From Streptomyces sp. NBC_00557 (GTDB lineage: Bacteria > Actinomycetota > Actinomycetes > Streptomycetales > Streptomycetaceae): DNA of 64,000 bases. This document shows positions 1 to 64,000 of this stretch, piece by piece. Within the stretch, counting starts at the first letter, position 1; each line of letters begins with the position of its first letter. The translations under genes were made by a program, and so were the position numbers. The notes under the pieces were generated by a model that saw only the letters and a list, made by a program, of their open reading frames with translations, searched no databases and was not told the DNA's origin. The DNA lies in the NCBI RefSeq assembly GCF_036345995.1, contig NZ_CP107796.1:4650001-4714000 (forward strand). The letters are read 5' to 3'.

Positions 1-2
1 GC

Positions 3-344
3 CGCCGCATACCGGCCGCGGCGGGCGGGTCCACTGCACGCGCCGAGATCGTCGCCGTCCTGCAGGCCGTCGGCTACCAGGCCGAGGAGGCCACCAACCT
101 GCTCGCCCGCGCGTTCCGCCAGCCCCACGCGAGCCCGCCGGCCACCGGCTTCCCGAAGACCCTCGCCGGTGGCCATGCCCTGGTCCTCGAGTTCGGCGAC
201 TGCGAACTGGTCGGCACCTGCCAGTGCGGCCGTGTCCTCGGCCGCACCACCGCGAACGGCACCGCTGACAGCCTCGCCGCGCTTTGGGAGCGCCACACCT
301 GCACCGAACTGCCCGCCACTGCAAGCCCGATCGGAGCCTCATGA
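3..344 (+). CDS. Hypothetical protein, N-terminus outside the window
   Basis: The open frame enters from the left edge with no start codon and ends in a TGA that overlaps the next start (ATGA, 341-344). About 113 residues are visible. The C-terminal half has a C-x5-C-x-C cluster followed by an H-x-C near the end, which could bind a metal. I do not recognise the family. The overlap places it in the same transcript as the following early genes. Confidence 0.75.
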   Translation, partial: RRIPAAAGGSTARAEIVAVLQAVGYQAEEATNLLARAFRQPHASPPATGFPKTLAGGHALVLEFGDCELVGTCQCGRVLGRTTANGTADSLAALWERHTCTELPATASPIGAS

Positions 345-982
345 CCCTGCGCAACCCCTCCTGGGACATCAGCCTCATCGACAGCGTCTACGCCCTCGGC
401 GCGGCCGCCCGCGAGTGCCAGCGCGCCTACCAGGCCGCCGTCCTCGCATGCGGTCACGTCGACCTGGACCGGATCAAGCTGTTGGACGGCAAGGTCGACC
501 GGCGCTACCCCGGCCGCACCATCGACCAGGAGCCGCACCTGGCGGCGCTCAGCCGGATCGGCACCATCCAGCTGGAGACCAAGCACCGGCTGGAGCGGCT
601 CTACACCGATGCGGCCATGGCCTATGCGCACGGCGCCAACTGGGCGGTGCGGCAGGTGCAGGTCGGCGAGCAGCCCGCCCGCGTGCTGTTCGAGGTCGAC
701 GTCGACGGCGGCTGCGACTTCGGCGGGATGCCCGCGCTGCAGCTGGACCGGTACGCCGGCGCGGCGGCCCTCGAGGACGCCCGCCGCGCGTACGAGCGGT
801 GCCTCGCCGCCGGCACCGAGGCCGAGAGCATCGGGCGTCAGCAGTACGTGGCGGATCACGAGGCGAGCGCGATGCACGCCGCCCTGGACATTGCGGCCGG
901 GCTGCCTGACGCCGCTTACGCCTACGGCGTCCAGGCCGAGTCGGCGCTCACCTTCACGCTGAACAACCGCGCGCTGGTGTGA
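341..982 (+). CDS. Hypothetical protein (213 aa)
   Basis: A 213-residue, mostly helical, alanine- and arginine-rich protein. The ATG at 341 overlaps the upstream stop, typical of translational coupling, and is preferred over an in-frame ATG 57 bases upstream that would run deep into the previous gene. I see no membrane segment, signal peptide or catalytic motif. The first 60 residues repeat short helices rich in Arg and Asp. Third positions are strongly G/C, so it is a real coding frame. Function unknown; it belongs to the early gene train of the element. Confidence 0.8.
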   Translation: MTLRNPSWDISLIDSVYALGAAARECQRAYQAAVLACGHVDLDRIKLLDGKVDRRYPGRTIDQEPHLAALSRIGTIQLETKHRLERLYTDAAMAYAHGANWAVRQVQVGEQPARVLFEVDVDGGCDFGGMPALQLDRYAGAAALEDARRAYERCLAAGTEAESIGRQQYVADHEASAMHAALDIAAGLPDAAYAYGVQAESALTFTLNNRALV

Positions 983-1092
983 GAAGCCGCCCCCGGCGGG
1001 CGTGCGAGTCCCTCGCCTTTCCCCACGCCCTCACCTACGCGCGCCAGTACCTGACCGGCTGGCGGGTGTGCCAACCACACGCCCGCCGCTGA
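979..1092 (+). CDS. Possible 37-aa Cys/His peptide
   Basis: A short frame with a GTG start overlapping the previous stop (GTGA-type overlap at 979-982). The peptide has a Cys near residue 9 and a C-Q-P-H motif near its end, a spacing that resembles small zinc-binding peptides of actinobacterial mobile elements. It fills most of a 220-base gap and fits the overlapping style of the operon. Its size and unusual composition mean it could be chance; the rest of the gap up to 1,203 holds nothing I can support. Confidence 0.3.
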   Translation: MRSRPRRACESLAFPHALTYARQYLTGWRVCQPHARR

Positions 1093-1203
1093 GAAGGGCC
1101 AGCCCGAAGCCCCGCCGGGCCCGGGCTGGCCGATCCACCGTCAGCCCCCACCGGACACCGATGCCGACCCCACCGGCAGCACCGAGCACGAGGAATCGAC
1201 GCC

Positions 1204-1722
1204 ATGACCGCACCCGCCATCCCGACCCCGCGCGACCTCGCCGGCCGCACCCCCGCCGTCCTGCGGCCGGCGGCGCCCGCGCCGCGCCCCGTCCCGACCG
1301 CGCCGCCCGTCCAGCAGGCCGCGCCCGAGCCGATGCCCACGGCCGCGGAGCCGAAGGCCACCGATCCGACCGCCCGGGGACGCCTGCGCAAGAACGAGAT
1401 CCTCCGCCAGGTGTTCCAGCAGGGCATGCGGCTCAGCCAGATGCTCCCCGAGTCACGCCTCCTCGGCCTGGTCCTGCTCGGCTACGCGGACTACCGCACC
1501 GGTCGCACCTGGCGGCACACGCCCACGGTGGCCGAGCTGTCCTCTGCCTCGGGCCTGAACGAGGCCCGCGTCCAGGTGCATCTGGAGATCCTCTTCCAGC
1601 GCGGCTGGCTCACCACCTACACGCCGGCCGTCGGCGCCCAGAAGAAGGAGCTGGTCTACCAGCTGTGCGTGCCGCAGGCCGTCCTCGAGCAGCTGCGCGC
1701 CCGCAAGGCCCGGCCGGCCTGA
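1204..1722 (+). CDS. Winged-helix DNA-binding protein
   Basis: A 172-residue protein with a proline/alanine-rich, probably disordered first 60 residues. A winged-helix-like domain follows (about residues 65-165): a helical stretch rich in Leu and Gly, a T-V-A-E-L-S-S-A-S-G-L-N-E-A-R-V helix-turn-helix, and a wing ending in a short strand with Gly-Trp-Leu-Thr. This arrangement is typical of helix-turn-helix proteins in Streptomyces plasmids and prophages that sit beside replication genes. It is probably a regulator or replication accessory; the target is unknown. Confidence 0.85.
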   Translation: MTAPAIPTPRDLAGRTPAVLRPAAPAPRPVPTAPPVQQAAPEPMPTAAEPKATDPTARGRLRKNEILRQVFQQGMRLSQMLPESRLLGLVLLGYADYRTGRTWRHTPTVAELSSASGLNEARVQVHLEILFQRGWLTTYTPAVGAQKKELVYQLCVPQAVLEQLRARKARPA

Positions 1723-1795
1723 CCCACGACGCCTGGGCGGGCGATGACCGCACTCGCCCGCCCAGTGCCCCATCCCTCCCAGCAGACGAGGTCCC

Positions 1796-2185
1796 ATGCA
1801 CCTTCACCGATCGACGCCCAGCCGCCGCTTCCTCGCTACGAACGGCGGTGCCGGCCTGGTATCCAACGCGTCCTGCTCGCACGGCAGTCCGCTGCTGTCC
1901 CTGCACCTGTTCAACGAGCAGAACTTCCCGCCGGACGACATCGGGATCCTCCTGCCGTCCTGCCTCGCCCCCGACCTCTTCGGTGCGGTGCTGGCGCACA
2001 TCGAGATCTCCGGCGGCACCGCGGCCGCCGAGACGTTCGTGGACCAGATGCTCGCGGCCAAGGAGCGGGCCCTTGAGGCGCTGGCTGCCTCCCAGTCGGC
2101 CCCGCCGGACCAGTGCTGCGAGGCCGGCGCCCGCAGCGGCGGACGCGAGCACACCTGCCGCACCGCCACCGACTCCCCTTCCTGA
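1796..2185 (+). CDS. Hypothetical protein (129 aa)
   Basis: A 129-residue protein starting at an ATG about eight bases after a GAGG-type ribosome site. The middle contains a motif around Phe-Asn-Glu-Gln-Asn-Phe-Pro-Pro-Asp-Asp-Ile followed by an amphipathic helix. The C-terminus is Cys-rich (paired Cys, then a later Cys near residue 119). No family recognised. It lies directly upstream of the replication-initiator-like gene and ends 26 bases before that gene's start, so they are probably co-transcribed. Confidence 0.7.
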   Translation: MHLHRSTPSRRFLATNGGAGLVSNASCSHGSPLLSLHLFNEQNFPPDDIGILLPSCLAPDLFGAVLAHIEISGGTAAAETFVDQMLAAKERALEALAASQSAPPDQCCEAGARSGGREHTCRTATDSPS

Positions 2186-2211
2186 CCCACCACCGTCGCC
2201 CGAGGATCCTC

Positions 2212-3897
2212 ATGTCCGCCGCCGCGCTCGCAGCCCCCGAGGCTGCACCGCACGCCCAGCCGCATCCCGCGGCCGCCGGCGTGCGCACGCGCGACGGCGG
2301 ACTCACCATCCGCGTGCCCCTGCGCCTGGTCGTAGGCGCTCAGTACCCCGATGCGGCCCTGAGCGTCTACGTCAAGGTGGCAGCCCTCGCCCTCCGCCCG
2401 GAGGGCTGCACTGCCCGTGTCGCCACCCTCGCCGAGTACCTGGGCATGTCCAAGAGCGCGGTGGAGCGCGGCTTGCGCCCGCTCACCCAGCCGGACCCCA
2501 TCGACGGCATCACGGAAGTCCCCACCGTCCGCCGCACCAAGCGCGGCGGCACCGGCGACTCCGCCCACCGCGTCACCCGCCAGCTCACCGAAGATGAGCT
2601 GTGGGTGCGCATACCCGTCCGCGCCGCCGAGGCCCTCACCCCCCGCCTGCTGCGTCTGTACGCGCTCCTCGCCTACGCCACCGCCCGCCGTATCCCCGTC
2701 ACGGCCGCCGAGCTGGGCGAGATGCTGCACCACCACACCGGCAAGCGCGCCGGCGAGCACCTCGGCGAGCGGCAGGCCCGCCGCCTGGTGGACGAACTGG
2801 AGGCCACCGGCTGGCTCACCGTGCACCGCCGCGAGGGCGAGCAGGGCCGCCACGCGTACGAGACCCGCCGACACCCGCTGCGCACCGTCCCGGCCGCCCC
2901 GGCCGAGGAGCCGCCCGCCATCGAGCAGCTCGCCCTGTGGGACGAGGCGGCACCGGTCATTGAAGACGGATCGGGTTCGGATCTTGGTGACGGATCCCTC
3001 GCGTCTAAGGAAGACCTGGGAACTGACCGACCTGAGAAGACGCAGCTGGGTGGGGGTATCCGCCGTAGGCGAGGTGACCGTAAGTGCGCTGCGGATCCTG
3101 TGGATAACCGTGTTCTGGCCGCCTTCGGCTCGGGCGATCTCGTGCTGCGCACGGATGCCGGAACCGATGGCCCGGGCCCGGCCGCTGGCCGTCCCGCGTA
3201 CACCGGCCCCGTCCTGCAGCTGTCCCCCCGTGTCTGGCGCGTCCTCGAGCCCGTACGGCACCACCTCGGCGAGATCCGCCCGTTCGTGCTGCGGCGCATC
3301 GCCCGCACCATCGGCGAGCAGCTGGACGCCCCGGGCGGCAGCGAAGACCGGCTGATCGACCGGCTCAGCCGCCGCTACGCCACCACCGAGGAGATCCGGG
3401 ACATCGGCCGCTGGCTACTCGGCGCGGGCCTCGTCCGGCACGGCTGCGGACGGCCCGAGTGCGAGACCGGCGTCATCTGGCCCAGCGGCGAGGACTGCGA
3501 ACTGTGCGCGGTCAACCGGCAGACGGCCGCCGCACGCGCCCGCCGGGATGCCGAGCTGGCCGCCGCCGAGGAGCGCATGGCCGAGCGCCGGCGCAGGCTG
3601 CGCGCCCTCGAGGACCAGGCGCAGCGCGAGCCGGCCACCGCGGCCGCCGCCCGCCGGCAGCAGTCCGGCGAGGAACCGCGGCCCGGGCCGCCTGCCGGGA
3701 CGGCCGCGCTCCCGCCGAAGGCCACCTACCGCCAGCGTCAGGCCGCCTCCGACGAGGAGATCCGCGCCGCGATCACCGACCTGGGCCCGGCTGTGGCCCT
3801 GCACATCTACGGCCACCTCAGGACGCTCCCGCTCCTGGACAGGCCGAACGTCACCGACGAGACCGGTACTGACCGGAGGACACCCCATGCCCAGTGA
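2212..3897 (+). CDS. Replication-initiator-like protein with two winged helices and a Cys4 cluster
   Basis: A 561-residue protein. The start at 2,212 is chosen because the frame upstream is a shadow of the preceding gene. Residues about 45-95 and 135-215 each form a winged-helix unit (helix-turn-helix, then a wing with G-W-L-T-V-H). This two-winged-helix layout is seen in plasmid and phage initiators of the RepA/O type. About 430-455 holds C-x4-C-x12-C-x2-C, likely a zinc site, followed by a long charged coiled coil. Between them, 2,960-3,165 codes for a low-complexity linker whose codons lose the usual G/C third base and include a DnaA-box-like sequence. Role as initiator is inference from architecture and position; a transcription regulator is the alternative. 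Confidence 0.75.
   Translation: MSAAALAAPEAAPHAQPHPAAAGVRTRDGGLTIRVPLRLVVGAQYPDAALSVYVKVAALALRPEGCTARVATLAEYLGMSKSAVERGLRPLTQPDPIDGITEVPTVRRTKRGGTGDSAHRVTRQLTEDELWVRIPVRAAEALTPRLLRLYALLAYATARRIPVTAAELGEMLHHHTGKRAGEHLGERQARRLVDELEATGWLTVHRREGEQGRHAYETRRHPLRTVPAAPAEEPPAIEQLALWDEAAPVIEDGSGSDLGDGSLASKEDLGTDRPEKTQLGGGIRRRRGDRKCAADPVDNRVLAAFGSGDLVLRTDAGTDGPGPAAGRPAYTGPVLQLSPRVWRVLEPVRHHLGEIRPFVLRRIARTIGEQLDAPGGSEDRLIDRLSRRYATTEEIRDIGRWLLGAGLVRHGCGRPECETGVIWPSGEDCELCAVNRQTAAARARRDAELAAAEERMAERRRRLRALEDQAQREPATAAAARRQQSGEEPRPGPPAGTAALPPKATYRQRQAASDEEIRAAITDLGPAVALHIYGHLRTLPLLDRPNVTDETGTDRRTPHAQ
2962..3165 (+). other. Candidate origin region inside the initiator-like gene
   Basis: Within the reading frame the third-codon G/C bias collapses (codons such as GGT, GAT, CTT, TCT, ACT, CGA cluster here). 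The hexamer CGGATC occurs four times (2,968, 2,978, 2,991, 3,092), and 3,099-3,107 reads TGTGGATAA, the complement of the DnaA box TTATCCACA. Origins lying inside initiator genes are known, as in lambda O. That this is an origin is inference. Confidence 0.35.
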
Positions 3898-4204
3898 GCA
3901 CGACGTCGTCCTGTGCGACGGCTGCCTTGCCCGGATCCGGTGGGCGATCACCGTGAACGGCCGGCGGCAGGCCGTCAATGCCGATCCCGACCCCAAAGGC
4001 AACCTCGCCGCGCGCACCGACCACACCGGCACTCTCAAGGTCCGCGTTCTGACCGCCGAGCGGGACCGTCTGGAGGGCGGCGAGTGGCAGGCCATGCCCC
4101 ACGCCGCGACCTGCACCAGACCCCGGCCGCGGCCGGCGCGCACCTCGAGCCGCCCGGGCCGCCGCGCCGCCGTCCCGTACGGCAGCTGGCGGTGGGCACG
4201 GTGA
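3887..4204 (+). CDS. Small Cys-containing protein (105 aa)
   Basis: A 105-residue protein starting at an ATG that overlaps the previous stop. The N-terminus has C-D-G-C at residues 10-13 and a later H-x4-C (H-A-A-T-C), a likely single zinc site. The tail is very Arg/Pro-rich and basic, which would suit nucleic-acid contact. Small zinc-ribbon proteins like this are common in the early operons of actinobacterial phages and plasmids. Function unknown. Confidence 0.75.
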   Translation: MPSEHDVVLCDGCLARIRWAITVNGRRQAVNADPDPKGNLAARTDHTGTLKVRVLTAERDRLEGGEWQAMPHAATCTRPRPRPARTSSRPGRRAAVPYGSWRWAR

Positions 4205-4791
4205 GCCGCTACCGGCCGCGCCAGGACGTCGCTGACCTCCTGCGCCAGGGAGCCTCGTACCGCCAGGTGCAGGACGAGATCGGCTGCTGCCCGGGCGTCA
4301 TCGCGGCCACCCGCAAGGCCTACCGGATTCCCATCACCAGCAACGGCCGCCGCCGTACCCCGGAGGAGCGGGCCGCGCTGGAGCAGCAGGTCCTCACACT
4401 GCTGCTGCAGGGCGCGAGTTACCGGACGATCCGCGAGCAGACCGGCGCGAGCCAGCCAACCATCGTGGCCATCCGCCGGCAGTCCGGGCTGCCCACGCCA
4501 GGGCAGGACTACGTCGCGCCGTCGCGGACCGTGGACGAGGTCCTCGCCCTGTACTCCGAGCTGGGCGTACCGGGCGGACACGTCCTGTGGCGCGGCCCGG
4601 TCCACGGCCGCTGTCTGCAGCTGTGCGCCGAGGGCCACCGTTACAACGCCCGCCGCGTCGTCTTCGAGCGGCACCACGGGCGCCCGCCGCGCGGCTACGT
4701 CACCCCGACCTGCGGCGAGGCCCGCTGCATCGCGGGGCCCCACCTCGCCGACGCCGCACTACGGCATGCCCGAGTCAGGAAGCCATCGTGA
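4201..4791 (+). CDS. Double helix-turn-helix protein with HNH-like C-terminus
   Basis: A 196-residue protein read from a GTG that overlaps the upstream stop. Two repeated helix-turn-helix units share the core L-L-x-Q-G-A-S-Y-R (about residues 9-42 and 58-95). The C-terminal third (about 125-185) has R-H-H-G-R-P-P followed by C-G-E-A-R-C-I-A-G-P-H-L, the treble-clef layout of phage HNH endonucleases of the form Cx4C-I-N-P-x-H-L. It therefore looks like a site-specific DNA-binding protein with a nuclease-type or degenerate nuclease domain. Activity is inferred; the usual Asn of the I-N-P turn is Ala-Gly here. Confidence 0.75.
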   Translation: MSRYRPRQDVADLLRQGASYRQVQDEIGCCPGVIAATRKAYRIPITSNGRRRTPEERAALEQQVLTLLLQGASYRTIREQTGASQPTIVAIRRQSGLPTPGQDYVAPSRTVDEVLALYSELGVPGGHVLWRGPVHGRCLQLCAEGHRYNARRVVFERHHGRPPRGYVTPTCGEARCIAGPHLADAALRHARVRKPS

Positions 4792-5213
4792 CCGAGCCCG
4801 AGCCGGCGGAGTGCCTGCTGCGCCACAGACCGATCCGGTCCGCTGCCGCTCTCGCCCGGCGGATCGGATCCGGCTGCTGGCGCAAGCTCCGCCCCGACCA
4901 GCGCTCCGCGATCCGCCGCGACGTCGCCCGGATCCGCGCCGTGCTCGCCCGGTCCGGGCCCGCAGCCCCTACCCAACTCCCGCTCCCAGAATTGGAGACA
5001 GCCGTGAGCAGTGAGAACAGCAGCACCGAGGTGGTGGCGTACCGGTCGCGTGACGGCCGACAACTTCGCTGCCTGGCTCACGCCCCCGACCAGAACCTGC
5101 TCGGCCTGGACTGGTTCGCCCTGTCCGCCCTCGAGGTGGAAGGCGACGCGAGCACGTGCACCGAGCCCGGCTGCGGTACTGACACCCTCGCTGAGCGGGC
5201 GGCGGGTGCATGA
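4788..5213 (+). CDS. Hypothetical protein (141 aa)
   Basis: Starts at a GTG overlapping the previous gene. The first 60 residues are Arg-rich and helical. The second half, from an internal GTG at 5,004 with its own upstream purine stretch, resembles an independent 70-residue unit with a C-x4-C (C-T-E-P-G-C) near the end. It may be a fusion of two small early proteins or have an internal start. No function assigned. Confidence 0.7.
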   Translation: MTEPEPAECLLRHRPIRSAAALARRIGSGCWRKLRPDQRSAIRRDVARIRAVLARSGPAAPTQLPLPELETAVSSENSSTEVVAYRSRDGRQLRCLAHAPDQNLLGLDWFALSALEVEGDASTCTEPGCGTDTLAERAAGA

Positions 5214-5216
5214 CGC

Positions 5217-5417
5217 ATGGCTACGACACCCTGCCCGTCCTGCCGCCAGCCCAAGGGGCCAGGCAAATACCTGTGTTGGACCTGCTGGGGAACCCTTCCC
5301 GGCCCTGCCCGCCGGGCGTTGTCACGCCGCGACCAGCAGGCCACGGCCCGCCTGCAGCAGCTACACCGGCAGCTGGCCGCAGGCGTGCAGCTCGCCGACA
5401 TCAGGGTCAGCCCGTGA
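5217..5417 (+). CDS. Small zinc-ribbon protein (66 aa)
   Basis: A 66-residue protein with C-P-S-C near the N-terminus and C-W-T-C about 14 residues later. This four-Cys zinc ribbon is followed by a basic helix. Such proteins are frequent in Streptomyces plasmid and prophage early operons. It lies three bases after the preceding stop and its own stop overlaps the next GTG, so the three genes are coupled. Confidence 0.8.
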   Translation: MATTPCPSCRQPKGPGKYLCWTCWGTLPGPARRALSRRDQQATARLQQLHRQLAAGVQLADIRVSP

Positions 5418-5590
5418 ACGGCCGAGCACGCTGCCCACGCGGCCACTTCCTCCCGGCGACCGGAGTCTGCCGCTGCATCGATGGCAGGCAGCGTCCTCGG
5501 CAGGACGTCACCGCGGACCTGTGGGGCCAGGGACGCCGCATCCGACCCCGCGACCTGACGACCGTACGCATCACCGGGGAGTACCTGTGA
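5414..5590 (+). CDS. Small Cys/His protein (58 aa)
   Basis: A 58-residue frame from a GTG overlapping the previous stop. The N-terminus contains C-P-R-G-H followed by C-R-C, a compact Cys/His cluster likely to bind zinc, and the rest is basic. Its stop overlaps the next GTG start (5,587). No family recognised; the coupling and codon bias support a real gene. Confidence 0.65.
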   Translation: MNGRARCPRGHFLPATGVCRCIDGRQRPRQDVTADLWGQGRRIRPRDLTTVRITGEYL

Positions 5591-6096
5591 CCGCCCCCGC
5601 CACCACCGCCATCCCCCTGCCGGCCGAGCCCGGCCAGTGCCTCATCGCTGGCCTCGCCTGCACGGCCGCGGGCGCCCTCTGCTTCCTCGCCTTCCTGATC
5701 ACCGCCACCTGCGAAGCCATCCACCACCGCACCCGGAGGACCACCATGCGCAGACCCCGCAGGTATCAACACGCCGCCGTCCTCGGCGCGCTGCTGCTCG
5801 CCGCCGCCGGCACCACCGCAGGCCTGCACCACCTGTACGCGCCCGCCGCCGCGTTCGGGCTCGGCGTCCTGGTCCTCACCGAGGCCGCACTGCGCGAGCG
5901 CCGGCGGCGGCCCCGCCGGGCTGCAGCGCAGGCCTTCGCCGCGATGGACCAGGCCGACGCCGAACGCCGCGCCGCAGACGAGGCGTTCGCGGCCCTGCTG
6001 CCCCATCGCATGGACGCCGCGGCCGCCGAGCTCACCCGGCAGATGCACGAGCAGGGCGTGCCCGCCGACATGCGTCTGGAGTGGGGACGTGACTGA
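5587..6096 (+). CDS. Small membrane protein with charged tail (169 aa)
   Basis: Starts at a GTG overlapping the upstream stop. Two hydrophobic segments (about residues 20-42 and 63-98, the latter possibly a hairpin) are separated by a short basic loop. An Arg-rich stretch and a long Ala/Glu/Arg helix follow and should lie in the cytoplasm. It is probably an inner-membrane protein of the element. Function unknown. Confidence 0.7.
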   Translation: MTAPATTAIPLPAEPGQCLIAGLACTAAGALCFLAFLITATCEAIHHRTRRTTMRRPRRYQHAAVLGALLLAAAGTTAGLHHLYAPAAAFGLGVLVLTEAALRERRRRPRRAAAQAFAAMDQADAERRAADEAFAALLPHRMDAAAAELTRQMHEQGVPADMRLEWGRD

Positions 6097-6529
6097 CCTG
6101 GTCGTCTACCGCTACCTCTGCCCTCTGTGCGACCAGGGCGACATGGGCCCGTCCACCGGCCGCTGCCTGCACTGCGGCGGCAGTGGCCTCACCAACGACG
6201 TCGCCCACTTCCCCGCCCACATGATCCGCGAGGCACCGATCCCGCCCGGCGTCATGCGCAAGCCCTGCCCCGACTGCGCGTTCCGGCCCGGCTCGCCCGA
6301 GCTCGAGGACGCCGGCCAGTGCATCCCGGACGACGGCCCGTTCTGGTGCCACCACGGCACCGCCCGCGGCTACGGCGGCTCGTACGTGCCCTACGGCTCC
6401 TGGCGGCCGCCCGGCCACACCCGGGACGTCCCGCTCGGCGAACTCATCTGCGCCGGCTGGTGGGCCAAGCAGACCGGACGCCCCCTGCCCACCGAACCCT
6501 TCCGCGACATCGACACCCCGAAGGACTGA
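6089..6529 (+). CDS. Cys-rich protein with two zinc-knuckle-like clusters (146 aa)
   Basis: A 146-residue protein whose GTG start overlaps the previous gene by eight bases. The N-terminus has C-P-L-C and C-L-H-C about 15 residues apart, a DnaJ-like or rubredoxin-like knuckle. A second set, C-P-D-C, then C, then W-C-H-H, follows at about residues 58-90. The conserved aromatic stretch Y-G-S-W-R-P-P closes that part. It is probably a zinc-structured nucleic-acid or protein-binding factor. Confidence 0.75.
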   Translation: MTDLVVYRYLCPLCDQGDMGPSTGRCLHCGGSGLTNDVAHFPAHMIREAPIPPGVMRKPCPDCAFRPGSPELEDAGQCIPDDGPFWCHHGTARGYGGSYVPYGSWRPPGHTRDVPLGELICAGWWAKQTGRPLPTEPFRDIDTPKD

Positions 6530-6532
6530 CCC

Positions 6533-7297
6533 ATGACCGAAACCCAATGGAACGGCGAGCCCTGCCAGGCCCGCCGCATCACCGCCATCGTCGCCGACAA
6601 CGACAGCTTCCCCCTCTACTGGGCCCGCCACCTGGTCGGCACCCGCCGCAAAGCGGTCGAAGTGACGTACGGCGCCGAGACCTTCTACCTCGATGACGAG
6701 GACGGCTCCGGCTGGAACAAGGTCACCCACGGCGGTTCACCGCACTGGGCACACAGCAGCCTCACCGTCGAACCCGACAGCGTGCTTCCCCGCGCAGCGA
6801 CTCTGCCGCCCAATGCGTACCGCCTGCACCTGCCGCCTGCACCTCCTACTGATGTCTGCTGCTCGGTCGATATCGATGGCGAAACGGTCACCGTCCGCGG
6901 CACGGGTGACCTCCCAGAGGAAGCACGTACCGCACTCGCTGCGGTCGTGCGGGTAGCCAAGCGGAGGTTCGCCGAGGAAGCACTCACCGACGACAAGTCA
7001 CCGCTGCGTGATCACGTCGCCGAGGCACTCTTCACCGCCCACAACAACATCGGTGCCTGGCGCACCGTGGATCCGGACATTAAGGACCGGTACCGCCAGC
7101 TGGCGGAGGCTGCCCTCGCCGTCATCCGCCCGCACGGCACGACCCTCGCCACCCAGCTACGTGAAGCCGAATCGGCTCTCACCCGCGTCCGCGCCCTCCG
7201 CGAGGAAGCCCGCACCGTGAGCCCCGACTCAGCCGGCCCGACCTGGGACGCCGTCGAGGAGGCACTCACCGGCTCCGCACAGGCCGGGAGGAACTGA
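6533..7297 (+). CDS. Hypothetical protein (254 aa)
   Basis: A 254-residue protein starting four bases after the previous stop. The N-terminal 100 residues look beta-rich and the C-terminal 120 residues look helical with Arg/Glu/Ala. Codon use between about 6,780 and 7,080 is less G/C-biased than in its neighbours, which may reflect a more recent acquisition. No motif that I can assign to a known family. Confidence 0.75.
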   Translation: MTETQWNGEPCQARRITAIVADNDSFPLYWARHLVGTRRKAVEVTYGAETFYLDDEDGSGWNKVTHGGSPHWAHSSLTVEPDSVLPRAATLPPNAYRLHLPPAPPTDVCCSVDIDGETVTVRGTGDLPEEARTALAAVVRVAKRRFAEEALTDDKSPLRDHVAEALFTAHNNIGAWRTVDPDIKDRYRQLAEAALAVIRPHGTTLATQLREAESALTRVRALREEARTVSPDSAGPTWDAVEEALTGSAQAGRN

Positions 7298-7299
7298 CC

Positions 7300-7932
7300 A
7301 TGCATGACCCCATGACCGTCGCATTCGAGATCCGCTCCCCCTGGCCCAAGCCCGCTGTATGGCTAACCGACCAGGCCGCCCGCACCGGTACGCGCTGGCG
7401 CCCCGGCGGAGCGTTCTGGGTCCTCGCCGGCAGAGGCCTGTACTTCCCCAGCCTGATCACCGTGTGGCACCGCGAACCGGGCGGACGCGACAGCCTGTCC
7501 GTGTGCAGCAAGCGCGTCCAGCACCGCGACGGGACGTGGAGGCGTACTCGCGGCTGGCGCTGGCACGTCCACCACTGGCGCATACAGATCCGCCCGCTGC
7601 AGGACCTGCGCCGACGTCTGTTGACGCGCTGCACCTGGTGCCGCGGCCGCCACACCAAGACCGACCCGGTCAACATCTCCCACCAGTGGAACCGGCCCCG
7701 CGGCCACTGGTGGCGGGGCGAAACCGGTCTGTTCCACCAGGACTGTTCTCTCATCCAGACCGCCCACTCCACCTGTGTGTGCCACGACGCGCTCCTGGAC
7801 CAGGGCACCTACGGCCGCTGCGCCCGCTGCACCAAGTACCGCGCCTACGGCACCACACCCCAGCGCCTCGAACGCGCCCGCCGACTCGCCACCCTCCCCG
7901 CTGGCCACCGCGAACTCCCCTGGGAGGAGTGA
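7300..7932 (+). CDS. Trp/His/Cys-rich hypothetical protein (210 aa)
   Basis: A 210-residue, strongly basic protein, very rich in Trp, His and Arg. It contains C-T-W-C, then a C-V-C-H motif and C-A-R-C in the last 70 residues, so probably two zinc sites. A second in-frame ATG at 7,312 is a possible start. It follows the preceding gene by two bases and is followed after four by the next. Function unknown; a nucleic-acid-binding role is plausible from charge alone. Confidence 0.7.
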   Translation: MHDPMTVAFEIRSPWPKPAVWLTDQAARTGTRWRPGGAFWVLAGRGLYFPSLITVWHREPGGRDSLSVCSKRVQHRDGTWRRTRGWRWHVHHWRIQIRPLQDLRRRLLTRCTWCRGRHTKTDPVNISHQWNRPRGHWWRGETGLFHQDCSLIQTAHSTCVCHDALLDQGTYGRCARCTKYRAYGTTPQRLERARRLATLPAGHRELPWEE

Positions 7933-7935
7933 CTG

Positions 7936-8331
7936 ATGGCCGATCCCACGCTGCAGGAGCAACGGGCACGTCTCGCCGCCCGGGCCCTGCTCATCCGCCG
8001 CCTCACCGAGCGGCACGAGATGACCACCGAGGCAGCGCTGCAGGCCGTCCTGGACGCCGAACGTGGCACCCGCTCACCGCAGGCTGACCTCGCCCGCGCC
8101 GAGGCCCGCGCGTTCACCCAGGAGGCCCTGGCCCCGCTCGTTGACGCGTTTCAGCGCCTGCGTGAGGCCGCCCGCCCTATCGCCCAGGCATGGGCGGAGA
8201 CCCTGCGGCAGCTCGCCGAGCACCTGAATCGTGCAGGCCTCACTGACCGGGACACCCGGCCCCGCTGTGCTGGCCGACCTGCGTGGCAGTCGCCCTATGG
8301 CCCGCCTCCCCGGAAGGGACGGCGGCGATGA
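7936..8331 (+). CDS. Helical hypothetical protein (131 aa)
   Basis: A 131-residue, nearly all-helical protein rich in Ala, Arg, Glu and Leu with a basic C-terminus. It is preceded by GGAGG about ten bases before the ATG. The stop overlaps the next ATG (8,328-8,331). No family recognised. Its composition resembles small phage-encoded adaptor or nucleoid-binding proteins, but nothing specific can be claimed. Confidence 0.7.
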   Translation: MADPTLQEQRARLAARALLIRRLTERHEMTTEAALQAVLDAERGTRSPQADLARAEARAFTQEALAPLVDAFQRLREAARPIAQAWAETLRQLAEHLNRAGLTDRDTRPRCAGRPAWQSPYGPPPRKGRRR

Positions 8332-8546
8332 AGCTGATCCTGGCCCGCTTGGACCCGGTGCAGATGATCACTGCCCACCCGGACACCCTCGCCCAGTTCG
8401 CGACTGTCCTGCCCAAGGCCGAACCACGGCCGGGCGTACCGGGCAACGCAGACCTGGCCCCGCTGCTGGGCCTGCCGCTCGTACCCGACCCCGAGCAGAA
8501 GCCCGGCTACGTCTTCCTGTGCCCCTTCCCCGACTCGCACCGATGA
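8328..8546 (+). CDS. Hypothetical protein (72 aa)
   Basis: A 72-residue protein with an ATGA overlap at its start (GGAAGG lies about 15 bases before the ATG) and another at its end. The sequence begins with a beta-like M-K-L-I-L-A-R-L and ends with a Gly-Tyr-Val-Phe-Leu-Cys strand. I choose the ATG at 8,328 over one 45 bases upstream because of the overlap. Function unknown. Confidence 0.7.
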   Translation: MKLILARLDPVQMITAHPDTLAQFATVLPKAEPRPGVPGNADLAPLLGLPLVPDPEQKPGYVFLCPFPDSHR

Positions 8547-8761
8547 CCAGCGTCCCGGCAGTGACGTTCCGGCTGCACCTGCCCCACCAGGTGCTGCCCG
8601 GCTTCCTGCTGCCGGACGGATGGGCCGTCGCCATAGACGACCTCGAATACGGCCTCACCTCGGCCGCCCCCAGCCTCCCGGACCTGATCCGCGGATACGG
8701 CGGCGGCCGCCTGGAGTGGCCCGAGCACGACCCCACGTATCAAGGAGGGCTGCACACATGA
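8543..8761 (+). CDS. Hypothetical protein (72 aa)
   Basis: A 72-residue protein translated from an ATG overlapping the previous stop. It looks like a small beta-sandwich or ferredoxin-like fold: alternating hydrophobic strands, then a Gly-rich stretch (Y-G-G-G-R-L) and an acidic tail. The stop overlaps the following start. No function assigned. Confidence 0.65.
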   Translation: MTSVPAVTFRLHLPHQVLPGFLLPDGWAVAIDDLEYGLTSAAPSLPDLIRGYGGGRLEWPEHDPTYQGGLHT

Positions 8762-9435
8762 TCTGCACCCTGTGTGAAACCCACGAACTCCCCTACGGCT
8801 CCCTCTGCCCCCGCTGTATCACCGCCACCCGCGACCGCCTGCAGCGGCTGCCGCGCATGTGGGCATCCCTGGACGCCTGGCTCATCCCGGGCCGCACCGG
8901 CAGCGCCCAGTACGGCGGCCGCGTCCGCCGCGCCGAGGCCCCGCTCCCCGTCGACAGCGAGGTCCTGGACCTGTGCGCCGCCGGCGGAATCGTCGGCGTC
9001 CTCGAGGACTGGCGCGAAGCCGTCTACGAGGCCCGCGGCTGGACGCTGCCGCCCCGCGCGGCATCTCTCGCTCACCGTGTCGCTATCGCGGCCGCCGACC
9101 TCGCCGAGCAACTCGACTGGATTTCCCGCTGGTACGCCGGCGAGGCCTTCGGCTGGGACATCCGGCGCCTGGTCGACCGCGTCCGCCATGTCGTGCGCCC
9201 CGGCCAGGACCCCGACGAACCCACGTTTCTCGGCTACTGCATCGCCGTCGACCGCGCCGGCGCCGTGTGTGGGGCGCGCCTGTACGCCGACATGGGCAAG
9301 GCCGTCCAGTGTGAGTGGTGTCTGTGCCAGTACCCGCCGGACAGTTGGCTGGCCCTGCGTCACTTCCAGGCCGAGCGCAGGCAGCCCCGTACGGCTGACG
9401 ACGAGGAGCACCACCTGGAGCCTGTTGCCGCCTGA
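8758..9435 (+). CDS. Zinc-knuckle protein conserved in Streptomyces elements (225 aa)
   Basis: Last gene of the early train. The N-terminus has C-x2-C and C-x2-C (residues 3-6 and 17-20), a zinc ribbon. A helical middle with several Trp follows, and a C-terminal C-x2-C-x-C cluster near residue 190. Proteins of this design recur beside HTH genes in Streptomyces prophages and plasmids; I cannot name a function. A strong hairpin terminator follows directly. Confidence 0.8.
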   Translation: MICTLCETHELPYGSLCPRCITATRDRLQRLPRMWASLDAWLIPGRTGSAQYGGRVRRAEAPLPVDSEVLDLCAAGGIVGVLEDWREAVYEARGWTLPPRAASLAHRVAIAAADLAEQLDWISRWYAGEAFGWDIRRLVDRVRHVVRPGQDPDEPTFLGYCIAVDRAGAVCGARLYADMGKAVQCEWCLCQYPPDSWLALRHFQAERRQPRTADDEEHHLEPVAA

Positions 9436-9451
9436 CCTGCGGCATGAGAGA

Positions 9452-9484
9452 GCCCGCCGCGCTGCGGACGCGGCGGGCCCTTCT
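9452..9484 (+). terminator. Intrinsic terminator of the early operon
   Basis: A 10-bp perfect G/C stem (9,452-9,461 with 9,469-9,478) and 7-base loop are followed by a short pyrimidine run. The hairpin lies between the plus-strand train and the 3' end of the convergent minus-strand HTH gene, so it may serve both strands. Confidence 0.8.
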
Positions 9485-9498
9485 TACGTGCGAGCTGC

Positions 9499-9768
9499 TT
9501 AGCCTTCGGAGTCTTCCTCAGGCTTCTCGAGATCGGTCCGTTTGCCCTGACGGATCCGCCCCTGCCGTGCGGCCCAGTACTCATCGAACCAGGCGACGTC
9601 GTACTCAGGGCGCGAGCTACCCGGCCTAAAGACCGGTGCCGGCCATCCCTCCGCTGGATCGGTCGCCAACCGGTGGATGTATGTCCGGCTCACGCCCGCT
9701 CGCTCGGCGAGTTTCGGGATGGTCATCGTCTCCCTCTCCGGCTGCTGCCGCTCGGGGGCATCGGGCAT
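9499..9768 (-). CDS. Excisionase/AlpA-like helix-turn-helix protein
   Basis: A minus-strand protein of about 89 residues. The ATG at 9,768 is preferred over one at 9,807 because the latter would place the start inside a 31-bp palindrome; an ATG at 9,726 is also possible. The helix-turn-helix (I-P-K-L-A-E-R-A-G-V-S-R-T-Y-I-H-R-L) is followed by F-R-P-G-S-S-R-P-E-Y-D-V-A-W-F-D-E-Y-W. This is the layout of MerR/AlpA/Xis-type proteins that bend DNA or regulate excision. It is the only gene on this strand in the left third, consistent with a switch gene. The tail is highly charged. Confidence 0.75.
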   Translation of the reverse strand: MPDAPERQQPERETMTIPKLAERAGVSRTYIHRLATDPAEGWPAPVFRPGSSRPEYDVAWFDEYWAARQGRIRQGKRTDLEKPEEDSEG

Positions 9769-9782
9769 GAGGGCATCCTCTC

Positions 9783-9813
9783 CGAGAAGTGTGGACATTG
9801 TCCACACTTCTCG
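9783..9813. promoter_or_regulatory. 31-bp perfect palindrome, likely operator
   Basis: Two 15-base arms (left arm CGAGAAGTGTGGACA) are separated by one T and match perfectly. The right half contains TTGTCCACA, the preferred Streptomyces DnaA box. It lies 15 bases upstream of the minus-strand HTH start and about 110 bases upstream of the divergent gene at 9,922. The simplest reading is an operator for one or both transcripts. Confidence 0.75.
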
Positions 9814-9841
9814 CTACGGTCGTTCTCGGCACAACGGGAAA

Positions 9842-9883
9842 ACCCCTCGGCCCATATGGAGCGGCTACTCCGGACCGAGGGGT
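9842..9883 (+). promoter_or_regulatory. Leader hairpin upstream of the 9,922 gene
   Basis: Nine-base arms (ACCCCTCGG and its complement) enclose 24 bases in the leader between the palindrome and the next start. No T-run follows, so it is not an obvious terminator; it could be an attenuator, an RNA stabiliser or a protein site. Confidence 0.35.
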
Positions 9884-9921
9884 GGACCCCGTCCTGAAGC
9901 GATCACAAGGAGAGGTCCGCC

Positions 9922-10224
9922 ATGGAGCGTACCCAGCTCGATCTCACCGACGAAGCCCTACGCCGCCTCATCGAACAGCCCAGCTACGCGGCCCAGCTCC
10001 TCACCATCGCCGCGCGCCTGCTGCAGATGGACGCCAGCGCGGCCATGGACGACGCCACGCTGCGCCGAGCCATGAACATCGCCATTGACGCCGTCCTGGC
10101 CAACCTGCCCGAGGCCGTGCGCGAGACCGCCCTCGAGCGCGCCGAGAGCCACCTGCCCGACCTGGCCGGCGTCACCCGAGGCGAGGCTGCCCTCCGGCTC
10201 CGCGCGGCCGCCGAGGTCCTGTGA
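9922..10224 (+). CDS. Helical hypothetical protein (100 aa)
   Basis: A 100-residue, Ala/Leu/Arg-rich, all-helical protein. A clear AAGGAGAG ribosome site lies just ahead of the ATG. It starts a new short operon after the regulatory palindrome; its stop overlaps the next start. No recognised domain. The clean ribosome site contrasts with the coupled starts upstream and suggests it is the first gene of its message. Confidence 0.75.
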   Translation: MERTQLDLTDEALRRLIEQPSYAAQLLTIAARLLQMDASAAMDDATLRRAMNIAIDAVLANLPEAVRETALERAESHLPDLAGVTRGEAALRLRAAAEVL

Positions 10225-10481
10225 TGAGCGGCCGCACCGGACGCTCCGCGTCCACCCGGGAGGCTGTCGTACGGCAGATGCTTGGCGAGATGGCCGACCG
10301 CTTGGAGAAGAACCGGCCCGACCAGCCGATCACCGCGATCGGCCGGATCGCGCTGATCCAGGCGACCACGATGGACCCGATCCTGTCCGCCGCGCTGCGC
10401 AGGCAGGTACCGGAGATCACCGGGTCGGTCGTCCGCCGCGAGTACGCCGCGCAGCTGCGCGAGATCGCGGGTGTCGCATGA
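10224..10481 (+). CDS. Helical hypothetical protein (85 aa)
   Basis: An 85-residue protein from an ATG overlapping the previous stop (a GTG three bases upstream is also possible). Basic N-terminus, then amphipathic helices. Its stop overlaps the start of the following 59-residue gene. No family recognised. Confidence 0.65.
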   Translation: MSGRTGRSASTREAVVRQMLGEMADRLEKNRPDQPITAIGRIALIQATTMDPILSAALRRQVPEITGSVVRREYAAQLREIAGVA

Positions 10482-10657
10482 GCCGCTGGACCGAGAACCG
10501 CATCGTGGCTGAGCCCGCCACCGTCCAGGCCTGCCAGGCCGACCGGCGTACCGCCAGCGAGCAGGCCGCCGCCGAGGGGGCCGCCCGCGGCCAGCTCGCC
10601 GACGCCCGCCAGCACGCCGCCGAGTCCGCCGACGCCCCCGGCAGCCACCGCCCCTGA
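10478..10657 (+). CDS. Hypothetical protein (59 aa)
   Basis: A 59-residue, Ala-rich protein with many Arg, Gln and Asp residues and one Cys, probably a single long helix. It is coupled to the previous gene by an ATGA overlap and followed by a strong terminator hairpin, so it ends this three-gene unit. Function unknown. Confidence 0.6.
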   Translation: MSRWTENRIVAEPATVQACQADRRTASEQAAAEGAARGQLADARQHAAESADAPGSHRP

Positions 10658-10663
10658 CGGACC

Positions 10664-10698
10664 GCGGGCCCGCGCCTCACCACGCGCGGGCCCGCCCC
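10664..10698 (+). terminator. Intrinsic terminator
   Basis: A 12-bp perfect G/C stem (10,664-10,675 with 10,684-10,695), an 8-base loop and a weak pyrimidine tract. It separates the short operon from the membrane-protein operon. Confidence 0.75.
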
Positions 10699-10723
10699 TT
10701 CCACGCCTCCTCTGGAGTTCCCT

Positions 10724-12310
10724 GTGTCCCTGGACCAGCCCATCGCCTGGGCGGCGGGCCACCTGTGGCCCGTCGCCCTGCTCGCGGGCGTCCTCGTGGC
10801 CATCTGCGGCCTCATCGTGCGCCGTACGAGCGGCGCCGTGCTCGCCGCCGGCATCGGCGCCCTCATCTGCACCGCGTACTCCGCCGACACCAGCTGGCGG
10901 TTCGCCGAGCACCGTCTCGGCATGGCCGACGTGGACGAACGTGCCGTCATGTTCGCCGCGGGGGAGGGCGCCCTGCTCGCCTGCGCCATCATGGCCCGTG
11001 CCAACAAGCGCGCCACCGCCACCGACACGGCCGCCGGCACCCCGGGCGTGGCGGGCGTCCTCGTCTGGGGCATCACCGGCATCCAGATCATCCCCGCGTT
11101 CAGCGAGTCTGGCTTCTGGGGCGGCACCGTCCGCGCCGTCATCGGCCCGGTCATGGCCAGCATGCTCTGGCACCTCGCCATGGGCCTGGAGATCCGCGTC
11201 AGCCGCCCCGAGGCCCTCAGCAGCGGCCTGCCCGCCCAGATCGGCCACGAACTGCGCGAGCGGCTGCTGTCCCGCCTCGGCCTGGCCGTCCGCGGCCGCT
11301 CCGCCGAGCAGCTCTCCCGCGACCGGGCCACCCAGCGTGCCGTGCGCCTGGCCTCGCGCAAGCACCTGGGGCCGTGGGGGAGAGCAGCGCTCAAGGCCTC
11401 CGTCGCCCGATCTGGCGCTGCCATCGACGGCGACCAGCGCCACCAGCTGCTGCAGCTGCTCGCCGCCCGCCGCAACGCCGCCGAGCTGCGCACCGTACCC
11501 GTCACCTCGCCATGGGTAGAGCAGCCCCTACCTGAGCCCTACCCGAGTACGCCGCTGGGTGTCACCGGGGCCGAGCTGCGCCGCATGGACCCCGTGGACG
11601 CAGTCCTGCGGGTCCACGCCGCGCACCCGGAGGCATCCCCGGCCGAACTCGCCAGCCTGTGCACCGAGTACGGCGTACCCGTCTCCGAGGCCCAGGTACG
11701 GGTAGCACTCCACGCCGTACCCGACCGCCGTACCTCGCCCACCCCGGCCGCGCTCGAGCAGCCTGCACCGCTGCTGTTCGCCTCGCCCGAGCCCCGCCAA
11801 CTGGACGGCCCTACCCGGCAGGACAGCCCGACCGAGCACGCCCCGGCCGACCACTCCTACTCCGGCACCGGCCTGCAGCTCTACCTCGCCACCGAACCCC
11901 AGGTACGCCCCGAAGTAGCGTGCGCCGTACCCGCCGAGACGATCCGCCGCCGACCTACCCGCACCGAGGTACACGCCCGCGTACCCGACCCGCCCAGCGG
12001 CATCGAGGACACCGCGGCCGCCGACGACGGCACCCTCACCTACCCCGCAGACGAGGAGCCCGCGACCCCTACCCAGGTAGCCGACGTACCCGCGCCGCTA
12101 CCCGTACCCGAGGCCGTACCCGCGGACCTGGGGGCGGCAGGTACCGGCGACTGGGAGCGCCTACTCGCCCAGGCCCGGGAGGTAGACGCCGCTCACCGTC
12201 GTACCCACGGCCGGCCCGCGCCCATCAAGACCCTCAAGCGCGAGCTGCGGGTAGGGCAGGCCCGGGCCCAGCTCGTGCGGGACGCGCTCGCCGAGGAGGC
12301 CAAGCGGTGA
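10724..12310 (+). CDS. SpdB/DUF2637-like membrane protein with long cytoplasmic tail
   Basis: A 528-residue protein. About four hydrophobic segments (residues 15-35, 38-55, 75-92, 108-150) include the A-A-G-E-G-A-L-L and P-V-M-A-S-M-L-W-H motifs seen in spread and mobile-element transfer proteins of Streptomyces plasmids. A soluble tail follows: helical to residue 255, Pro/Glu-rich and probably disordered to 455, and a C-terminal helix-turn-helix-like unit. In plasmids such proteins help move DNA between hyphal compartments after TraB transfer. The tail's DNA (11,494-12,255) carries a dense STACCYG motif array using rare GTA and CTA codons. The family assignment is from motif resemblance only. 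Confidence 0.65.
   Translation: MSLDQPIAWAAGHLWPVALLAGVLVAICGLIVRRTSGAVLAAGIGALICTAYSADTSWRFAEHRLGMADVDERAVMFAAGEGALLACAIMARANKRATATDTAAGTPGVAGVLVWGITGIQIIPAFSESGFWGGTVRAVIGPVMASMLWHLAMGLEIRVSRPEALSSGLPAQIGHELRERLLSRLGLAVRGRSAEQLSRDRATQRAVRLASRKHLGPWGRAALKASVARSGAAIDGDQRHQLLQLLAARRNAAELRTVPVTSPWVEQPLPEPYPSTPLGVTGAELRRMDPVDAVLRVHAAHPEASPAELASLCTEYGVPVSEAQVRVALHAVPDRRTSPTPAALEQPAPLLFASPEPRQLDGPTRQDSPTEHAPADHSYSGTGLQLYLATEPQVRPEVACAVPAETIRRRPTRTEVHARVPDPPSGIEDTAAADDGTLTYPADEEPATPTQVADVPAPLPVPEAVPADLGAAGTGDWERLLAQAREVDAAHRRTHGRPAPIKTLKRELRVGQARAQLVRDALAEEAKR
11494..12255. repeat. Dense array of STACCYG motifs within a gene
   Basis: By eye I count 27 copies of [GC]TACC on either strand in about 760 bases, most extended to STACCYG (for example GTACCCG). 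Base composition alone would give about three. The motif is absent from the first 770 bases of the same gene and returns to background after it. It is built from different codons (GTA-Cnn, CTA-Cnn, TAC-Cnn and, reversed, GGT-Ann), so selection or mutation appears to act on the DNA rather than the protein. Confidence 0.8.
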
Positions 12311-12507
12311 TCGGCGCTGCCGGGTTCCTCCTCGCGCTCGCCTGCTTCGCCATCGTCAGCGCCGGCCTGGCGCTCGCCGTCGCGGCCTGGCGGCCGCGGC
12401 CCGGCGACGGCCCGGCATTTGCGCTCGCCGTCACCGCCGGCCTCGCCGTCGGCGCCCTCTGCTTCCTCCTCGGCGCGCTGCACTGGCTCGCCCACCTACT
12501 GACCTGA
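12307..12507 (+). CDS. Two-helix membrane protein (66 aa)
   Basis: A 66-residue protein from a GTG overlapping the previous stop. Two transmembrane helices (about residues 3-23 and 36-62) flank a short basic loop (R-P-R-P-G-D-G). Small hydrophobic proteins of this kind accompany spd genes in Streptomyces conjugative plasmids. Function unknown. Confidence 0.7.
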   Translation: MIGAAGFLLALACFAIVSAGLALAVAAWRPRPGDGPAFALAVTAGLAVGALCFLLGALHWLAHLLT

Positions 12508-12519
12508 GGACCTCTCCCC

Positions 12520-12816
12520 ATGTTGCTCATCACCGTGCTGTGCCTCGCCGGGCTCGCCCCCGGCCTGGCCACGGTCTGGCTGGTCCGTCGGCATACCGGC
12601 TGGCTGCTCGCTGTCCTGGCCGGCGTCGGCGTCACGGCGGCTCTGCCGTTCCTGCTGCTCGCCTCGCTGGTCCTGTTCCCGCCGCTCGGCATCGCGGTCG
12701 GCCTCGCCGCCGCGCTGGCAGCGCTCCGCTCCTACGACCGCGGCCGGATCTGGTCTGCCACCGCCTGGGCGGGCCTGACGGTCCTCGCGGTCAGCTGCAC
12801 GAGGTGGTTCCGGTGA
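12520..12816 (+). CDS. Small multi-pass membrane protein (98 aa)
   Basis: A 98-residue, highly hydrophobic protein with three or four transmembrane helices and a short basic loop after the first (R-R-H-T). It is preceded by a GAGGACC ribosome-like site and overlaps the next gene's GTG. It is likely part of the membrane complex encoded by this operon. No specific family recognised. Confidence 0.7.
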   Translation: MLLITVLCLAGLAPGLATVWLVRRHTGWLLAVLAGVGVTAALPFLLLASLVLFPPLGIAVGLAAALAALRSYDRGRIWSATAWAGLTVLAVSCTRWFR

Positions 12817-13352
12817 TCGAGCGCCGACCGATCATCCCGACCAAGGTCATCCCGGGCGGCCAGCAGCCTCCCACGCCTGCGACCCCGCCACCGCCAGCCA
12901 CTCCGTGGCCGCCGCTCGGCACCGGCCCGTCCGTGCCGCCGCAGGCTCCGCCGCCCGTTCACGTCCACGTCACCCTGCCCGCCAGCACCCCGCCCGAGCC
13001 GCCCGAGCAGGACCACACCCCGCCCTGGTGGGCACGGATCCGGTGGGGCCGCCAGCTGCTGCTGCTCGCCCTCGCGTTCCCGCTCAGCACGCCCTGGGCG
13101 CGCGTCCTGGCCGACGCCCGCGACGGCGCAGGCCTGTCCGGCGCCTGGGTGATCGCCGTGATCCCGCTGGCCCTGGTCGCGTTCTGGGACAACGTCTGCC
13201 GGATCCGCGCCCGATACACCGACCCCGACCTGTGGGCGCCGCAGATCCGCGCGTTCGTCGCCCGGCTGCTGCTGTACGCGGCCGTCATCGCCACCGCACG
13301 CGCCCTGCCGATCGTCACCCTCGTCTACGCAATCACCGGAGTTCACTCATGA
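12813..13352 (+). CDS. Proline-rich N-terminus membrane protein (179 aa)
   Basis: Starts at a GTG overlapping the previous stop. The first 70 residues are Pro/Thr-rich and probably extended; residues 80-179 contain about three hydrophobic helices. A proline-rich tail on a membrane anchor suggests contact with a partner protein. It sits in the same translationally coupled operon as the spd-like gene. Function unknown. Confidence 0.7.
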   Translation: MIERRPIIPTKVIPGGQQPPTPATPPPPATPWPPLGTGPSVPPQAPPPVHVHVTLPASTPPEPPEQDHTPPWWARIRWGRQLLLLALAFPLSTPWARVLADARDGAGLSGAWVIAVIPLALVAFWDNVCRIRARYTDPDLWAPQIRAFVARLLLYAAVIATARALPIVTLVYAITGVHS

Positions 13353-13942
13353 TCGCCTTGGCTGCAGCTGTGCCCTCGGCCGCTCAGTCCAGCACCATCA
13401 CCTCCGCCGGCCTCGCCGTCGGCGTCGGACTGCTCGCCGTGGAACACGTCCGCTGGTGGCGCGGCGGCGGGGGAGGAGGCGCGGCGAAGGGCGCACCCGG
13501 CGCGGCCGCCGGCCCCGCCCGGGACCCGAAGGTCCTCATCCCGTACTGGTTCGGCCTCGCCGTCGGCACCCTCATGGTCGCCTGCCCCGCAGGCCTCCTG
13601 GGCTCCATGGCGGGCCTGTTCCGGTGGGGCGGCAACGGCATCGGAGGCATGGTCATGTCGACCATGACCGGCCACCACGCCAACGCTATAGCCCAGGCCT
13701 CCGCGCCTGGCCTCGGCGACGGCGGCGCCCTGGTCGTGACCGCCATGGTGGTCGGCCTGTGGCTGCTGCGGAAGGCCTTCCCCAAGGCCACCAAGGGCAA
13801 GTGGTGGAAGGGCGTGTTCACCGGCACCCTCATCACCATCGGCACGGGAACCTTCGCCCTGATCGGCAACATCGTCGTACCCGGCGCGAACAACCTCGGC
13901 GACTGGGCCCTGCACGGCCTCGTCCACGGGACCCTGCTGTGA
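13349..13942 (+). CDS. Membrane protein with Gly/Ala-rich loop (197 aa)
   Basis: A 197-residue protein with an ATG overlapping the previous stop. One transmembrane helix near the N-terminus is followed by a basic-flanked Gly/Ala-rich loop (about residues 35-60) and about three further helices. Gly-rich hydrophobic helices such as G-G-N-G-I-G-G-M resemble small pore or pilin-like membrane proteins, but I cannot assign a family. Confidence 0.7.
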   Translation: MIALAAAVPSAAQSSTITSAGLAVGVGLLAVEHVRWWRGGGGGGAAKGAPGAAAGPARDPKVLIPYWFGLAVGTLMVACPAGLLGSMAGLFRWGGNGIGGMVMSTMTGHHANAIAQASAPGLGDGGALVVTAMVVGLWLLRKAFPKATKGKWWKGVFTGTLITIGTGTFALIGNIVVPGANNLGDWALHGLVHGTLL

Positions 13943-14739
13943 GCGCGCCGACCACTCGGCAGTGGCTCCGAGCAGCTGCCGGCCGCATCTCCACCGGCAG
14001 CGGCCGCCTCACCGCCCACTACGCCGGCTGGACCGTCCGGGCGATCACCAGCCGCGTCACCAGCTGGCCCTGGTGGGTACAGCTCGGCCTCGCACTGCTC
14101 GTGCTCTACCGCGGCCCGCAGGTCCTGGCGCGCCTGGGGGACCGCATCCACGAACGCGTGGCGTCCGGGGCATGGGGCGGCCTGCTGTTCACGCTCGCCG
14201 GGCTGTGGATCGTGGCCGCCTACCGCGCCGGCCGGGACGGCTGGGAACCCTCGCAGCGCACCGCCAAGGCCGAGCCGACCGAGGAGGAGCCGGCCGACGC
14301 CGCGGACGAGGAGGACCAGGACGAGCCCGCCCTCGAGCAGGCCCCCGCCGGGCCGCCGCCCGTCTCCCCCGTCGCCCTCATCGCCGCGGTCCGTGACATC
14401 GGCACCCCGCACGCCCAGCTCAAGCCCCTCGCCGAGCACCTCGGCGTGAGCACCGATGCGGTGCGCGCCGCGGCGGCCGCCATGGGGTGGCAGGTGAAGG
14501 ACGTACGGATGCAGGGCCGCTCCGCGTCGGCTGGGCTGCGCTGGGACGAGGCCCCTTCCCTTCCGCCGGGCGGCCCCTCTCCGAGTGTCGTCGGTGCAGG
14601 TCAGCGCGCCGACGACAACGACGACGACACCTTTGGAGAGGGGCCCGAAGAGGAGGTCCGCGTGATGCGCACCGACGGCGGACTGATCATCTACGACCTC
14701 GCTGACACTCACCGCCGCCGCGGCACCGTCAGCCGATAA
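13939..14739 (+). CDS. Membrane protein with acidic linker and cytoplasmic HTH-like domain (266 aa)
   Basis: Last gene of the membrane operon, started at a GTG overlapping the upstream stop. Two transmembrane helices (about residues 42-60 and 75-95) are followed by an acidic linker (95-130). Then comes a helix-turn-helix-like region containing L-K-P-L-A-E-H-L-G-V-S-T-D-A-V-R (about 155-190), and an acidic tail. The layout of membrane anchor plus DNA-binding-like tail mirrors the first gene of the operon. A partitioning or transfer role is a reasonable guess but unproven. Confidence 0.7.
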   Translation: MSAPTTRQWLRAAAGRISTGSGRLTAHYAGWTVRAITSRVTSWPWWVQLGLALLVLYRGPQVLARLGDRIHERVASGAWGGLLFTLAGLWIVAAYRAGRDGWEPSQRTAKAEPTEEEPADAADEEDQDEPALEQAPAGPPPVSPVALIAAVRDIGTPHAQLKPLAEHLGVSTDAVRAAAAAMGWQVKDVRMQGRSASAGLRWDEAPSLPPGGPSPSVVGAGQRADDNDDDTFGEGPEEEVRVMRTDGGLIIYDLADTHRRRGTVSR

Positions 14740-14742
14740 GCC

Positions 14743-14783
14743 CCGGGGCGGCCGTCCGCCTGGCAGCTAACCGGCCGCCCCGG
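14743..14783 (+). terminator. Terminator-like hairpin after the membrane operon
   Basis: A 12-bp perfect stem (14,743-14,754 with 14,772-14,783) encloses 17 bases immediately after the stop codon. No T-run, as is usual in this GC-rich genome. Confidence 0.65.
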
Positions 14784-14818
14784 TTCACCCATCCCGAACA
14801 CGAGACAGGAGCCCCATC

Positions 14819-14983
14819 ATGCGCCTGGGCAAGGGCAAGAGCGAGACCGCCAAGCTGCAGGAGACCGTGGACAGGCTGCCCAAGCGGGCAGCCGACTGGA
14901 CCCCCGCGCAGCGTCAGCAGTACACCGACCAGTCCGACCGAGCGATGCGCGAGCAGGCCGGTGTCCAGCCGGACGCGTCCTGA
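14819..14983 (+). CDS. Small charged protein (54 aa)
   Basis: A 54-residue protein starting at an ATG after an ACAGGAG ribosome site. It is strongly charged (Lys, Arg, Glu, Gln) and probably a helical hairpin, with the motif W-T-P-A-Q-R-Q-Q-Y near the middle. It stands between the membrane operon terminator and another small gene. Unknown function. Confidence 0.65.
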   Translation: MRLGKGKSETAKLQETVDRLPKRAADWTPAQRQQYTDQSDRAMREQAGVQPDAS

Positions 14984-14995
14984 GAGGATCCACCC

Positions 14996-15211
14996 ATGAG
15001 CGAGCGTGTGAACGTCCAGGTCCTGCTGCTGTTCGGCGACCACGCGGAGGTCGTCGCCGACGTCCCGCCGGAGGAGCGCGGCGAGCCGGAGCGCTACCCG
15101 GCCGCCGAGATCGCCGATGCCGCCGGCGTCAGTGTCGAGCAGCTGCCCGGGCTGCGGCTGACCGCCGCGGTGGGCCCGGATGAGCGGCTGTCGGGCTGGC
15201 AGCTGGCCTGA
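14996..15211 (+). CDS. Hypothetical protein (71 aa)
   Basis: A 71-residue acidic protein with a GAGAGGAT ribosome site. It begins with a beta strand (V-N-V-Q-V-L-L-L-F-G) and ends with a short helical and strand part, resembling a small alpha/beta fold. A textbook terminator follows directly, so it is the last gene of its unit. Function unknown. Confidence 0.7.
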   Translation: MSERVNVQVLLLFGDHAEVVADVPPEERGEPERYPAAEIADAAGVSVEQLPGLRLTAAVGPDERLSGWQLA

Positions 15212-15221
15212 TCCCAGGGGA

Positions 15222-15251
15222 AGGCCCCGGCCTGCGGAGGCCGGGGCTTTT
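15222..15251 (+). terminator. Intrinsic terminator with T-run
   Basis: A 9-bp stem (GCCCCGGCC at 15,224-15,232 pairing with 15,239-15,247), a 6-base loop and TTTT. Confidence 0.9.
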
Positions 15252-15266
15252 CCATGCCGACAGGTG

Positions 15267-15306
15267 TTGCAATCCACTAATCAAGTGCTGTAAACTACTA
15301 ATCAAG
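15267..15306 (+). promoter_or_regulatory. Promoter with phased direct repeats
   Basis: A TTGCAA (-35-like, 15,267) and TAAACT (-10-like, 15,291) are separated by 18 bases in an unusually AT-rich stretch. The decamer ACTAATCAAG occurs twice (15,276 and 15,297), exactly 21 bases or two helical turns apart, bracketing the -10. This is the arrangement expected for cooperative repressor or activator binding. It drives the gene at 15,372. Confidence 0.65.
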
Positions 15307-15371
15307 AGGTGAGGGGCTGCGAACCCCGAAGCCTCGGATCCATCTCAACTCAACAGTGGAAGGACAGTCAC

Positions 15372-15749
15372 ATGGCTGACCGTGAAGACGAGATCATGCG
15401 GGGCCTGGCCCACGCGATCTCGACCGTCTACACGATCCTGGTCGACGTCTGCGCCAACCTGCCCGTGCCGATCGGTCTCCCGACCGACCAGCACATCCCG
15501 GCAGGAGACGCAGTCCCCGCAATCCAGCGGGTGGCCGAACTCGCCAAGGACCAGCCGATGGGCGAGACCCAGGAAGCGCAGCTGTTCACCGGCTGCATCC
15601 ACCTCCTGGCCGCCATCGACCTCTACGCACTGTGTGCCACACGGTTCGTGGAGACCCGAGCCGAGGCCGTGGGCGCCAACCTCGTCTACGCCGAGGAAGC
15701 CCTCAAGAACCTCGCGCTCTGGCTGATCATCAACGAGCCCGGAGACTGA
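15372..15749 (+). CDS. Helical hypothetical protein under a regulated promoter (125 aa)
   Basis: A 125-residue protein. The ATG at 15,372 follows GGAAGGACAG; an upstream in-frame ATG lacks a ribosome site. It is all-helical and acidic with several conserved-looking aromatic and Cys residues, without membrane segments. It is a single-gene unit: its own AT-rich promoter lies upstream and a hairpin terminator lies downstream. Stand-alone genes with their own promoters in a prophage are often expressed during lysogeny, so it may be a moron. No family recognised. Confidence 0.7.
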   Translation: MADREDEIMRGLAHAISTVYTILVDVCANLPVPIGLPTDQHIPAGDAVPAIQRVAELAKDQPMGETQEAQLFTGCIHLLAAIDLYALCATRFVETRAEAVGANLVYAEEALKNLALWLIINEPGD

Positions 15750-15756
15750 TCCGACA

Positions 15757-15787
15757 GCCGCCCCCGGCACCCAGCCGGGGGCGGCTG
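15757..15787 (+). terminator. Intrinsic terminator
   Basis: A 13-bp perfect stem (15,757-15,769 with 15,775-15,787) and a 5-base loop just after the stop of the preceding gene. Confidence 0.8.
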
Positions 15788-15898
15788 CCCACTGAAAGCG
15801 AAAGACCGGCAAGGGCCAGGCCGAAGCCCTCAGCACCAGAGCGCTGTTGCGAAACCCTCACCGGTCGGATCCATCCCCCAACAGGAGGACAGGCCCCC

Positions 15899-16330
15899 AT
15901 GGTAAACACCGACCGCACCCCGGAGACCTTCGAGGAGATCGCCGCCCGCACCGGACGACCGCTCAGCACCGTACGCAACACCTGGTCCCGCCACCCGGCC
16001 TGGCCCGCCCCCCTCGAGGAGCGCCGAGGCCGCTGGCGCCAGTTCGACCCAGACGCGGTCGACGCCTTCCTACGCGCCCACATCGACCGCACCGCCGCCG
16101 TCCTCGAGCCCGAGCGCCTCTACACCGCCACCGAGCTCGAGGCCGCCGGCATCGGCCTCAAGGCGTCCACCATCCGCGCCGACCTCTCCCGCAGCCGCTC
16201 CGGCGGCCCCCGCCGCTGGCCCGAGCCCGACGACACCACGGGAGGCGTCAACCGCTGGACGGGCCGCACAGTCGCCCAGGCCCTCGAGGGCCGCCGCGGC
16301 TACCGCCGCACCAACACGGGCGACTCCTGA
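15899..16330 (+). CDS. Helix-turn-helix DNA-binding protein (143 aa)
   Basis: A 143-residue protein with a strong AGGAGGAC ribosome site. Residues 10-60 form an HTH with recognition helix R-P-L-S-T-V-R-N-T-W and a wing ending in W-R-Q-F-D-P-D-A-V-D-A-F. Residues 75-135 look like a second, related unit that starts Y-T-A-T-E-L-E-A-A-G-I and ends in a tryptophan-rich strand. This tandem MerR/AlpA-type layout suits an excision or lysogeny regulator. It is followed by a hairpin. The target is unknown. Confidence 0.8.
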   Translation: MVNTDRTPETFEEIAARTGRPLSTVRNTWSRHPAWPAPLEERRGRWRQFDPDAVDAFLRAHIDRTAAVLEPERLYTATELEAAGIGLKASTIRADLSRSRSGGPRRWPEPDDTTGGVNRWTGRTVAQALEGRRGYRRTNTGDS

Positions 16331-16374
16331 GCGTCAGCTGCCGAGCACAGCCCTGCCCTGCCACACTGCTGAGG

Positions 16375-16410
16375 AAGGCCCCGACGCAACCCCCGAGGCG
16401 GCGGGGCCTT
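16375..16410 (+). terminator. Terminator-like hairpin
   Basis: AAGGCCCCG pairs with CGGGGCCTT across an 18-base loop, between the HTH gene and the next start. Confidence 0.55.
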
Positions 16411-16429
16411 CGCACAGGAGGAACCGCCC

Positions 16430-16780
16430 ATGCACACCATCGTCAGCTGCGCGCGTAGCTGGTGGCAGGCCACGGTTGACGGGTTTCGCGCCGGCCTGGA
16501 CGTCCTCATGCACGGCACCGCCTACCCGCGCACCCTGCCGACGCAGCTGTACCGCCCACGCCCGAACCCGACCCACATCGCCGTTCTGGAACACGATCTC
16601 CTCGGCATCAGCCCTGAGCCCGGCACCGCGGCCGCCGCCATCCTGCTCCTGCGCCGCGCCGGCTCCTGCTTCGAGCACCAGCCGATGCACTCCGCCACCC
16701 CGGAGCCGACGGGCCGCTGCGCCCGCTGCGGAGCGCCCATGCGCATGGGCCCGAACGGAACGTGGCGGACGACGGGGTAG
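16430..16780 (+). CDS. Hypothetical protein with C-terminal Cys pair (116 aa)
   Basis: A 116-residue protein with an AGGAGG ribosome site. The N-terminal half is mixed and the last 30 residues contain R-C-A-R-C-G-A-P-M, half of a zinc ribbon. Two additional Cys residues upstream may complete a site. It is the last plus-strand gene before a convergent minus-strand gene. Unknown function. Confidence 0.65.
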   Translation: MHTIVSCARSWWQATVDGFRAGLDVLMHGTAYPRTLPTQLYRPRPNPTHIAVLEHDLLGISPEPGTAAAAILLLRRAGSCFEHQPMHSATPEPTGRCARCGAPMRMGPNGTWRTTG

Positions 16781-16784
16781 TGCC

Positions 16785-17381
16785 CTAGGAGCCGGGCTGC
16801 TGGTCCGTCTCCTTCAGGTCACCGTGTGAGTCCAACGACCAGCGCACACCACTGTCATCTGTGAAGTACAGCGTCGGCGGGTTGTTGTGCACGGTGGCTG
16901 GCGAGTACCGCTGCGACAGGAACTGCACCGTACGCCCGGCGCCCAGCAGATGCACCGGCACCGTCAGCAACTCCCCCGGCTGATCCGGCCGCAGGGTGGC
17001 AGCGCGTATCAGCTGTGCCTGCGCGGCGGTGTACGCCGTCCCGAAGCGCACCTCCACGTCCTTCACCGGTGCGTCACTGTCGTTCGTCACCAGGACCACC
17101 CAGTGGTTGTCGGGAACGGCCTCACCCTGGTCCGTCGTCGCGCCGGCCTTCCGCTGCGTCATGCGGATCCGCCGAGCCTGCGCCCACCGCCGGTCCTCGG
17201 CCGCAGCACGCAACTCGGCGCGCTCGAGCGCCATCGTGGCCGACTGCTCGGCGATGAACACCCGCTGTTCGCGGATCTGGTCCCGCTGACTCTTCAACGT
17301 CCACACCGCCGCGCCGGCCGCCGCCGCGGCGAAAACCGTGCCGAGCCACGTAGGCACGTCACCCCAGTTGATCACGCTCAT
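16785..17381 (-). CDS. Membrane-anchored accessory protein (198 aa)
   Basis: A minus-strand protein; the ATG at 17,381 is chosen because it begins a classic short N-terminus followed by one transmembrane helix (residues about 8-28). A basic coiled coil follows to about 75, then a beta-rich soluble domain (about 90-190) with repeated V-x-V strands and N-D-S-D-A-P-V, resembling a small Ig-like or C2-like sandwich. It is the only long minus-strand gene between 10 and 21 kb and has no phage structural role that I can see. It is a candidate moron affecting the lysogen's envelope. No family recognised. Confidence 0.7.
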   Translation of the reverse strand: MSVINWGDVPTWLGTVFAAAAAGAAVWTLKSQRDQIREQRVFIAEQSATMALERAELRAAAEDRRWAQARRIRMTQRKAGATTDQGEAVPDNHWVVLVTNDSDAPVKDVEVRFGTAYTAAQAQLIRAATLRPDQPGELLTVPVHLLGAGRTVQFLSQRYSPATVHNNPPTLYFTDDSGVRWSLDSHGDLKETDQQPGS

Positions 17382-17485
17382 ACGCGCGATTCTGACCCGC
17401 TCACCGCACGGACCGCGCCCCAGTGACGAGTTCGTGACGCTGCCACGCACGTCACTTCTCACGCGCCACCGGCCTCTGCCGCACC

Positions 17486-17722
17486 ATGGGACGCATGGAG
17501 TACGCGTCCCTGCCCCCAGGCCTGCTCACCACCCGTCTCGCCGCCAAGGCCGCTGGCGTGGAGCCAGCGACCATCCGCGACTGGGTACGCCGCGGCATAC
17601 TCCAGCGCGCCGGCGGCAGCCCCCGCCGCCCCTACTACACCGTCCAGGACGTCACCGCCGCCAAGATGGCAGCCAAGCCCAACTCGGCCCGCACCCGACG
17701 CGCCAACGTCCACCCAGCTTGA
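17486..17722 (+). CDS. MerR/AlpA-type helix-turn-helix protein (78 aa)
   Basis: A 78-residue protein (ATG at 17,486; an in-frame ATG at 17,495 is equally possible). It contains L-A-A-K-A-A-G-V-E-P-A-T-I-R-D-W-V-R-R-G-I-L, a typical MerR-like HTH, and a wing ending in Y-Y-T-V-Q-D-V. The tail is basic. It is divergent from the membrane-anchored gene, with about 100 bases between their starts, so it could control it. It may also act as an excisionase. Confidence 0.75.
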   Translation: MGRMEYASLPPGLLTTRLAAKAAGVEPATIRDWVRRGILQRAGGSPRRPYYTVQDVTAAKMAAKPNSARTRRANVHPA

Positions 17723-17796
17723 CGTGCGCCGATTCCTGGGCCACGATCTTGGCGCACACCCATGTCCGAAAACGGACTCACATACTGGCATTGATC

Positions 17797-17827
17797 AAGG
17801 CCCTGGTGATCTGAACACCAGGGCCTT
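17797..17827 (+). terminator. Intrinsic terminator
   Basis: A 12-bp perfect stem (AAGGCCCTGGTG at 17,797 with 17,816-17,827), a 7-base loop and a short pyrimidine tail. The rest of the 270-base gap to 17,996 is GC-rich with no gene that I can support. Confidence 0.8.
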
Positions 17828-17995
17828 CGTCATTGCCCGGCACCCGCCCGCACGCCCGCCAAGACCTGGGGAGGTCCACGCGGTTGAGCTTGGGGCCAGC
17901 CGCCGGCCGCGCCCGGGCGGGTGCCACCTTCCCTCCGTTTCCTCGCCAACTCCCGTGGAACCATGGGAGCAACCGCGACACAGGAGGGGGTCGAG

Positions 17996-18391
17996 ATGTT
18001 CGGCAGCAAGAAGACACCCGAGGAGAAAGCCGCAGCGAAGGCGATAACCGACCTACGCCTGGCGGCCTCCGCCATCGGCGGCATGATGGTCCGCAAGGAC
18101 CCGCTCCGCTTCACCGCACCCGGCCAGATGGACGTCCCCGTCGCCGGCGCAACCATCACCGTGGACCGAGGCGAAGCCGCCAAACGCGTCACCGCCACAC
18201 GCGTCGCACTCGCCGGCCCGTTCGCCCTGCTGATGAAGAAGGACACCACGCAGCTCTTCATCACCATCGAGGGCACCGACGGCTCCGTGATCATCCTCGG
18301 CTGTCCCGCCAAGAAGGAGCTGGCCGCCCGCAAGCTGGCAGCCCTCGTCCACAGCCAGCACCCCGCCCCGGACGACTCAGACGCCGAGTAG
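17996..18391 (+). CDS. PH-domain-like hypothetical protein (131 aa)
   Basis: A 131-residue protein with a very strong AGGAGGGGG ribosome site; in-frame ATGs upstream lack one. A charged N-terminal helix (K-K-T-P-E-E-K-A-A-A-K) is followed by about seven beta strands and a C-terminal helix. The pattern matches bacterial PH-like domains. It is flanked by hairpin terminators on both sides, so it appears to be an independent unit. Function unknown. Confidence 0.65.
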   Translation: MFGSKKTPEEKAAAKAITDLRLAASAIGGMMVRKDPLRFTAPGQMDVPVAGATITVDRGEAAKRVTATRVALAGPFALLMKKDTTQLFITIEGTDGSVIILGCPAKKELAARKLAALVHSQHPAPDDSDAE

Positions 18392-18409
18392 CCACCACCA
18401 TCACCCGAC

Positions 18410-18441
18410 GGCTCAGGCCCCGCCCGTCCGGGGCCTGAGCC
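18410..18441 (+). terminator. Intrinsic terminator
   Basis: A 13-bp perfect stem (18,410-18,422 with 18,429-18,441) and a 6-base loop, directly after the preceding gene. Confidence 0.8.
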
Positions 18442-18461
18442 GTTGCCGAGAGGACACCCCC

Positions 18462-18677
18462 ATGGCGCGCCTGCAGATACTCGAGCTGCCCTCAGAGCCT
18501 GACAGCGACGCCGAAGGCGCGTACCGGACACCGTTCGCCCTCATCCTCGACCAGGTCGCCGAGGAGGACGCCCAGACACTCAGGAGCATGGCGACGCGCG
18601 GTGACCTCAACGCCTTCGCCAGGGCGTGCGGCGCCCGAGCCATCGGCGTCTTCGAGTACACCGTGGACGTCGGCTGA
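18462..18677 (+). CDS. Small acidic protein (71 aa)
   Basis: A 71-residue acidic protein; a CGAGAGG purine stretch precedes the ATG. It looks like a small alpha/beta fold ending in an F-E-Y-T-V-D-V strand. It stands in the accessory stretch before the packaging genes. No family recognised. Confidence 0.65.
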   Translation: MARLQILELPSEPDSDAEGAYRTPFALILDQVAEEDAQTLRSMATRGDLNAFARACGARAIGVFEYTVDVG

Positions 18678-18690
18678 GAGACAGGGCCCG

Positions 18691-18897
18691 ATGCTCCGAG
18701 ACCTGCTCTACGCCCTCGCGGGCCGCTGCCCCGTGCACGATCGCGCCTCGGCCTACACCATCGCCCAGCTCGAGACCGAACTCGGCATCGACCCACAGGC
18801 CATGGCCACACACCAGGCCAACGCCCGCGACATCGTGGACGCCTACGCCGACCCCCGGCTCATCGACTGCGGCCGCAGAACCTGCCGGAACCGCTGA
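18691..18897 (+). CDS. Hypothetical protein (68 aa)
   Basis: A 68-residue protein; the ATG at 18,691 follows a GAGAGACAGG stretch. It has C-P-V-H near the N-terminus and C-G-R-R-T-C at the C-terminus, possibly one zinc site, with a helical centre. Small genes like this often precede the HNH nuclease of actinophages. Function unknown. Confidence 0.6.
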   Translation: MLRDLLYALAGRCPVHDRASAYTIAQLETELGIDPQAMATHQANARDIVDAYADPRLIDCGRRTCRNR

Positions 18898-18948
18898 CCC
18901 ACCCCCTGGGGCAGCCCACCCGGGGGCGCCCACCCGGGGAGGTACGCC

Positions 18949-19353
18949 GTGCCCTACGCCCCGCCCTCCCGCTGCACCGACCCCGAGTGCCACCAGCTGG
19001 CCACCAAGCGCGGCCGCTGCGACGACCACCAGCCCACACCATGGGCCGGCCGCGACGACAAGGCCGAGCGCTACGGCATCAGCTCAGGCGAGTGGCGCAC
19101 CCTCAAGCGCAAGGTCACCGCGCGCGACAACGGCTGCTGCTACATCTGCGGCGCCGAGCCCATCGACCCCGAGGCCTACGACCCCGACGACCGGTCGACC
19201 TGGCCACACGAGCTGGACCACATCGTCCCCATCAGCGAAGGCGGAGCACGCCGCTCCCTCGACAACCTCGGCCTGGCCTGCACCGCATGCCACGACGAGA
19301 AGAGCCGCGCAGAGGCCGCACGCGCCAACGCACGCCGCCGCAAAGCCCGCTGA
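18949..19353 (+). CDS. HNH endonuclease
   Basis: A 134-residue protein from a GTG start with GGGAGG upstream. It has an N-terminal C-x4-C ... C-x2-H cluster, then C-Y-I-C-G, the core E-L-D-H-I-V-P-I-S-E-G-G, an N-L-G-L-A-C-T-A-C-H zinc site and a basic tail. This is the complete HNH catalytic layout (D-H ... N ... H). HNH proteins directly upstream of P27/HK97-type terminases take part in DNA packaging with the terminase, probably by nicking at cos. Its position supports that role here. Confidence 0.92.
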   Translation: MPYAPPSRCTDPECHQLATKRGRCDDHQPTPWAGRDDKAERYGISSGEWRTLKRKVTARDNGCCYICGAEPIDPEAYDPDDRSTWPHELDHIVPISEGGARRSLDNLGLACTACHDEKSRAEAARANARRRKAR

Positions 19354-19381
19354 CCTTCCCCACGACCTCACGGAGGACACC

Positions 19382-19606
19382 ATGCCGACGCCCACGACCG
19401 CCCAGCAGCTCCTGGAGTACCGCGCCGAGCTGCTCGCCGGAGGCATCGCCCCCGACGTGGCGGACGCCCTGGTGCGCGACGCCGCGGCCGAGATCATCAG
19501 GGCGACCGGCCTGGAGACCAGGCCGCTCCCCAGCGCCGTGACCGCGTCGGCCGCCCCGGCCAGCGAGGCTGACCGGGGGGTAGGGGTGTCGAAATCACCA
19601 GCTTGA
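19382..19606 (+). CDS. Hypothetical protein (74 aa)
   Basis: A 74-residue protein with an ACGGAGGACACC ribosome region before the ATG. The first 45 residues are helical, with a hydrophobic face containing L-L-E-Y-R-A-E-L-L-A-G-G-I, and the tail is Ala/Ser-rich. It sits between the HNH nuclease and the small terminase. Function unknown. Confidence 0.6.
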   Translation: MPTPTTAQQLLEYRAELLAGGIAPDVADALVRDAAAEIIRATGLETRPLPSAVTASAAPASEADRGVGVSKSPA

Positions 19607-19716
19607 TCGTCTCGGGGCCCGGCGCGGTCAACTCGACGCACGTCGTCTCAGAAAAAATTTCGCGCGATGGGCCCCCGGGCCGATCACGCTGAGTAAATGT
19701 GCAGGTCAGAGGGGTG
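19607..19716 (+). other. Candidate cos or packaging region
   Basis: A 110-base non-coding stretch between the HNH and terminase genes. It contains an isolated AT block (AGAAAAAATTTCGCGCGA, 19,650-19,667) immediately followed by a G/C block centred on GGGCCCCCGGGCC. Cos sites of HNH-encoding siphophages lie just here, next to the small terminase. The site itself cannot be proven from one copy. Confidence 0.35.
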
Positions 19717-20205
19717 ATGACCATGGGGCGTACCGCCCAGCCCGCTGCCCTCAAGCTGCTGCACGGCCGCGGCAATGGCCGCGACTCCGGCGGCCGCGTC
19801 GTCAACCCGGGGCCGGCCTTCCGCCGCATCCCACCCAAGCCGCCCACCTGGCTCAGCCGCGAGGCCGCCGCCGAGTGGCGCCGTGTTGCCCCCGGCCTGC
19901 AGCGCCTGGACCTCCTCAAGGAGGAGGACCGCGCTGTGCTCGCCGCCTACTGCGAGACCTGGTCCCAGTTCGTGGAGGCCACCCGCACGGTCACGAAGGA
20001 AGGCATCACCACGCAGGTCGTCACGGTCAGCGCCTCCGGCAGCGAGACCACGCGCACCGTGCCGCACCCTGCCGTGACGATCGCCCGGTCCGCCGGCCGC
20101 GAGCTGCGGGCGTTCGCCGCGCAGTTCGGCCTGACGCCCAGCTCCGAGCAGGCCCTGGCGAGAGGGGCCGACGATGGCAGCGAGGACGACAACCCGTTCG
20201 CGTAA
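19717..20205 (+). CDS. Terminase small subunit, P27 family
   Basis: A 162-residue protein. The start at 19,717 is favoured by the AGAGGGG upstream; 19,723 is also possible. The N-terminus carries the P27-type L-K-L-L-H-G-R-G-N followed by P-P-x-W-L-S-x-E-A-A-A-E-W and a helical core to about residue 75. A short beta region and a C-terminal helix follow. The small subunit recognises viral DNA and recruits the large subunit. The last 32 bases overlap the large terminase gene. Confidence 0.93.
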   Translation: MTMGRTAQPAALKLLHGRGNGRDSGGRVVNPGPAFRRIPPKPPTWLSREAAAEWRRVAPGLQRLDLLKEEDRAVLAAYCETWSQFVEATRTVTKEGITTQVVTVSASGSETTRTVPHPAVTIARSAGRELRAFAAQFGLTPSSEQALARGADDGSEDDNPFA

Positions 20206-21958
20206 GCCCGGCAAGCCGAAGGCCGCCAAGCGCACCGACCAGCTGCAGCTGCCGGACCAGGAGGAGCTGGACCGGCTCAAGCTGAGCCCGGAGGTGGCCT
20301 GGTACCTGGTCGCCCGTGGGATCCCGCTGCCGGACTGCCCGCCGAAGTTCAAGACACCGGAGCCGCGGCAGGAGCCGGGCGCGATCTTCGATCCTGCGCG
20401 CGTGGACCGGGTGATCAACGCTTTCTCCAAGCTGAGGCACACCAAGGGGCAGTGGGCCGGCCAGCCGCTCAAGCCCGACCCGTGGCAGGTCGCCTACGTC
20501 CTGGCGCCGGTATACGGCTGGGTGCACTGGGACGATGCCGCCGACGACTACGTGCGGATCATCTCCGAGCTGTACGTCGACGTCCCCCGCAAAAACGGCA
20601 AAAGCACATTGTGTGGCGGCATCGCGATCTACATGACGGCCGCCGACGGCGAGCCCGGCGCCGAGGTCATCGCCGCGGCGACGACCAAGGACCAGGCCCG
20701 TTTCGTCTTCGACCCGATCCGGCGCCTGGCCGAGTCCGCGCCCGCGCTCAAGGGACACGTCAAGCCGCTCAAGGACAAGATCCTCCACCCCAAGAGCGGC
20801 AGCTACTTCCAGGTCATCTCCAACGTGGCAGACGCCCAGCACGGCGCGAACCTGCACGCCTCGATCCTGGACGAGCTGCACGTCCACAAGAGCCCGGACA
20901 TGCTCGAGGCCCTGGAGACCGGCACGGGCTCCCGTCGGCAGCCGCTCAACGTCGTCATCACCACGGCGGACACCGGCCGCCGTGAGACGCCGTACGACAA
21001 CAAGCGCCGGCGCATCGAGCAGCTGGCCCGCGGCGTGCTGCACGACCCGAGCGTGTACGGCGTCATCTTCGCCGCACCAGACGACGCCGACCCGCACGCC
21101 GAGGAGACCTGGCGCCTGGCTAACCCAGGCTTCGGCGTCTCGCCGACACGGGCGTACCTGGCCAAGGCCTCACGCAGGGCGCAGGGATCGGACACCGACC
21201 TCGCCTGTTTCAAGCGGCTGCACCTCGGCATCCGTACGCGGCAGGACAGCAAGTTCCTGCGGATCGAGGACTGGGACCGCAACGCGGGCATGGTGCTCGA
21301 GGCCACGCTCCGCGGCCGGGACGCCTGGGGCGGTCTGGACCTCGCCGCGACGTCCGACCTGCTGGCGCTGTGCTGGCTGTTCCCGAACGACGACGACGGC
21401 ACCCTGGACGCACTGTGGCGGTTCTGGACGCCGGAGGAGAACCTCCCGTCGCTCGACAAGCGGACGGCGCGGGCCGCATCGCGGTGGGTACGCGAGGGCT
21501 GGCTCACCACCACCCCGGGCAACGTCGCCGACTACGACTGGATCAAGGAGCAGATCCGAAAGGACCGCGACACGTTCCGGGTCCGGTCCATCGGCTACGA
21601 CCCTTGGAACGCGAGCCAGTTGACCAACGACCTGATGTCCGAGCGCGCGCCCATGGTGAAGGTGCGGCAGGGCTTCCAGACCATGTCGCCCTGCCTCAAA
21701 GAGGTCCAGCGGCTGATCAAGCGGGGCACGCCGGAGACGCCCGTGCTGCGGCACGGAGGCCATCCCATCGTCCGCTGGTGCGTCGACAACCTCGCCGTCG
21801 TCATGGACCCGGCCGGCAACGTCAAGCCGGACAAGGCCAACTCCGGCGACAAGATCGACGGCGTGTCCGCCCTGTTGACCGCCATGTCCGAGGTCCTCGC
21901 CCGGCCGCCGCGGCGCAAGTCCCGGTACGCGGACGAGGACGAAATCATGGTCGTCTAG
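20174..21958 (+). CDS. Terminase large subunit
   Basis: A 594-residue packaging ATPase and nuclease. Walker A is R-K-N-G-K-S-T at about residues 139-145, Walker B is I-L-D-E-L-H at 231-236, and the coupling Thr-Thr is in V-I-T-T-A-D-T. The RNase H-like nuclease starts with G-L-D-L-A-A-T-S-D at about 389 and includes the later Asp in D-P-W-N-A. Length matches HK97-type large terminases. It overlaps the small subunit and its TAG stop overlaps, palindromically, the stop of a minus-strand gene. Confidence 0.96.
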   Translation: MAARTTTRSRKPGKPKAAKRTDQLQLPDQEELDRLKLSPEVAWYLVARGIPLPDCPPKFKTPEPRQEPGAIFDPARVDRVINAFSKLRHTKGQWAGQPLKPDPWQVAYVLAPVYGWVHWDDAADDYVRIISELYVDVPRKNGKSTLCGGIAIYMTAADGEPGAEVIAAATTKDQARFVFDPIRRLAESAPALKGHVKPLKDKILHPKSGSYFQVISNVADAQHGANLHASILDELHVHKSPDMLEALETGTGSRRQPLNVVITTADTGRRETPYDNKRRRIEQLARGVLHDPSVYGVIFAAPDDADPHAEETWRLANPGFGVSPTRAYLAKASRRAQGSDTDLACFKRLHLGIRTRQDSKFLRIEDWDRNAGMVLEATLRGRDAWGGLDLAATSDLLALCWLFPNDDDGTLDALWRFWTPEENLPSLDKRTARAASRWVREGWLTTTPGNVADYDWIKEQIRKDRDTFRVRSIGYDPWNASQLTNDLMSERAPMVKVRQGFQTMSPCLKEVQRLIKRGTPETPVLRHGGHPIVRWCVDNLAVVMDPAGNVKPDKANSGDKIDGVSALLTAMSEVLARPPRRKSRYADEDEIMVV

Positions 21959-22182
21959 CTCAGGCCGAAGGATGCGGCGCCGTACGACGGGAGTTGGACG
22001 TCCACGTCCAGCGTCAGCTCAACGGACTGACCGTCGTCTGCGACACGGGCCGCCAGGATGCGCCCCGTCGTCTGGTCCTTGCCCGGGATGTTCACCGGTA
22101 CCTCTTTCCCGATCTGTCCGTCGAAGGCGTTTGCCGCGAAGGTCGCACCGGCGGGGGTGGGCTGGTTGCACTTCATCTCCAT
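21955..22182 (-). CDS. Antisense-oriented small protein in the late operon (75 aa)
   Basis: A 75-residue minus-strand gene (ATG at 22,180-22,182, with a second Met two codons on). It has one Cys near the N-terminus and a beta-rich body with the pattern G-K-E-V-P-V-N-I-P-G-K-D-Q-T-T-G-R-I-L, resembling a small barrel that could bind ligand or protein. Its stop shares the palindrome CTAG with the large terminase stop. Since it opposes the late transcript, it is probably expressed separately, as morons are. Confidence 0.7.
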   Translation of the reverse strand: MEMKCNQPTPAGATFAANAFDGQIGKEVPVNIPGKDQTTGRILAARVADDGQSVELTLDVDVQLPSYGAASFGLS

Positions 22183-22219
22183 GCCGCCACCGTAGCGGCC
22201 CGACCGAAGGAGGTCAGCC

Positions 22220-22441
22220 GTGTTCGCGTGGCGCCGTACGGCCGTACGTAAGCGAGTCGTCGTCAACCTGGCCGACAAGGCATTCCGGGCGATCCTGTGG
22301 GCCAAGCGCGGCCCGCTCCTGGTCCTGCGCGACGCCGAACTCCTCGAAGCCGGCCGCGCGCCGCAGCCGGTGGACGGCGAGGTCGTCATCGAGCGCGCTC
22401 GCGTGGAGTTCATCCAGGTCCTGGCGGGCGGTGAGAGCTGA
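22220..22441 (+). CDS. Small basic head-region protein (73 aa)
   Basis: A 73-residue protein from a GTG with AAGGAGG upstream, directly coupled to the portal start (the final A of its TGA is the first base of the portal ATG). Very basic N-terminus, then V-V-V-N-L and a beta-rich body. Position between terminase and portal is common for short hypothetical proteins in actinophages. Function unknown. Confidence 0.7.
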   Translation: MFAWRRTAVRKRVVVNLADKAFRAILWAKRGPLLVLRDAELLEAGRAPQPVDGEVVIERARVEFIQVLAGGES

Positions 22442-24399
22442 TGGCGTTCGTGGTCAGCTCCGGTGAACTCGCCACCACCGGGGCCGGCGTGCTGCCGGCG
22501 TACGCGCCCGTGACGTTCCGGGCGCAGCCGTGGGAGTACGAGGCGATCTGGCGTACCCAGCCGCAGGTCCGCACGGTGATCGGGTTCATCGCGCGGAACA
22601 TCGCCCAGCTCGGCATCCACGTCTTCCGCAGGGTCAGCGACACCGACCGGCAGCGGCTGACGGATCACCCGCTGGCGCAGCTGCTCGCCGATCCGCTGCC
22701 GCGCATGACCCCGTACCGGTGGGTGGAACGGCTGATCTCCGATGCCGCGCTGTACGACAACGCCTACGGGATCAAGCTGAAGCTGGACGGGCGCCTGCGG
22801 ATCCTGCCGGTGCCGCCCACCCTGATCCGCCCGTACGGCGGGAACTGGATCGCCCCGGAGTACTACGACACCCCCGGCGGGCGGCAGTTCGGCCCGGACG
22901 AGGTGATCCACATCCACGGCTACTCGCCGACCGACCTCACCTACGGCGAGAGCCCGATCGAGGCGCTACGCGATCTGATCCTGGAGTCCTCCGAGGCCGC
23001 CAAGCAGCGGGCCCAGATGTGGCGCAACGGGGCCCGTTTGACCGGCGTGCTGGTGCGGCCGGCCGATGCGCCCGAGTGGAACAGCAAGGAGAAGGCCCGG
23101 TTCCGGGAGATGTGGCGGACGTTCTCGGAGGGCGGCGGCGCCGAGGGAGGCACGCCGATCCTCGAGGACGGCATGGAGTACAAGTCCATCGGTTTCACGC
23201 CCGAGGCTGCCCAGTACATCGAGGCCCGCAAGCTGACGCGGGAGGAGTGCGCGGCCGCGTATTTCATCCCGCCGCCGCTCATCGGGATCCTCGACCACGC
23301 CACCTACTCCAACATCCAGGAGCAGCACAAGCACCTGTACCAAGACACGCTCGGCCCGTGGACGGTGATGTTCCAGCAGGAACTCGTGGCCCAGGTGCTG
23401 CCGGATCTGCCGGACAACCAGGACGTGTACTGCGAGTTCAACATCGAGTCCAAGCTCCGCGGCGACTTCGAGTCGCAGGCGGCCGCGGCCTCCACCGCCG
23501 CCGGCGGGCCGTGGATGACCCGCAACGAGATCCGGGCCCGGAACAACCTGCCGCGCATCGAGGGCGGGGACGAGCTGATCGTGCCCATGAACGTCACCGA
23601 GGGCGGCCTCGCCAGCCCGCGGGACACCGCCCCTGACTCCGCGGGCGGCGCCCCAAAAGCTGGCGGCCTGCCGCGTAGGAAAGCCTCCGGCAGGCCATCG
23701 TCGCTCGGCACCTTCGCCTCCGAACGGGACGCCCTCGAGAGCACGTTGACAGCGTTCACAGAGCGGCAGGCCAACGCGCTCCTGGCGGCCGCCGGCGCGA
23801 AGGCCGACGACAGCGGCGGGGACAGTCCGCCGATGCCGGACCTGCTCGCCCTGTGGGCGAAGGGATCCAAGGACCGCCTCGCGCAGCTGCAGGCGCTTCT
23901 GTCCACCCACGGCTACCGGCTCGCCCAGGTTGGCGCCTGGGACGTGCTGGACGTCTACAACCCCGAGGCCGAGGGCTGGTCGGCCGAGGTGATGCTCGCC
24001 TGGATCCTCGCTGCCGCTGAAACGCATGCGCAGCAGCACGAGGACGCCGGGCGGGAGGCCGTCGCCAAGGTGCAGGAAGAGGGCGGCGACGGCTGGCGGG
24101 AGGCCCTGCAGTCGGCCGCGGCATCGTGGGGGTCCGCGGCCGCTGCACGGGCCCGCACCGCCTCCACCGAGCTGCGCTCCTTCGGCAGCCACGACGCCGC
24201 CGGCGCGAGCGGCCTGACCAAGAAGATCTGGCGGACCGGCGGGAAGAACCCGAGGCCCAGCCACAAGGCCCAGGACGGCGAAACCGTCTCCCTGGACGAC
24301 GTGTTCTCCAACGGCCTGCGCTGGCCCGGCGACGGCAAGGGCCGCACCGAGGAACTCGTCAACTGCCACTGCACCCTCGACTACGCGAAGGAGGAATGA
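22441..24399 (+). CDS. Portal protein fused to MuF-like C-terminal domain
   Basis: A 652-residue protein. Residues 1 to about 390 are an HK97-family portal: W-R-T-Q-P-Q-V-R-T-V-I-G-F-I-A-R-N near the start, the L-Y-D-N-A-Y-G segment, and G-I-L-D-H-A-T-Y-S-N-I-Q-E-Q in the clip/crown part. After a Pro/Ser-rich linker, residues about 430-652 end with R-P-S-H-K-A-Q-D-G-E-T-V and E-L-V-N-C-H-C-T-L-D-Y, the signature of SPP1 gp7/Mu gpF head proteins. Portal and MuF are usually separate genes, so this is a fusion. The portal forms the dodecameric DNA channel. Confidence 0.93.
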   Translation: MAFVVSSGELATTGAGVLPAYAPVTFRAQPWEYEAIWRTQPQVRTVIGFIARNIAQLGIHVFRRVSDTDRQRLTDHPLAQLLADPLPRMTPYRWVERLISDAALYDNAYGIKLKLDGRLRILPVPPTLIRPYGGNWIAPEYYDTPGGRQFGPDEVIHIHGYSPTDLTYGESPIEALRDLILESSEAAKQRAQMWRNGARLTGVLVRPADAPEWNSKEKARFREMWRTFSEGGGAEGGTPILEDGMEYKSIGFTPEAAQYIEARKLTREECAAAYFIPPPLIGILDHATYSNIQEQHKHLYQDTLGPWTVMFQQELVAQVLPDLPDNQDVYCEFNIESKLRGDFESQAAAASTAAGGPWMTRNEIRARNNLPRIEGGDELIVPMNVTEGGLASPRDTAPDSAGGAPKAGGLPRRKASGRPSSLGTFASERDALESTLTAFTERQANALLAAAGAKADDSGGDSPPMPDLLALWAKGSKDRLAQLQALLSTHGYRLAQVGAWDVLDVYNPEAEGWSAEVMLAWILAAAETHAQQHEDAGREAVAKVQEEGGDGWREALQSAAASWGSAAAARARTASTELRSFGSHDAAGASGLTKKIWRTGGKNPRPSHKAQDGETVSLDDVFSNGLRWPGDGKGRTEELVNCHCTLDYAKEE

Positions 24400-24403
24400 C
24401 GCC

Positions 24404-25312
24404 ATGCGCACCATGGAGGTGACCGCCAAGGTCAAGGCGGCGGGCGTCGCCGACGGCCTGGCCGAGGGACAGTTTGTCGCCCTCGTCTCGGTGTTCAACA
24501 ACGAGGACAGCATGGGCGACGTCGTCCGCCCGGGCGCCTTCACCCAGACCCTGCAGGACTGGGCGGCCAAGGGCGACAGCATCCCCGTCATCTGGTCCCA
24601 CCAGTGGTCCGACCCGTTCGCCCACATCGGGCACGTCCTGGAAGCCCAGGAGACCGACCAGGGCTTGGAGGTCCTCGGCCAGATCGATGACCTCGGCGAG
24701 AACGACACCGCCGACCAGGTCTACCGCCTCCTCAAGGGGAGAAGGGTCACACAGTTCTCCTTCGCCTACGACGTGCCCAACGGCGGCGGCGCCTGGGTGA
24801 AGGACGACACCCACCCCTGGGGCGGCTACTACGAGCTGCGCCAGGTCGACCTGCACGAGGTCGGTCCCTGCCTGCTCGGCGTGAACCGCGAGACCGAGTT
24901 GCTCGCCGCGAAGGCCGCCAGCATCGCCGCCGGCGCCAAGGCCGGCCGCGTGCTGTCCCAGGCCAACTACGACCGTCTCACCGCGGCCTACCAGTCGATC
25001 GGTGAGGTCCTGGCCGCCGCCGAGCCGGAGAAGGCACGGCAGCCCGCGGCCCCCAAGAACGACACCCCGTCGGAAGAGTCCGGCCAGCCCGGCTCTGCGG
25101 CGGCCAGCGGCACCGAGCCGCCCGCCCAGCCCTCAGAGCCCGCGCCCGCCCAGGACGCCGCCGACACCGCGACCACCAGCAGCACCGAGAACGAGGCCAC
25201 CCCGGACCCCCGCGAAGCATCCGACGCGGATGCCGCCAAGGCCGGCGCCGTCTCCAACCGCCTGCGCACCGACCTCGCGCTCCTGGAGCTCGAGGTATCG
25301 CTCACGGAATGA
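24404..25312 (+). CDS. HK97-type prohead protease
   Basis: A 302-residue protein. The protease part (residues 1-170) shows the family pattern N-N-x-D-x-x-G-D-V-V-x-P-G-A-F, with likely catalytic His66 in W-S-H-Q, Ser119 in Q-F-S-F-A-Y and an acidic partner near 152 (L-H-E-V-G). Residues 200-300 are Ala/Pro/Glu-rich and probably removed on maturation, perhaps acting as a scaffold. It cleaves the capsid N-terminus and itself during prohead maturation. It begins five bases after the portal and ends just before the capsid gene. Confidence 0.94.
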   Translation: MRTMEVTAKVKAAGVADGLAEGQFVALVSVFNNEDSMGDVVRPGAFTQTLQDWAAKGDSIPVIWSHQWSDPFAHIGHVLEAQETDQGLEVLGQIDDLGENDTADQVYRLLKGRRVTQFSFAYDVPNGGGAWVKDDTHPWGGYYELRQVDLHEVGPCLLGVNRETELLAAKAASIAAGAKAGRVLSQANYDRLTAAYQSIGEVLAAAEPEKARQPAAPKNDTPSEESGQPGSAAASGTEPPAQPSEPAPAQDAADTATTSSTENEATPDPREASDADAAKAGAVSNRLRTDLALLELEVSLTE

Positions 25313-25318
25313 GGAGAC

Positions 25319-26647
25319 ATGCCCAAGACCATCAAGGAACTCTCGGAGGAGATGAAGGACCACCTCCTCAAGGCCCAGGCGATCGCCAAGGCCGCCGAGG
25401 AAGCGGACCGGGACTTCACCGAGGAGGAGACGACCCAGCTGCGTGAGCACATGGCCAAGGCCACCGCAGCGAAGGCCGAGATCGAGAAGCTCAAGGGCAA
25501 CGAGGAGCTGCGTAAGACGCTCGCCGAGCTCGGCGACGACATCGCCCTCAACGCCAAGACCGACAACGAGGGCCGCCGGCAGACCGCGTCCGGGTTCCTG
25601 CTCCCCGACAAGGCCAAGAGCCTCGGCGAGCAGTTCACCGAGTCCCCCGAGTACAAGGCCCTCCTCGCGCAGGCCCCGAACGGCCAGTTCGGCGCGAAGC
25701 AGCGCGTTCAGTCCGAGATGTTCGGCGTCAAGTCGCTGGTCACCGGAGGCGACGACACCTCCGGCGGTGCCCTGGTCCAGCCCGACTACCGCGGCCTGGC
25801 CGTCGGCCTGGATGTTTTCCAGCGGCCGCTGCGCCTGCGGGACGTCGTCACCCCCGGCCAGACCACCTCCGACACGGTGGAGTACGTCCGCGTCACCTCG
25901 GTGACCAACAACGCCACCCCTGTGCCGGAGGCCACATCCTCCGCAGCGCCGACCGCTCCGGGCGGTGCCGGTCCGCTGGTGAACAACGCGGGCGGCGGCT
26001 ACAAGCCCGAGTCGGGCCTGGCCCTCGCGAAGATCACCACGGCGGTCAAGACGATCGCCCACTGGATGCCGGCGACCAAGCGGTCTCTGTCCGACGCCGC
26101 GCAGATCAGGACGCTGATCGATGCCTTCCTCCTCTACGGCCTGGAGGAGGAGCTGGAAGACCAGATGGTCCAGGGCGACGGCACGGGCGAGAATTTCGAG
26201 GGACTGTCGAACGTGAGCGGGATCCAGGCGCAGGCCTGGGACTCCAACCTCCTCAAGACGACCCGCAAGGCCAAGACCCTGGTGCGCACCGTCGGCCGGT
26301 CCATCCCGAACGCCTACCTGCTCAACCCGGCCGACACCGAGGCGCTGGACCTGCTGCAGGACAACGAGGCGAGGTTCTATTTCGGCGGCCCTGCCGGAGC
26401 CGGCACCGCCCAGGTCCTGTGGGGCATCCCGGTCATCGAGACCGAGGCCGTCCCCGCGGGTACCGGCTACTGCGGCGACTTCCGTAAGGCCGTCCTGTGG
26501 GACCGCGAGCAGGCCACCATCCAGATCACGGACTCTCACCTGGACTTCTTCGTCCGCAACCTCGTGGCGATCCTCGCCGAGATGCGCGCGGCCTTCGGTG
26601 TCCTGCAGCCGTCCGCGTTCGTCGAGATCGACCTCACCGCGGCCTGA
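25319..26647 (+). CDS. Major capsid protein, HK97 fold
   Basis: A 442-residue protein with GAGGAGA just upstream. Residues 1-110 form a charged coiled coil (delta/scaffolding domain) that the protease would remove. The mature part starts near residue 115 and contains the E-loop, the spine helix and R-S-I-P-N-A-Y-L-L-N-P-A-D-T-E-A-L-D-L typical of the HK97 family. The length fits a capsid with a built-in scaffold. It is the main shell protein. Confidence 0.95.
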   Translation: MPKTIKELSEEMKDHLLKAQAIAKAAEEADRDFTEEETTQLREHMAKATAAKAEIEKLKGNEELRKTLAELGDDIALNAKTDNEGRRQTASGFLLPDKAKSLGEQFTESPEYKALLAQAPNGQFGAKQRVQSEMFGVKSLVTGGDDTSGGALVQPDYRGLAVGLDVFQRPLRLRDVVTPGQTTSDTVEYVRVTSVTNNATPVPEATSSAAPTAPGGAGPLVNNAGGGYKPESGLALAKITTAVKTIAHWMPATKRSLSDAAQIRTLIDAFLLYGLEEELEDQMVQGDGTGENFEGLSNVSGIQAQAWDSNLLKTTRKAKTLVRTVGRSIPNAYLLNPADTEALDLLQDNEARFYFGGPAGAGTAQVLWGIPVIETEAVPAGTGYCGDFRKAVLWDREQATIQITDSHLDFFVRNLVAILAEMRAAFGVLQPSAFVEIDLTAA

Positions 26648-26662
26648 TCGGAGGCATCACCC

Positions 26663-26875
26663 ATGGCGTACCTCAACCCGGCCGCCGGCGCGGCCCGCGA
26701 GGGCAAGCAGGCCGCGGCACAGGCCGACATGGCCGCGGTCACCACGACGGCCGCGGCCGGGGCCACCCCGACCAAGGCCGAGTTCGACAAGGTCGTCACC
26801 GACCTGACCAACGCCCGGAACACGATCAACGGTCTCCTGGCCAAGCTCCGCGCGGCCGGCCTGATCGCCCCGTGA
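26663..26875 (+). CDS. Head-fibre-like / capsid decoration protein (70 aa)
   Basis: A 70-residue protein immediately after the capsid gene. The C-terminal T-P-T-K-A-E-F-D-K-V-V-T-D-L-T-N-A-R followed by L-L-A-K-L-R-A-A-G-L-I resembles the short helical head-fibre family that decorates phage capsids. The N-terminus is Ala-rich. Stop overlaps the next GTG. Role inferred from sequence resemblance and position. Confidence 0.7.
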   Translation: MAYLNPAAGAAREGKQAAAQADMAAVTTTAAAGATPTKAEFDKVVTDLTNARNTINGLLAKLRAAGLIAP

Positions 26876-27387
26876 CCCTGTTCATCCACCGCCACGTCGG
26901 AGGGCGCTGCCCATGCGGCGCGGCAAACGCCGCGTGCGGCGGGCCCTCCGACGTCGTGCCGGTGGACCAACTCATCGAGGAGGTGGCCGCGGTGAGCGGT
27001 CCGCTGAAGAAGTACAAGGTCGTGCGCGGTGGCGTAGAGACCGTGATGAAGCTGTCCGACGACGACGCCAAGCGGCTCGGCGTCGGCGCGGACGATCTGG
27101 TCGACGGAGCGTCGACCATCGAGCCGGTGCAGGCCGCCGAGTCGGCGGCCGCCGAGGACGGCCCGGGCGAGGAGGGCGCGGACGAGGAGGGCGCGGACGA
27201 GGAGGGCGCGGACGAGGAGGGCGCGGGCCCGGACGACGGCCAGGAGACCGACGCAGGCTCCGAGAACCCACAGGACGCGAAGACCGACACCACGGCCGCG
27301 GCCAAGAAGACGCCGGCCAAGCGGCGCCCGGCGTCGGCGAACAAGGCCCGCACGAGCGCGGCTACCAAGGCCGATGGTGGCAGCTGA
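26872..27387 (+). CDS. Acidic and basic low-complexity head-region protein (171 aa)
   Basis: A 171-residue protein from a GTG overlapping the previous stop. It has an N-terminal Cys cluster (C-P-C-G then C), then a short folded part with a K-Y-K-V-V-R-G-G strand and an N-terminal-domain-like V-M-K-L-S-D-D-D-A helix. A strongly acidic stretch with four D/G-E-E-G-A repeats follows, then a Lys/Arg-rich tail. It may bind DNA or capsid through its charged segments. Its stop overlaps the connector start. Confidence 0.65.
   Translation: MTLFIHRHVGGRCPCGAANAACGGPSDVVPVDQLIEEVAAVSGPLKKYKVVRGGVETVMKLSDDDAKRLGVGADDLVDGASTIEPVQAAESAAAEDGPGEEGADEEGADEEGADEEGAGPDDGQETDAGSENPQDAKTDTTAAAKKTPAKRRPASANKARTSAATKADGGS
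27166..27225 (+). repeat. Four copies of a 15-bp in-frame repeat
   Basis: The unit GACGAGGAGGGCGCG occurs three times in a row (27,181-27,225), preceded by one copy with two changes. It encodes D-E-E-G-A repeats in the acidic segment of the preceding gene and could vary in number by slippage. Confidence 0.9.
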
Positions 27388-27940
27388 CGACTACCTCGCG
27401 GACCCGACCGAGCTGGCCGCCAAGGTCGGCCGCGCTCCGGACGACCCGCAGCTGCTGTTCGCCCTGCGCCAGGCAACACGCCGCTTCCGCGGTCAGGTCG
27501 GGCACCGGGTCACCCTCGTCACCGACGACACGGTCACGCTGGACGGCAACGGCAGGCAGTCGCTGTTGCTGCCCGTCTGGCCCACCGTCGCCGTGACACA
27601 GGTGGTCCTCGATGGCACCGCACTGACCGAGGGCAGCGACTACAGCTGGTCAGAGGCGGGCATGCTGCGCCGCCTCGGCTGCCTGCGCTGGCCCGACCGG
27701 CTGCGCTGCCTGCAGGTCGTCTACACCCACGGCTGGGACGGACTGACCAACGTGCCCGAGGACATTCAGGAGGCCGTCCTCGAGCGCGCTGAGGCTGTCC
27801 TGACGATCCCGGTGGGCGTGCAGTCCAAGGCCGTCGGCGGGCAGTCCGTCACGTTCGGCGCGCAGGCCGCGTCCGGCGCGACCGAGGCCTGGGTGTCCGC
27901 CGTCAACCGGTACAAGGTCCGCACGGGCGGAGAGGCCTGA
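27374..27940 (+). CDS. Head-tail adaptor (gp6-like connector)
   Basis: A 188-residue protein. The N-terminal helices (D-D-P-Q-L-L-F-A-L-R-Q-A-T-R-R-F-R) are followed by a beta part with W-P-T-V-A-V-T-Q-V, L-T-E-G-S-D-Y and the V-Y-T-H-G-W-D strand, a pattern typical of HK97 gp6-like adaptors that ring the portal. It overlaps the previous gene and its stop overlaps the next ATG. Confidence 0.85.
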   Translation: MVAADDYLADPTELAAKVGRAPDDPQLLFALRQATRRFRGQVGHRVTLVTDDTVTLDGNGRQSLLLPVWPTVAVTQVVLDGTALTEGSDYSWSEAGMLRRLGCLRWPDRLRCLQVVYTHGWDGLTNVPEDIQEAVLERAEAVLTIPVGVQSKAVGGQSVTFGAQAASGATEAWVSAVNRYKVRTGGEA

Positions 27941-28287
27941 TGTTCTTCTTCGACTCCCTCGTGCGCGTGCGCGCGGGCACGCGCACGGACCGCGGCGGCA
28001 ACCCGGTACCGGACTGGTCTGCCGGGGCCGTCGACCGGCTGACCGTCGACCAGCTGAACATTCAGCCGGCCAGCCAGACCGAGAACCAGGATGCCACCCG
28101 CACGGCGGTCGTCACCGGCTGGCGTGTGCAGTCCGCCGAGGGGACCCGCCCGGACATCACGGCCGCGGACCGCCTCGAGTGGCGCGGCATGACGCTCGAG
28201 GTGCAGGGCGAGGTAGCCGAGTGGTCCGACCCGATCACCGGCAAGCCGCACCACATCGAGTTCACCATGACCCGCGCCACCGGATAG
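27940..28287 (+). CDS. Head closure (stopper) protein
   Basis: A 115-residue beta-rich protein starting on the stop of the adaptor gene. The pattern of V-R-x-G-T-x-x-D-R-G-G-N-x-V-P-D-W near the N-terminus and D-R-L-E-W-R-G-M-T-L-E-V-x-G near the C-terminus is that of SPP1 gp16-like stoppers. Stoppers cap the connector to hold DNA in and bind the tail. Role from family pattern and gene order. Confidence 0.8.
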   Translation: MFFFDSLVRVRAGTRTDRGGNPVPDWSAGAVDRLTVDQLNIQPASQTENQDATRTAVVTGWRVQSAEGTRPDITAADRLEWRGMTLEVQGEVAEWSDPITGKPHHIEFTMTRATG

Positions 28288-28299
28288 GAGGGGAGCCCG

Positions 28300-28581
28300 A
28301 TGCTGCAATCCTTCCGACTGGACAGCCGTGGCGTCCGCCAGGTCCTCAAGAGCGAGGAACTCAGCCGCACCGTCAACGGCCTGGCGGGGGCCATCGCCGC
28401 GCACGTCCGGCCGCACGTCCCCCAGGGCACGGTCGTCTCCGTGCACGCCTACACCACCGACCGAGGCGCCGCCTCGGTCACCGTCGAAGACGTCCGGGCC
28501 ATGTCCTGGCAGGCCCGCGACGGCATCCTCACCCGAGCCGCCGGCGAGGTCGGCCTCGAGGTCAAGGCGTGGCAGCAGTGA
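28300..28581 (+). CDS. Neck/minor tail protein (HK97 gp10-like, 93 aa)
   Basis: A 93-residue protein with AGGAGGGGA upstream. A helical first half (V-R-Q-V-L-K-S-E-E-L) is followed by T-V-V-S-V-H-A-Y-T-T-D-R-G-A-A-S-V-T-V, a two-strand motif usual in gp10-like neck proteins located between stopper and tail terminator. It overlaps the next gene by four bases. Confidence 0.75.
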   Translation: MLQSFRLDSRGVRQVLKSEELSRTVNGLAGAIAAHVRPHVPQGTVVSVHAYTTDRGAASVTVEDVRAMSWQARDGILTRAAGEVGLEVKAWQQ

Positions 28582-28994
28582 AGCCGCTGACTGTCTTCGA
28601 TGACGCCCAGGCGGCGGCCGCCGACGTCCTGCGCACCGCGCTGGCCGGGCGGCCGGAAGACTTCGCGGCCGGCGTCACCGTGGGCACCCGAGTGCCCGGC
28701 AGCCGCGCCCCCGAGACGCCGCTGCGGTACGTCATGGTCCGCAAGGACGCCGACCTGCCGCACCCGTCCATGGCCAACGCGCGCGTCACGCTTCGGGTGA
28801 CGTGCTGGCACGAGGACGACGACCAGGCGCACGACCTGGCGATGCTCTGCCAGGGCCTGCTCATCGTCCACTCCGGCGACGTCATCCGCGGCGTACGCCC
28901 GGGCACCGGGCCGCTCCCTGCCGTGGACGACGTCTCCGGCTGGCCGCTGTCCACGTTCACCGTGCTCGCCAACGTCCGGCCCCGGCTGGCCTGA
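28578..28994 (+). CDS. Tail terminator
   Basis: A 138-residue protein from a GTG overlapping the previous stop. The N-terminal helix with repeated Ala-Leu, the V-G-T-R-V-P strand and the W-H-E-D-D-D-Q-A-H-D-L-A helix, followed by terminal strands, fit the alpha/beta tail-terminator fold (HK97 gp10/lambda gpU type). It ends tail-tube growth and joins the tail to the neck. Position immediately before the tail-tube gene supports this. Confidence 0.8.
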   Translation: MKPLTVFDDAQAAAADVLRTALAGRPEDFAAGVTVGTRVPGSRAPETPLRYVMVRKDADLPHPSMANARVTLRVTCWHEDDDQAHDLAMLCQGLLIVHSGDVIRGVRPGTGPLPAVDDVSGWPLSTFTVLANVRPRLA

Positions 28995-29050
28995 CGCGCG
29001 GACCTCCCGAACCGCGGCTCCCTGCATCTGCTACCTGGAAGGAGGGCGCC

Positions 29051-29818
29051 GTGGCCGGCGACCCGACAAAGGCAAACCTGTGGACCGACGCTGACGTGTA
29101 CGTGTCCTTCAACCTCAACGCGACCCTGCCCGCCAACGCCGACGAGCCGTTCGGGCCCGACTGGGAGCTGGTCGGTCTGCTGGACGGCGACGACGGCTTC
29201 CCGGAGTCCCGCGACGAGGACACCGACGACAAGTTCGCCTGGGGCGGCATCCTCGTGCGGACCAGCCGCCAGCACTTCAAGCTCACCAAGTCCTTCACGG
29301 CCCTCGAGGACAACGACGTGACGCGCCAGCTGGTCTGGCCCGGCTCCACCGCCACCAAGATCAAGGTGCCGCGCCCGGCCCGGGTCAAGGTGGCGTTCGA
29401 GACCCGCGAAGGCATCAAGAAGCGTCGGCTCGCCACGAGCCTGTACGCCGAGTGTGCGCTGGACGGCGACCACGGCGAGAACGAGACCGACCTCGAGTCG
29501 GCGACGATCGCCTGCACGATCTTCCCGACCTCGGACGGCGACCTGTTCGATCTGCAGGAGACTCCGGTCCTGCAGTCCATCTCTGTCACGCCGGCCACTC
29601 TGGCCGTCACCGCCGGGAACATCGAGGCCCTGGCCGCGACCGCCACCTACTCCGACTCGTCCACGGCCGACGTCACCGCCGAGGCGACCTGGACGTCCTC
29701 GGACGCCACCAAGGCCACCGTCAGCGCGGGGTTCGTTACCGGCATCGCCGCCGGCACCGCGACCGTCACGGCCACCTATCAGGGCCAGACGGACACCTGC
29801 GCGGTCACCGTCAGCTGA
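29051..29818 (+). CDS. Major tail tube protein with C-terminal Big2 Ig-like domain
   Basis: A 255-residue protein with AAGGAGGG upstream of the GTG. Residues 1-175 are the tube domain (beta-rich, with L-W-T-D-A-D-V-Y-V-S-F near the start). Residues 176-255 are a bacterial Ig-like group 2 domain: L-Q-S-I-S-V-T-P-A-T-L-A-V-T-A-G, A-T-W-T-S-S-D, G-T-A-T-V-T-A. Such domains project from the tail surface and can bind sugars on the cell. It is followed by a large hairpin. Confidence 0.93.
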   Translation: MAGDPTKANLWTDADVYVSFNLNATLPANADEPFGPDWELVGLLDGDDGFPESRDEDTDDKFAWGGILVRTSRQHFKLTKSFTALEDNDVTRQLVWPGSTATKIKVPRPARVKVAFETREGIKKRRLATSLYAECALDGDHGENETDLESATIACTIFPTSDGDLFDLQETPVLQSISVTPATLAVTAGNIEALAATATYSDSSTADVTAEATWTSSDATKATVSAGFVTGIAAGTATVTATYQGQTDTCAVTVS

Positions 29819-29826
29819 CCCCAGGC

Positions 29827-29881
29827 CACCGGGGCGCGGGCGTTCGTCGCGGTTCGGACCGCGCCCCGGTGCTCCACCCAC
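29827..29881 (+). terminator. Hairpin after the tail tube gene
   Basis: A 13-bp perfect stem (29,827-29,839 with 29,869-29,881) encloses 29 bases. Partial terminators after major tail genes help keep their message abundant; there is no T-run. Confidence 0.6.
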
Positions 29882-29911
29882 CCACCGAACCGCGCACCCT
29901 CAAGGAGGCCC

Positions 29912-30268
29912 ATGCCTCTGCAGCAGTTCAGCGACAGCGAGCTGCACGCCAAGGCCGTGCAGCTCGGCGTCATCACCGAGGGCGAGGAACTCCCACGCGA
30001 GCAGCGCTCGCGCGTGGCCGCGGCACTCCTCGAGGAGCGCCGCGCCGCCAAGGCGCCAGCGCAGCCGGCCGAGCCCGTCCGGGCCAGGGAGATCACCGTA
30101 CGCGGCACCGAGATCACCGTGGACGGCAAGCCGTTCCCGTGGCTCGTAGCCAGAGCACCGATGGAGATCGGCCTGGCCGTGGACGGCTCCGGCACTGTCC
30201 GGCTCACGCTCCTCGCCGACAGCGTCCAGGTCCTCAAGCCGCCAACCAGCAACAGCGAAAGCGAGTAA
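29912..30268 (+). CDS. Hypothetical tail-region protein (118 aa)
   Basis: A 118-residue protein with AAGGAGG upstream. A helical N-terminal half (S-D-S-E-L-H-A-K-A-V-Q-L-G-V) resembles a helical or SAP-like segment; a beta-rich second half contains two I-T-V strands and P-F-P-W-L-V. It sits between the tube and chaperone genes. Function unknown; possibly a tail accessory protein. Confidence 0.7.
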   Translation: MPLQQFSDSELHAKAVQLGVITEGEELPREQRSRVAAALLEERRAAKAPAQPAEPVRAREITVRGTEITVDGKPFPWLVARAPMEIGLAVDGSGTVRLTLLADSVQVLKPPTSNSESE

Positions 30269-30272
30269 CCCC

Positions 30273-30641
30273 ATGACCACCCGAACCGCGACCAAGAGCA
30301 CCGCGCCGGACGACCAGCCGTTCGACTTCAACCTCAACGCCGTCCAGGCCGAGGTCGATCTGTCCCCGTTCCGCTTCCTGTGGAGGACCAAGGACGACCC
30401 CAACCGTCGCTTCTCCATGACGCACATGCAGGACCTGGACGTCTGGGAACTGATGGAGGCCGCCGAGGGCGGCGACATCTCTGCCATGACCGGGGTGTTC
30501 CAGGCCGCGATGAGCGAGGACGACTGGAAGGCCTTTCGCGCCACCCGGCTTCCCCAGTACAAGCTCAAGGCGCTGTTCAAGGCCTACCGCGAGCACTGCG
30601 GTGCAGCTGAGGGGGAATCGCAGGCCTCGTCCGACTCCTGA
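30273..30641 (+). CDS. Tail assembly chaperone, short form
   Basis: A 122-residue protein with the F-D-F-N-L-N-A-V motif, an F-R-F-L-W segment and a helical core (L-D-V-W-E-L-M-E-A-A-E-G-G-D). It corresponds to lambda gpG in position. Near its end the reading frame crosses G-GGG-GAA (30,611-30,617). A -1 slip there would fuse it to the next frame to give a gpGT-like 263-residue protein. The chaperones coat the tape measure during tail assembly. Confidence 0.88.
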   Translation: MTTRTATKSTAPDDQPFDFNLNAVQAEVDLSPFRFLWRTKDDPNRRFSMTHMQDLDVWELMEAAEGGDISAMTGVFQAAMSEDDWKAFRATRLPQYKLKALFKAYREHCGAAEGESQASSDS

Positions 30642-31063
30642 GGGAGCACGGCGAGGCCGTAGAGGCCGACCTGCGCGAGCACTACGGTGTCCGCCTCAGC
30701 GACCTGTTCGCCCGGGGGCCGGACGGCCGGCCCCGGCTGACGTGGCGGGAACTGGGCGTCCTGGTCCGCCAGTTCCCGCCGACCGCCCGCACGCGCATCG
30801 CGATGGGCAACTCGGATGGCCTGTGGGGCCTGCAGGAGCACCTGCAGGCCCTCACCGTTGACGAACTGCGCATCGCCAACTGGCAGCGCGCCAACGAGGG
30901 CGTGAAGCCCGGCAAGCAGTCCAAGCCGCCCAAACCGATGGTCCGCCCCGGCGTGGGCCGCGGCCGCGACAAGAACAGCCCCGAGCGGATCGCCAAGCGC
31001 AAGGCCGCGCTCGGCCGGGCCGCCGAACGGCGCCGGGCCCTGGCCCGCGGGGAGCTCACCTAG
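30611..31063 (+). CDS. Tail assembly chaperone, -1 frameshift extension
   Basis: This frame opens right after an in-frame stop (30,608-30,610) and has no start near its beginning, yet keeps strong coding character from the first codon. That is what a frameshift extension looks like. It adds about 149 residues: helical V-E-A-D-L-R-E-H-Y-G, W-R-E-L-G-V-L-V-R-Q-F and a basic Lys/Arg-rich tail. Slippery sequence G-GGG-GAA lies at 30,611-30,617. It would be made only as the fused long chaperone. Confidence 0.88.
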   Translation, partial: GGIAGLVRLLREHGEAVEADLREHYGVRLSDLFARGPDGRPRLTWRELGVLVRQFPPTARTRIAMGNSDGLWGLQEHLQALTVDELRIANWQRANEGVKPGKQSKPPKPMVRPGVGRGRDKNSPERIAKRKAALGRAAERRRALARGELT

Positions 31064-31089
31064 CTCAACAACTGAACAGGGGGTGTCCC

Positions 31090-34000
31090 GTGCCCAATGT
31101 CGGCTACGCCACGCTGCAGGTCATCCCCTCGGTGCGGGGCATCTCCGATGAGCTGCGCCGCCAGCTCATCGGCCCCGCCGCCGACGCTGGCCAGCGCGCC
31201 GGCGAGCAGAGCGGCGGAGGCTTCCGCGACGCGTTCGAGGGCGTCCTCGCCGCGCTCGGTGTGGAAGCCGTCGCCGAGAAGTTGGGCGAGCAGTTCACCG
31301 AGGCCTTCAACCAGGCGATGGAGCAGTCCAACATCGCCGGACAGCTCAAGGCCCAGCTCGGCGCCACCGCCAAGCAGGCAGCACGGTACGGTCAGGTCGC
31401 AGGCTCCCTGTATGCCAAGGGCGTCACCGATGACCTGGAGACCGCCGCAGAGGCGGTCAAGGCCACGCTGCAGGGCGGCCTCGTCCCACCGGACGCGACC
31501 AAGGCGCAGCTGCGCGAGATCGCCACCGAGATGGCCGACGTCTCTAAGACGTTCGGCACGGACCTGGGCCTGCAGTCGCAGGCGGTGGCAGCCCAGCTGA
31601 AGAACCACCTCGCGCCGGACGCCAAGACCGCCCTGGACGTCATCGCCAAGGGCTTCCAGACGCTCGGCCCGAACGCCGAGGACCTCCTCGAGACGTTCCA
31701 GGAGTACCCGGTCCAGCTGCGCAAGCTGGGCCTCGACAGCAAGACCACGCTCGGCCTGTTCCGGCAGGGCATCCAGGGCGGCGCCCGAGACACGGACATC
31801 CTCGCCGACGCCCTCAAGGAGTTCTCGATCCGGGCCGTCGACGGCAGCGCCACAACGATCGCCGGTTTCAAGGGCCTGGGTCTGTCCGCCAAGGGCATGG
31901 CCGAGCAGATCGGCAAGGGCGGCGACTCCGCCCGCAAGGGCCTCGATACGGTCCTGGACCGCCTCCGCAAGGTCAAGGACCCGGTCAAGCAATCCCAGCT
32001 TGCGGTCGACCTGTTCGGAACCCAAGCAGAGGACCTGGGGAAGGCCCTCTTCAGCTTGGATCCGTCCAAGGCCGTCTCGGCCATGGGCAAGGTGGACGGC
32101 TCCGCGAAGCAACTCGGCCGGGACATCCGGTCCGGCCCCGCCTACGAGATCACCACCTTCACACGGTCGGTGCGGCAGGCCTTCGTCAACATCCTGGGCG
32201 GCCAGGTCCTGCCCGTCCTCGGCAAGGCCGGAAGCCTCCTGAACCGCACCGTCCTGCCACCTCTGGTGAGCGTGGCCACCGTCGTCGGCGGCACGGTCAT
32301 CGTCGTCCTCAAGGACCTGTGGTCCGCCGGCACCGCGGTGGTCAACTGGCTGCGAGACATGGGCACCTGGCTCATCCCCATCGGCATCGCCGTGGCCGGC
32401 TTCACCGCGGCCATCCTCGCGCAGCAGATCGCCACCGCAGCCGTCACCGCGGTGTTCTCCATCTACCGCGGGGCCATCCTCGCCTGGACCGTCGTCCAGC
32501 GCGGCGCGACGATCGCGCAGGCCGCCTTCAACGCGGTAATGGAAGCCAACCCCGTGATCCTCGTGATCACGGCAATCGTCGCCCTGGCTGCTGCCCTCGT
32601 TGTCGCCTACCAGCGCAGCGAAACGTTCCGGGCGATCGTCCAGGCCGCCTGGGCCGGCATCCAGACCGCAGCCCTGTACGTCTGGAACTCGGTCCTCAAG
32701 CCCACGTTCGCCGGGCTGATGACGGCGCTGTCCGCCATCGGATCCGCCTTCCAGTGGCTCTGGTCCTCCGTGATCTCGCCCGTGTTCTCGTTCATCAGCA
32801 CGGCAGCGCGCATCCTCCTGACGTTCCTGGTCGTCGTCGTGATCGCGCCGATCGTCCTCGCGGTCAAAGCACTCGGAGCGATCTTCTCCTGGCTCTGGAC
32901 GAACGCGATCTCCCCGGTGATCGGCTTGATCACCGCCGGGGCCCTGCTGCTGTGGGCCGGGGTGAGCATCGTCTTCGGCTGGCTCATGACCGGGCTGCGC
33001 ACCGTCGGCGGCTGGGCGACGTGGCTCTGGACGAACGCGATCTCCCCCGTCGTCGGGTGGATCACCGCCGGCTTCCTGCTGCTCTGGGCCGGAGTCAGCG
33101 TCATCTTCGGGTGGTTCACTACCGGGCTGCGCACCGTCGGCGGCTGGGCGACGTGGCTCTGGACGAACGCCATCTCGCCCGTCGTCGGCTGGGTGGTCGC
33201 TGGCTTCGGCCTCATGTGGACTGGTGTCAAGGTCATCTTCGGGTGGTTCACCACCGGGCTGCGCACGGTCGGCGGCTGGGCCAAGTGGCTCTGGACGAAC
33301 GCCGTGACGCCAGCGATCAACGGCGTCCGCTCGGTGATCTCCGGCGTCTACCACAACGGGATCGCACCCGTGCTGTCCGCCCTGCGTTCGGCGATCGGCA
33401 AGACCGGAGACGCGTTCGGCGCAGCGAAGGACGCCATCGGCACCGCCTGGTCGAAGGTCTCTGCGATCGCCAAGAAGCCGGTGTCGTTCATCATCGACAC
33501 CGTCTACAACCACGGCATCGTCGCGGTCTGGAACAAGGTCGCCTCCGCCTTTGGCGCCCCGAAGTTGTCCACCTACAAGTTCGCCCGCGGCGGCCCGGTG
33601 TTCGGTGCCGGCACCGAGACCTCCGACGACATCCCGGCCTGGCTCAGCAAGAACGAGCACGTCTGGACGGCCAAGGAGGTCCGCGGTGCCGGCGGGCACG
33701 GCGCGGTCATGGCCCTGCGGAAGTGGGCGGCGGCCGGCGGGTCCGGGCCGCTGCCCGGCTTCAAGGACGGCGGCGGCCTGTTCGGCTGGGTAGGGTCCGC
33801 AGCATCCGCGGTCAAGGGCTTCGGCTCCAAGGCCTGGTCGGCGGTCAAGCACGTCGCCGGGTGGATCAAGGACGGCCTCGAGGCGTCCGCGCGCGCGGGC
33901 GTGAAGGCGGTCGTGGACCCGCTGCTCTCCCGCATCCCCGGGCTCAACACGGGCTGGGGCAAGGCCGTCAAGGGCCTGCCCGACAGGGCGATCAACGCGA

Positions 34001-35562
34001 TCTTCGGCTACAGCAAGGAGGCGGACAAGCAGGTCTCCAAGAGCCTGCCCAACATCGGCGGTTCCGGGGTGTCCCGGTGGCGGCCGTACGTGATCAAGGC
34101 GCTCGCGGCGAACGGGCTGTCGACGTCGGCGGCCATGGTCGCCAAGGTGCTCCGGCAGATCGCCACGGAGTCCGGCGGCAACCCCAAGGCCGTGCAGCAC
34201 GGCTACACCGACATCAACACGAAGACCGGGGACCTCGCCAAGGGCCTCATGCAGACCATCTCGGCGACGTTCAACGCGTACAAGTTCCCTGGTCACGACG
34301 ACATCTTCAACGGCTACGACAACCTCCTGGCCGCGCTGAACTACGCCAAGCACCGGTACGGCCCGTCCCTGTCCGCCCTCGGCCAGGGCCACGGCTACGC
34401 GACCGGCACCAAGGGCGCCCGCCGCGGCTGGGCATGGGTCGGCGAACGCGGGCCCGAGCTGGTCCTGTTCGGCGGCGGGGAGACCGTCCTCGACCACCAG
34501 GACTCCCTGCGCGCCGCGCTCTCCATGGGCGATGTCGGCGGGTACGCCAAGGGCACCTCGGCGGCGGCCCGCAAGCAGGTGCCCGGTGACCTGTCCTCGG
34601 TGAGCAAGGTCCTCACGGCCAGCGCGGCGGACATCAAGAAGGCGTTCGATGAGCTGACCAAGGACCTCAAGGCGGCCGGCGGCGCCGGCAAGGCGCTGGC
34701 TACGTCCTCCTCGCAGGCCTCGGCCAAGCTCCAGAGCCTGGCCAAGCAGCGGGACTCGGTGCAGTCGAAACTGGCAGCAGCCAAGCAGGCGGCCACGGAC
34801 CAGAAGAAGACAGCGTCGGACTTCCTCGGCCTGTCCAATCTGACCGACGCCACCTCGGCGGCCCAGCTCATCACCGGCCTGCAGGACCGGCAGGCCACCG
34901 TGAAAGCCTTCCAGTCGACCATCACCGGCCTGTCCAAGCGGGGCCTATCGCAGGACCTCATCAGCCAGCTCGTGGCGATGGGCCCGGACAGCGCGCTCGC
35001 CGGAGTCGTGGCCGGCGCGAGCAAGGCCCAGATCGCCCAGCTCAACCAGCTGGCCAAGTCCGGCGCCAAGCTGTCGACGTCGTACGGCAACACCATGGCC
35101 GACGCCATGTTCGACGCCGGCAAGAACGCGTCCAAGGGATTTCTCACCGGCCTGCAGTCCCAGGAAAAGGAACTGCAGGCGGAGATGAACAAGCTGGGCG
35201 ACACCCTGGTCAAGAGCATCAAGCACAAGCTCGGCATCCACAGCCCGGCCAAGGCCCTCATGCCCGTCGGCGCGAACACGGCTCTGGGCGTGGTCGCCGG
35301 CATGGACGACACCACGGCCAAGGTCACGGCGGCCGCCGCGCGCCTCGCGGACGCCGCCGTGCCCGAGGCGCCGAGCGTCTCACCCGCCTCCTACACCACC
35401 ACCGCGCAGGCCCACGGCGGTGCGCTCGCCTCCGGGCAGCGGCTCTATCTGGTCCTCGAAGACGGTACGGCGTTCCCCGCCTACGTGGACCAGCGGGCGG
35501 ACGGACGTGTGGCGGCCGGTATGCGCCAGGTGCGACGCAAGGTCCGCGCCGGCACCAAGTAG
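31090..35562 (+). CDS. Tape measure protein with muralytic domain
   Basis: A 1,490-residue protein from a GTG. The N-terminus (G-Y-A-T-L-Q-V-I-P-S-V-R-G) is typical of siphophage tape measures. Long helical regions follow to residue 370. Hydrophobic segments between 390 and 800 include three copies of a 44-residue Trp-rich repeat. A transglycosylase-like domain lies near 996-1,100 (I-A-T-E-S-G-G-N-P, then G-L-M-Q-T-I), and helical segments complete the C-terminus. At about 1.5 angstroms per residue it implies a tail near 220 nm. It sets tail length and probably helps cut peptidoglycan during DNA entry. Confidence 0.95.
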   Translation: MPNVGYATLQVIPSVRGISDELRRQLIGPAADAGQRAGEQSGGGFRDAFEGVLAALGVEAVAEKLGEQFTEAFNQAMEQSNIAGQLKAQLGATAKQAARYGQVAGSLYAKGVTDDLETAAEAVKATLQGGLVPPDATKAQLREIATEMADVSKTFGTDLGLQSQAVAAQLKNHLAPDAKTALDVIAKGFQTLGPNAEDLLETFQEYPVQLRKLGLDSKTTLGLFRQGIQGGARDTDILADALKEFSIRAVDGSATTIAGFKGLGLSAKGMAEQIGKGGDSARKGLDTVLDRLRKVKDPVKQSQLAVDLFGTQAEDLGKALFSLDPSKAVSAMGKVDGSAKQLGRDIRSGPAYEITTFTRSVRQAFVNILGGQVLPVLGKAGSLLNRTVLPPLVSVATVVGGTVIVVLKDLWSAGTAVVNWLRDMGTWLIPIGIAVAGFTAAILAQQIATAAVTAVFSIYRGAILAWTVVQRGATIAQAAFNAVMEANPVILVITAIVALAAALVVAYQRSETFRAIVQAAWAGIQTAALYVWNSVLKPTFAGLMTALSAIGSAFQWLWSSVISPVFSFISTAARILLTFLVVVVIAPIVLAVKALGAIFSWLWTNAISPVIGLITAGALLLWAGVSIVFGWLMTGLRTVGGWATWLWTNAISPVVGWITAGFLLLWAGVSVIFGWFTTGLRTVGGWATWLWTNAISPVVGWVVAGFGLMWTGVKVIFGWFTTGLRTVGGWAKWLWTNAVTPAINGVRSVISGVYHNGIAPVLSALRSAIGKTGDAFGAAKDAIGTAWSKVSAIAKKPVSFIIDTVYNHGIVAVWNKVASAFGAPKLSTYKFARGGPVFGAGTETSDDIPAWLSKNEHVWTAKEVRGAGGHGAVMALRKWAAAGGSGPLPGFKDGGGLFGWVGSAASAVKGFGSKAWSAVKHVAGWIKDGLEASARAGVKAVVDPLLSRIPGLNTGWGKAVKGLPDRAINAIFGYSKEADKQVSKSLPNIGGSGVSRWRPYVIKALAANGLSTSAAMVAKVLRQIATESGGNPKAVQHGYTDINTKTGDLAKGLMQTISATFNAYKFPGHDDIFNGYDNLLAALNYAKHRYGPSLSALGQGHGYATGTKGARRGWAWVGERGPELVLFGGGETVLDHQDSLRAALSMGDVGGYAKGTSAAARKQVPGDLSSVSKVLTASAADIKKAFDELTKDLKAAGGAGKALATSSSQASAKLQSLAKQRDSVQSKLAAAKQAATDQKKTASDFLGLSNLTDATSAAQLITGLQDRQATVKAFQSTITGLSKRGLSQDLISQLVAMGPDSALAGVVAGASKAQIAQLNQLAKSGAKLSTSYGNTMADAMFDAGKNASKGFLTGLQSQEKELQAEMNKLGDTLVKSIKHKLGIHSPAKALMPVGANTALGVVAGMDDTTAKVTAAAARLADAAVPEAPSVSPASYTTTAQAHGGALASGQRLYLVLEDGTAFPAYVDQRADGRVAAGMRQVRRKVRAGTK
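32889..33310 (+). repeat. 132-bp tandem repeat in the tape measure gene
   Basis: Near-identical blocks start at 32,891, 33,023 and 33,155, with a partial fourth at 33,287, giving an exact 132-base period. Each encodes a 44-residue unit beginning W-L-W-T-N-A and containing T-G-L-R-T-V-G-G-W-A. Copy-number change would alter tail length in 44-residue steps. Confidence 0.9.
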
Positions 35563-35582
35563 AAGGAAGGGAGGCGCCCGCG

Positions 35583-36461
35583 ATGCCGATGATCGTGGAC
35601 CCGTCCGCGCCGCACATCACCCCGCCCACACCGGCCGTCAGCCCCGACGGGTGGTTGACGGCCAGCGTGGATGCCACATATGCGGGCGTGGTGCTCGGCG
35701 TCGACTACCGCGCGGCCACGCCGTACGCGCGTGCCACCGATGTCCGCAAGGTGCGCATCCTGCGCACCGACCCGGGCCAGCAGGCCGTGCCAGTACGGTC
35801 GGCTGACCCCGCGTGGGCCATCGAGGGCGTGGGCGCGGCGTACGACCACGAGGCGCCGCTCGGGGTGGCGGTCGTCTACACCGCCACCCCGATCCTCGCC
35901 GACGGCAGCACAGGCCCGTCCTCCTCGCTGGCCGTCACGGTGGACGAGCCCACCCCGCCCGCCGACGTGTGGATCAAGTCGCTGGACGAGCCAGGCCTGT
36001 CCGCCCGGGTCACCGTCACGGCCTGGCCCCAGCTGCAGTGGTCCGCGCGGATCGACTCCGCCGACGTCGCAGGGTCACCGTTCCCGGCCACCAGCCAGGA
36101 CGTCTACGCGGCCGCCACCTCGGACATCACGATCGACGCCGAGGGCGAGCAGATCGAGCTGCTGCGTACCCTGCTCACGACGCCCGGAGTCCGGCTGATC
36201 CAGACCCGCGGGGCCAACCAACGCCCGGACCAGTTCGTGCTCTTCGGCGACCCGGCCGAGGCCGTGGACACCACTCCGGACGGGCCACGGACGTTCACCG
36301 CCTCGGTGCGGCAGGTCGCCCGCCCGGACACCGCCGGCCAGCCCATGCGCATGCCCGGCTGGTCCTGGGACAACCTCGCCGCCAACTACGGCTCGTACGA
36401 CGCCGTGGCGGCGACGTTCGCCACGTACCAGCAGCTGGCGACGAACGGCGTCCTGGGATGA
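35583..36461 (+). CDS. Distal tail / minor tail protein (292 aa)
   Basis: A 292-residue beta-rich protein directly downstream of the tape measure, the usual position of the distal tail protein. An N-terminal Ig/FnIII-like segment contains D-G-W-L-T-A-S-V-D and repeated strand patterns. The second half contains D-I-T-I-D-A-E-G-E-Q-I-E-L-L and R-T-F-T-A-S-V-R, resembling DIT C-terminal domains. Its stop overlaps the next ATG. Assignment rests mainly on gene order. Confidence 0.75.
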   Translation: MPMIVDPSAPHITPPTPAVSPDGWLTASVDATYAGVVLGVDYRAATPYARATDVRKVRILRTDPGQQAVPVRSADPAWAIEGVGAAYDHEAPLGVAVVYTATPILADGSTGPSSSLAVTVDEPTPPADVWIKSLDEPGLSARVTVTAWPQLQWSARIDSADVAGSPFPATSQDVYAAATSDITIDAEGEQIELLRTLLTTPGVRLIQTRGANQRPDQFVLFGDPAEAVDTTPDGPRTFTASVRQVARPDTAGQPMRMPGWSWDNLAANYGSYDAVAATFATYQQLATNGVLG

Positions 36462-37612
36462 TGCCGATCGCCCCGGAGGTCCTCGCGGCGCTGCCGCAGG
36501 CGATCGGCCGGCCGTACTACGCCGAGTGGTCCAACGACGGCGGCACCACCTGGACCAGGTGCGGCCTGGTGGCTGGCTCGGCGCAGGTGACCGCGGACCG
36601 TACCGCGGAGAACCGCTACAGCGGGCAGGCCGAGCTCCTCGGCGTCGGCGAGGGCCGCACCGGCATCAACTCCATCACGACCAACGTGCGGCTGTGGCAG
36701 GGCGTGCAGCTGCCGCGCCGCGACCCGGTGTGGTTTCCGGCTGGCCGGTACTCGGTGAGCCACACCAGCCGGACGCTGCACGGGATCAGCGTCGAGCTGG
36801 AGGGCCTCGAGGACGATCTGCGCGACCCCTTCCCGGTGCCGCGCACGGTCGGGCCCGGGCCCGCGCGCACGCTCGTGCCCCAGCTCGTGAGCGAGGCCTT
36901 GCCCGGGGTGCCGGTCGCGTGGCGGCCCGGCGTGGACCCCGACACGCAGGTCCCGCAGATTGTGGCCGCGGACGACCGGTGGTCGGTGCTCTCCTCGGGC
37001 TCGGATTCCACCGGCACGTCCACCGGGATCGCGGCCGCGCTCGCCGGTGAGATCTGGGCGGACGCCCGGGGCGTCATCGTCGTCGGCCCGGTGCCCACCC
37101 TGAACGACCCGGTCGTCTGGGAGATCGCCCGCGGCGTGGGTGGCGCCCTGGTCCAGCCGCAGCCCGAGACCACCCGCGACGGCCTGGCCAACGTGTGGGC
37201 CGTCAGCGGCGACGGCGGCGACGGCTCGCCCGCGGTCGGCCCCGCCTTCGCATGGGACGACGACCCCAACTCGATCACCTACGCCGGCCCGGACCCGATC
37301 AACGACCCGGGCGCGCCGCAGCGACTGGGCCTGTTCGGGGTCCGGGTGCGTACCCAGCGGTACTCGTCCTCGCTGATCACCAGCTACGGGCAGGCCGCGC
37401 AGGTAGCCCGGGCGAAGCTCGCCGACTCCCTCGGCGTTCAGGCCGCTCTGTCGCTCACCGCCGTGTGCAACCCGGCCCTCGAACCGGGCGACGTCACGGC
37501 CGTGGAGGTGGACGCCGGGGTGTGGGAGCGGCACCTCATCGACTCGATCAGCTACACGCTCGGCGCGGCCTCCATGTCCTGCAAGACCCGCACGACCGCC
37601 AGGAGGCTGTGA
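36458..37612 (+). CDS. Tail hub protein, DUF5047-like
   Basis: A 384-residue beta-rich protein overlapping the previous stop. Y-Y-A-E-W-S-N-D-G-G-T-T-W near the N-terminus, followed by S-G-Q-A-E-L-L-G-V and R-T-L-H-G-I-S-V-E-L-E-G-L-E-D, resembles the DUF5047 family of Streptomyces phages. By position it is the tail-associated hub under the distal tail ring. Its stop overlaps the next ATG. Confidence 0.78.
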   Translation: MMPIAPEVLAALPQAIGRPYYAEWSNDGGTTWTRCGLVAGSAQVTADRTAENRYSGQAELLGVGEGRTGINSITTNVRLWQGVQLPRRDPVWFPAGRYSVSHTSRTLHGISVELEGLEDDLRDPFPVPRTVGPGPARTLVPQLVSEALPGVPVAWRPGVDPDTQVPQIVAADDRWSVLSSGSDSTGTSTGIAAALAGEIWADARGVIVVGPVPTLNDPVVWEIARGVGGALVQPQPETTRDGLANVWAVSGDGGDGSPAVGPAFAWDDDPNSITYAGPDPINDPGAPQRLGLFGVRVRTQRYSSSLITSYGQAAQVARAKLADSLGVQAALSLTAVCNPALEPGDVTAVEVDAGVWERHLIDSISYTLGAASMSCKTRTTARRL

Positions 37613-38547
37613 TGGCCGACCCCTTGGGCGGCGAGGCCGAGCGGCTCGCCGCCGCTCTCACCGCCGGCGGGCAGAGCGGTGACGTCGTCTCCCTGCAGGT
37701 CGCCGACGTCACCGAGTCCGGCCGCGTGAACCTGCAGCTCGGCGACGGCTCCCTGCTGATGGAAGTCGCCTGCCCCGACAGCTACCGCAACCGGGCTGCC
37801 GGCGACTGGGTGGCCGTACGCCTCTCCAGCGTCCCTGTGGTCCTGTGGCGGCTCGGCGACGACCCCGCCATCACCGACGCCGAGGACCTGCAGAAGGCAG
37901 CCACGCAGGCCGCCCAGGACGTCCAGGTCGTGCGAGCAGCCACGTACGGCACCGGCGCGCCGAGCGGCACCGGCTGGCAGGCCGCCACCGCCGTCTACGT
38001 GCGCAAGGTGGACGACAAGATCGAGATCTATTTCCAGGTCCCCGACGCCTCCGATCCCTCCCCGTCCACGCCCGGCGTCCCCACGCCCAAACCGGTCACC
38101 GTCTCGCCGACCGCGTCCGGGAGCTGGCGCGCCGGCCGCCCGGACGACTACGCGAGTACGCCCGTCCAGGGCGACTGGACCGGCCGCGGCAATCGCAGGG
38201 GTGCCTGGTTCTACGGCTCGGCGATCCAAAGCGCCTGCGCGGGCAAGACCGTGTCCGGGATGAAGGTCCAGTTCACCCGCAAGGCCGGAGCCGGCGTGAA
38301 CGCCAAGCGGCCGCTGCACCTGTACCTCCACAACTACGGCTCGCCGCCGTCCGGACAGCTCAACCTCGGTGACGGCCCCGAGGACTTGCTGCGGCTGTCC
38401 GCCGGCGCGAAAGGCACTGCGACGCTCCCCAAGAACTGGGTCACCGCGCTCGCCTCCGGCTCCGCCAAGGGCCTGGCCATCTACGCCAGCGGCTCATCCG
38501 ACTACATGGCCGTCACCGGCGGACAGATCACCATCACGTTCTCCTGA
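37612..38547 (+). CDS. Minor tail protein (311 aa)
   Basis: A 311-residue protein starting on the previous stop. The N-terminal 85 residues form a small barrel with D-V-V-S-L-Q-V-A-D-V-T-E-S-G-R-V-N-L, like the OB-fold of tail-spike hub proteins. A Pro/Ser/Thr linker is followed by a C-terminal jelly-roll-like domain with P-L-H-L-Y-L-H-N-Y-G. The domain order suggests a tail-tip protein that contacts the host surface. Specific ligand unknown. Confidence 0.75.
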   Translation: MADPLGGEAERLAAALTAGGQSGDVVSLQVADVTESGRVNLQLGDGSLLMEVACPDSYRNRAAGDWVAVRLSSVPVVLWRLGDDPAITDAEDLQKAATQAAQDVQVVRAATYGTGAPSGTGWQAATAVYVRKVDDKIEIYFQVPDASDPSPSTPGVPTPKPVTVSPTASGSWRAGRPDDYASTPVQGDWTGRGNRRGAWFYGSAIQSACAGKTVSGMKVQFTRKAGAGVNAKRPLHLYLHNYGSPPSGQLNLGDGPEDLLRLSAGAKGTATLPKNWVTALASGSAKGLAIYASGSSDYMAVTGGQITITFS

Positions 38548-38561
38548 GAGGAGGCCACCTC

Positions 38562-39197
38562 TTGGCGACCTTCGGATACGCCAACCTCCCCGTACCAGGC
38601 GGCGGTGACGGCCCCACGATGCCGGGCCACCTCGCCGACCTAGCCGAGGCCATCGACCCGCACCTGTGGCAGCACGCCAACGACCAGGCAGACCGCGACA
38701 CCAAGTACTCCACCGCGCCCGCCCAAACGGTCGTCGTCGCCCTGGACGGCACCACCTGGATCAAGGTCAGCAACGACACCAACACCTGGGTCACCGTGTG
38801 GGAGCCGGTCGCCGACTGGGTGCCCCTCAGCCTCGCCTCCGGCTACGAGGCCGGGCAGACCACGCCCGAGGGCCGCATCGACCGCGGGCAGGTCCACCTG
38901 CGGGGACGCATCGAGCGCAGTGACGGCGGCCTGATCGCTGTCTCCGGCGTCAAGCTCGGCACCGTTCCGGACGCGTTCATACCGAAGCAGATCTCCTCCT
39001 TCGCCGGCGGCGCCAGCCTCACCGGCGACGCCATGACCGGCGTCGGCCGCGTGGAGATTTTCAGCCCCGACCAGGACGCCAACTCACTCGGCGGCCGCGG
39101 CTCGCTCATCTGGTACAGCCAGGACGGCTCCCAAGTCTCCGGTGGCGCCCCCGGCGTGTCCTGGGTGGACATCTCCGGCTCGTACTGGCTCGACTGA
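38562..39197 (+). CDS. Minor tail / receptor-contact protein (211 aa)
   Basis: A 211-residue protein with a TTG start preceded by GAGAGGAGG. The first 60 residues contain F-G-Y-A-N-L-P-V-P and a helix typical of short tail-fibre connectors; the rest is beta-rich with L-A-S-G-Y-E-A-G. It lies between the hub proteins and the beta-helix tailspike. Probably a tail-tip or fibre-base protein. Confidence 0.75.
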   Translation: MATFGYANLPVPGGGDGPTMPGHLADLAEAIDPHLWQHANDQADRDTKYSTAPAQTVVVALDGTTWIKVSNDTNTWVTVWEPVADWVPLSLASGYEAGQTTPEGRIDRGQVHLRGRIERSDGGLIAVSGVKLGTVPDAFIPKQISSFAGGASLTGDAMTGVGRVEIFSPDQDANSLGGRGSLIWYSQDGSQVSGGAPGVSWVDISGSYWLD

Positions 39198-39213
39198 AAG
39201 GAGCGCCTCACGC

Positions 39214-41769
39214 ATGCCGCTCTACACCTTCGGCGGGACGCCCTCCGACGTCCTCACCGACGACGCCGGCAACGTCGTCCCCGACTACCCCGTCCTGGTC
39301 AGGGTCGCCGGCACCGGCGCGATCGTCACCGCCCTGTTCGAAGAGGACGGCACCACCCCGATCGCCACCCTCAAGTCCAACCCCGCCAGCAGCAGCTCGC
39401 CCGGCGCCATCCGCACCTTCAAGGCGCAGGATGTCTCCGAGATCGAGTACGAGTACCTGGACGCCAGCGGCCAGCCCGTGCGCTGGTACCAGGCAGGCCG
39501 CGAGGTCGCCTCCGGCGCCATGCAACAGGCCACGCAGGCGCTGGACGCTGTCGGCACCAAGCTGGACCTGGCGACCACCGACCCGCAGGAGGTGGCCGGC
39601 CCGGTTGTCTTCGAGGATGCGGTCACGTTCGACCAGCCGATCACCGCGCCCAATCTGAACGACCAGAGCGCCGTCAGGTGGTTTGCCGTCACTGGAGCGG
39701 TCGGCAACGGAACCACCGACGACCGGGCCAAGATCCAGGCACAGCTGGATGCCGCGCACAGTGCGGGCGGCGGCATCGTCTACATCCCGCCGGGCCGGAC
39801 CTACGGGATCTCCACCTTCCTCGTGGTGTACGACAACACGACGATCTGGGCGTACGGAGCCACCCTCAAGGCCATCGGCACCGGCGCCGGCCTCCTGAGG
39901 AACTTCCTGGGCACCGAGACGTTCTCCGGCTACTCCGGCCACTCCCACATCCAGGTCCTCGGCGGCATCTGGGACGGCAACGCCTCCGACGGCACCACCG
40001 GCACGGTCACCGCCGAGACCGATGTGATCAACTTTTTGCACTGCTCGGACATCACGGTCAAGGACGTCATCGTCCGCAACGTGAGCAGCGCGCACGCCCT
40101 CGAGTTCAACTCCACCGACGGCGCGAGGGCGATCAACTGCCGCTTCGAGGGCTACCGCGACAACTCCGGGAACAGCAGCCGCCAGTTCAGTGAGGCCATC
40201 CAGATCGACATCGCCAAGAGCGGCAGCAGCAGCATCGGCGCCTTCGACAACACGCCCAGCCGGAACGTGCTCGTGACGGGCTGCTACTTCGGTCCCTCGA
40301 GCCGCCTCGGCGTGTTCGGCCGCGCGGTCGGCTCCCACACCGTGGCCGCCGGCGTGACCTTCGACAACATCCAGGTCATCGGCAACCGGATCGACGGCAC
40401 CCTGCGCGAGGGCATCTACGGCTACGGGTGGCGCCGCGCGGTCATCGCCGACAACGTCATCACCGGTACCGGCTACTCCGGTGTCTTCGTCACCCAGCCC
40501 GACCCGGCCACCACCGCGATCACCCAGCACACGGTCACCGTGCGCGGCAACACGATCGAAGGGGCCGGCACCGACAGCGGCATCCGCGTCCTCGGCTACG
40601 CCACATCGAAGATTGCCGGGGTGTCCGTCACCGGCAACGTGATCCGCTCCATCACCGGCAACGCGATCCACTGCGAGAACTGCTCGGCGCCGAACATCTC
40701 CGGCAACCAGGTCGACACCACGACGTCCACCGGCATCTACGCCCACTACTCCGACGCCGCCACCCTCACCGGCAACAGCGTCCGGGCTGCCGGCTCGAAC
40801 GCCCTCAATGCCTCGGGGTCCGTCGGTGTGACCGTCGCCGGGAACACCGTCGACGGCACCGGGTCCAACTTCGGCATCTTCGTCGGCCAGGGCGCGGACG
40901 GCGCGACCAACTCCACGGACGCCGTGATCTCCGGCAACGTCATCCGCTCGCCGGCCTCGTCCGGGATCCGGCTGTCCACCAACGCCACCGGCTGTCTGGT
41001 TGTCGGCAACAGCGTCCGCAAGCTGGCCGGCGGTGCCTCCTCGGCGCTGTCCATGGCCGCCAGCGCCACCGGCTGCACCGTGCTGAACAACGACTTCACC
41101 GGCAACGGCTGGACCGCGGCCACGGCCATGAGCGTGTCCACGGCCGGACCCGTCACCGGCCCCGGCGGCATGACCGCTCTTCCCGGCTCCAACCTCGTGG
41201 ACCAGGACCTCGTCCCGCAGAACGCCCTCGAGGCGGCCATGCGGCCGGCCGGGCGGTACGAGACGACGTCGCGGCTGCGGTGCGGCACCGCGTCCACGCC
41301 GACCAGCGGCACGCTGTACCTGGTGCCGATCTGGCTGCCCAAGGGCCTGACCATCTCGAACATCACGTTCGTGTCGGGCGGCACCGGTGCCGCGAGCCCC
41401 ACCAACTGGTGGTTCAGCCTGCACGACTCGGGCCGGAAAATGCTCGCGCGCACCGCCGACCAGCTGACGGCGTCCTGGGCCTCGAACACGGTCAAGACCT
41501 TGGCCATCGCGCAGACCACCGCGGGCACCGCCTCGTCCTACACGACGACCTACGCCGGCCTGCACTACCTGGGCGTCATGGTCAAGGCCACGACACAGCC
41601 CAGCCTGGCCGGCGAGGGCTCCGCCGACGCCGGTATCGCGTCCGCATCGCCCGGGTTCGGCGGCACCGACACCGGCCTGAGCACTCCGCCCACCGTCAGC
41701 GGGGCCGGCTTCACCGCGGGAGCCTTCGGCGCAGGCTCCGGGATCCTCGCCTACGCCTACGTCAGCTGA
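39214..41769 (+). CDS. Right-handed beta-helix tailspike, pectate-lyase-like
   Basis: An 851-residue protein; the ATG at 39,214 follows AAAGGAG. Residues 1-130 form an attachment domain found before phage fibres. From about 155 the pectate-lyase-3 entry motif W-F-A-V-T-G-A-V-G-N-G-T-T-D-D is followed by about 15 rungs rich in G-N-x-I/V and S-G-I, to residue 680. A C-terminal beta-sandwich (690-851) ends with G-S-G-I-L-A-Y-A-Y. Such spikes bind and often cut surface polysaccharides; the substrate cannot be read from sequence. A clear terminator follows. Confidence 0.9.
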   Translation: MPLYTFGGTPSDVLTDDAGNVVPDYPVLVRVAGTGAIVTALFEEDGTTPIATLKSNPASSSSPGAIRTFKAQDVSEIEYEYLDASGQPVRWYQAGREVASGAMQQATQALDAVGTKLDLATTDPQEVAGPVVFEDAVTFDQPITAPNLNDQSAVRWFAVTGAVGNGTTDDRAKIQAQLDAAHSAGGGIVYIPPGRTYGISTFLVVYDNTTIWAYGATLKAIGTGAGLLRNFLGTETFSGYSGHSHIQVLGGIWDGNASDGTTGTVTAETDVINFLHCSDITVKDVIVRNVSSAHALEFNSTDGARAINCRFEGYRDNSGNSSRQFSEAIQIDIAKSGSSSIGAFDNTPSRNVLVTGCYFGPSSRLGVFGRAVGSHTVAAGVTFDNIQVIGNRIDGTLREGIYGYGWRRAVIADNVITGTGYSGVFVTQPDPATTAITQHTVTVRGNTIEGAGTDSGIRVLGYATSKIAGVSVTGNVIRSITGNAIHCENCSAPNISGNQVDTTTSTGIYAHYSDAATLTGNSVRAAGSNALNASGSVGVTVAGNTVDGTGSNFGIFVGQGADGATNSTDAVISGNVIRSPASSGIRLSTNATGCLVVGNSVRKLAGGASSALSMAASATGCTVLNNDFTGNGWTAATAMSVSTAGPVTGPGGMTALPGSNLVDQDLVPQNALEAAMRPAGRYETTSRLRCGTASTPTSGTLYLVPIWLPKGLTISNITFVSGGTGAASPTNWWFSLHDSGRKMLARTADQLTASWASNTVKTLAIAQTTAGTASSYTTTYAGLHYLGVMVKATTQPSLAGEGSADAGIASASPGFGGTDTGLSTPPTVSGAGFTAGAFGAGSGILAYAYVS

Positions 41770-41787
41770 CCGGCCCCGCTCCACCCT

Positions 41788-41808
41788 CGCCCCGACCGGG
41801 GCGTTTTT
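41788..41808 (+). terminator. Intrinsic terminator with T-run
   Basis: CGCCCC-GACC-GGGGCG followed by TTTTT, directly after the tailspike gene. Confidence 0.92.
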
Positions 41809-41830
41809 CATGCTCACCGGAAGGTCCCGC

Positions 41831-42658
41831 ATGCCCCAGTCCTCGTACATCACCCGCGTCCGCGAGTACCCGCTGCACCCGCTGTGCGGCCGGCACCTCG
41901 TCCTGGACCGTCGGTCCCTGAACCACACGGTGACGGAGATCGACCCGGCCAAGCTCAAGCCGGCCGAGTGGCTGCCCAAGGTGCCGATCCTCGACCAGTC
42001 CAACCTGGACGCACAGGGCATCGACGTCACCCAGCTGCTGCCCGGCGCGCCACCCGCCAAGGAACTCGGATCCTGCACCGGCAACGGCGCCACCTACGCC
42101 CTGTCGGCCCTGCTGGACGCGCCCCGGCTCGAGGAGATCGGCCTCAGCACGAGCGACAGCAAGGCCGGCGAGCAGTTCGCGATCCGCTGGTACTCCGGCG
42201 GCACCCACGAGGACCAGTGGCGCGACGTCGCATACCCCGCCACCGACTGCGGCTCCTCCGGCCTCGGCGTCGCCCGCTACGGCAAGGCCCGCGGCTGGTT
42301 CGACGGCTACCGCACCGCCACCACGGCGCTCGGCGTGGCATCCGCGCTGCAGAGCGGCGGCCTCCTCTTCGGACTGCCCTGGCACCGCGCATTCTTCGAG
42401 CCCGACCACAACGGGTTCATCGACGTCGCAGGCTGGGAGCGCAGCCCGGTCGACGGCGGGCACGAGGTGTACGCGGCTGTCCTGGAGTCGGTCCGGCTGA
42501 CCTCCGGCGGCGACCTGGACCTGGACCGCACCGTCGTGGCTCTGCCGAACTCGTGGAACACCTCGTGGGGCATCGACGGCTGGTTCCGGATGCGCCTGTC
42601 CACCTATCAGACGCTGCGCCGTGAGGTCGACGTCTACCAGTTCCGGCTCGCGGCCTGA
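41831..42658 (+). CDS. Papain-like (C1) cysteine peptidase
   Basis: A 275-residue protein; the ATG at 41,831 is used because of GGAAGG upstream. It carries the papain triad layout: V-P-I-L-D-Q (Gln56, oxyanion hole), L-G-S-C-T-G-N-G-A (Cys82), G-G-H-E-V-Y-A-A-V (His211) and N-S-W-N-T-S-W-G (Asn240). About 20 residues are inserted between the D-Q-S-N-L and L-G-S-C motifs, which are contiguous in other members. No signal peptide or propeptide is visible. Placed between the tailspike terminator and the endolysin, it could be a virion enzyme or cleave a host or phage protein. Confidence 0.85.
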   Translation: MPQSSYITRVREYPLHPLCGRHLVLDRRSLNHTVTEIDPAKLKPAEWLPKVPILDQSNLDAQGIDVTQLLPGAPPAKELGSCTGNGATYALSALLDAPRLEEIGLSTSDSKAGEQFAIRWYSGGTHEDQWRDVAYPATDCGSSGLGVARYGKARGWFDGYRTATTALGVASALQSGGLLFGLPWHRAFFEPDHNGFIDVAGWERSPVDGGHEVYAAVLESVRLTSGGDLDLDRTVVALPNSWNTSWGIDGWFRMRLSTYQTLRREVDVYQFRLAA

Positions 42659-42679
42659 CAGCCCCACCAACCCCCGCAC

Positions 42680-42703
42680 GCCCCGCGCCCACCAGGCCGG
42701 GGC
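42680..42703 (+). terminator. Weak terminator-like hairpin
   Basis: GCCCCG pairs with CGGGGC across a 12-base loop, just before the endolysin ribosome site. Confidence 0.4.
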
Positions 42704-42726
42704 CTTCGTCATTTCAGGAGGTGCCG

Positions 42727-43680
42727 ATGGCCACCTGCCGCGGCATGGACGTCTCCGCCTACCAGGGCACCCAGGACTGGGCGGCACTGCGCCGGAGCGG
42801 CCTCACGTTCGCCTTCGCCAAGGCGACCGAGGGCCTGCACACCGTGGACCCGAAGTTCGCCACCCACATCAAGGGCATCCTCGCCGCCGGACTGGTCGCT
42901 GGCAGCTACCACTTCGGCTGGCCCACCCAGGACCCCAAGGCCGAGGCCGCCCACTACATCGCCACGGTCAAGCCGTACGCGAAGGCCGGCTACACCCACT
43001 GGCTGGACCTCGAGCGGTACTCCGACGGCCGGAACTACCGCGGCCGCAACAACGCCGAGATCCGCGCGTGGGCCACCACCTGGATTCACACGGTCCAGGC
43101 CGCCTTCCCCAATCAGCGCGTCGGCATCTACACCAGCGCGGACGACATCGCCGCCGGCCGCGCCCCCGCCGACGTTCCGCTGTGGTACCCGGCGTACCCG
43201 TGGGGCGAGGCCGCCTACAGCCGCGCCGAGGCCGCCAGCCAGCCGCGCCCCTCCGGCCGGGCCCCGCTCATCTGGCAGTTCACCAGCAAGCCCGTGGACC
43301 GCTCCATCGCCTACCTGTCCGAGGCCGACTTCCGCGCCTGGGCCGGCGGCGGCACGCACCCCGAGGAGACCGACATGCAGCCCACCGACGAGATCGCCGT
43401 CCCCGCCTGGGCCAAGACCACCTGGCCCAAGGACACGGGCCTGGCGGACGGCAAGATCCAGGTACAGACCGCGCTCGCCTCCGGCTACGCGCACTCGCGT
43501 AAGGCCGCCGAGCAGACCACCGCGATCCTCGCCCAGCTCGGCGCCCAGGCCGCGACGATCGACAAGCTCGTCACCGCCCTCGGCGCCGGCGGAGGCCTGA
43601 CCGCCGAGGAGATCAAGGCCGCCGCCGAGGCCGGCGCCCAGGCCGCCCTCGCCAAACTCGGCGAGGCCCTGCAGTCGTGA
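42727..43680 (+). CDS. Endolysin, GH25 lysozyme
   Basis: A 317-residue protein. The ATG at 42,727 sits five bases after AGGAGGT; a GTG at 42,721 is too close to it. The catalytic domain (residues 1-205) has G-M-D-V-S-A-Y-Q-G (Asp8) and L-D-L-E (Asp94, Glu96), the acidic pair of Chalaropsis-type muramidases. The C-terminal 110 residues form a linker and helices ending in L-T-A-E-E-I-K-A-A-A-E-A-G, probably for cell-wall or dimer contact. No signal peptide, so release needs the holin. It cuts MurNAc-GlcNAc bonds at lysis. Confidence 0.94.
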   Translation: MATCRGMDVSAYQGTQDWAALRRSGLTFAFAKATEGLHTVDPKFATHIKGILAAGLVAGSYHFGWPTQDPKAEAAHYIATVKPYAKAGYTHWLDLERYSDGRNYRGRNNAEIRAWATTWIHTVQAAFPNQRVGIYTSADDIAAGRAPADVPLWYPAYPWGEAAYSRAEAASQPRPSGRAPLIWQFTSKPVDRSIAYLSEADFRAWAGGGTHPEETDMQPTDEIAVPAWAKTTWPKDTGLADGKIQVQTALASGYAHSRKAAEQTTAILAQLGAQAATIDKLVTALGAGGGLTAEEIKAAAEAGAQAALAKLGEALQS

Positions 43681-43985
43681 CCCACGCCCCCAGAACGCCA
43701 CCCGCCAACTGGCCCGGCTTCGAAACGGCCGGCATGACCCGGCTGACCGACGACATCTACTTCGGCTGGCTGGAGCACGAGTCCACCCCGTTCTTCTGGC
43801 ACTGGTGCAAGGCCCTCGAGGACGTGCCCGAGGACCGCAAGGTGCACAAGGGCTGCTGGGTGGGAGCTGGCACGAGCGCGCACACTCTGGTCTCGCGCGA
43901 GCCCCTGCACCTCGAACCGAGCCTGTTGTGGAAGTGCTGCGGCCTGCACGGATTCGTACGCAACGGCGTCTGGATCCCGGCCTGA
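43677..43985 (+). CDS. Hypothetical protein in lysis region (102 aa)
   Basis: A 102-residue protein from a GTG overlapping the endolysin stop. It is Trp/His/Cys-rich, with F-G-W-L-E-H-E-S-T-P-F-F-W-H-W-C and a terminal C-C-G-L-H-G-F-V. It is probably a compact metal-binding fold. It is coupled to the endolysin yet has no membrane segment. Function unknown. Confidence 0.7.
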   Translation: MTHAPRTPPANWPGFETAGMTRLTDDIYFGWLEHESTPFFWHWCKALEDVPEDRKVHKGCWVGAGTSAHTLVSREPLHLEPSLLWKCCGLHGFVRNGVWIPA

Positions 43986-44043
43986 CCCCGCCATCGTCAT
44001 CGGCTGCCGCCGCCCGGCGCAGCCCGCCTGAGAAGAGATCACC

Positions 44044-44247
44044 GTGAAGATATCCAAGGTTGCCAAGGCAGTCGTCTCCGGCCTCGCCGCCGGCGCCACT
44101 GCTACCGTCACCGCCGTCCAGGACGGCCGGATCACGACCGCCGAGATCGTCACCATCGTCCTGTCCGTCCTCGGCGCGTACGGCATCACCTGGGTGGTGC
44201 CGAACGCGCCCGCCACTGGCGGCGGCAAGGACGTCACCGGAGCCTGA
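44044..44247 (+). CDS. Holin-like protein (67 aa)
   Basis: A 67-residue protein with AGAAGAG upstream of a GTG. A basic amphipathic N-terminus, a small Ala-rich hydrophobic stretch (residues 9-25), a D-G-R-I-T-T loop and a transmembrane helix (I-V-T-I-V-L-S-V-L-G-A-Y-G-I-T) match short actinophage holins. It would form membrane lesions that let the endolysin reach the wall. Confidence 0.8.
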   Translation: MKISKVAKAVVSGLAAGATATVTAVQDGRITTAEIVTIVLSVLGAYGITWVVPNAPATGGGKDVTGA

Positions 44248-44325
44248 ATCGCAGGGCAGACCGGCAACGGGTGACGCAGGCCCAGGGGCTGCGCTCACAC
44301 CCCCCACAGCACAACGGAGGACCGC

Positions 44326-44658
44326 GTGGACGCTGCGACGCTTGGCGCTGTCGGATCCATCGTCGTCGGGCTCGCAGCCGCCGGCGCCGCAGTGATCGGG
44401 CACCGCGGCGCCAACGCGGCCAGCCAGTCAGGCGCCGTCCTCGGGGGGTATTCGACGCTCGTGGACAACCTGCAGGAGGAGCGCAACGGCCTGCAGGTGA
44501 AACTCGCCGAGAACGAAAGGCTCCTCGCGGCCGCGTACGCCGAACTCGCCAGCGAGCGCGCAGACAAGGCCGCCCTGCAGGGCCAGATCACCGTGCTCAC
44601 TGCCGAGAACGAGCGGCTCCGGCAACGCATCGCTGAGCTAGGAGGGCAACCCACGTGA
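44326..44658 (+). CDS. Membrane protein with coiled coil, lysis cassette (110 aa)
   Basis: A 110-residue protein from a GTG with GGAGGACC upstream. One N-terminal transmembrane helix (residues 4-25) is followed by a heptad-rich coiled coil (50-105, with [12 protein letters not shown]). Second membrane proteins of this type accompany holins in actinophages as co-holins or spanin-like partners. Its stop overlaps the next GTG. Confidence 0.72.
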
Positions 44659-45347
44659 CGACGACCCAGGCCGCCCTCGCACAGCGATGGCGAACCCTAG
44701 CCACCGCGGCTGTCCTCCTCGTGTTGTGCGGCGCGGTCGTCCTCGTCTGGCTGCGGATCGATGCCGAGTCCCGCCGCGCAGACGCCCTCGCCCAAGAGGC
44801 CAACTTGCGCGGCGACGCTGTGGCCACCCTCGCCGGTGACGTGCGCGTGCTGCGCGCCCAGATCAAAGCCAAGGGCGGCACGCCAGCAGCACCCGATCCC
44901 ACCGCCGCGGTGAGTAACCTGCCGGCGCGCGCCGAGGTGCCCGTTCCGGTGCCCGGTCCTGCAGGGCCTCAAGGCCCCAAGGGCGAGCCGGGCAAGGCTG
45001 CTCCGACGCTGACGCCGTCGCCCGGACCGAGCGGGCCGCCAGGACCTTCCGGAGCCCCGGGCGCGACGGTGACCGGACCGCCCGGGCCGGCCGGGCCCTC
45101 GGGGCCACCTGGCCCGTCCGGGCCGGCAGGCCCGCCAGGCAAGGACGGCGTGGACGGAAAAGACGGCAAGGACGGGAAAGACGGCCAGAACTGCCCCTCG
45201 GGCTACTCCCTGCAGGCACCGGACTGGGACCCTGACGCCCTGGTCTGCCGGCGGGATGGTGCTGGACAGCCTGGCAGCCCTTCACCCTCACCGACGCCCT
45301 CGCCCATGGCGCTCGGCCTGCCAGCGGAACGACGCCGCATGGCATGA
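44655..45347 (+). CDS. Membrane-anchored collagen-like protein
   Basis: A 230-residue protein with a GTG overlapping the previous stop. A basic N-terminus and one transmembrane helix (residues 14-34) precede a short coiled coil (38-68). Residues about 92-178 contain roughly 20 G-X-Y triplets rich in Pro, then G-K-D-G repeats. A small C-terminal domain with two Cys follows (N-C-P-S-G ... V-C-R-R) and then a Ser/Pro tail. Collagen-like stalks in phages usually belong to fibres; a membrane anchor in a lysis cassette is unusual. It could display a trimer outside the cell. Confidence 0.85.
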
Positions 45348-45352
45348 ACTCC

Positions 45353-45384
45353 GGCCCTCGCTCTCCTACGGGAGGGCGAGGGCC
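45353..45384. terminator. Bidirectional terminator between convergent units
   Basis: Outer arms GGCCCTCGC (45,353) and GCGAGGGCC (45,376-45,384), with further pairing inside, end both the late operon and the minus-strand regulator operon. The last codons of the 45,366 minus-strand gene lie inside it. Confidence 0.75.
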
Positions 45385-45572
45385 GTTTCGTGCTGCCCGG
45401 GCTCGCCGGCTGACTCCCTGCGCAGAGCTGCGGCCCACTCGGTGACCAGCTGCTCGTACCGGGACCGGTCCTGCGCGCTGAGTCGGCCGCCGGACCGCCG
45501 CCACAGCTGCCGGATTTCGCTGTTCAAGGCGTGCGCGGACCGCACGGAACCAGGGCAGGCGTCGGAGGGCAT
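45366..45572 (-). CDS. Small conserved protein beside regulators (68 aa)
   Basis: A 68-residue minus-strand protein from an ATG at 45,572. Helical pattern A-H-A-L-N-S-E-I-R-Q-L-W-x-R-S-G-G-R-L-S and Y-E-Q-L-V-T-E-W-A-A-A-L. Small proteins of this shape often accompany XRE regulators in Streptomyces. It lies downstream of the DUF5753 regulator in the same direction. Function unknown. Confidence 0.65.
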   Translation of the reverse strand: MPSDACPGSVRSAHALNSEIRQLWRRSGGRLSAQDRSRYEQLVTEWAAALRRESAGEPGQHETALALP

Positions 45573-45637
45573 GCGGCCAGCGTACGGAACAGCACTGACA
45601 ACGAGCCGAGCCCTCGAGGCAGTTGGGCGCTTTGGCC

Positions 45638-46492
45638 TCAGCGCAGGACCTCGATGGCCCGCAGGATGAGCGCACGCGCCTCGCTGCCGTACACGGCCAT
45701 GCTGCGCAGCTGCTCGAACGCGCGCAGGTACAAGGCGAGTTCGGACGGCTGGGTGATGCGCACGCGCGCGGAGACCAGTTCGACGCTGACCAGGCGGTCG
45801 TCGTAGACGTGGAACGTCTCGCGGGGCCACTGGGTCCGTGAGTCGGTGGATTCCGGAATGATGCCGAGGGAGACCTGAGGCAGAGCGCCGGCCGTCAGCA
45901 GATAGCCGAGCTGGGCGGCCATGGTGTCGGCATCGCCCACCTGGTACCGCAGGACGGCCTCCTCGATGACGAACACGAAGCGCCGGCCCGGCTCGTGGAT
46001 GATGCGGCTACGGTCGACCCGGGCCCGGGCAGCGTCCGCGCTGTCATCTACCGGTACGTCGCGGAACCGGGCGCTGATGCCGAGGACGCCCGCGGCGTAA
46101 CCCTCGGTCTGCAGCAGGCCGGGGACGAGGGACGAGGAGTAGACCCGGAAACGCTCGGTGTCCTGGAAGAGCCGCGGTTCGCGTCCCTGCAGGGCCTTGA
46201 GACCGTCGCGGACCTGCGTGCGCCACTCGGTATACATCGACTCGGCGTGCAGGGACCGGGCGATGAGGTCCTGGGCCTGGTCCCCGACGCCGCATGCTGC
46301 GCACCACAGGCGGATGTCGGTGGCGGTCGGCGCGGTCTTGGCGTTCTCGATCCGGGACGTCTTGGCGTGGTGCCAGCCGCACCGCTTGGCCAGCTCAACG
46401 ACCGTCAGCCCGGCGCTCTTGCGTAGATCACGCAGCTGGTGAGCGACGACCTCGCGCGCGGCCTGGGCGGACGAGGACGGGGAGAGGGGCAT
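45638..46492 (-). CDS. XRE-family regulator with DUF5753 domain
   Basis: A 284-residue protein; the ATG at 46,492 is chosen because upstream codons lack a ribosome site. The N-terminal HTH_31/XRE domain (residues 17-70) contains A-G-L-T-V-V-E-L-A-K-R-C-G-W-H-H-A-K-T-S-R-I-E. The rest is a DUF5753 domain, with Y-S-S-S-L-V-P-G-L-L-Q-T-E-G-Y-A near residue 120. Proteins of this type (WhiJ-like) control development or lysogeny in Streptomyces and usually act with small partner proteins. The next two genes fit that pattern. Confidence 0.92.
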   Translation of the reverse strand: MPLSPSSSAQAAREVVAHQLRDLRKSAGLTVVELAKRCGWHHAKTSRIENAKTAPTATDIRLWCAACGVGDQAQDLIARSLHAESMYTEWRTQVRDGLKALQGREPRLFQDTERFRVYSSSLVPGLLQTEGYAAGVLGISARFRDVPVDDSADAARARVDRSRIIHEPGRRFVFVIEEAVLRYQVGDADTMAAQLGYLLTAGALPQVSLGIIPESTDSRTQWPRETFHVYDDRLVSVELVSARVRITQPSELALYLRAFEQLRSMAVYGSEARALILRAIEVLR

Positions 46493-46514
46493 GAGCTGGC
46501 CTGTCCGGTGCGTG

Positions 46515-47045
46515 CTAGCGGATCTTGTACTGGTCGTGCGGAACTGCTCGCGCCCAGACGGCTTCGAAGGCCTCGCTGCACAGCTTGGCAGCGGCCGGAT
46601 CCTCTGTGACCTCGCCGCCGGCGGACTGGCCCTCACCGGTGAAGTGGTTCCACCTCACCACCTGGTCATCGAACAGCCAGAAGTCGTTGCCGGGCAGAGC
46701 GATGGTGGATGCCTGCCGCCGGGGGAGCCAGCGGACCTGCTCGCCCGCTGCGACGTTGGTGAAGGTGCCGTCGTAGAGGAAGCGGGTGTACTCGCTGACC
46801 GGCTCCGAGACGATCCGCGCGCGGCGGATCACCACGCCGCGCGCGACGGCCTGCTGTACCAGGTCGAGCCAGGGCCGCCACCAGGACGCCCTGTCCGCCG
46901 GATCGGGCCGGATGCCGGCCCGCCAGTCGGCGAACGGCCCCTTTTCGTAGTCGACGGCGTAGGCGTCCCGCATCTCCAGATGGACGGCGGAGCGGGCCGC
47001 GCCGGCCAGGAGGTCAGCGAAGTCAGGCGGGGTTGTCGAGGGCAT
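46515..47045 (-). CDS. DUF6879-like partner protein
   Basis: A 176-residue protein, ATG at 47,045. It contains H-L-E-M-R-D-A-Y near the start, a W-R-A-G motif, P-V-S-E-Y-T-R-F-L and L-P-G-N-D-F-W-L-F-D-D-Q-V-V-R-W-N-H-F, the conserved core of the DUF6879 family found next to XRE regulators in Streptomyces. Probably a partner that modulates the regulator. It overlaps the upstream small gene by 23 bases. Confidence 0.82.
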   Translation of the reverse strand: MPSTTPPDFADLLAGAARSAVHLEMRDAYAVDYEKGPFADWRAGIRPDPADRASWWRPWLDLVQQAVARGVVIRRARIVSEPVSEYTRFLYDGTFTNVAAGEQVRWLPRRQASTIALPGNDFWLFDDQVVRWNHFTGEGQSAGGEVTEDPAAAKLCSEAFEAVWARAVPHDQYKIR

Positions 47046-47277
47046 CGCAGGCCTTCCTGAGCATCGGCACCATGCGGGCAGGGACACGGATCACGGCCTC
47101 GTGGTCGGGGATGCCGACGGCGTGTCCCGGAACCTCGAAGGCGGCGCACTCGGCTTCCAACTCCGGGCTCGGCTTCCACCCTTGAAGCACGAGTTCTTGC
47201 TTCTCCTGGTCGACCCAGACGGTCGGCGACTCATGGTCACCTGTGTTCGGGTCGATGCCGATGAACCGTAGCGACAC
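47023..47277 (-). CDS. Small conserved protein, first gene of regulator operon (84 aa)
   Basis: An 84-residue acidic protein with GAGGCCTCC-type purine sequence upstream. It looks like a beta-rich fold (R-F-I-G-I-D-P-N-T-G-D, T-V-W-V-D-Q, E-L-V-L-Q-G-W-K) with a helix. Such proteins head many XRE/DUF6879 operons. Function unknown; possibly an antitoxin-like or regulatory partner. Confidence 0.7.
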   Translation of the reverse strand: MSLRFIGIDPNTGDHESPTVWVDQEKQELVLQGWKPSPELEAECAAFEVPGHAVGIPDHEAVIRVPARMVPMLRKACDALDNPA

Positions 47278-47398
47278 GGAGGCCTCCTATGACGGCATGT
47301 GCAGGACTGTGCACCACCGTCATGCCGGCGACGGACACCGTCAAGGGCAGGGATCCGGCCCTTGGCCGAGTACAGCCCTAGATGTTGCACAAATCTGC

Positions 47399-47414
47399 AC
47401 ACCCCTAGGGGTGT
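47399..47414. promoter_or_regulatory. 16-bp perfect palindrome in divergent promoter region
   Basis: ACACCCCTAGGGGTGT is a perfect palindrome located between the minus-strand regulator operon and the plus-strand Cys-rich operon. TTGCAC-type sequence lies just upstream (47,385). It is a likely operator, perhaps for the XRE protein. Confidence 0.65.
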
Positions 47415-47506
47415 CGCACATCACACTCGTAGCGTCAGCGGCACGAGGAAACCCCGGCGAGGCGGCGGGCCTCCCGGGGCACGGTCAACGCCTGAGGAGC
47501 GTCGAC

Positions 47507-47710
47507 ATGCCGCAGACTACGCAGTCAGCCAGCCAAGAGACCAGCCCCACCAGCTACGGCTACTGCTCCTGGCACCAGGGGCAAGCACGGGGCGTACGCC
47601 TCATCCAGGCCACCGAGCAGGGCAGCGGCCCCGGTTCCGCCGGCAACCATTTCGCCTGCCTGCCGTGCCGCCAGGCCTACGACCTCGTGCCGCTGGCCGA
47701 CCGGATGTGA
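47507..47710 (+). CDS. Cys/His small protein (67 aa)
   Basis: A 67-residue protein with TGAGGAGC upstream of the ATG. It carries C-S-W-H and C-L-P-C (about 30 residues apart), one zinc site. It leads a four-gene operon of Cys-rich proteins divergent from the XRE/DUF6879 operon. Such sets are frequent in Streptomyces genomes; their task is unknown. Confidence 0.7.
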   Translation: MPQTTQSASQETSPTSYGYCSWHQGQARGVRLIQATEQGSGPGSAGNHFACLPCRQAYDLVPLADRM

Positions 47711-47949
47711 CGCTCCCCTCGCCTCTAGATCTCACCCACGCCCAGTACTCCGGCTGGGCCTGCTGCTGGTGCGCACGGTCGCTGCACCGAGGCGGTGCCC
47801 CGGCCGGGCGAGCGCACGGCAGTGTCGGCGCTCACGTCCTGGACGTCGACCTCTATGAGTGCCCGCCCGGCTACGGCTGCAGCCCCTCGAGGCGCGCCGC
47901 TGCCGCCGACCCCGGCAGTCACCACCCCGACACGGAGGCCTCCGCATGA
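47707..47949 (+). CDS. Cys-rich small protein (80 aa)
   Basis: An 80-residue protein from a GTG overlapping the previous stop. W-A-C-C-W-C near residue 18 and a later E-C-P-P-G-Y-G-C can form a zinc site. It resembles a short family found in the same order in other Streptomyces accessory regions. Its stop overlaps the next ATG. Confidence 0.65.
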   Translation: MTLPSPLDLTHAQYSGWACCWCARSLHRGGAPAGRAHGSVGAHVLDVDLYECPPGYGCSPSRRAAAADPGSHHPDTEASA

Positions 47950-48293
47950 CGACCACCGAGACCAGAGCGCTGGTCGACATCCCGGCCGCGCTGCTGCCGC
48001 TCATCCAGCTGCCACCGCTCGAGGTCCTCCCAGACGCCCGAGCGCGCGGCGCCGAGTGCGTGTGGGGCGGCGAACCGCTGTCCACCGCCACGGCCGTCGA
48101 CCTCGGCGAGCGCAAGGACGACGGCGTCCACTGGTTCCCGCGCGCCTGCAGGCCCTGTACGCGGCGCGCCGTCCTGGCTGCGCGCAACAATCACCCCGGC
48201 TCGTGCGAGCAGTGCGCGGAAGACGCCAGCCGCTGCGAGACCCGCCACGCCCTGCACTCTCTCGCTCTGGAGCTACGCACGTGCCGACCGTAG
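47946..48293 (+). CDS. Cys-rich protein (115 aa)
   Basis: A 115-residue protein overlapping the previous stop. One Cys in the E-C-V-W-G-G motif, then C-R-P-C, C-E-Q-C and C, make a possible zinc site, with a beta-rich N-terminal part (L-I-Q-L-P-P-L-E-V-L-P). It is part of the Cys-rich operon; function unknown. Confidence 0.65.
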   Translation: MTTTETRALVDIPAALLPLIQLPPLEVLPDARARGAECVWGGEPLSTATAVDLGERKDDGVHWFPRACRPCTRRAVLAARNNHPGSCEQCAEDASRCETRHALHSLALELRTCRP

Positions 48294-48964
48294 AGGCCGC
48301 CGCCGTCCGCCCCATGCGGTACTGGGAAGGCATCCCCGTCCCCTTCATCGCCGCCTGGTCCGGAGAACGGATCCCACCCCAGCCCCTCGCCCTGCGCGTA
48401 GGCCGCGGTGGTGTTGGCCTCGGATTCCAGGACGAGGACAGTCACGTCGACCGCCAGCTCGGTGCCCTATGGATGCGCATGCCCGCGACGCGATCGGGCC
48501 GCCCCCAGTTCGAGATGGTCCACGCGCTTCGGCAACGGCAGGCGATGACCCGCCTGCTGTGCCAGATGTGCGGTGGCCCGACGATCGGGACACGGCGTGA
48601 CGAGCGGACGCTCTTCCTCCTCGGCTCAGCAGACGGTGAGCCGATCGCGGACGGAGAGCAGACCACGTCCCCGCCCCTCCATGCCGCCTGTGCACTGCTG
48701 GCGGTGGACCACTGCCCGTTCCTCCGCAAGGGCTGGGCGGCCGCCCTCGTCTCGCACACACCGTCATGGGGCGTGGCCGGCAAGCTGTACGACCCGGACA
48801 CGCTCGAGGCTGTACCCGCACCGGGCAGAAGCGGGGTGCACCGCGTCTCGTTCCTCGATGCCGAGCGCATGCGCTGGATCCTTGCCAGCCGCCTGGTCGT
48901 GACACTCGAAGGCGTGGAGCGTGTAACCGACCTCGAGGAACTCGCGCTCGCGCCGGCGCCGTGA
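48281..48964 (+). CDS. Hypothetical protein (227 aa)
   Basis: A 227-residue protein from a GTG overlapping the previous gene by 13 bases. V-R-P-M-R-Y-W-E-G-I-P-V-P-F near the start and C-Q-M-C-G-G (one Cys pair), followed by H-A-A-C and H-C-P-F, suggest a zinc site in the middle. No enzyme motif. It ends the operon and is followed by an inverted repeat (48,974-49,007). Confidence 0.75.
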   Translation: MPTVEAAAVRPMRYWEGIPVPFIAAWSGERIPPQPLALRVGRGGVGLGFQDEDSHVDRQLGALWMRMPATRSGRPQFEMVHALRQRQAMTRLLCQMCGGPTIGTRRDERTLFLLGSADGEPIADGEQTTSPPLHAACALLAVDHCPFLRKGWAAALVSHTPSWGVAGKLYDPDTLEAVPAPGRSGVHRVSFLDAERMRWILASRLVVTLEGVERVTDLEELALAPAP

Positions 48965-48973
48965 CACCGACTT

Positions 48974-49007
48974 CCGCTCCTGGCGCACGCCGTGACGGCA
49001 GGAGCGG
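48974..49007 (+). terminator. Terminator-like hairpin
   Basis: CCGCTCCTG (48,974) pairs with CAGGAGCGG (48,999-49,007) across a 16-base loop after the last gene of the Cys-rich operon. Confidence 0.55.
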
Positions 49008-49065
49008 GCCAGAGCTCCAGCGTCCCCCAGACGGCGAATCGGGGAGTGAGCGGCGCTGGAGAGGG

Positions 49066-49097
49066 CGGCCGCCCCGTCACCCCTGTCGGGGCGGCCG
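49066..49097 (-). terminator. Hairpin at the end of the XRE gene
   Basis: A 10-bp perfect stem (49,066-49,075 with 49,088-49,097) and a 12-base loop. The minus-strand XRE gene ends inside it. Confidence 0.65.
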
Positions 49098-49331
49098 TTC
49101 GCCGAGTAGCTCGGGAAGCGACGTCTCCAGGACGTCGGCCAGGAGCAGGAGGTCACGCAGGTCGGGCACGCGCTGGGCGTATTCCCAGCGATGGATCGTG
49201 CGGTGGTCGCGGCCGATGCGCTCGCCCAACCGGACCTGGGAGAGGCCGGCCTCGAGACGGGCCTCGCGAATGCGTTCCCCGATCTCCCGGCAGCGGGCGT
49301 GTACCCAGTCGGGCATCGGGTCGAGTGGCAC
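49077..49331 (-). CDS. XRE-family helix-turn-helix regulator (84 aa)
   Basis: An 84-residue minus-strand protein dominated by one XRE domain: I-R-E-A-R-L-E-A-G-L-S-Q-V-R-L-G-E-R-I-G-R-D-H-R-T-I-H-R-W-E and L-L-L-L-A-D-V-L-E-T-S. It is a single-domain, Cro-like size. Its promoter region carries two inverted repeats (49,365-49,402). It is the last gene before the tRNA and may control integration or lysogeny genes. Confidence 0.88.
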   Translation of the reverse strand: MPLDPMPDWVHARCREIGERIREARLEAGLSQVRLGERIGRDHRTIHRWEYAQRVPDLRDLLLLADVLETSLPELLGERPPRQG

Positions 49332-49364
49332 GCGCCCACGCTGTAATGATCATCGCCTGTTGTC

Positions 49365-49402
49365 TTTGCCTGGTCGGGCAAATTTAATGATCTTGGCAAG
49401 AT
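49365..49402 (-). promoter_or_regulatory. Inverted repeats in the XRE promoter region
   Basis: TTTGCC-6-GGCAAA (49,365-49,382) and ATCTTG-G-CAAGAT (49,390-49,402) stand 35-70 bases upstream of the XRE start, in the most AT-rich stretch of the area. Likely operators and promoter. Confidence 0.55.
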
Positions 49403-49801
49403 GATGGTAAGTAGACGCCGCCCACATGTCTGTGATCAGGCGTGCGGGCGGGATCGGAGCGGCCGGAAGGGCGTGCGCGTCTCCGCCTGACCGGCCGTTA
49501 GACGCCGGACTTCGGTCAAGGCGTCCCGCCCCGGGTGCCGATGGCTCCGGGGCGGTTTACGTTGGAACGCAGAAGGGCCCCCGCCGACAACAGCGACGGG
49601 GGCCCTCGCCTGTGCGGGCCGGCCTCCCCGCCAGACACCGCACAGTCCACGGGACGCGCGTCTCAAGCGCGCGCGGGGAGACGCGCCTGCTCGTCCCGTG
49701 AGAGTCACCTTACGTGCTGGTAGCACTTAGTCCAGTCACTCGTAAGGGTGAGATAAGAACGATGCCGCGTGGGGATGTGGCATCCATGTGGCATTCGATC
49801 A
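49403..49801. other. Non-coding segment between the last regulator and the tRNA
   Basis: No convincing gene. It contains two strong hairpins (49,574-49,606 with AGGGCCCCCG arms; about 49,657-49,687 with GCGCGTCTC arms) and an AT-richer block from 49,700 holding two ATGTGGCAT copies. There is no integrase frame. It is the expected location of the element's right attachment flank. Confidence 0.6.
49775..49794. repeat. Phased direct repeats near the attachment site
   Basis: ATGTGGCAT occurs at 49,775 and 49,786, exactly 11 bases apart, 75 bases from the tRNA 3' end. Tyrosine integrases and excisionases bind such helically phased arm-type repeats near attP. The role is inferred. Confidence 0.5.
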
Positions 49802-49807
49802 TGAAAG

Positions 49808-49838
49808 CGGCCCCCCGTTCGAATTGAACGAGGGGCCG
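49808..49838 (-). terminator. Terminator of the tRNA transcript
   Basis: CGGCCCC-x-CGTTC-type arms (49,808-49,820 with 49,826-49,838, one mismatch) lie about 30 bases past the tRNA 3' end on the minus strand. Confidence 0.65.
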
Positions 49839-49868
49839 AAACCGCCTCTGACCTGCGGTCCAGGTCGG

Positions 49869-49941
49869 TGCCCCCGGCAGGATTCGAACCTGCGACACCC
49901 GCTTTAGGAGAGCGGTGCTCTATCCCCTGAGCTACGAAGGC
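49869..49941 (-). tRNA. tRNA-Arg (anticodon CCT)
   Basis: All arms pair on the minus strand: acceptor GCCTTCG with CGGGGGC (two G-T pairs), T arm GCAGG-TTCGAAT-CCTGC, anticodon stem CCGCT/AGCGG with loop CTCCTAA (anticodon complement at 49,906-49,908), and discriminator A. CCA is not encoded. Its 3' end faces the prophage, the usual orientation for integration into the 3' end of a tRNA gene by a tyrosine recombinase. Confidence 0.95.
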
Positions 49942-50021
49942 AGTGCTGAGCAGTGGTGACGGAGTCACCGGTCGACAGTGTAGCGGGTGGGGCGCGTCCG
50001 GTGGTGGGGCGCGGGGATGGG

Positions 50022-51659
50022 TCAGGAGGTGGGGATGGGGGTGAAGCGGGAGGCCGTGTGGAGGTCGGACTCGATGTGGGCGGCGGTTTCGCGCAGGGCG
50101 GGGAGGACGTCGTGGAGGCAGTCCTCGAGGGTGCGGCGGGCCGCGTGGGTGGCGACGTTCAGCGCGGCGACGGCGCGGCTTGCCCGGTCCCGTACCGGTA
50201 CGGCGATGGATCGCAGGCCCGACTCCAGTTCCTCGTCGACCAGGGCGTATCCCTGGGCGCGTACCTCGGCGAGAGCCGGGGGGAGGGGAGCGCCGGCGTC
50301 CGCCAGGAGGACTCGGCCAAGAGAGGTCTGCGCGGCGGGCAGGCGTGCGCCGACCGTGATGTGCACGGTCAGGACGCGGCTCGCGCCCGCCCCGGCCGTG
50401 TACTGGATCTCCTTGCCGTCGGCGGTGAGGACCGCCAGTGCCGTCGGCTCGTGCAACCGGGTGGCCAGCGCCCGCAGGTGGGGCTCGGCGAGGCGGGGGA
50501 GCGTGGTGCGGGACAGCGGCGGGAAGCCGAGGTCCAGGACGCGCGGGGTCAGGGTGAAGGTGCGGTCGGGGAGGGCCTGTACCAGGCCGAGGTGCTCGTG
50601 GGTGAGCAGGGCGCGGCGGGCCGTGGCCCGGGCCAGGCCGGTCGCCCGTGCCACGTCGCTCAGGGACAGCGCCGCGCGGCCCTCGCCGAACGCGGTCGGC
50701 ACGGTCAGTCCCCGGGCCAGGGATTCCACGAAGTCCCGGCCCAGCTGGTGCTTGGACGCCGTCGTCCAGGTCGCCAGGCCCGAGGGCGGCGGGCCGGGCC
50801 GCGGCGGTGGCGCGGTGCGCAGCTCGGTCTCCATCGCCGTCACCGCCGTACGAAGGCGGGGCAGCAGGCCGCCGCGCAGGTCGGCGGCGGAGTGCCGGCT
50901 GGTGTGGCTGACCACGCTCGCCACGCAGGCCAGACGGCCGGTGTGCGGATCCCGTACCGGTACGGACACGGCGACCAGGCCCGGTTCGATCAGCTGGTCG
51001 TCCACGGCCCAGCCGTCCCGGCGCGCCCGTTCCACGCGCTGGACGAAGGCGGAGTCGGGGAGTGGGGCGTCCGCCGGTCCTTCGGCCTGAGGCCGGCGGG
51101 GCGGTACGGCGGGGAAGGCCGCGTCCGTGGGGTCCGTCGCGCGGCGGGTGCGCCAGCGGGCCCAGTCCGGCTGCTTCCACTCGGTCGCGAACAGCGCGCC
51201 CGGCGCGGTGCGTTCGGCCGGGAGCAGGTCGCCGATGCGGAAGCTGACGGACATCGCGCGGCGGCGGGTGGCCTGGTGGATGAAGCGGATGCCGTCGAGA
51301 TCGGCGACCGCGAGCGAGACCGATTCGTCCAGCTCGTCGGCGAGGGCGTCGGCGTGGGCGCCGAGCAGCTCGGGCAGGCGGAGTGCGGCCAGGTAGGCGT
51401 TTCCCAGCTCCATCACCCGTGGCGCGAGGACGACGTCACGGCCGTCGAGGCGGACGTAGTCCATGCGGGCCAGGGTCGCGGTGATCCGGTCGACCGTCGA
51501 GCGGGCGAGTCCGGTGGCCCTCTCCAACGCGCTCGGGCTCAGCGTGCCGCCCGCCTCGGTCAGCCGCCGCAGCACCCCGACCCCGCGCAGCAACGGCCCG
51601 ACCGTGTCCCCCGCCTCGACACGGGTGTCGGTCTCCACTGCGCTCTTCGCGGGCATCGG
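50022..51659 (-). CDS. Tandem IclR-type regulator
   Basis: A 545-residue protein (ATG at 51,659), twice the usual IclR length. The first unit (about residues 18-265) has HTH L-S-P-S-A-L-E-R-A-T-G-L-A-R-S-T-V-D-R and a ligand-binding-like domain with I-E-P-G-L-V-A-V-S-V-P-V. The second (about 310-545) repeats the plan, with L-S-L-S-D-V-A-R-A-T-G-L-A-R-A-T-A-R-R and E-L-E-S-G-L-R-S-I-A-V-P-V. IclR proteins with the PcaR/PobR motif control aromatic degradation; the target here is unknown. The two HTH units could bind both half-sites as one chain. Confidence 0.88.
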   Translation of the reverse strand, partial: PMPAKSAVETDTRVEAGDTVGPLLRGVGVLRRLTEAGGTLSPSALERATGLARSTVDRITATLARMDYVRLDGRDVVLAPRVMELGNAYLAALRLPELLGAHADALADELDESVSLAVADLDGIRFIHQATRRRAMSVSFRIGDLLPAERTAPGALFATEWKQPDWARWRTRRATDPTDAAFPAVPPRRPQAEGPADAPLPDSAFVQRVERARRDGWAVDDQLIEPGLVAVSVPVRDPHTGRLACVASVVSHTSRHSAADLRGGLLPRLRTAVTAMETELRTAPPPRPGPPPSGLATWTTASKHQLGRDFVESLARGLTVPTAFGEGRAALSLSDVARATGLARATARRALLTHEHLGLVQALPDRTFTLTPRVLDLGFPPLSRTTLPRLAEPHLRALATRLHEPTALAVLTADGKEIQYTAGAGASRVLTVHITVGARLPAAQTSLGRVLLADAGAPLPPALAEVRAQGYALVDEELESGLRSIAVPVRDRASRAVAALNVATHAARRTLEDCLHDVLPALRETAAHIESDLHTASRFTPIPTS

Positions 51660-51720
51660 CTCTCCGGTACGGCAATCAGGCACGCCTACGGTAAACCCCG
51701 CCCGGCGTCCCCCTCCCCGG

Positions 51721-51770
51721 AAGCCGTCCGGGGAGGCCCATCACGAAGCCGTCCGGGGAGGCCCAACACG
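51721..51770. repeat. 25-bp direct duplication
   Basis: Two adjacent 25-base copies starting AAGCCGTCCGGGGAGGCCCA differ at one base. The surrounding gap (51,684-51,941) repeats the GGGGAGGCCC core several more times in degenerate form and holds no gene. Confidence 0.85.
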
Positions 51771-51941
51771 GGGAGGCCGACCGCGCTGGAGAGCGTCTCG
51801 AGGGGCCCGCCTCACGGAGGACGTCCCGGGGGGCCTGCCTCGCGGAAAGGGTGCAGGGAGGTCTGCCACGTCGAGAGGGCACAGGGGCCGGAGAGCGTCC
51901 CGGGGAGGCCCGTCGGCAAACCCCTACCCCTGCCCAGGCCC

Positions 51942-53360
51942 CTATCCCCGAGAAACCCGCACCCGATACCCCCCCGCCTCCTCCCGGCTGACCACCTGGA
52001 CGGTGATCCCGTGGGCGGGGTCCCTGAAGGTCTCGCCCGGGGTGAGGGTGGCGTCGGAGAGTTCGGTCTGGACGTTGGGGCTGCGGGTGCAGCCGGCGCT
52101 GTGCGGGTGGCTGTCGTAGACCGTGATCGGGCCGCGGCCGGTGTCGATGCCGCCGTCCACCTTGTAGACGAGCAGGCCCGGCCGGCAGACCACTTCGTCG
52201 TTGCCGCCCTGCTCCCGTACCTCGAGGGCGTAGGTGCTCCGGGAGCCGAGGGGTACGAGGACCAGCTTGCCGCCGCCCCGCTTGTACAGCGGTGTCAGCT
52301 GGTACTCCACGGTGCCCCGGCCCGCCACGCAGCCCACCTGGGAGCCGTCCAGCCAGCCCAGCTTCCACTTGTGCCAGCCGAGGAGATCGTTGCCGGCCCC
52401 CCAGTCCTCGCTCATGATGTCCCAGTGCCCGACCGCGCCCCCGCCGTCCTGGGTGTACAGGTCGGGCAGGCCGAAGGTGTGGCCGTTCTCGTGCGGCAGC
52501 ACCCGGTAGCCGGTGCGGGAGTAGGAGCCGGAGCCGTCGTCCTGCCGGGAGTAGACGAAGGACGCGTTGGCGACGGGCACCCCGTCGGCGACCGGGGCGT
52601 CGCCGTTGCCCGCGAAGGTGACGGACAGGACCGTGTCCAGGGCGGAGGGGCCGGCGTTCGGGGTGACCAGGACGTTGAGGATGTCGTAGTCGCGGAAGTT
52701 CACCATCGGGTCGGCGGCGGCCACGATGTCCTGCACCAGCTGCCGGTAACCGGGGTCGAAGGGCGCGCCCCGCTCTATGCCGTACTCCTCGAAGGATCTC
52801 GGCATCCGCAGCCAGGTGGGGATCGGCGTCTGCGGCCGGTAGTCCAGGCGGCCGTACGACGCGGTCCGGAACCACTGCTGGGTCTGCGGGAAGAACTCGT
52901 GGAAGCGGTCCATGGCGCTGCCCTCACCGGGCGCGTCGGAGAAGTCGATCATCAGGGTCAGGGCGCGGAGCGTGCCCGTGGAGCGGGCGTAGCCGTGCGG
53001 GGTGGGCATGCCCTCGGTCATCTGCACGTCGATAGCGCCGTGGACGGCGCAGGGGACGAGGGCGGAGCGGGCCGAGCCGACGGGGCCCGCGGTGGTGGGC
53101 GCCATCAGGTGTCCGGTGCCGGCCGAGGTGCTGACCGCGAGGGTCAGTGCGGTCACCACGACCAGGGCGGCCACCCGGCGCGGGCGTATGCGACGGCGTG
53201 CGCGCCGGCGCACCTCGCCCCTTCCGCTCCGGCCGTCCCGCTCGGCGGGGCCGTCCACCTCGGTCATGCCGTCGGCGTGCACGTCCCGCGCGGCGTGCTG
53301 GAAACCGCCCCTGAGGGCTCCGGCGGGAAGGGATATGCGGCGGGGCGGCTGCGGCGGCAT
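51942..53360 (-). CDS. Secreted M6-family metalloprotease
   Basis: A 472-residue protein; the ATG at 53,360 has GAAGGG upstream, though an ATG at 53,267 would also keep the export signal. A basic region followed by a hydrophobic segment (V-A-A-L-V-V-V-T-A-L-T-L-A-V) acts as a secretion signal or anchor. The zinc motif is H-E-N-G-H at about residues 290-294 with G-L-P-D-L-Y following, the immune-inhibitor-A (M6) pattern. Paired Cys residues fit an extracellular protein. Probably a degradative exoenzyme; the C-terminus is a beta-rich domain. Confidence 0.9.
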   Translation of the reverse strand: MPPQPPRRISLPAGALRGGFQHAARDVHADGMTEVDGPAERDGRSGRGEVRRRARRRIRPRRVAALVVVTALTLAVSTSAGTGHLMAPTTAGPVGSARSALVPCAVHGAIDVQMTEGMPTPHGYARSTGTLRALTLMIDFSDAPGEGSAMDRFHEFFPQTQQWFRTASYGRLDYRPQTPIPTWLRMPRSFEEYGIERGAPFDPGYRQLVQDIVAAADPMVNFRDYDILNVLVTPNAGPSALDTVLSVTFAGNGDAPVADGVPVANASFVYSRQDDGSGSYSRTGYRVLPHENGHTFGLPDLYTQDGGGAVGHWDIMSEDWGAGNDLLGWHKWKLGWLDGSQVGCVAGRGTVEYQLTPLYKRGGGKLVLVPLGSRSTYALEVREQGGNDEVVCRPGLLVYKVDGGIDTGRGPITVYDSHPHSAGCTRSPNVQTELSDATLTPGETFRDPAHGITVQVVSREEAGGYRVRVSRG

Positions 53361-53561
53361 GCATGGACCCTTCGCTCCACGGCAGCCGCAGGTCTCCGGC
53401 TGCACCCTTGCGCTCACCCTGTGTCGGCGGTGTGCGCGTCGCGCGCTGGAGGAGACCGATCGTGGGAATGCGGGCCTGCAGGGGGGTGAAATCGGCCGGA
53501 GGTGAGTGTGTCTCAGGTCACAGGCATTCTTTTCCGGGCGGGAAATAACCGGGGACCCTCT

Positions 53562-53594
53562 CCCCGTTTAGACCTGTGTCCGAGCGAAACGGGG
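53562..53594 (+). promoter_or_regulatory. Inverted repeat upstream of a TetR gene
   Basis: CCCCGTTT and AAACGGGG (perfect 8-base arms, 17-base spacer) lie 80 bases upstream of the TetR start. A plausible autoregulatory operator. Confidence 0.55.
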
Positions 53595-53673
53595 ACTGCT
53601 TCCCCGGATCCCTCCGGGCGTCGAAGCAGCAGGACCAGTCCGACACCCGGTTCCACACCTCGAGGAGTACGAC

Positions 53674-54321
53674 GTGCCGACCGCGACCACCCCCGCACCG
53701 CGCAAGGTGTCCCGGCCCCGTGCCGACGCCGTGCGCAACCGGGAGCGGATCGTCACCGCCGCCCGGGAGATGTTCGTCGAGCACGGCCCGGACGTGCCGC
53801 TGGACGAGATCGCCCGCCGGGCCGGGGTCGGCAACGCCACGGTGTACCGCAACTTCCCCGACCGCGACGCCCTCGTCCGCGAGGTCGTCTGCTCCGTGAT
53901 GGACCGTACGGCCGAGGCGGCCGAGGTCGCCCTCGCGGAGACCGGGGACGCCTTCTCCGCGCTGGAGCACTTCGTGCACACCGCCGCCGACGAGCGGATC
54001 AGCGCGCTGTGCCCGATGATCTCCAGCACCTTCGACCAGCACCACCCCGACCTGGAGGCCGCGCGCCGGCGCGTGGAGCAGCTCGTCGAGGAGGTCATGC
54101 GCCGGGCCGTGGCGGCCGGTCAGCTGCGGACCGACGTGGGCGTCGGTGACCTGCTGATCGCCGTGGCCCAGCTGAGCCGGCCCCCGGCCGGCACGGACTG
54201 CCTGCGCGGCGACCGCTTCGTCCACCGCCACCTCCAGATCTTCCTCGACGGCCTGCGGGCCTCCGCCCGCTCCGCCCTGCCGGGCAGGGCCGTCACCGTC
54301 CAGGAGCTGCGCGCGTGCTGA
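53674..54321 (+). CDS. TetR-family regulator
   Basis: A 215-residue protein from a GTG with GAGGAGTACG upstream. The HTH (residues 22-68) has V-P-L-D-E-I-A-R-R-A-G-V-G-N-A-T-V-Y-R-N-F-P, a canonical TetR recognition helix. The rest is a helical ligand domain. It precedes a DHA2-type exporter in the same direction, the classic repressor-exporter pairing, so it probably controls that gene in response to a toxic compound. Confidence 0.92.
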   Translation: MPTATTPAPRKVSRPRADAVRNRERIVTAAREMFVEHGPDVPLDEIARRAGVGNATVYRNFPDRDALVREVVCSVMDRTAEAAEVALAETGDAFSALEHFVHTAADERISALCPMISSTFDQHHPDLEAARRRVEQLVEEVMRRAVAAGQLRTDVGVGDLLIAVAQLSRPPAGTDCLRGDRFVHRHLQIFLDGLRASARSALPGRAVTVQELRAC

Positions 54322-54430
54322 CCGATTAGTTCGGCCCCCGACCCGAGTCCACCACTGCACCCGACCGCCGGCCGTCAGCGTCGACGAGCCGCCGAGCCGG
54401 TGCCCTGCTGCTCCTTTGCCGCCGTTCGCA

Positions 54431-54472
54431 GGCGGTTCGTCCGCCGTCGTCCGCCGGCGGTTCGTCCGCCGT
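54431..54472 (+). repeat. Direct repeats between TetR and exporter genes
   Basis: GGCGGTTCGTCCGCCGT occurs at 54,431 and 54,456, a 25-base spacing; each copy is itself an inverted repeat (GGCGG-TTCGT-CCGCC). The array lies 100-140 bases upstream of the exporter start and may be an operator or regulatory RNA hairpins. Confidence 0.7.
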
Positions 54473-54570
54473 TTTGTCTGCCTACTGCGTTTTATCCGGC
54501 AACTCCGATCCATCCGTCACCACATCCCGATCCGACCTTTCCGTCACGAAGTCCCGAAGTGGGTACCTCC

Positions 54571-56115
54571 ATGTCCGAAACAGCCCTCAAGGCTCCCGGC
54601 GCCGTCGCCCCGCGCGGCGACGCCAACCGCTGGAAGGCGCTCGTCTTCATCGCGCTCGCCCAGCTGATGGTCGTCCTGGACGCCACCATCGTGAACATCG
54701 CCCTGCCCTCTGCCCAGACCGACCTCGGGATATCCGACGGCAACCGGCAGTGGGTCGTCACCGCCTACGCCCTCGCCTTCGGCGGTCTGCTGCTCTTCGG
54801 CGGCCGCATCGCCGACAAGTGGGGCCGCAAGCGCGCCTTCGTCACCGGCCTGGCCGGCTTCGCCCTCGCCTCCGCGCTGGGCGGCGCCGCCACCACCGGC
54901 CCGATGATGTTCGGCGCCCGCGCGCTGCAGGGCGTCTTCGGCGCGCTGCTCGCCCCGGCCGCCCTGTCGCTGCTGGCGGTGATGTTCACCGACGCCAAGG
55001 AGCGCGCCAAGGCGTTCGGCATCTACGGCGCGATCGCCGGCGGCGGCGGCGCCGTCGGCCTGATCCTGGGCGGTTTCCTCACCGAGTACCTGAACTGGCG
55101 CTGGACCTTCTTCGTCAACGTCCCGTTCGCCGTCGTCGCCGCGGCCGGCGCCTACTTCGTCATCCGTGAGCCCGAGGGCGGCCGCAACCGCTCCCCGCTC
55201 GACGTCCCCGGCGTGGTCCTGTCCTCCCTCGGCCTGATCGCCCTGGTCTACGGCTTCACCCGCGCCGAGTCCGACGGCTGGGGCGACGGCGTCACCATCG
55301 CGATGTTCGTGGCGTCGGCGGTGCTGCTGAGCGCCTTCGCGTTCGTCGAGTCCCGGGTCAAGGCCCCGCTGCTGCCGCTGCGCGTGGTGACCGACCGCAA
55401 CCGCGGCGGGATCTACCTCTCCCTCGGTCTCGCGATCATCGGCATGTTCGGCCTGTTCCTCTTCCTGACCTACTACCTGCAGGTCGTGAAGGGCTACTCG
55501 CCGGTCAAGACCGGCTTCGCGTTCCTGCCGATGGTGGCCGGCATGATCACCGGTTCCACCCAGATCGGCACCCGGCTGATGACCCGGATCCCGGCCCGCT
55601 TCCTGATGGGCCCCGGCTTCCTGGTCGCCGCGCTCGGCATGCTGATCCTGACCCAGCTGAAGATCGACTCCTCGTACGGCACCCAGCTGCTGCCCGCGAT
55701 GGTGCTGCTCGGCCTCGGCATGGGTACGGCCTTCATGCCGGCGATGTCCCTGGCCACCGCGGGTGTCCAGCCCCGGGACGCCGGTGTCGCCTCCGCGATG
55801 GTCAACACCTCGCAGCAGGTGGGCGGCGCGATCGGCACCGCCCTGCTGAATACCATCGCCGCCTCGGCGACCACCTCGTACGTCAAGGACCACATCGCCC
55901 AGGCCGCCTCCAAGCCGCAGCAGCAGCTGGTCGGGCTCCAGGGCATGGTGCACGGCTACAGCACCGCGATCTGGTTCGCCGTGGGCATCCTCGCCCTCGC
56001 CTCCCTGATCGCCTTCACCTTCGTCAACGCCGGCCGTCCGGGCTCCGCCACGGTCGCCTCCGGCCAGGGCGAGGGCGTCGAGGACGAGGTTCCGGTGCCG
56101 GTGGTGGCCCACTGA
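54571..56115 (+). CDS. MFS exporter, DHA2 (EmrB/QacA) family
   Basis: A 514-residue membrane protein; the ATG at 54,571 follows a weak ribosome site. Fourteen-helix DHA2 layout with L-D-A-T-I-V-N-I-A-L-P in helix 1 and G-R-I-A-D-K-W-G-R-K-R in the loop 2-3 signature. Helix 5 carries G-G-G-G-A-V-G-L-I-L-G-G, the drug-antiporter motif. It exports hydrophobic or cationic compounds using the proton gradient. Probably repressed by the TetR upstream. Confidence 0.94.
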   Translation: MSETALKAPGAVAPRGDANRWKALVFIALAQLMVVLDATIVNIALPSAQTDLGISDGNRQWVVTAYALAFGGLLLFGGRIADKWGRKRAFVTGLAGFALASALGGAATTGPMMFGARALQGVFGALLAPAALSLLAVMFTDAKERAKAFGIYGAIAGGGGAVGLILGGFLTEYLNWRWTFFVNVPFAVVAAAGAYFVIREPEGGRNRSPLDVPGVVLSSLGLIALVYGFTRAESDGWGDGVTIAMFVASAVLLSAFAFVESRVKAPLLPLRVVTDRNRGGIYLSLGLAIIGMFGLFLFLTYYLQVVKGYSPVKTGFAFLPMVAGMITGSTQIGTRLMTRIPARFLMGPGFLVAALGMLILTQLKIDSSYGTQLLPAMVLLGLGMGTAFMPAMSLATAGVQPRDAGVASAMVNTSQQVGGAIGTALLNTIAASATTSYVKDHIAQAASKPQQQLVGLQGMVHGYSTAIWFAVGILALASLIAFTFVNAGRPGSATVASGQGEGVEDEVPVPVVAH

Positions 56116-56180
56116 GCGGCCGCACGTGAACCAGCGGCCGTAGCCGGCCGTACGGTGGCCCAGGGCCTGTCAGACAGGAC

Positions 56181-56699
56181 CTAGCGGAGCCAGGGCAGGT
56201 CCGCACCCGCTTCATCGGGCTGGAGGCCCTCGGCGATGATCTCCATGATCTCGCCGAGGGCCTTCTGCTGTTCCGGGGACAGCCGCTCGAACAGCGCCTG
56301 GCGCACGGCGGTGACATGGCCGGGCGCGGTGCGCCGCAGCACCTCGGCGCCCTCGTCGGTGAGCACCGCGAACTGGCCGCGCTTGTCGGACGGGCAGTCC
56401 TCACGGCGCACCCAGCCGTTCTTCTCCAGCCGGGCGATGGCGTGCGACAGCCGGGAGCGGGTGATCTTCGCCTGCATCGCCAGCTCGGTCATCCGCAGCC
56501 GGCGCCGGGGCGCCTCGGCGAGGCCGACGAGCAGGCCGTAGTAGATGTGCGGCATGCCCGCGTCCCGCTGCAACTGCCGGTCGAGGTGGTCCTCCAGCAG
56601 CGTGGTGGCGTGCAGATAGGCGCGCCAGACGCGCTGTTCCTCGTCGGTGAGCCAGCGGTGCTGTGCGGCGGGGTCCGGTGCCGTGTTCATGTGTTCCAC
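56181..56699 (-). CDS. MarR-family regulator
   Basis: A 172-residue protein. A winged helix (residues 60-130) has L-R-M-T-E-L-A-M-Q-A-K-I-T-R-S-R-L-S-H-A-I-A-R-L and a wing with D-K-R-G-Q-F-A-V-L-T. It is divergently paired with a DODA-type dioxygenase, with inverted repeats in between, like MarR proteins that sense phenols or quinones and control ring-opening dioxygenases. Probably controls that gene. Confidence 0.92.
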   Translation of the reverse strand: MEHMNTAPDPAAQHRWLTDEEQRVWRAYLHATTLLEDHLDRQLQRDAGMPHIYYGLLVGLAEAPRRRLRMTELAMQAKITRSRLSHAIARLEKNGWVRREDCPSDKRGQFAVLTDEGAEVLRRTAPGHVTAVRQALFERLSPEQQKALGEIMEIIAEGLQPDEAGADLPWLR

Positions 56700-56741
56700 T
56701 GTACGAGGCAGCTCCTTGAAATTTGAACCAAGTGGGGCGTA

Positions 56742-56764
56742 CTCTCACAGTAAGAGCTTGAGAG
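56742..56764. promoter_or_regulatory. Inverted repeat in the MarR-dioxygenase intergenic region
   Basis: CTCTCA and TGAGAG (11-base spacer) lie between the divergent starts in an AT-richer 100-base stretch. A candidate MarR operator. Confidence 0.5.
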
Positions 56765-56798
56765 TTAAAGCAACGGAACGGGAGGCAGGGGAGCCGTC

Positions 56799-57587
56799 AT
56801 GACCACCGCCAAGGAGCGCATGCCCGCCCTGTACCTCAGCCACGGCGCCCCGCCGCTCGCGGACGACCCCGTCTGGCCCGGCCAGCTCGCCGCCTGGTCG
56901 GCACGGCTGCCCCGGCCGAAGGCCATCCTCATGGTCTCCGCCCACTGGGAGGAGGCGCCGCTCGCGCTGGGCGCGGTGGAGACCGTCCCGCTCGTCTACG
57001 ACTTCTGGGGCTTCCCCGAGCACTACTACCGGGTCCGGTACCCCGCCCCCGGCGCCCCCGAGCTCGCCGAGTCCGTGCGCAAGCTGCTGCGCGCCCCCGG
57101 CACCCCCGTCCAGGACATCCCCGACCGCGGCCTCGACCACGGCGCCTACGTCCCCCTCGTCGAGATGTTCCCCGACGCCGACATCCCGGTGCTGCAGATC
57201 TCCATGCCCACCCTCGACCCGGTGCGCCTGATGGAGATCGGCCGCAGGCTCGCCCCGCTCCGCGACGAGGGCGTGCTGATCATCGGCTCCGGCTTCTTCA
57301 CCCACAACCTGGCCGCCCTGCGCCACACGGGCGGCGGCGTGCCCAGCTGGTCCTCCGAGTTCGACGACTGGGGTCGGAGCGCCCTGGAGGCCCGCGACTG
57401 GGACGCCCTGCTGGACTTCCTGGACAAGGCGCCGGCCGGCCGTTACGCCCACCCGCGCACCGAGCACTTCGCCCCGCTCTTCGTGACCATGGGCGCGGCG
57501 GACGCGGGCGGCGGACTGGACGCGCAGAAGTCCGTGATCGACGGGTTCTGGATGGGCATGGCGAAGCGGTCCGTGCAGTTCGGGTGA
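56799..57587 (+). CDS. DODA-type extradiol ring-cleavage dioxygenase (YgiD-like)
   Basis: A 262-residue protein of class III dioxygenase type. Metal-ligand-like motifs are S-H-G-A-P (His15), S-A-H-W-E-E (His49) and G-L-D-H-G-A-Y-V-P-L (His114), followed by G-S-G-F-F-T-H-N-L and T-E-H-F-A-P-L. It resembles 4,5-DOPA dioxygenase and LigB domain proteins that open catechols with Fe or Zn. The exact substrate cannot be read. MarR lies on the other strand. Possible role in detoxifying catechols or quinones. Confidence 0.92.
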   Translation: MTTAKERMPALYLSHGAPPLADDPVWPGQLAAWSARLPRPKAILMVSAHWEEAPLALGAVETVPLVYDFWGFPEHYYRVRYPAPGAPELAESVRKLLRAPGTPVQDIPDRGLDHGAYVPLVEMFPDADIPVLQISMPTLDPVRLMEIGRRLAPLRDEGVLIIGSGFFTHNLAALRHTGGGVPSWSSEFDDWGRSALEARDWDALLDFLDKAPAGRYAHPRTEHFAPLFVTMGAADAGGGLDAQKSVIDGFWMGMAKRSVQFG

Positions 57588-57623
57588 GGCGGGGCCGTGG
57601 GGGTTTCACGGCGGTCCTTCCGC

Positions 57624-57710
57624 CGGCCCTTCACGGTGGCCGTTTCGGTGGCCTTCATGCCGGCCCTTCATGCCGGCCCTTGACGGTGGCCGTTTCGGTG
57701 GCCCTTCGCG
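57624..57710. repeat. Direct repeats after the dioxygenase gene
   Basis: ACGGTGGCCGTTTCGGTGGC occurs at 57,633 and 57,683 (50-base spacing) with two further CCCTTCATGCCGG copies in between. The gap to the acetyltransferase stop holds no gene. Confidence 0.75.
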
Positions 57711-57728
57711 GTCCCGGTGTGAGTGGCC

Positions 57729-58247
57729 TCACAGCTCCTTCTCGTACCAGGCCACGTCCCAGTAGCGGCCGAACTTGCGGCCCACCTCGTGGTACGTGCC
57801 CACGTGCCGGAAGCCGAAGCGGGCGTGCAGCCGCTCGGAGGCCTCGTTCGGCTGGGCGATCCCGGCGTAGGCGCGGTGCACGTCCTCGTCCGCGAGCGCC
57901 TTGAAGAGGGCGTCGTAGAGCAGCGTGCCGACGCCGCGCCGGCCCGCGTCCGGGGCGACGTACACCGATGTCTCCACGGAGGTGACGTACGCGGGCTTCG
58001 GCCGGTAAGGGCTGGATGTGGCGTACCCCAGAATCTCCTGTGACTCCGCGTCCGTGGCAACCATCAGGCGGTGCGGGCCGTCTTCCGGGTGGGAGAGCAG
58101 CCAAGGGCGGCGCTCTTCCGGAGTGAAGATCGCGGTATCGAAGGTGATGGCCGTCTCACGTACATAGTGGTTGTAGATCGCCGTGAGGGCGTCGAGATCC
58201 CCCTCGACTCCCGGCCTGACCTGCACTTCTGTACGAAGCATCGGCAT
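57729..58247 (-). CDS. GNAT acetyltransferase, phosphinothricin N-acetyltransferase type
   Basis: A 172-residue protein; the ATG at 58,247 has GGGAG at the right distance, and longer starts lack one. It shows the Pat/Bar pattern: I-Y-N-H-Y-V-R-E-T-A-I-T-F-D near the start, E-T-S-V-Y-V-A-P-D-A-G-R-R-G-V-G (acetyl-CoA loop) and Y-A-G-I-A-Q-P-N-E-A-S, H-A-R-F-G-F-R-H-V-G. It acetylates an amino group, probably of phosphinothricin-like or methionine-derived compounds. A bialaphos-resistance gene next to hrdD is known from Streptomyces coelicolor, matching this order. Confidence 0.92.
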   Translation of the reverse strand: MPMLRTEVQVRPGVEGDLDALTAIYNHYVRETAITFDTAIFTPEERRPWLLSHPEDGPHRLMVATDAESQEILGYATSSPYRPKPAYVTSVETSVYVAPDAGRRGVGTLLYDALFKALADEDVHRAYAGIAQPNEASERLHARFGFRHVGTYHEVGRKFGRYWDVAWYEKEL

Positions 58248-58305
58248 CACGTCTCCCGTGTGGCGGACAGGGTACTGCATGATCAGAAAAATTGGGGGGC
58301 GGGTT

Positions 58306-58333
58306 GGGAATTCTGTCCGGATTCCAGTCGTTG
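58306..58333 (+). promoter_or_regulatory. SigR-type promoter of hrdD
   Basis: GGGAAT (58,306-58,311) and GTTG (58,330-58,333) are separated by exactly 18 bases, matching the SigR consensus (GGGAAT-N18-GTTG). hrdD is a known SigR target in Streptomyces coelicolor, induced by thiol-oxidative stress. The site is 106 bases upstream of the start. Confidence 0.88.
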
Positions 58334-58438
58334 TTTCCCACGGATGCAGGGCACTCGGAGAGAGTTCCATAGACCCTCCCCTCGGTGCCGAGCGTTCATC
58401 AGGACCACCCGCCAGCCCACCATCGCAAGGGAGCACGC

Positions 58439-59437
58439 ATGGCAACCCGTGCCGTCGCCCGTCGTCAGTCCGCCACCGGCGAGACGGTCGACTCGGCAAG
58501 CAGTGTTCGCGCTCATGGCGGCGAGATCGCGGACCGCGACCTGGTCGGCATGTACCTCGACGAGATCGCGCGTACGCCGCTGCTCGACGCCGCAAAGGAG
58601 GTCGAGCTGTCCCAGACCATCGAGGCGGGTGTGTTCGCGCAGCAGATCCTCGACGGCGAGGAGGAGTCCGCCACGGACGCCTCCCGCGAGGAGCTGGAGG
58701 CGCTGGTGGCCGCCGGTGAGCGGGCCAAGGACATCTTCATCCGCTCCAACCTCCGGCTGGTCGTGGCCGTGGCCCGGCGCTATCCGCGCAGCGGCCTGCC
58801 CCTGCTCGACCTGATCCAGGAGGGCAACGCCGGCCTGGTGCGCGCGGTGGAGAAGTTCGACTACCGCAAGGGCTTCAAGTTCTCCACGTACGCCACCTGG
58901 TGGATCCGCCAGGCCATCACCCGCTCCATCGCCGACCAGTCCCGCACCATCCGGCTCCCCGTCCACCTGGTGGAGGAGCTGGGCCGCATCCGCCGCGTTC
59001 AGCGCGAGTTCAACCGCGAGCACGGCCGCGACCCGGAGCCCGCGGAGATCGCCGAGGAGCTGGGCACGACGGCGGAGCGCGTCATCGACGTCCTGGACTG
59101 GGCCCGCGACCCCGTCTCGCTGAACATGTCGGTGGACGACGAGGGCGAGACCCAGTTCGGCGACCTGCTGGAGGACACGTCCGCGGTCAGCCCCGAGCAG
59201 TCCGTCCTCACGCTCCTGCGCAGCGAGGAGCTGGACGACCTGATCGGCCGCCTCGACCAGCGCACGGCCTCCATCATCAAGATGCGGTACGGCATCGAGG
59301 ACGGGCGCGAGCGCACTCTGACCGAGGTCGGCAAGGAGCACGGCCTGACCCGCGAACGCATCCGCCAGATCGAGAAGCACGCCCTCCTGGAACTGAAGAA
59401 GCTGGCCCGCCAGACCGGCTTCGACGCGGCGGCGTAG
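58439..59437 (+). CDS. hrdD: Principal-like (group 2) RNA polymerase sigma factor HrdD
   Basis: A 332-residue sigma-70 protein; the ATG at 58,439 has AAGGGAGC upstream. Regions in order: 1.2 ([16 protein letters not shown]), 2.1-2.4 ([13 protein letters not shown] to [13 protein letters not shown]), 3.0-3.2, and 4.2 with [20 protein letters not shown]. No region 1.1, as in group 2. The length, the SigR promoter and the divergent acetyltransferase identify it as HrdD. It is dispensable in Streptomyces and helps adjust transcription under stress. Confidence 0.93.
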
Positions 59438-59504
59438 CGGGGGAGGGGGCGGTCACCGGCACGGTGCATCCGGTCCGGCGGACCCGGCACCGACGCCTGC
59501 GGGC

Positions 59505-59755
59505 GTACGGCACCTGGGGTGCGTGATGCCTGGGGGGACACCGCTCGGGGTGCGGTGCCTCTGTGGGCACGCCGCTCGGGGTGCGTGGCGCCTGTGGAGC
59601 ACGCCGCCCGGGGCGGGGGCGCCTGTGGGTACCGCACTCGGGGCCGGTGGTGCCTGTGAGGTACGCCGCCCGGGGTGCATGGTGCCTCTGGGATACGGCC
59701 GCCCGGGGCGGGTGTTGCTCTTGGGCGTAAGGTGCCTGGGGGGAGCGCACGCCGG
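59505..59755. repeat. Degenerate ~33-bp tandem repeat
   Basis: Units of the form GTGCCTGTGGGG...CGCCGCCCGGGGTGCGTG recur about seven times with many substitutions and small length changes. Six GTGCCT or GCGCCT starts and seven CNCGGGG cores can be seen. It is too irregular for CRISPR. Confidence 0.7.
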
Positions 59756-60218
59756 TGGCGGAAGACGGCGCAAACATGGCGCTGTCCCCTCGCTTCAACT
59801 CCCGGGCCCACGGGAACAACCCTTCCGGGCCCCACAGCAGCCAGGCCCGGGAACCGCACTCCCCACGCACCATGCACCACGCCGACTGGGCCGACCCCAC
59901 GCGCCCGGCACCGCACCACCCAGGCCACAGAGCCAGGTCCCGACGCACACCCCCCCGGCGCCGGGACCTTCCCAGCCGGGCCTCGGCACCTATCCCCCCC
60001 CGGGTGCCGAGGCCCGGCTTCATCGTGTGTCCGCCGTCAACTGCCGTTCATTGGCCGGTACTTGAGCCAAACTGATCGCGTGCCGCATGCCGTAGTCCAA
60101 CCGCCCGGTGCTGCCCGAGCGTTCACATCAGGCCAGCGCATGTGGAGGCAGCGCGGAGGCGGCCGCATCCTGGAACGACGGCCCACCCCGTACCTGAACC
60201 CCGGGGTGGACCGCCGGA

Positions 60219-60233
60219 TGGCAGATTCTGCCA
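60219..60233. promoter_or_regulatory. 15-bp palindromic operator ahead of TetR
   Basis: TGGCAGA-T-TCTGCCA is a perfect palindrome ending 20 bases before the TetR start, the usual place of a TetR autorepression site. Confidence 0.72.
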
Positions 60234-60253
60234 CATAGGCATAGCCTGCCGGG

Positions 60254-60988
60254 ATGAGCACCACCCCTGGTTCCGCCCCCGGCCCCACCTCCGGCCTCAC
60301 CTCAGGCACCTCCGATCAGCCGCTGTCCGCTCCCGCACCGGTCTCGCTGACCGAACGCCGGAAGGCCGAGACCCGGATGGAGATCGCACGGGCGGCGGCG
60401 GCCCTGTTCGTCCGCCAGGGCCTGCGCGCGACCCGCGCCGAGGACATCGCGCAGGCCGCGGGCATCGCACCGCGCACGTTCTACCGCTACTTCGCCACCA
60501 AGGAGGAAGCGGTCGCCCCCCTCTACGCGGCGGGCGCCCAGCGCTGGGCGGAAGCGGTCCGCTCGGCCCCGGCCGGCCTCGGCGTCCTTGAAGCCCTGGA
60601 GCACGCCGTCCGGTACACCCTCACCCCCGGCGCCGGCGTCTCGACGGCGTCCTGGGAATGGGTCCGCACCCTTATCCGCCTCGCCGAAGCCGGCCCCGCC
60701 CTGCGCAAGGTCTGGGCCGAGGTGTGCCAGGCCTCGGAGCGCACCCTGGCCGAGATCCTCGCGAGCCGCATGGCGTCGACCGACGGCGATGCCCCGACGC
60801 CGGCCGGCCCCGACCTCCGCTTCGCCGCCGCCGTCGCCGGGGCCGCCGTCCGCGTGGCCGTGGAGTCCTGGGCCGCCACCACCGCCCCGCCCACGGGGCC
60901 GGACGGCCCTGCGGCCCTCGCGCTGCGCAACCTCGCCTCTCTGCGGAGCTTCCGCTGGGTCGGCGAGCCGGCTGACGAACAGCACTAG
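60254..60988 (+). CDS. TetR-family regulator
   Basis: A 244-residue protein (ATG at 60,254). A Pro/Thr-rich N-terminal tail of about 30 residues precedes the HTH (residues 35-80: L-R-A-T-R-A-E-D-I-A-Q-A-A-G-I-A-P-R-T-F-Y-R-Y-F). A helical ligand domain follows. Its TAG stop lies inside the 6-base duplication created by the IS element next door, so the insertion left the protein intact. The regulated partner was probably downstream before insertion, or elsewhere. Confidence 0.9.
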   Translation: MSTTPGSAPGPTSGLTSGTSDQPLSAPAPVSLTERRKAETRMEIARAAAALFVRQGLRATRAEDIAQAAGIAPRTFYRYFATKEEAVAPLYAAGAQRWAEAVRSAPAGLGVLEALEHAVRYTLTPGAGVSTASWEWVRTLIRLAEAGPALRKVWAEVCQASERTLAEILASRMASTDGDAPTPAGPDLRFAAAVAGAAVRVAVESWAATTAPPTGPDGPAALALRNLASLRSFRWVGEPADEQH

Positions 60989-60989
60989 C
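60984..60989 (+). repeat. Left copy of the IS target duplication (ACTAGC)
   Basis: ACTAGC precedes the element and recurs at 62,055-62,060. It fits the NCTAGN target of IS481-type elements and includes the TetR stop codon. Confidence 0.88.
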
Positions 60990-62054
60990 TGTTCTGTCCA
61001 GGGAGGTTGGTGACGGACGGCACGGCTGGGTGGTCTTGAACGGGTGAGGGCCTTCCGGCTTCGGTGTGGATTGCGACATCTCCACCGAGCACCGAGAAGG
61101 CCCTCTTGCCCCACCGTAATGCACCGCTGACCGAGACCGGCCGTCTTCGCCTGGCCCGCTGTGTGGTCGAGGACGGCTGGCCCCTGCGCCGGGCTGCCGA
61201 ACGTTTCCAGGTCTCACCGACCACGGCCCAGCGATGGGCCGACCGCTACCGCCAGCTCGGCGAGGCGGGTATGAGCGACCGCTCCTCCCGACCGCGCACA
61301 AGCCCGCGCCGTACTCCGACCCGCACCGAGCGCCGGATCATCAAGGTCCGCGTGCTGCGCCGGTGGGGACCGGCCCGCATCGCACACCTGCTCCGCCTGG
61401 TTCCCTCGACGGTGCACCGCGTGCTGACCCGCTACGGCCTGGCCCGCCTCACGCACCTGGACCGGGCCACGGGCCGTGTCATACGCCGCTACGAACGCGA
61501 CCGCCCCGGTGAACTGGTGCACGTCGACATCAAGAAGCTCGGCAACATCCCCGATGGCGGCGGCCACAAGGTCCTCGGCCGACAAACGGGCCGCAAGACC
61601 CGCGCCAACGCCGGCTACAGCTACCTGCACACCGCCGTCGACGACCACTCCCGCCTGGCCTACAGCGAGATCCACCCGGACGAGAAGAAGGAGACTGCCA
61701 CCGGCTTCTGGACTCGGGCGCAGGCGTTCTTCACCGGCTGTGGGGTCACCGTCGAACGAGTCCTGACGGACAACGGCGCCTGCTACCGCTCACGCGACTG
61801 GCGAGACCTGCTGACGGCGGCAGGGATCACCCACAAGCGAACCCGGCCCTACCGGCCCCAGACCAACGGCAAGGTCGAACGCTTCAACCGCACCCTGCTC
61901 GACGAATGGGCCTACGCCCGCCCCTACCGCTCCGAGCAGGAACGACGCGACGCCTTCCCACAATGGCTGCACACCTACAATCACCACCGCGGACACACCG
62001 CACTCAAGGGCCACCCACCCGCCAGCCGCGTCCCCAACCTCTCAGGGCAATACA
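60990..62054 (+). mobile_element. IS481-family insertion sequence
   Basis: A 1,065-bp element beginning TGTTCTGTCC and ending in GGCAATACA. The terminal inverted repeats (60,990-61,016 and 62,028-62,054) match at about 20 of 27 positions, with the core AGGTTGG perfect. It is flanked by a perfect 6-bp direct repeat, ACTAGC. One transposase gene fills it. The perfect duplication indicates a recent insertion. Left end assigned from the TGT terminus typical of the family. Confidence 0.88.
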
Positions 62055-62059
62055 ACTAG
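61106..62059 (+). CDS. IS481-family transposase
   Basis: A 317-residue transposase, probably from the TTG at 61,106 (an ATG at 61,064 gives 14 more residues). The N-terminal HTH (A-A-E-R-F-Q-V-S-P-T-T-A-Q-R-W) is followed by a second HTH and the rve catalytic core with D-D-E: H-V-D-I-K-K, L-T-D-N-G-A-C-Y and V-E-R-F-N-R-T-L. Its final Asn codon and TAG stop are completed by the target duplication, not by the element. The frame is otherwise intact, so the enzyme may be active. Confidence 0.92.
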   Translation: MPHRNAPLTETGRLRLARCVVEDGWPLRRAAERFQVSPTTAQRWADRYRQLGEAGMSDRSSRPRTSPRRTPTRTERRIIKVRVLRRWGPARIAHLLRLVPSTVHRVLTRYGLARLTHLDRATGRVIRRYERDRPGELVHVDIKKLGNIPDGGGHKVLGRQTGRKTRANAGYSYLHTAVDDHSRLAYSEIHPDEKKETATGFWTRAQAFFTGCGVTVERVLTDNGACYRSRDWRDLLTAAGITHKRTRPYRPQTNGKVERFNRTLLDEWAYARPYRSEQERRDAFPQWLHTYNHHRGHTALKGHPPASRVPNLSGQYN

Positions 62060-62069
62060 CCGTCACCCA

Positions 62070-62250
62070 TCACTCAGCTCTCCGCCAAGTTCCCGCAGCG
62101 CGGCGCCAGTTCATCCAGCCCCCGCCCGGCTCGGCCCTCCGCCAAGTTCCCGCAGCGCGGCGCCAGTTCATCCGGCCCCCGCCCGGCTCGGCCCTCCGTC
62201 AAGCTCCCGCAGCGCCGCACCAGTCATCCAGCCACCGCCCGGCTCAGCCG
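62070..62250. repeat. 57-bp tandem repeat
   Basis: Three copies with the core CCGCCAAGTTCCCGCAGCGC start at 62,082, 62,139 and 62,196 (exact 57-base period). A fourth degenerate partial copy runs into the 3' end of the WYL gene. The first two are nearly identical. Confidence 0.88.
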
Positions 62251-63189
62251 TCCTCCCAACTCCCTTACACACGCCACCAGTTCGTCCGGCCCCTGCACCG
62301 CGAACTCGTACCCTGTCATCGCCAGCCGCACCGCCAGCCACTCCAAGGGGCCGCCGAAGGCGCCCCGCAGGACGCAGCCTCCCTTTCCGTCGTCCTCCGG
62401 CGCTCCGAGCCATGCCGGCACCCGGGCGGAGACCTGCTCCGCCGGCGCGGCGAACCGCACCGCGAAGTCGTAGGTGTCGTGCCGGCCCTGGATGGACTGC
62501 CGCAGATACTCCGCGGCGCTTCCGGTCGGCAACTCCCGTGGGGTGAACCGGACTCCGGTCGCGAACGGCTCGCTCACCCGGTCCACCCGGAAGGTCCGCC
62601 AGTCGGCGCGGTCGAGGTCGTAGGCGACGAGATACCAGCGCCGCCCGGTCGACACCAGCCGGTGCGGCTCGGTCAGCCGCCGCGACTCGCCGCCGTCCTT
62701 GTCGCGGTAGGCGAACCGCAGCCGCTCGTGCCCCGCCACCGTCGAGGCCATCACGGTCAGCGTCTCCGGCGCGATGCTCGGCCCGTCGCCGCTGGTCAGC
62801 GCCGTGGTCGCCGCCTGCAGTGTGGACACCCGGTGGCGCAGCCGGGACGGCAGCACCTGCTCCAGCTTGGCCAGGGCCCGCACCGAGGCCTCGTCCACCC
62901 CCTCCACGGCATGCCCGGCGCCGGCCCGCAGCCCCACCGCGATCGCGACCGCCTCCTCGTCGTCCAGCACCAGTGGCGGCAGCGCCTTGCCCGCCACCAG
63001 CCGGTACCCGCCGTCGGAGCCCTTCGTGGCCTGCACCGGATAGCCCAGCTCCCGCAGCCGGTCGATGTCCCGCCGCACGGTCCGGCGCGACACCCCGAGC
63101 CGCTCGGCCAGCTCGCCGCCGGGCCACTCGCGGGGCGTCTGGAGGAGTGAGAGGAGCTGCAGCAGCCGTGCCGGTGTGTCCGTCGTCAT
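62224..63189 (-). CDS. WYL-domain (YafY-type) regulator
   Basis: A 321-residue protein. The N-terminal HTH_11 domain (residues 8-60) has W-P-G-G-E-L-A-E-R-L-G-V-S-R-R-T-V-R-R-D-I-D-R-L. The WYL domain (about 135-215) contains R-L-V-S-T-G-R-R-W-Y-L-V-A-Y-D-L and R-T-F-R-V-D-R-V, and a WCX-like C-terminus follows. WYL regulators bind nucleic-acid or small ligands through this domain. It is divergent from an MFS exporter, so it may control it. Confidence 0.92.
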   Translation of the reverse strand: MTTDTPARLLQLLSLLQTPREWPGGELAERLGVSRRTVRRDIDRLRELGYPVQATKGSDGGYRLVAGKALPPLVLDDEEAVAIAVGLRAGAGHAVEGVDEASVRALAKLEQVLPSRLRHRVSTLQAATTALTSGDGPSIAPETLTVMASTVAGHERLRFAYRDKDGGESRRLTEPHRLVSTGRRWYLVAYDLDRADWRTFRVDRVSEPFATGVRFTPRELPTGSAAEYLRQSIQGRHDTYDFAVRFAAPAEQVSARVPAWLGAPEDDGKGGCVLRGAFGGPLEWLAVRLAMTGYEFAVQGPDELVACVRELGGRLSRAVAG

Positions 63190-63210
63190 GCCGTCGAGGA
63201 TGCCGTACCA

Positions 63211-63242
63211 CTAGGACATCATCTGACCTAATGCGGTCCTAG
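63211..63242. promoter_or_regulatory. Inverted repeat between WYL and MFS genes
   Basis: CTAGGAC and GTCCTAG (18-base spacer) lie in the 62-base gap between the divergent starts. A likely operator and shared promoter region. Confidence 0.6.
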
Positions 63243-63251
63243 CGTGACGGC

Positions 63252-64000
63252 ATGACCTCCACGGAACAGACCCTCAGTGCTCGCCAGGAGCCTGGTGACC
63301 GCCGCCGCTGGTTCGCGCTGGCGATCGTCATGGCCGCCGCCTTCATGGACCTCGTCGACGTCACGATCGTCAACATCGCCATCCCGTCCATCGAGCGGAC
63401 CGCCCACGCCTCGGTCAGCCAGATCCAGTGGATCACCGCCGGTTATGCGCTGGCCTTCGCCGCGGGTCTCATCACCGGCGGCCGTCTCGGCGACATCCAC
63501 GGCCGCAAACGGCTGTTCCTGATCGGTGTCGGCGGCTTCACCCTCGCCTCCGCCCTGTGCGGCTTCGCCGTGAACCCGGAGATGCTGGTCGCCTCGCGCG
63601 TGCTGCAGGGCGGCATGGCGGCGATGATGGTGCCGCAGGTGCTGTCGATCGTGCACGCCACCTTCCCGGCGCACGAACGCGGCAAGGTCTTCGGCCTGTT
63701 CGGCGCGATCGTGGGCCTCGGCGCGGTGTCCGGGCCGCTGCTGGGCGCGCTGCTGACGGAGTGGAACCTGTTCGGCCTCGAGTGGCGGCCCATCTTCCTC
63801 ATCAACCTCCCCGTGGGCGTCCTGGCCTGGCTGCTCGGACGCCGTTTCATCACCGAATCGAAGGCCCCCAAGGCGCTGAAGCTGGACCTGGTCGGTGTCG
63901 CCCTGGTCTCGCTGGGCCTGCTGATGCTGCTGTTCCCCCTCACCCGCGGACGCGAGCTGGGCTGGCCGCTGTGGGGCCACCTCTGCATGGCCGGTGCGCT
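63252..64000 (+). CDS. MFS exporter, DHA2 family (cut by window edge)
   Basis: The open frame starts at the ATG at 63,252 and runs past the right edge; about 249 residues are visible. Helix 1 has M-D-L-V-D-V-T-I-V-N-I-A-I-P, the loop 2-3 has G-G-R-L-G-D-I-H-G-R-K-R, and helix 5 has F-G-A-I-V-G-L-G-A-V-S-G-P, all DHA2 (EmrB/QacA) signatures. It should be an exporter of hydrophobic compounds. The WYL regulator diverges from it. Confidence 0.9.
   Translation, partial: MTSTEQTLSARQEPGDRRRWFALAIVMAAAFMDLVDVTIVNIAIPSIERTAHASVSQIQWITAGYALAFAAGLITGGRLGDIHGRKRLFLIGVGGFTLASALCGFAVNPEMLVASRVLQGGMAAMMVPQVLSIVHATFPAHERGKVFGLFGAIVGLGAVSGPLLGALLTEWNLFGLEWRPIFLINLPVGVLAWLLGRRFITESKAPKALKLDLVGVALVSLGLLMLLFPLTRGRELGWPLWGHLCMAGA

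Follow-up and report, generated by a model that had tools for sequence, protein, structure and literature searches.

The window analysed here is a 64,000-nucleotide stretch of Streptomyces sp. NBC_00557 (NZ_CP107796.1, positions 4,650,001 to 4,714,000), and the gene of interest within it sits in a prophage of ~56.0 kb, whose extent follows from a 44-bp direct repeat at a tRNA-Arg gene and an integrase gene (4644145-4644714) just inside the left copy of that repeat, outside the window at G000:C1:4643865. Another copy of the tRNA-Arg repeat, 37 bp long (L031:701, G000:C1:4630701), suggests that a second element of ~13 kb adjoins the prophage. The majority of the ORFs scanned between 1 and 18 kb belong to no named family; ORF 2113-3897 gave a weak match to the replication-initiation family phrog_270 (E 2.8e-5), and a phrog_1467 gene (8620-9435), lying a few ORFs upstream of the array gene, is conserved in 43 of 142 homologous loci and is independent of motif type. 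No match to the FtsK/TraB motor (PF01580) was found in the prophage interval, and a ParA-type ATPase (PF13614) was detected neither there nor in 33 virus records, which may be fragments; a prophage-encoded TraB/FtsK motor and a ParA partner were thus both set aside. The features of the locus are collected in Table 1.

Table 1. Features of the array gene and of the prophage that carries it (window coordinates).
Feature	Position	Strand	Evidence or content
Array gene, 528 aa, GTG start, probable membrane protein with C-terminal DNA-binding domain	10724..12310	+	ORF list, homologues
N-terminal helical part, aa 1-257, probably membrane-embedded, no motif	10724..11493	+	AlphaFold2, hydropathy, 0 TACC
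Motif array	11495..12254	both (19 sense, 9 antisense)	28 STACC sites (19 STACCYG)
Helical domain in the middle part, aa 280-332, perhaps a second helix-turn-helix	11561..11719	+	AlphaFold2; correlates with motif type
Disordered Pro/Ala-rich linker, aa 334-473, beneath much of the array	11723..12142	+	pLDDT mostly <50, composition
C-terminal predicted three-helix DNA-binding domain, aa 474-528, FtsK-gamma-like	12143..12307	+	AlphaFold2, profile comparisons
Codon 505 (Lys); K or R where the array is STACCYG, Q where it is GGATGC/GGCTGC	12236..12238	+	Residue sorting
Codon 520 (Asp), alignment counterpart of E. coli FtsK gamma E1303	12281..12283	+	Alignment; E1303 from excerpts of PMC2533119, PMC2680272
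Next ORF, 66 aa, 4-bp overlap with array gene (GTGA), hydrophobic by eye	12307..12507	+	Sequence, ORF list
Prophage head/tail genes (terminase, portal, protease, capsid, tail)	19699..29818	+	PHROGs
Right attachment repeat, 44 bp, within tRNA-Arg 49867-49941	49868..49911	.	Direct repeat

The encoded protein matched no family in Pfam or NCBIfam, DUF2637/SpdB included; one relative (P0101) is labelled DUF2637 by NCBI, the sole source of that name. Its designation as an Spd-like membrane protein in the original prediction is plausible, although no Pfam family match stands behind it. AlphaFold2 places N-terminal helices at residues 14-34, 37-63, 70-98 and 109-160 (pLDDT ~45-75), and this part is probably embedded in the membrane, the one line of support being two peaks over 1.6 in the hydropathy profile. 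The helices of the middle domain were modelled with higher pLDDT (~82-91) at residues 282-287, 290-300, 306-315 and 322-331.

A motif array beneath the second part of the gene

TACC or its complement GGTA is absent from the first 771 bp of the gene, reaches 27 per 800 bp in the array and, in the rest of the window, stays at or below 9 over the same length. The segment 11494-12255 holds 28 such sites, all of them [GC]TACC, against 2.6 expected from the remainder of the window; of the strict form STACCYG, the array has 19 copies and the ~63.2 kb outside it 35. Valine is encoded by GTA at 17 of 24 positions in the second part of the gene and at none of 18 in the first. These counts bear out the original prediction that rare GTA valine codons contribute to the array, and that neither the first ~770 bases nor the neighbouring genes share its density.

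The original prediction had also set ~27 copies against about three expected from composition and had proposed a comparison with shuffled-codon versions of the gene. With the protein fixed and codons drawn at family frequencies, 28 TACC sites were observed against 5.3 expected (z 12.3); when the protein and the segment's own codons were kept, STACCYG occurred 19 times against 8.4, and 0 of 400 permutations were as high. The observation is stronger than was claimed, and the figures change to a count of 28 and, with the protein fixed, an expectation of about 5. Both synonymous-codon nulls rule out protein sequence or codon usage as the cause of the array, and composition, codon bias and protein repeats were rejected by such nulls with and without masking of tandem repeats.

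Across the whole 9.02-Mb genome, a search for three consecutive TACCYG spaced 3-33 bp apart gave 14 matches, three of them in the array gene, and a backwards control pattern gave 11, so the genome-wide total of such triples is not raised. Inspected by eye, the 11 clusters elsewhere comprised eight short tandem repeats, two in a promoter-like stretch near 4.0178 Mb and one unclassified. That stretch (G000:C1:4017804-4017868; L189:4805-4870) carries four TACCYG and lies between divergent host genes, one of which is a protein kinase gene. Two further local word clusters were noticed in the window: GGCAAC at 40380 (9 in 800 bp against 0.6) and runs of C at 59438 (CCCC 35 against 8.9).

Homologues with STACCYG and with other arrays

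Single-protein scans of the genome and the viral contigs returned nothing, whereas alignment-based scans found homologues. Among proteins, 1,515 of 8,000 scored candidates matched at E<=0.001, and 69 of 199 genomes of the genus had a match. No tblastn match was obtained in 50,697 records of cultured phages, and 10 were obtained among 72,556 plasmid records, none covering 80% of the query. The loci compared here were 80 from named genomes (the best 80 of 181) and 62 from viral contigs; of 172 genes, 19 were dropped as duplicates, leaving 153, and four more as too short, leaving 149.

TACC is in excess (z>4, synonymous null) in 51 of these 149 genes. In the 47 genes that have 10 or more sites (945 in all), the consensus is STACCYG and the commonest form GTACCCG (467 sites); the bases around TACC are biased within the arrays and hardly so in flanking DNA. 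The sites occur in all six frame and strand combinations, with GTA-CCC/CTA-CCC the commonest frame (448 of 945), and TACC is most often followed by C and G in five of the combinations and by T and C in the sixth (246 antisense sites). Permutation of each gene's own codons was exceeded in 48 of 48 STACCYG genes, with 605 sites in total against 253; 469 of these sites are sense and 136 antisense, and eight of the 48 genes have at least 90% pointing one way. Palindromes are not the main signal, as overlapping GGTACC pairs account for only 93 of 857 distances between neighbouring sites.

In ten relatives whose second halves are 49-61% identical to that of the window gene, 7-17 of its 28 sites keep both position and strand, and 4-10 of those shared in each lie over changed amino acids. 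The motif thus persists while amino acids change, which the original prediction had proposed as a test, and this persistence, together with the six frames and strands and the two synonymous nulls, supports its claim of a signal at the DNA level. Loss of the motif from homologues that keep the protein sequence had been named as evidence against that claim, and such loss is seen in part. Most homologues outside the subfamily do lack STACCYG, but they carry other C-terminal domains, many with a different array.

Those alternative arrays, sought as any 5-6-mer above the synonymous null, occupy the same place in the gene in other lineages and consist of GGTCCC, GGATGC, GGGTGC, GGAACC, GGCTCA or TGTCG. 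When the genes were grouped by their last 75 aa, FtsK-gamma-like tails (clusters 14, 12, 11 and 10) went with CGGGTAC, RVQLREILRR..GRNDRL-type tails with CGGTCCC, and VRDTA..APSYVH tails with GTTCA in 6 of 10 genes, while CGGAACC, GGCTCA, CGGGTGC and GGATGC/GGCTGC were found in single genes or pairs. No clear array was seen with MerR-like tails (cluster 5) or in cluster 6, and little in cluster 9. After masking of tandem repeats, GGTCCC occurred 476 times against 147 under permutation of each gene's own codons, and all 32 genes reached p<=0.05; the GGAACC, GGCTCA, GGATGC, GGCTGC, GGGTGC, GTTCA and TGTCG arrays that were tested likewise exceeded masked permutations (no more than 3 of 300 reaching the observed count), and an assignment of GGATCC in L112 is based on three sites.

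In 20 of 24 loci of the GGTCCC type, as classed by count thresholds of our own setting (L101:11814-13562 among the homologues), there is a gene from a family with a relaxase match (PF03432) in its representative, and the module therefore serves several kinds of element, mobilisable ones included. Four of the 10 plasmid matches were read: L184, L185 and L187 have no array, and L186 has one. The latter gene (L186:4785-6347, Kitasatospora sp. NBC_01246 plasmid unnamed2) is a distant homologue with 27 TGTCG/CGACA in its second part, against 1.6 expected, or 5.9 under permutation. It is divergent from an adjacent ParA-type gene (PF13614, E 2.3e-27), which has an unnamed partner ORF of its own. A cluster of the words GGGAA and AAACGT, possibly iterons, was noticed in yet another element (L037:2248-2881).

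The protein region that tracks the motif

Motif profiles taken outside the tail were compared with the tail and the N domain after five of 146 genes had been dropped as near-duplicates. The partial correlation of motif with tail given the N domain was 0.53, against 0.14 for the N domain once the tail is accounted for (0 of 2000 permutations as high in each case). None of seven neighbour families explained the motif given the tail (p>=0.09; lowest 90/1000), the tail being significant in every one of these tests, and neighbour genes were accordingly rejected as readers. Motif type thus follows the C-terminal helix-turn-helix more than it follows the N domain or the seven neighbour families.

The C-terminal domain in the window's lineage appears to resemble, distantly, the KOPS-reading gamma domain of FtsK. 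The six best matches of its profile in the PDB were FtsK gamma chains (E 5.9e-4 to 0.017), and FtsK_gamma (PF09397) was the commonest Pfam match (13 of 38 members at E<=0.5, best 7.9e-4); the window member itself scored 12.3 bits, below the curated cut-off of 30.6, and alignment of the host FtsK with the domain gave a probability of 47%. A Foldseek search with the C-terminal model returned no PDB match at E<=0.001, and the wing after helix 3 is absent from the models, in which the protein ends right after that helix with no strand.

Within the 65 genes with an FtsK-gamma-like tail, the same count thresholds gave 48 STACCYG genes, 10 with GGATGC/GGCTGC, four with GGGTGC (L042 being mixed) and three with no clear motif. 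Position 505 is K or R in 48 of 48 STACCYG genes, Q in 10 of 10 GGATGC/GGCTGC genes and K in all four GGGTGC genes, the residue of L052 having been set to K by hand as a deletion shifts its reading; the Fisher p for STACCYG against GGATGC/GGCTGC is 1.9e-11, uncorrected for ancestry. Residue 520, which aligns with FtsK E1303 (excerpts of PMC2533119 and PMC2680272), is D, N or E in 41 of the 48 and in 0 of 14 others. The position of FtsK N1296 is mostly A, P or K in the 48 genes, and that of R1300 is R in only 22 of them. The N-domain tree requires six changes for the Q state and six for its motif, and the two are concordant in 4 of 4 independent pairs on supported branches (p 0.125). Part of this sorting of residues with motifs could reflect linked inheritance, as linker and tail adjoin and can be inherited together.

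A different reader within the same protein, namely the middle domain (aa 280-332), has its own correlation with motif type. With motifs taken only between the two regions, for which 64 of 141 genes had enough linker, the partial correlation reached 0.42 with the tail and 0.62 with the middle region, and in the 30 FtsK-gamma-like genes among them 0.32 and 0.34; a less clean version with all 65 FtsK-gamma-like genes gave -0.03 for the tail. In the 34 genes with other tails, however, the values were 0.52 for the tail and -0.22 for the middle region, and both the codon-level sorting and the similarity to FtsK favour the tail, so that we consider a middle-domain reader unlikely. Taken together, the comparisons suggest that the reader of the array probably resides within the array gene's own protein, where the tail is a better candidate than the middle domain.

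A possible membrane tether and its rivals

The joint presence of motif sites, of a likely reader encoded by the gene that bears them and of a probable membrane part suggests a tether between DNA and membrane. We regard it as moderately likely, from sequence comparison, that the array consists of binding sites for its own gene's product, whose C-terminal domain would read them while the N-terminal part sits in the membrane. Recognition by the C-terminal helix-turn-helix is suggested by the covariation with motif type and the distant similarity to FtsK gamma. Many copies of the protein on the array might then hold the element's DNA to the membrane, and such tethering might help the DNA to segregate or to pass along the multi-compartment hyphae, tethering and its purpose being the least certain parts of this reading. 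As motif and putative reader diverge together, each element would address its own DNA. The comparisons themselves establish the array, selection at the level of DNA, conservation of the array, motifs specific to lineages and the agreement of motif with C-terminal domain, whereas binding, membrane location and purpose are predictions.

Dense repeats can also be the iterons of a replication origin, and the array might be an intragenic origin read by a phage replication initiator. Its place inside a gene would fit such an origin. The origin of phage lambda lies inside gene O, whose product has its binding sites within its own coding sequence, and the phrog_270 match noted above would supply a candidate initiator. 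Similarity of the phrog_270-type genes nevertheless does not account for the motif given the tail (-0.08, 17 loci), and we hold this reading to be a little less probable than recognition by the middle domain. The O protein is also a soluble replication initiator with few iterons, in contrast to the 28 sites and the probable membrane domain of the window gene.

The original prediction had put forward a binding array for a TraB/FtsK-like translocase, and part of this stands, in that the tail of the encoded protein is itself FtsK-gamma-like. In favour of a loading site of the clt/TRS or KOPS kind, used by an FtsK/TraB translocase that the host or another element supplies, are the likeness of the domain to FtsK gamma and that of the GGGTA core to KOPS. 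An FtsK-like gene, assigned by its position relative to PF01580 matches, adjoins 7 of the 44 STACCYG genes whose neighbours were read, and two of 20 virus records with a TACC-type homologue (L172 and L177) have FtsK/TraB matches under the curated cut-off. On the other hand, the remaining 18 records, like the prophage interval, have none; elements within a single genus differ in motif class, contrary to what is expected if one host FtsK read them all; and the mixed orientation of the sites speaks against a polarised loading signal. We therefore think such a loading site improbable. Even less probable is a role in transcription, through self-repression or silencing, in place of tethering: DNA-binding proteins often control their own genes, but the array begins 771 bp into the window gene, and upstream stretches of 1.5 kb in the homologues show an ordinary density of TACC (0-9.3 per kb). 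As for an artefact of codon bias or of Val-Pro repeats, the predominance of the GTA-CCC/CTA-CCC frame and the repetitive look of 8 of the 11 other genomic clusters lend it next to no credence beside sites in all frames and an excess over own-codon permutation in every STACCYG gene and, with tandem repeats masked, every GGTCCC gene.

The tethering reading departs from the known systems that it recalls. With the gamma domain of FtsK and SpoIIIE, which reads KOPS/SRS (E. coli GGGNAGGG), the window protein shares a distantly similar C-terminal helix sequence and a short, G-rich, asymmetric motif with a GGGTA core, but it has neither ATPase motor nor wing, and its predicted sites are clustered inside its own gene and face both ways, whereas KOPS are polarised along the chromosome. 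FtsK gamma outside a motor is also found in a phage protein, the small terminase of the Bacillus phages Sam46 and Sam112, which differs in being a packaging protein, no array in its own gene being described in the excerpt of PMC8190038. Streptomyces TraB with its clt/TRS sites (pSVH1, pJV1, pWTY27) likewise pairs a mobile element with repeated short sites whose motif differs per element (excerpts of PMC3583192 and PMC4170104); the reader there is a translocase, whereas the prophage encodes no motor, and the clt locus in pWTY27 lies mostly in non-coding DNA, just 16 bp of it falling within traA, while the window array is coding.

A precedent for part of the proposed role is SpdB2 of pSVH1, a DNA-binding integral membrane protein whose binding, at the membrane, is reported to be non-specific and which matters for spreading and stability (PMC4170104, in part); for the window protein, membrane location and binding are predicted. 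The proposed role may also be likened to that of RacA of Bacillus subtilis, a DNA-membrane tether that aids DNA transport (excerpt of PMC6593407). RacA is a chromosomal protein. Its sites are not known to lie within its own gene. Listings of open-licence papers showed no description of arrays of this kind.

More tentatively, and somewhat short of what we would call probable, the family may represent a widespread 'self-centromere gene' of actinobacterial mobile elements, in which a membrane-anchor gene is at once its own docking array, several unrelated helix-turn-helix tails have each acquired an array of their own, and the element gains a private address with no ATPase partner. Arrays hidden inside genes can be detected by synonymous nulls alone. 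If the tethering reading holds, it would give phages and mobile elements a compact, motor-less way to mark and hold their own DNA, and the natural pairs of tail and motif would offer an existing panel from which DNA reading by an FtsK-gamma-like domain could be learned. The 'spreading' of elements through the mycelium would also become testable, since these proteins would indicate where specific sites might be, in contrast to the non-specific binding described for SpdB2 (PMC4170104, in part).
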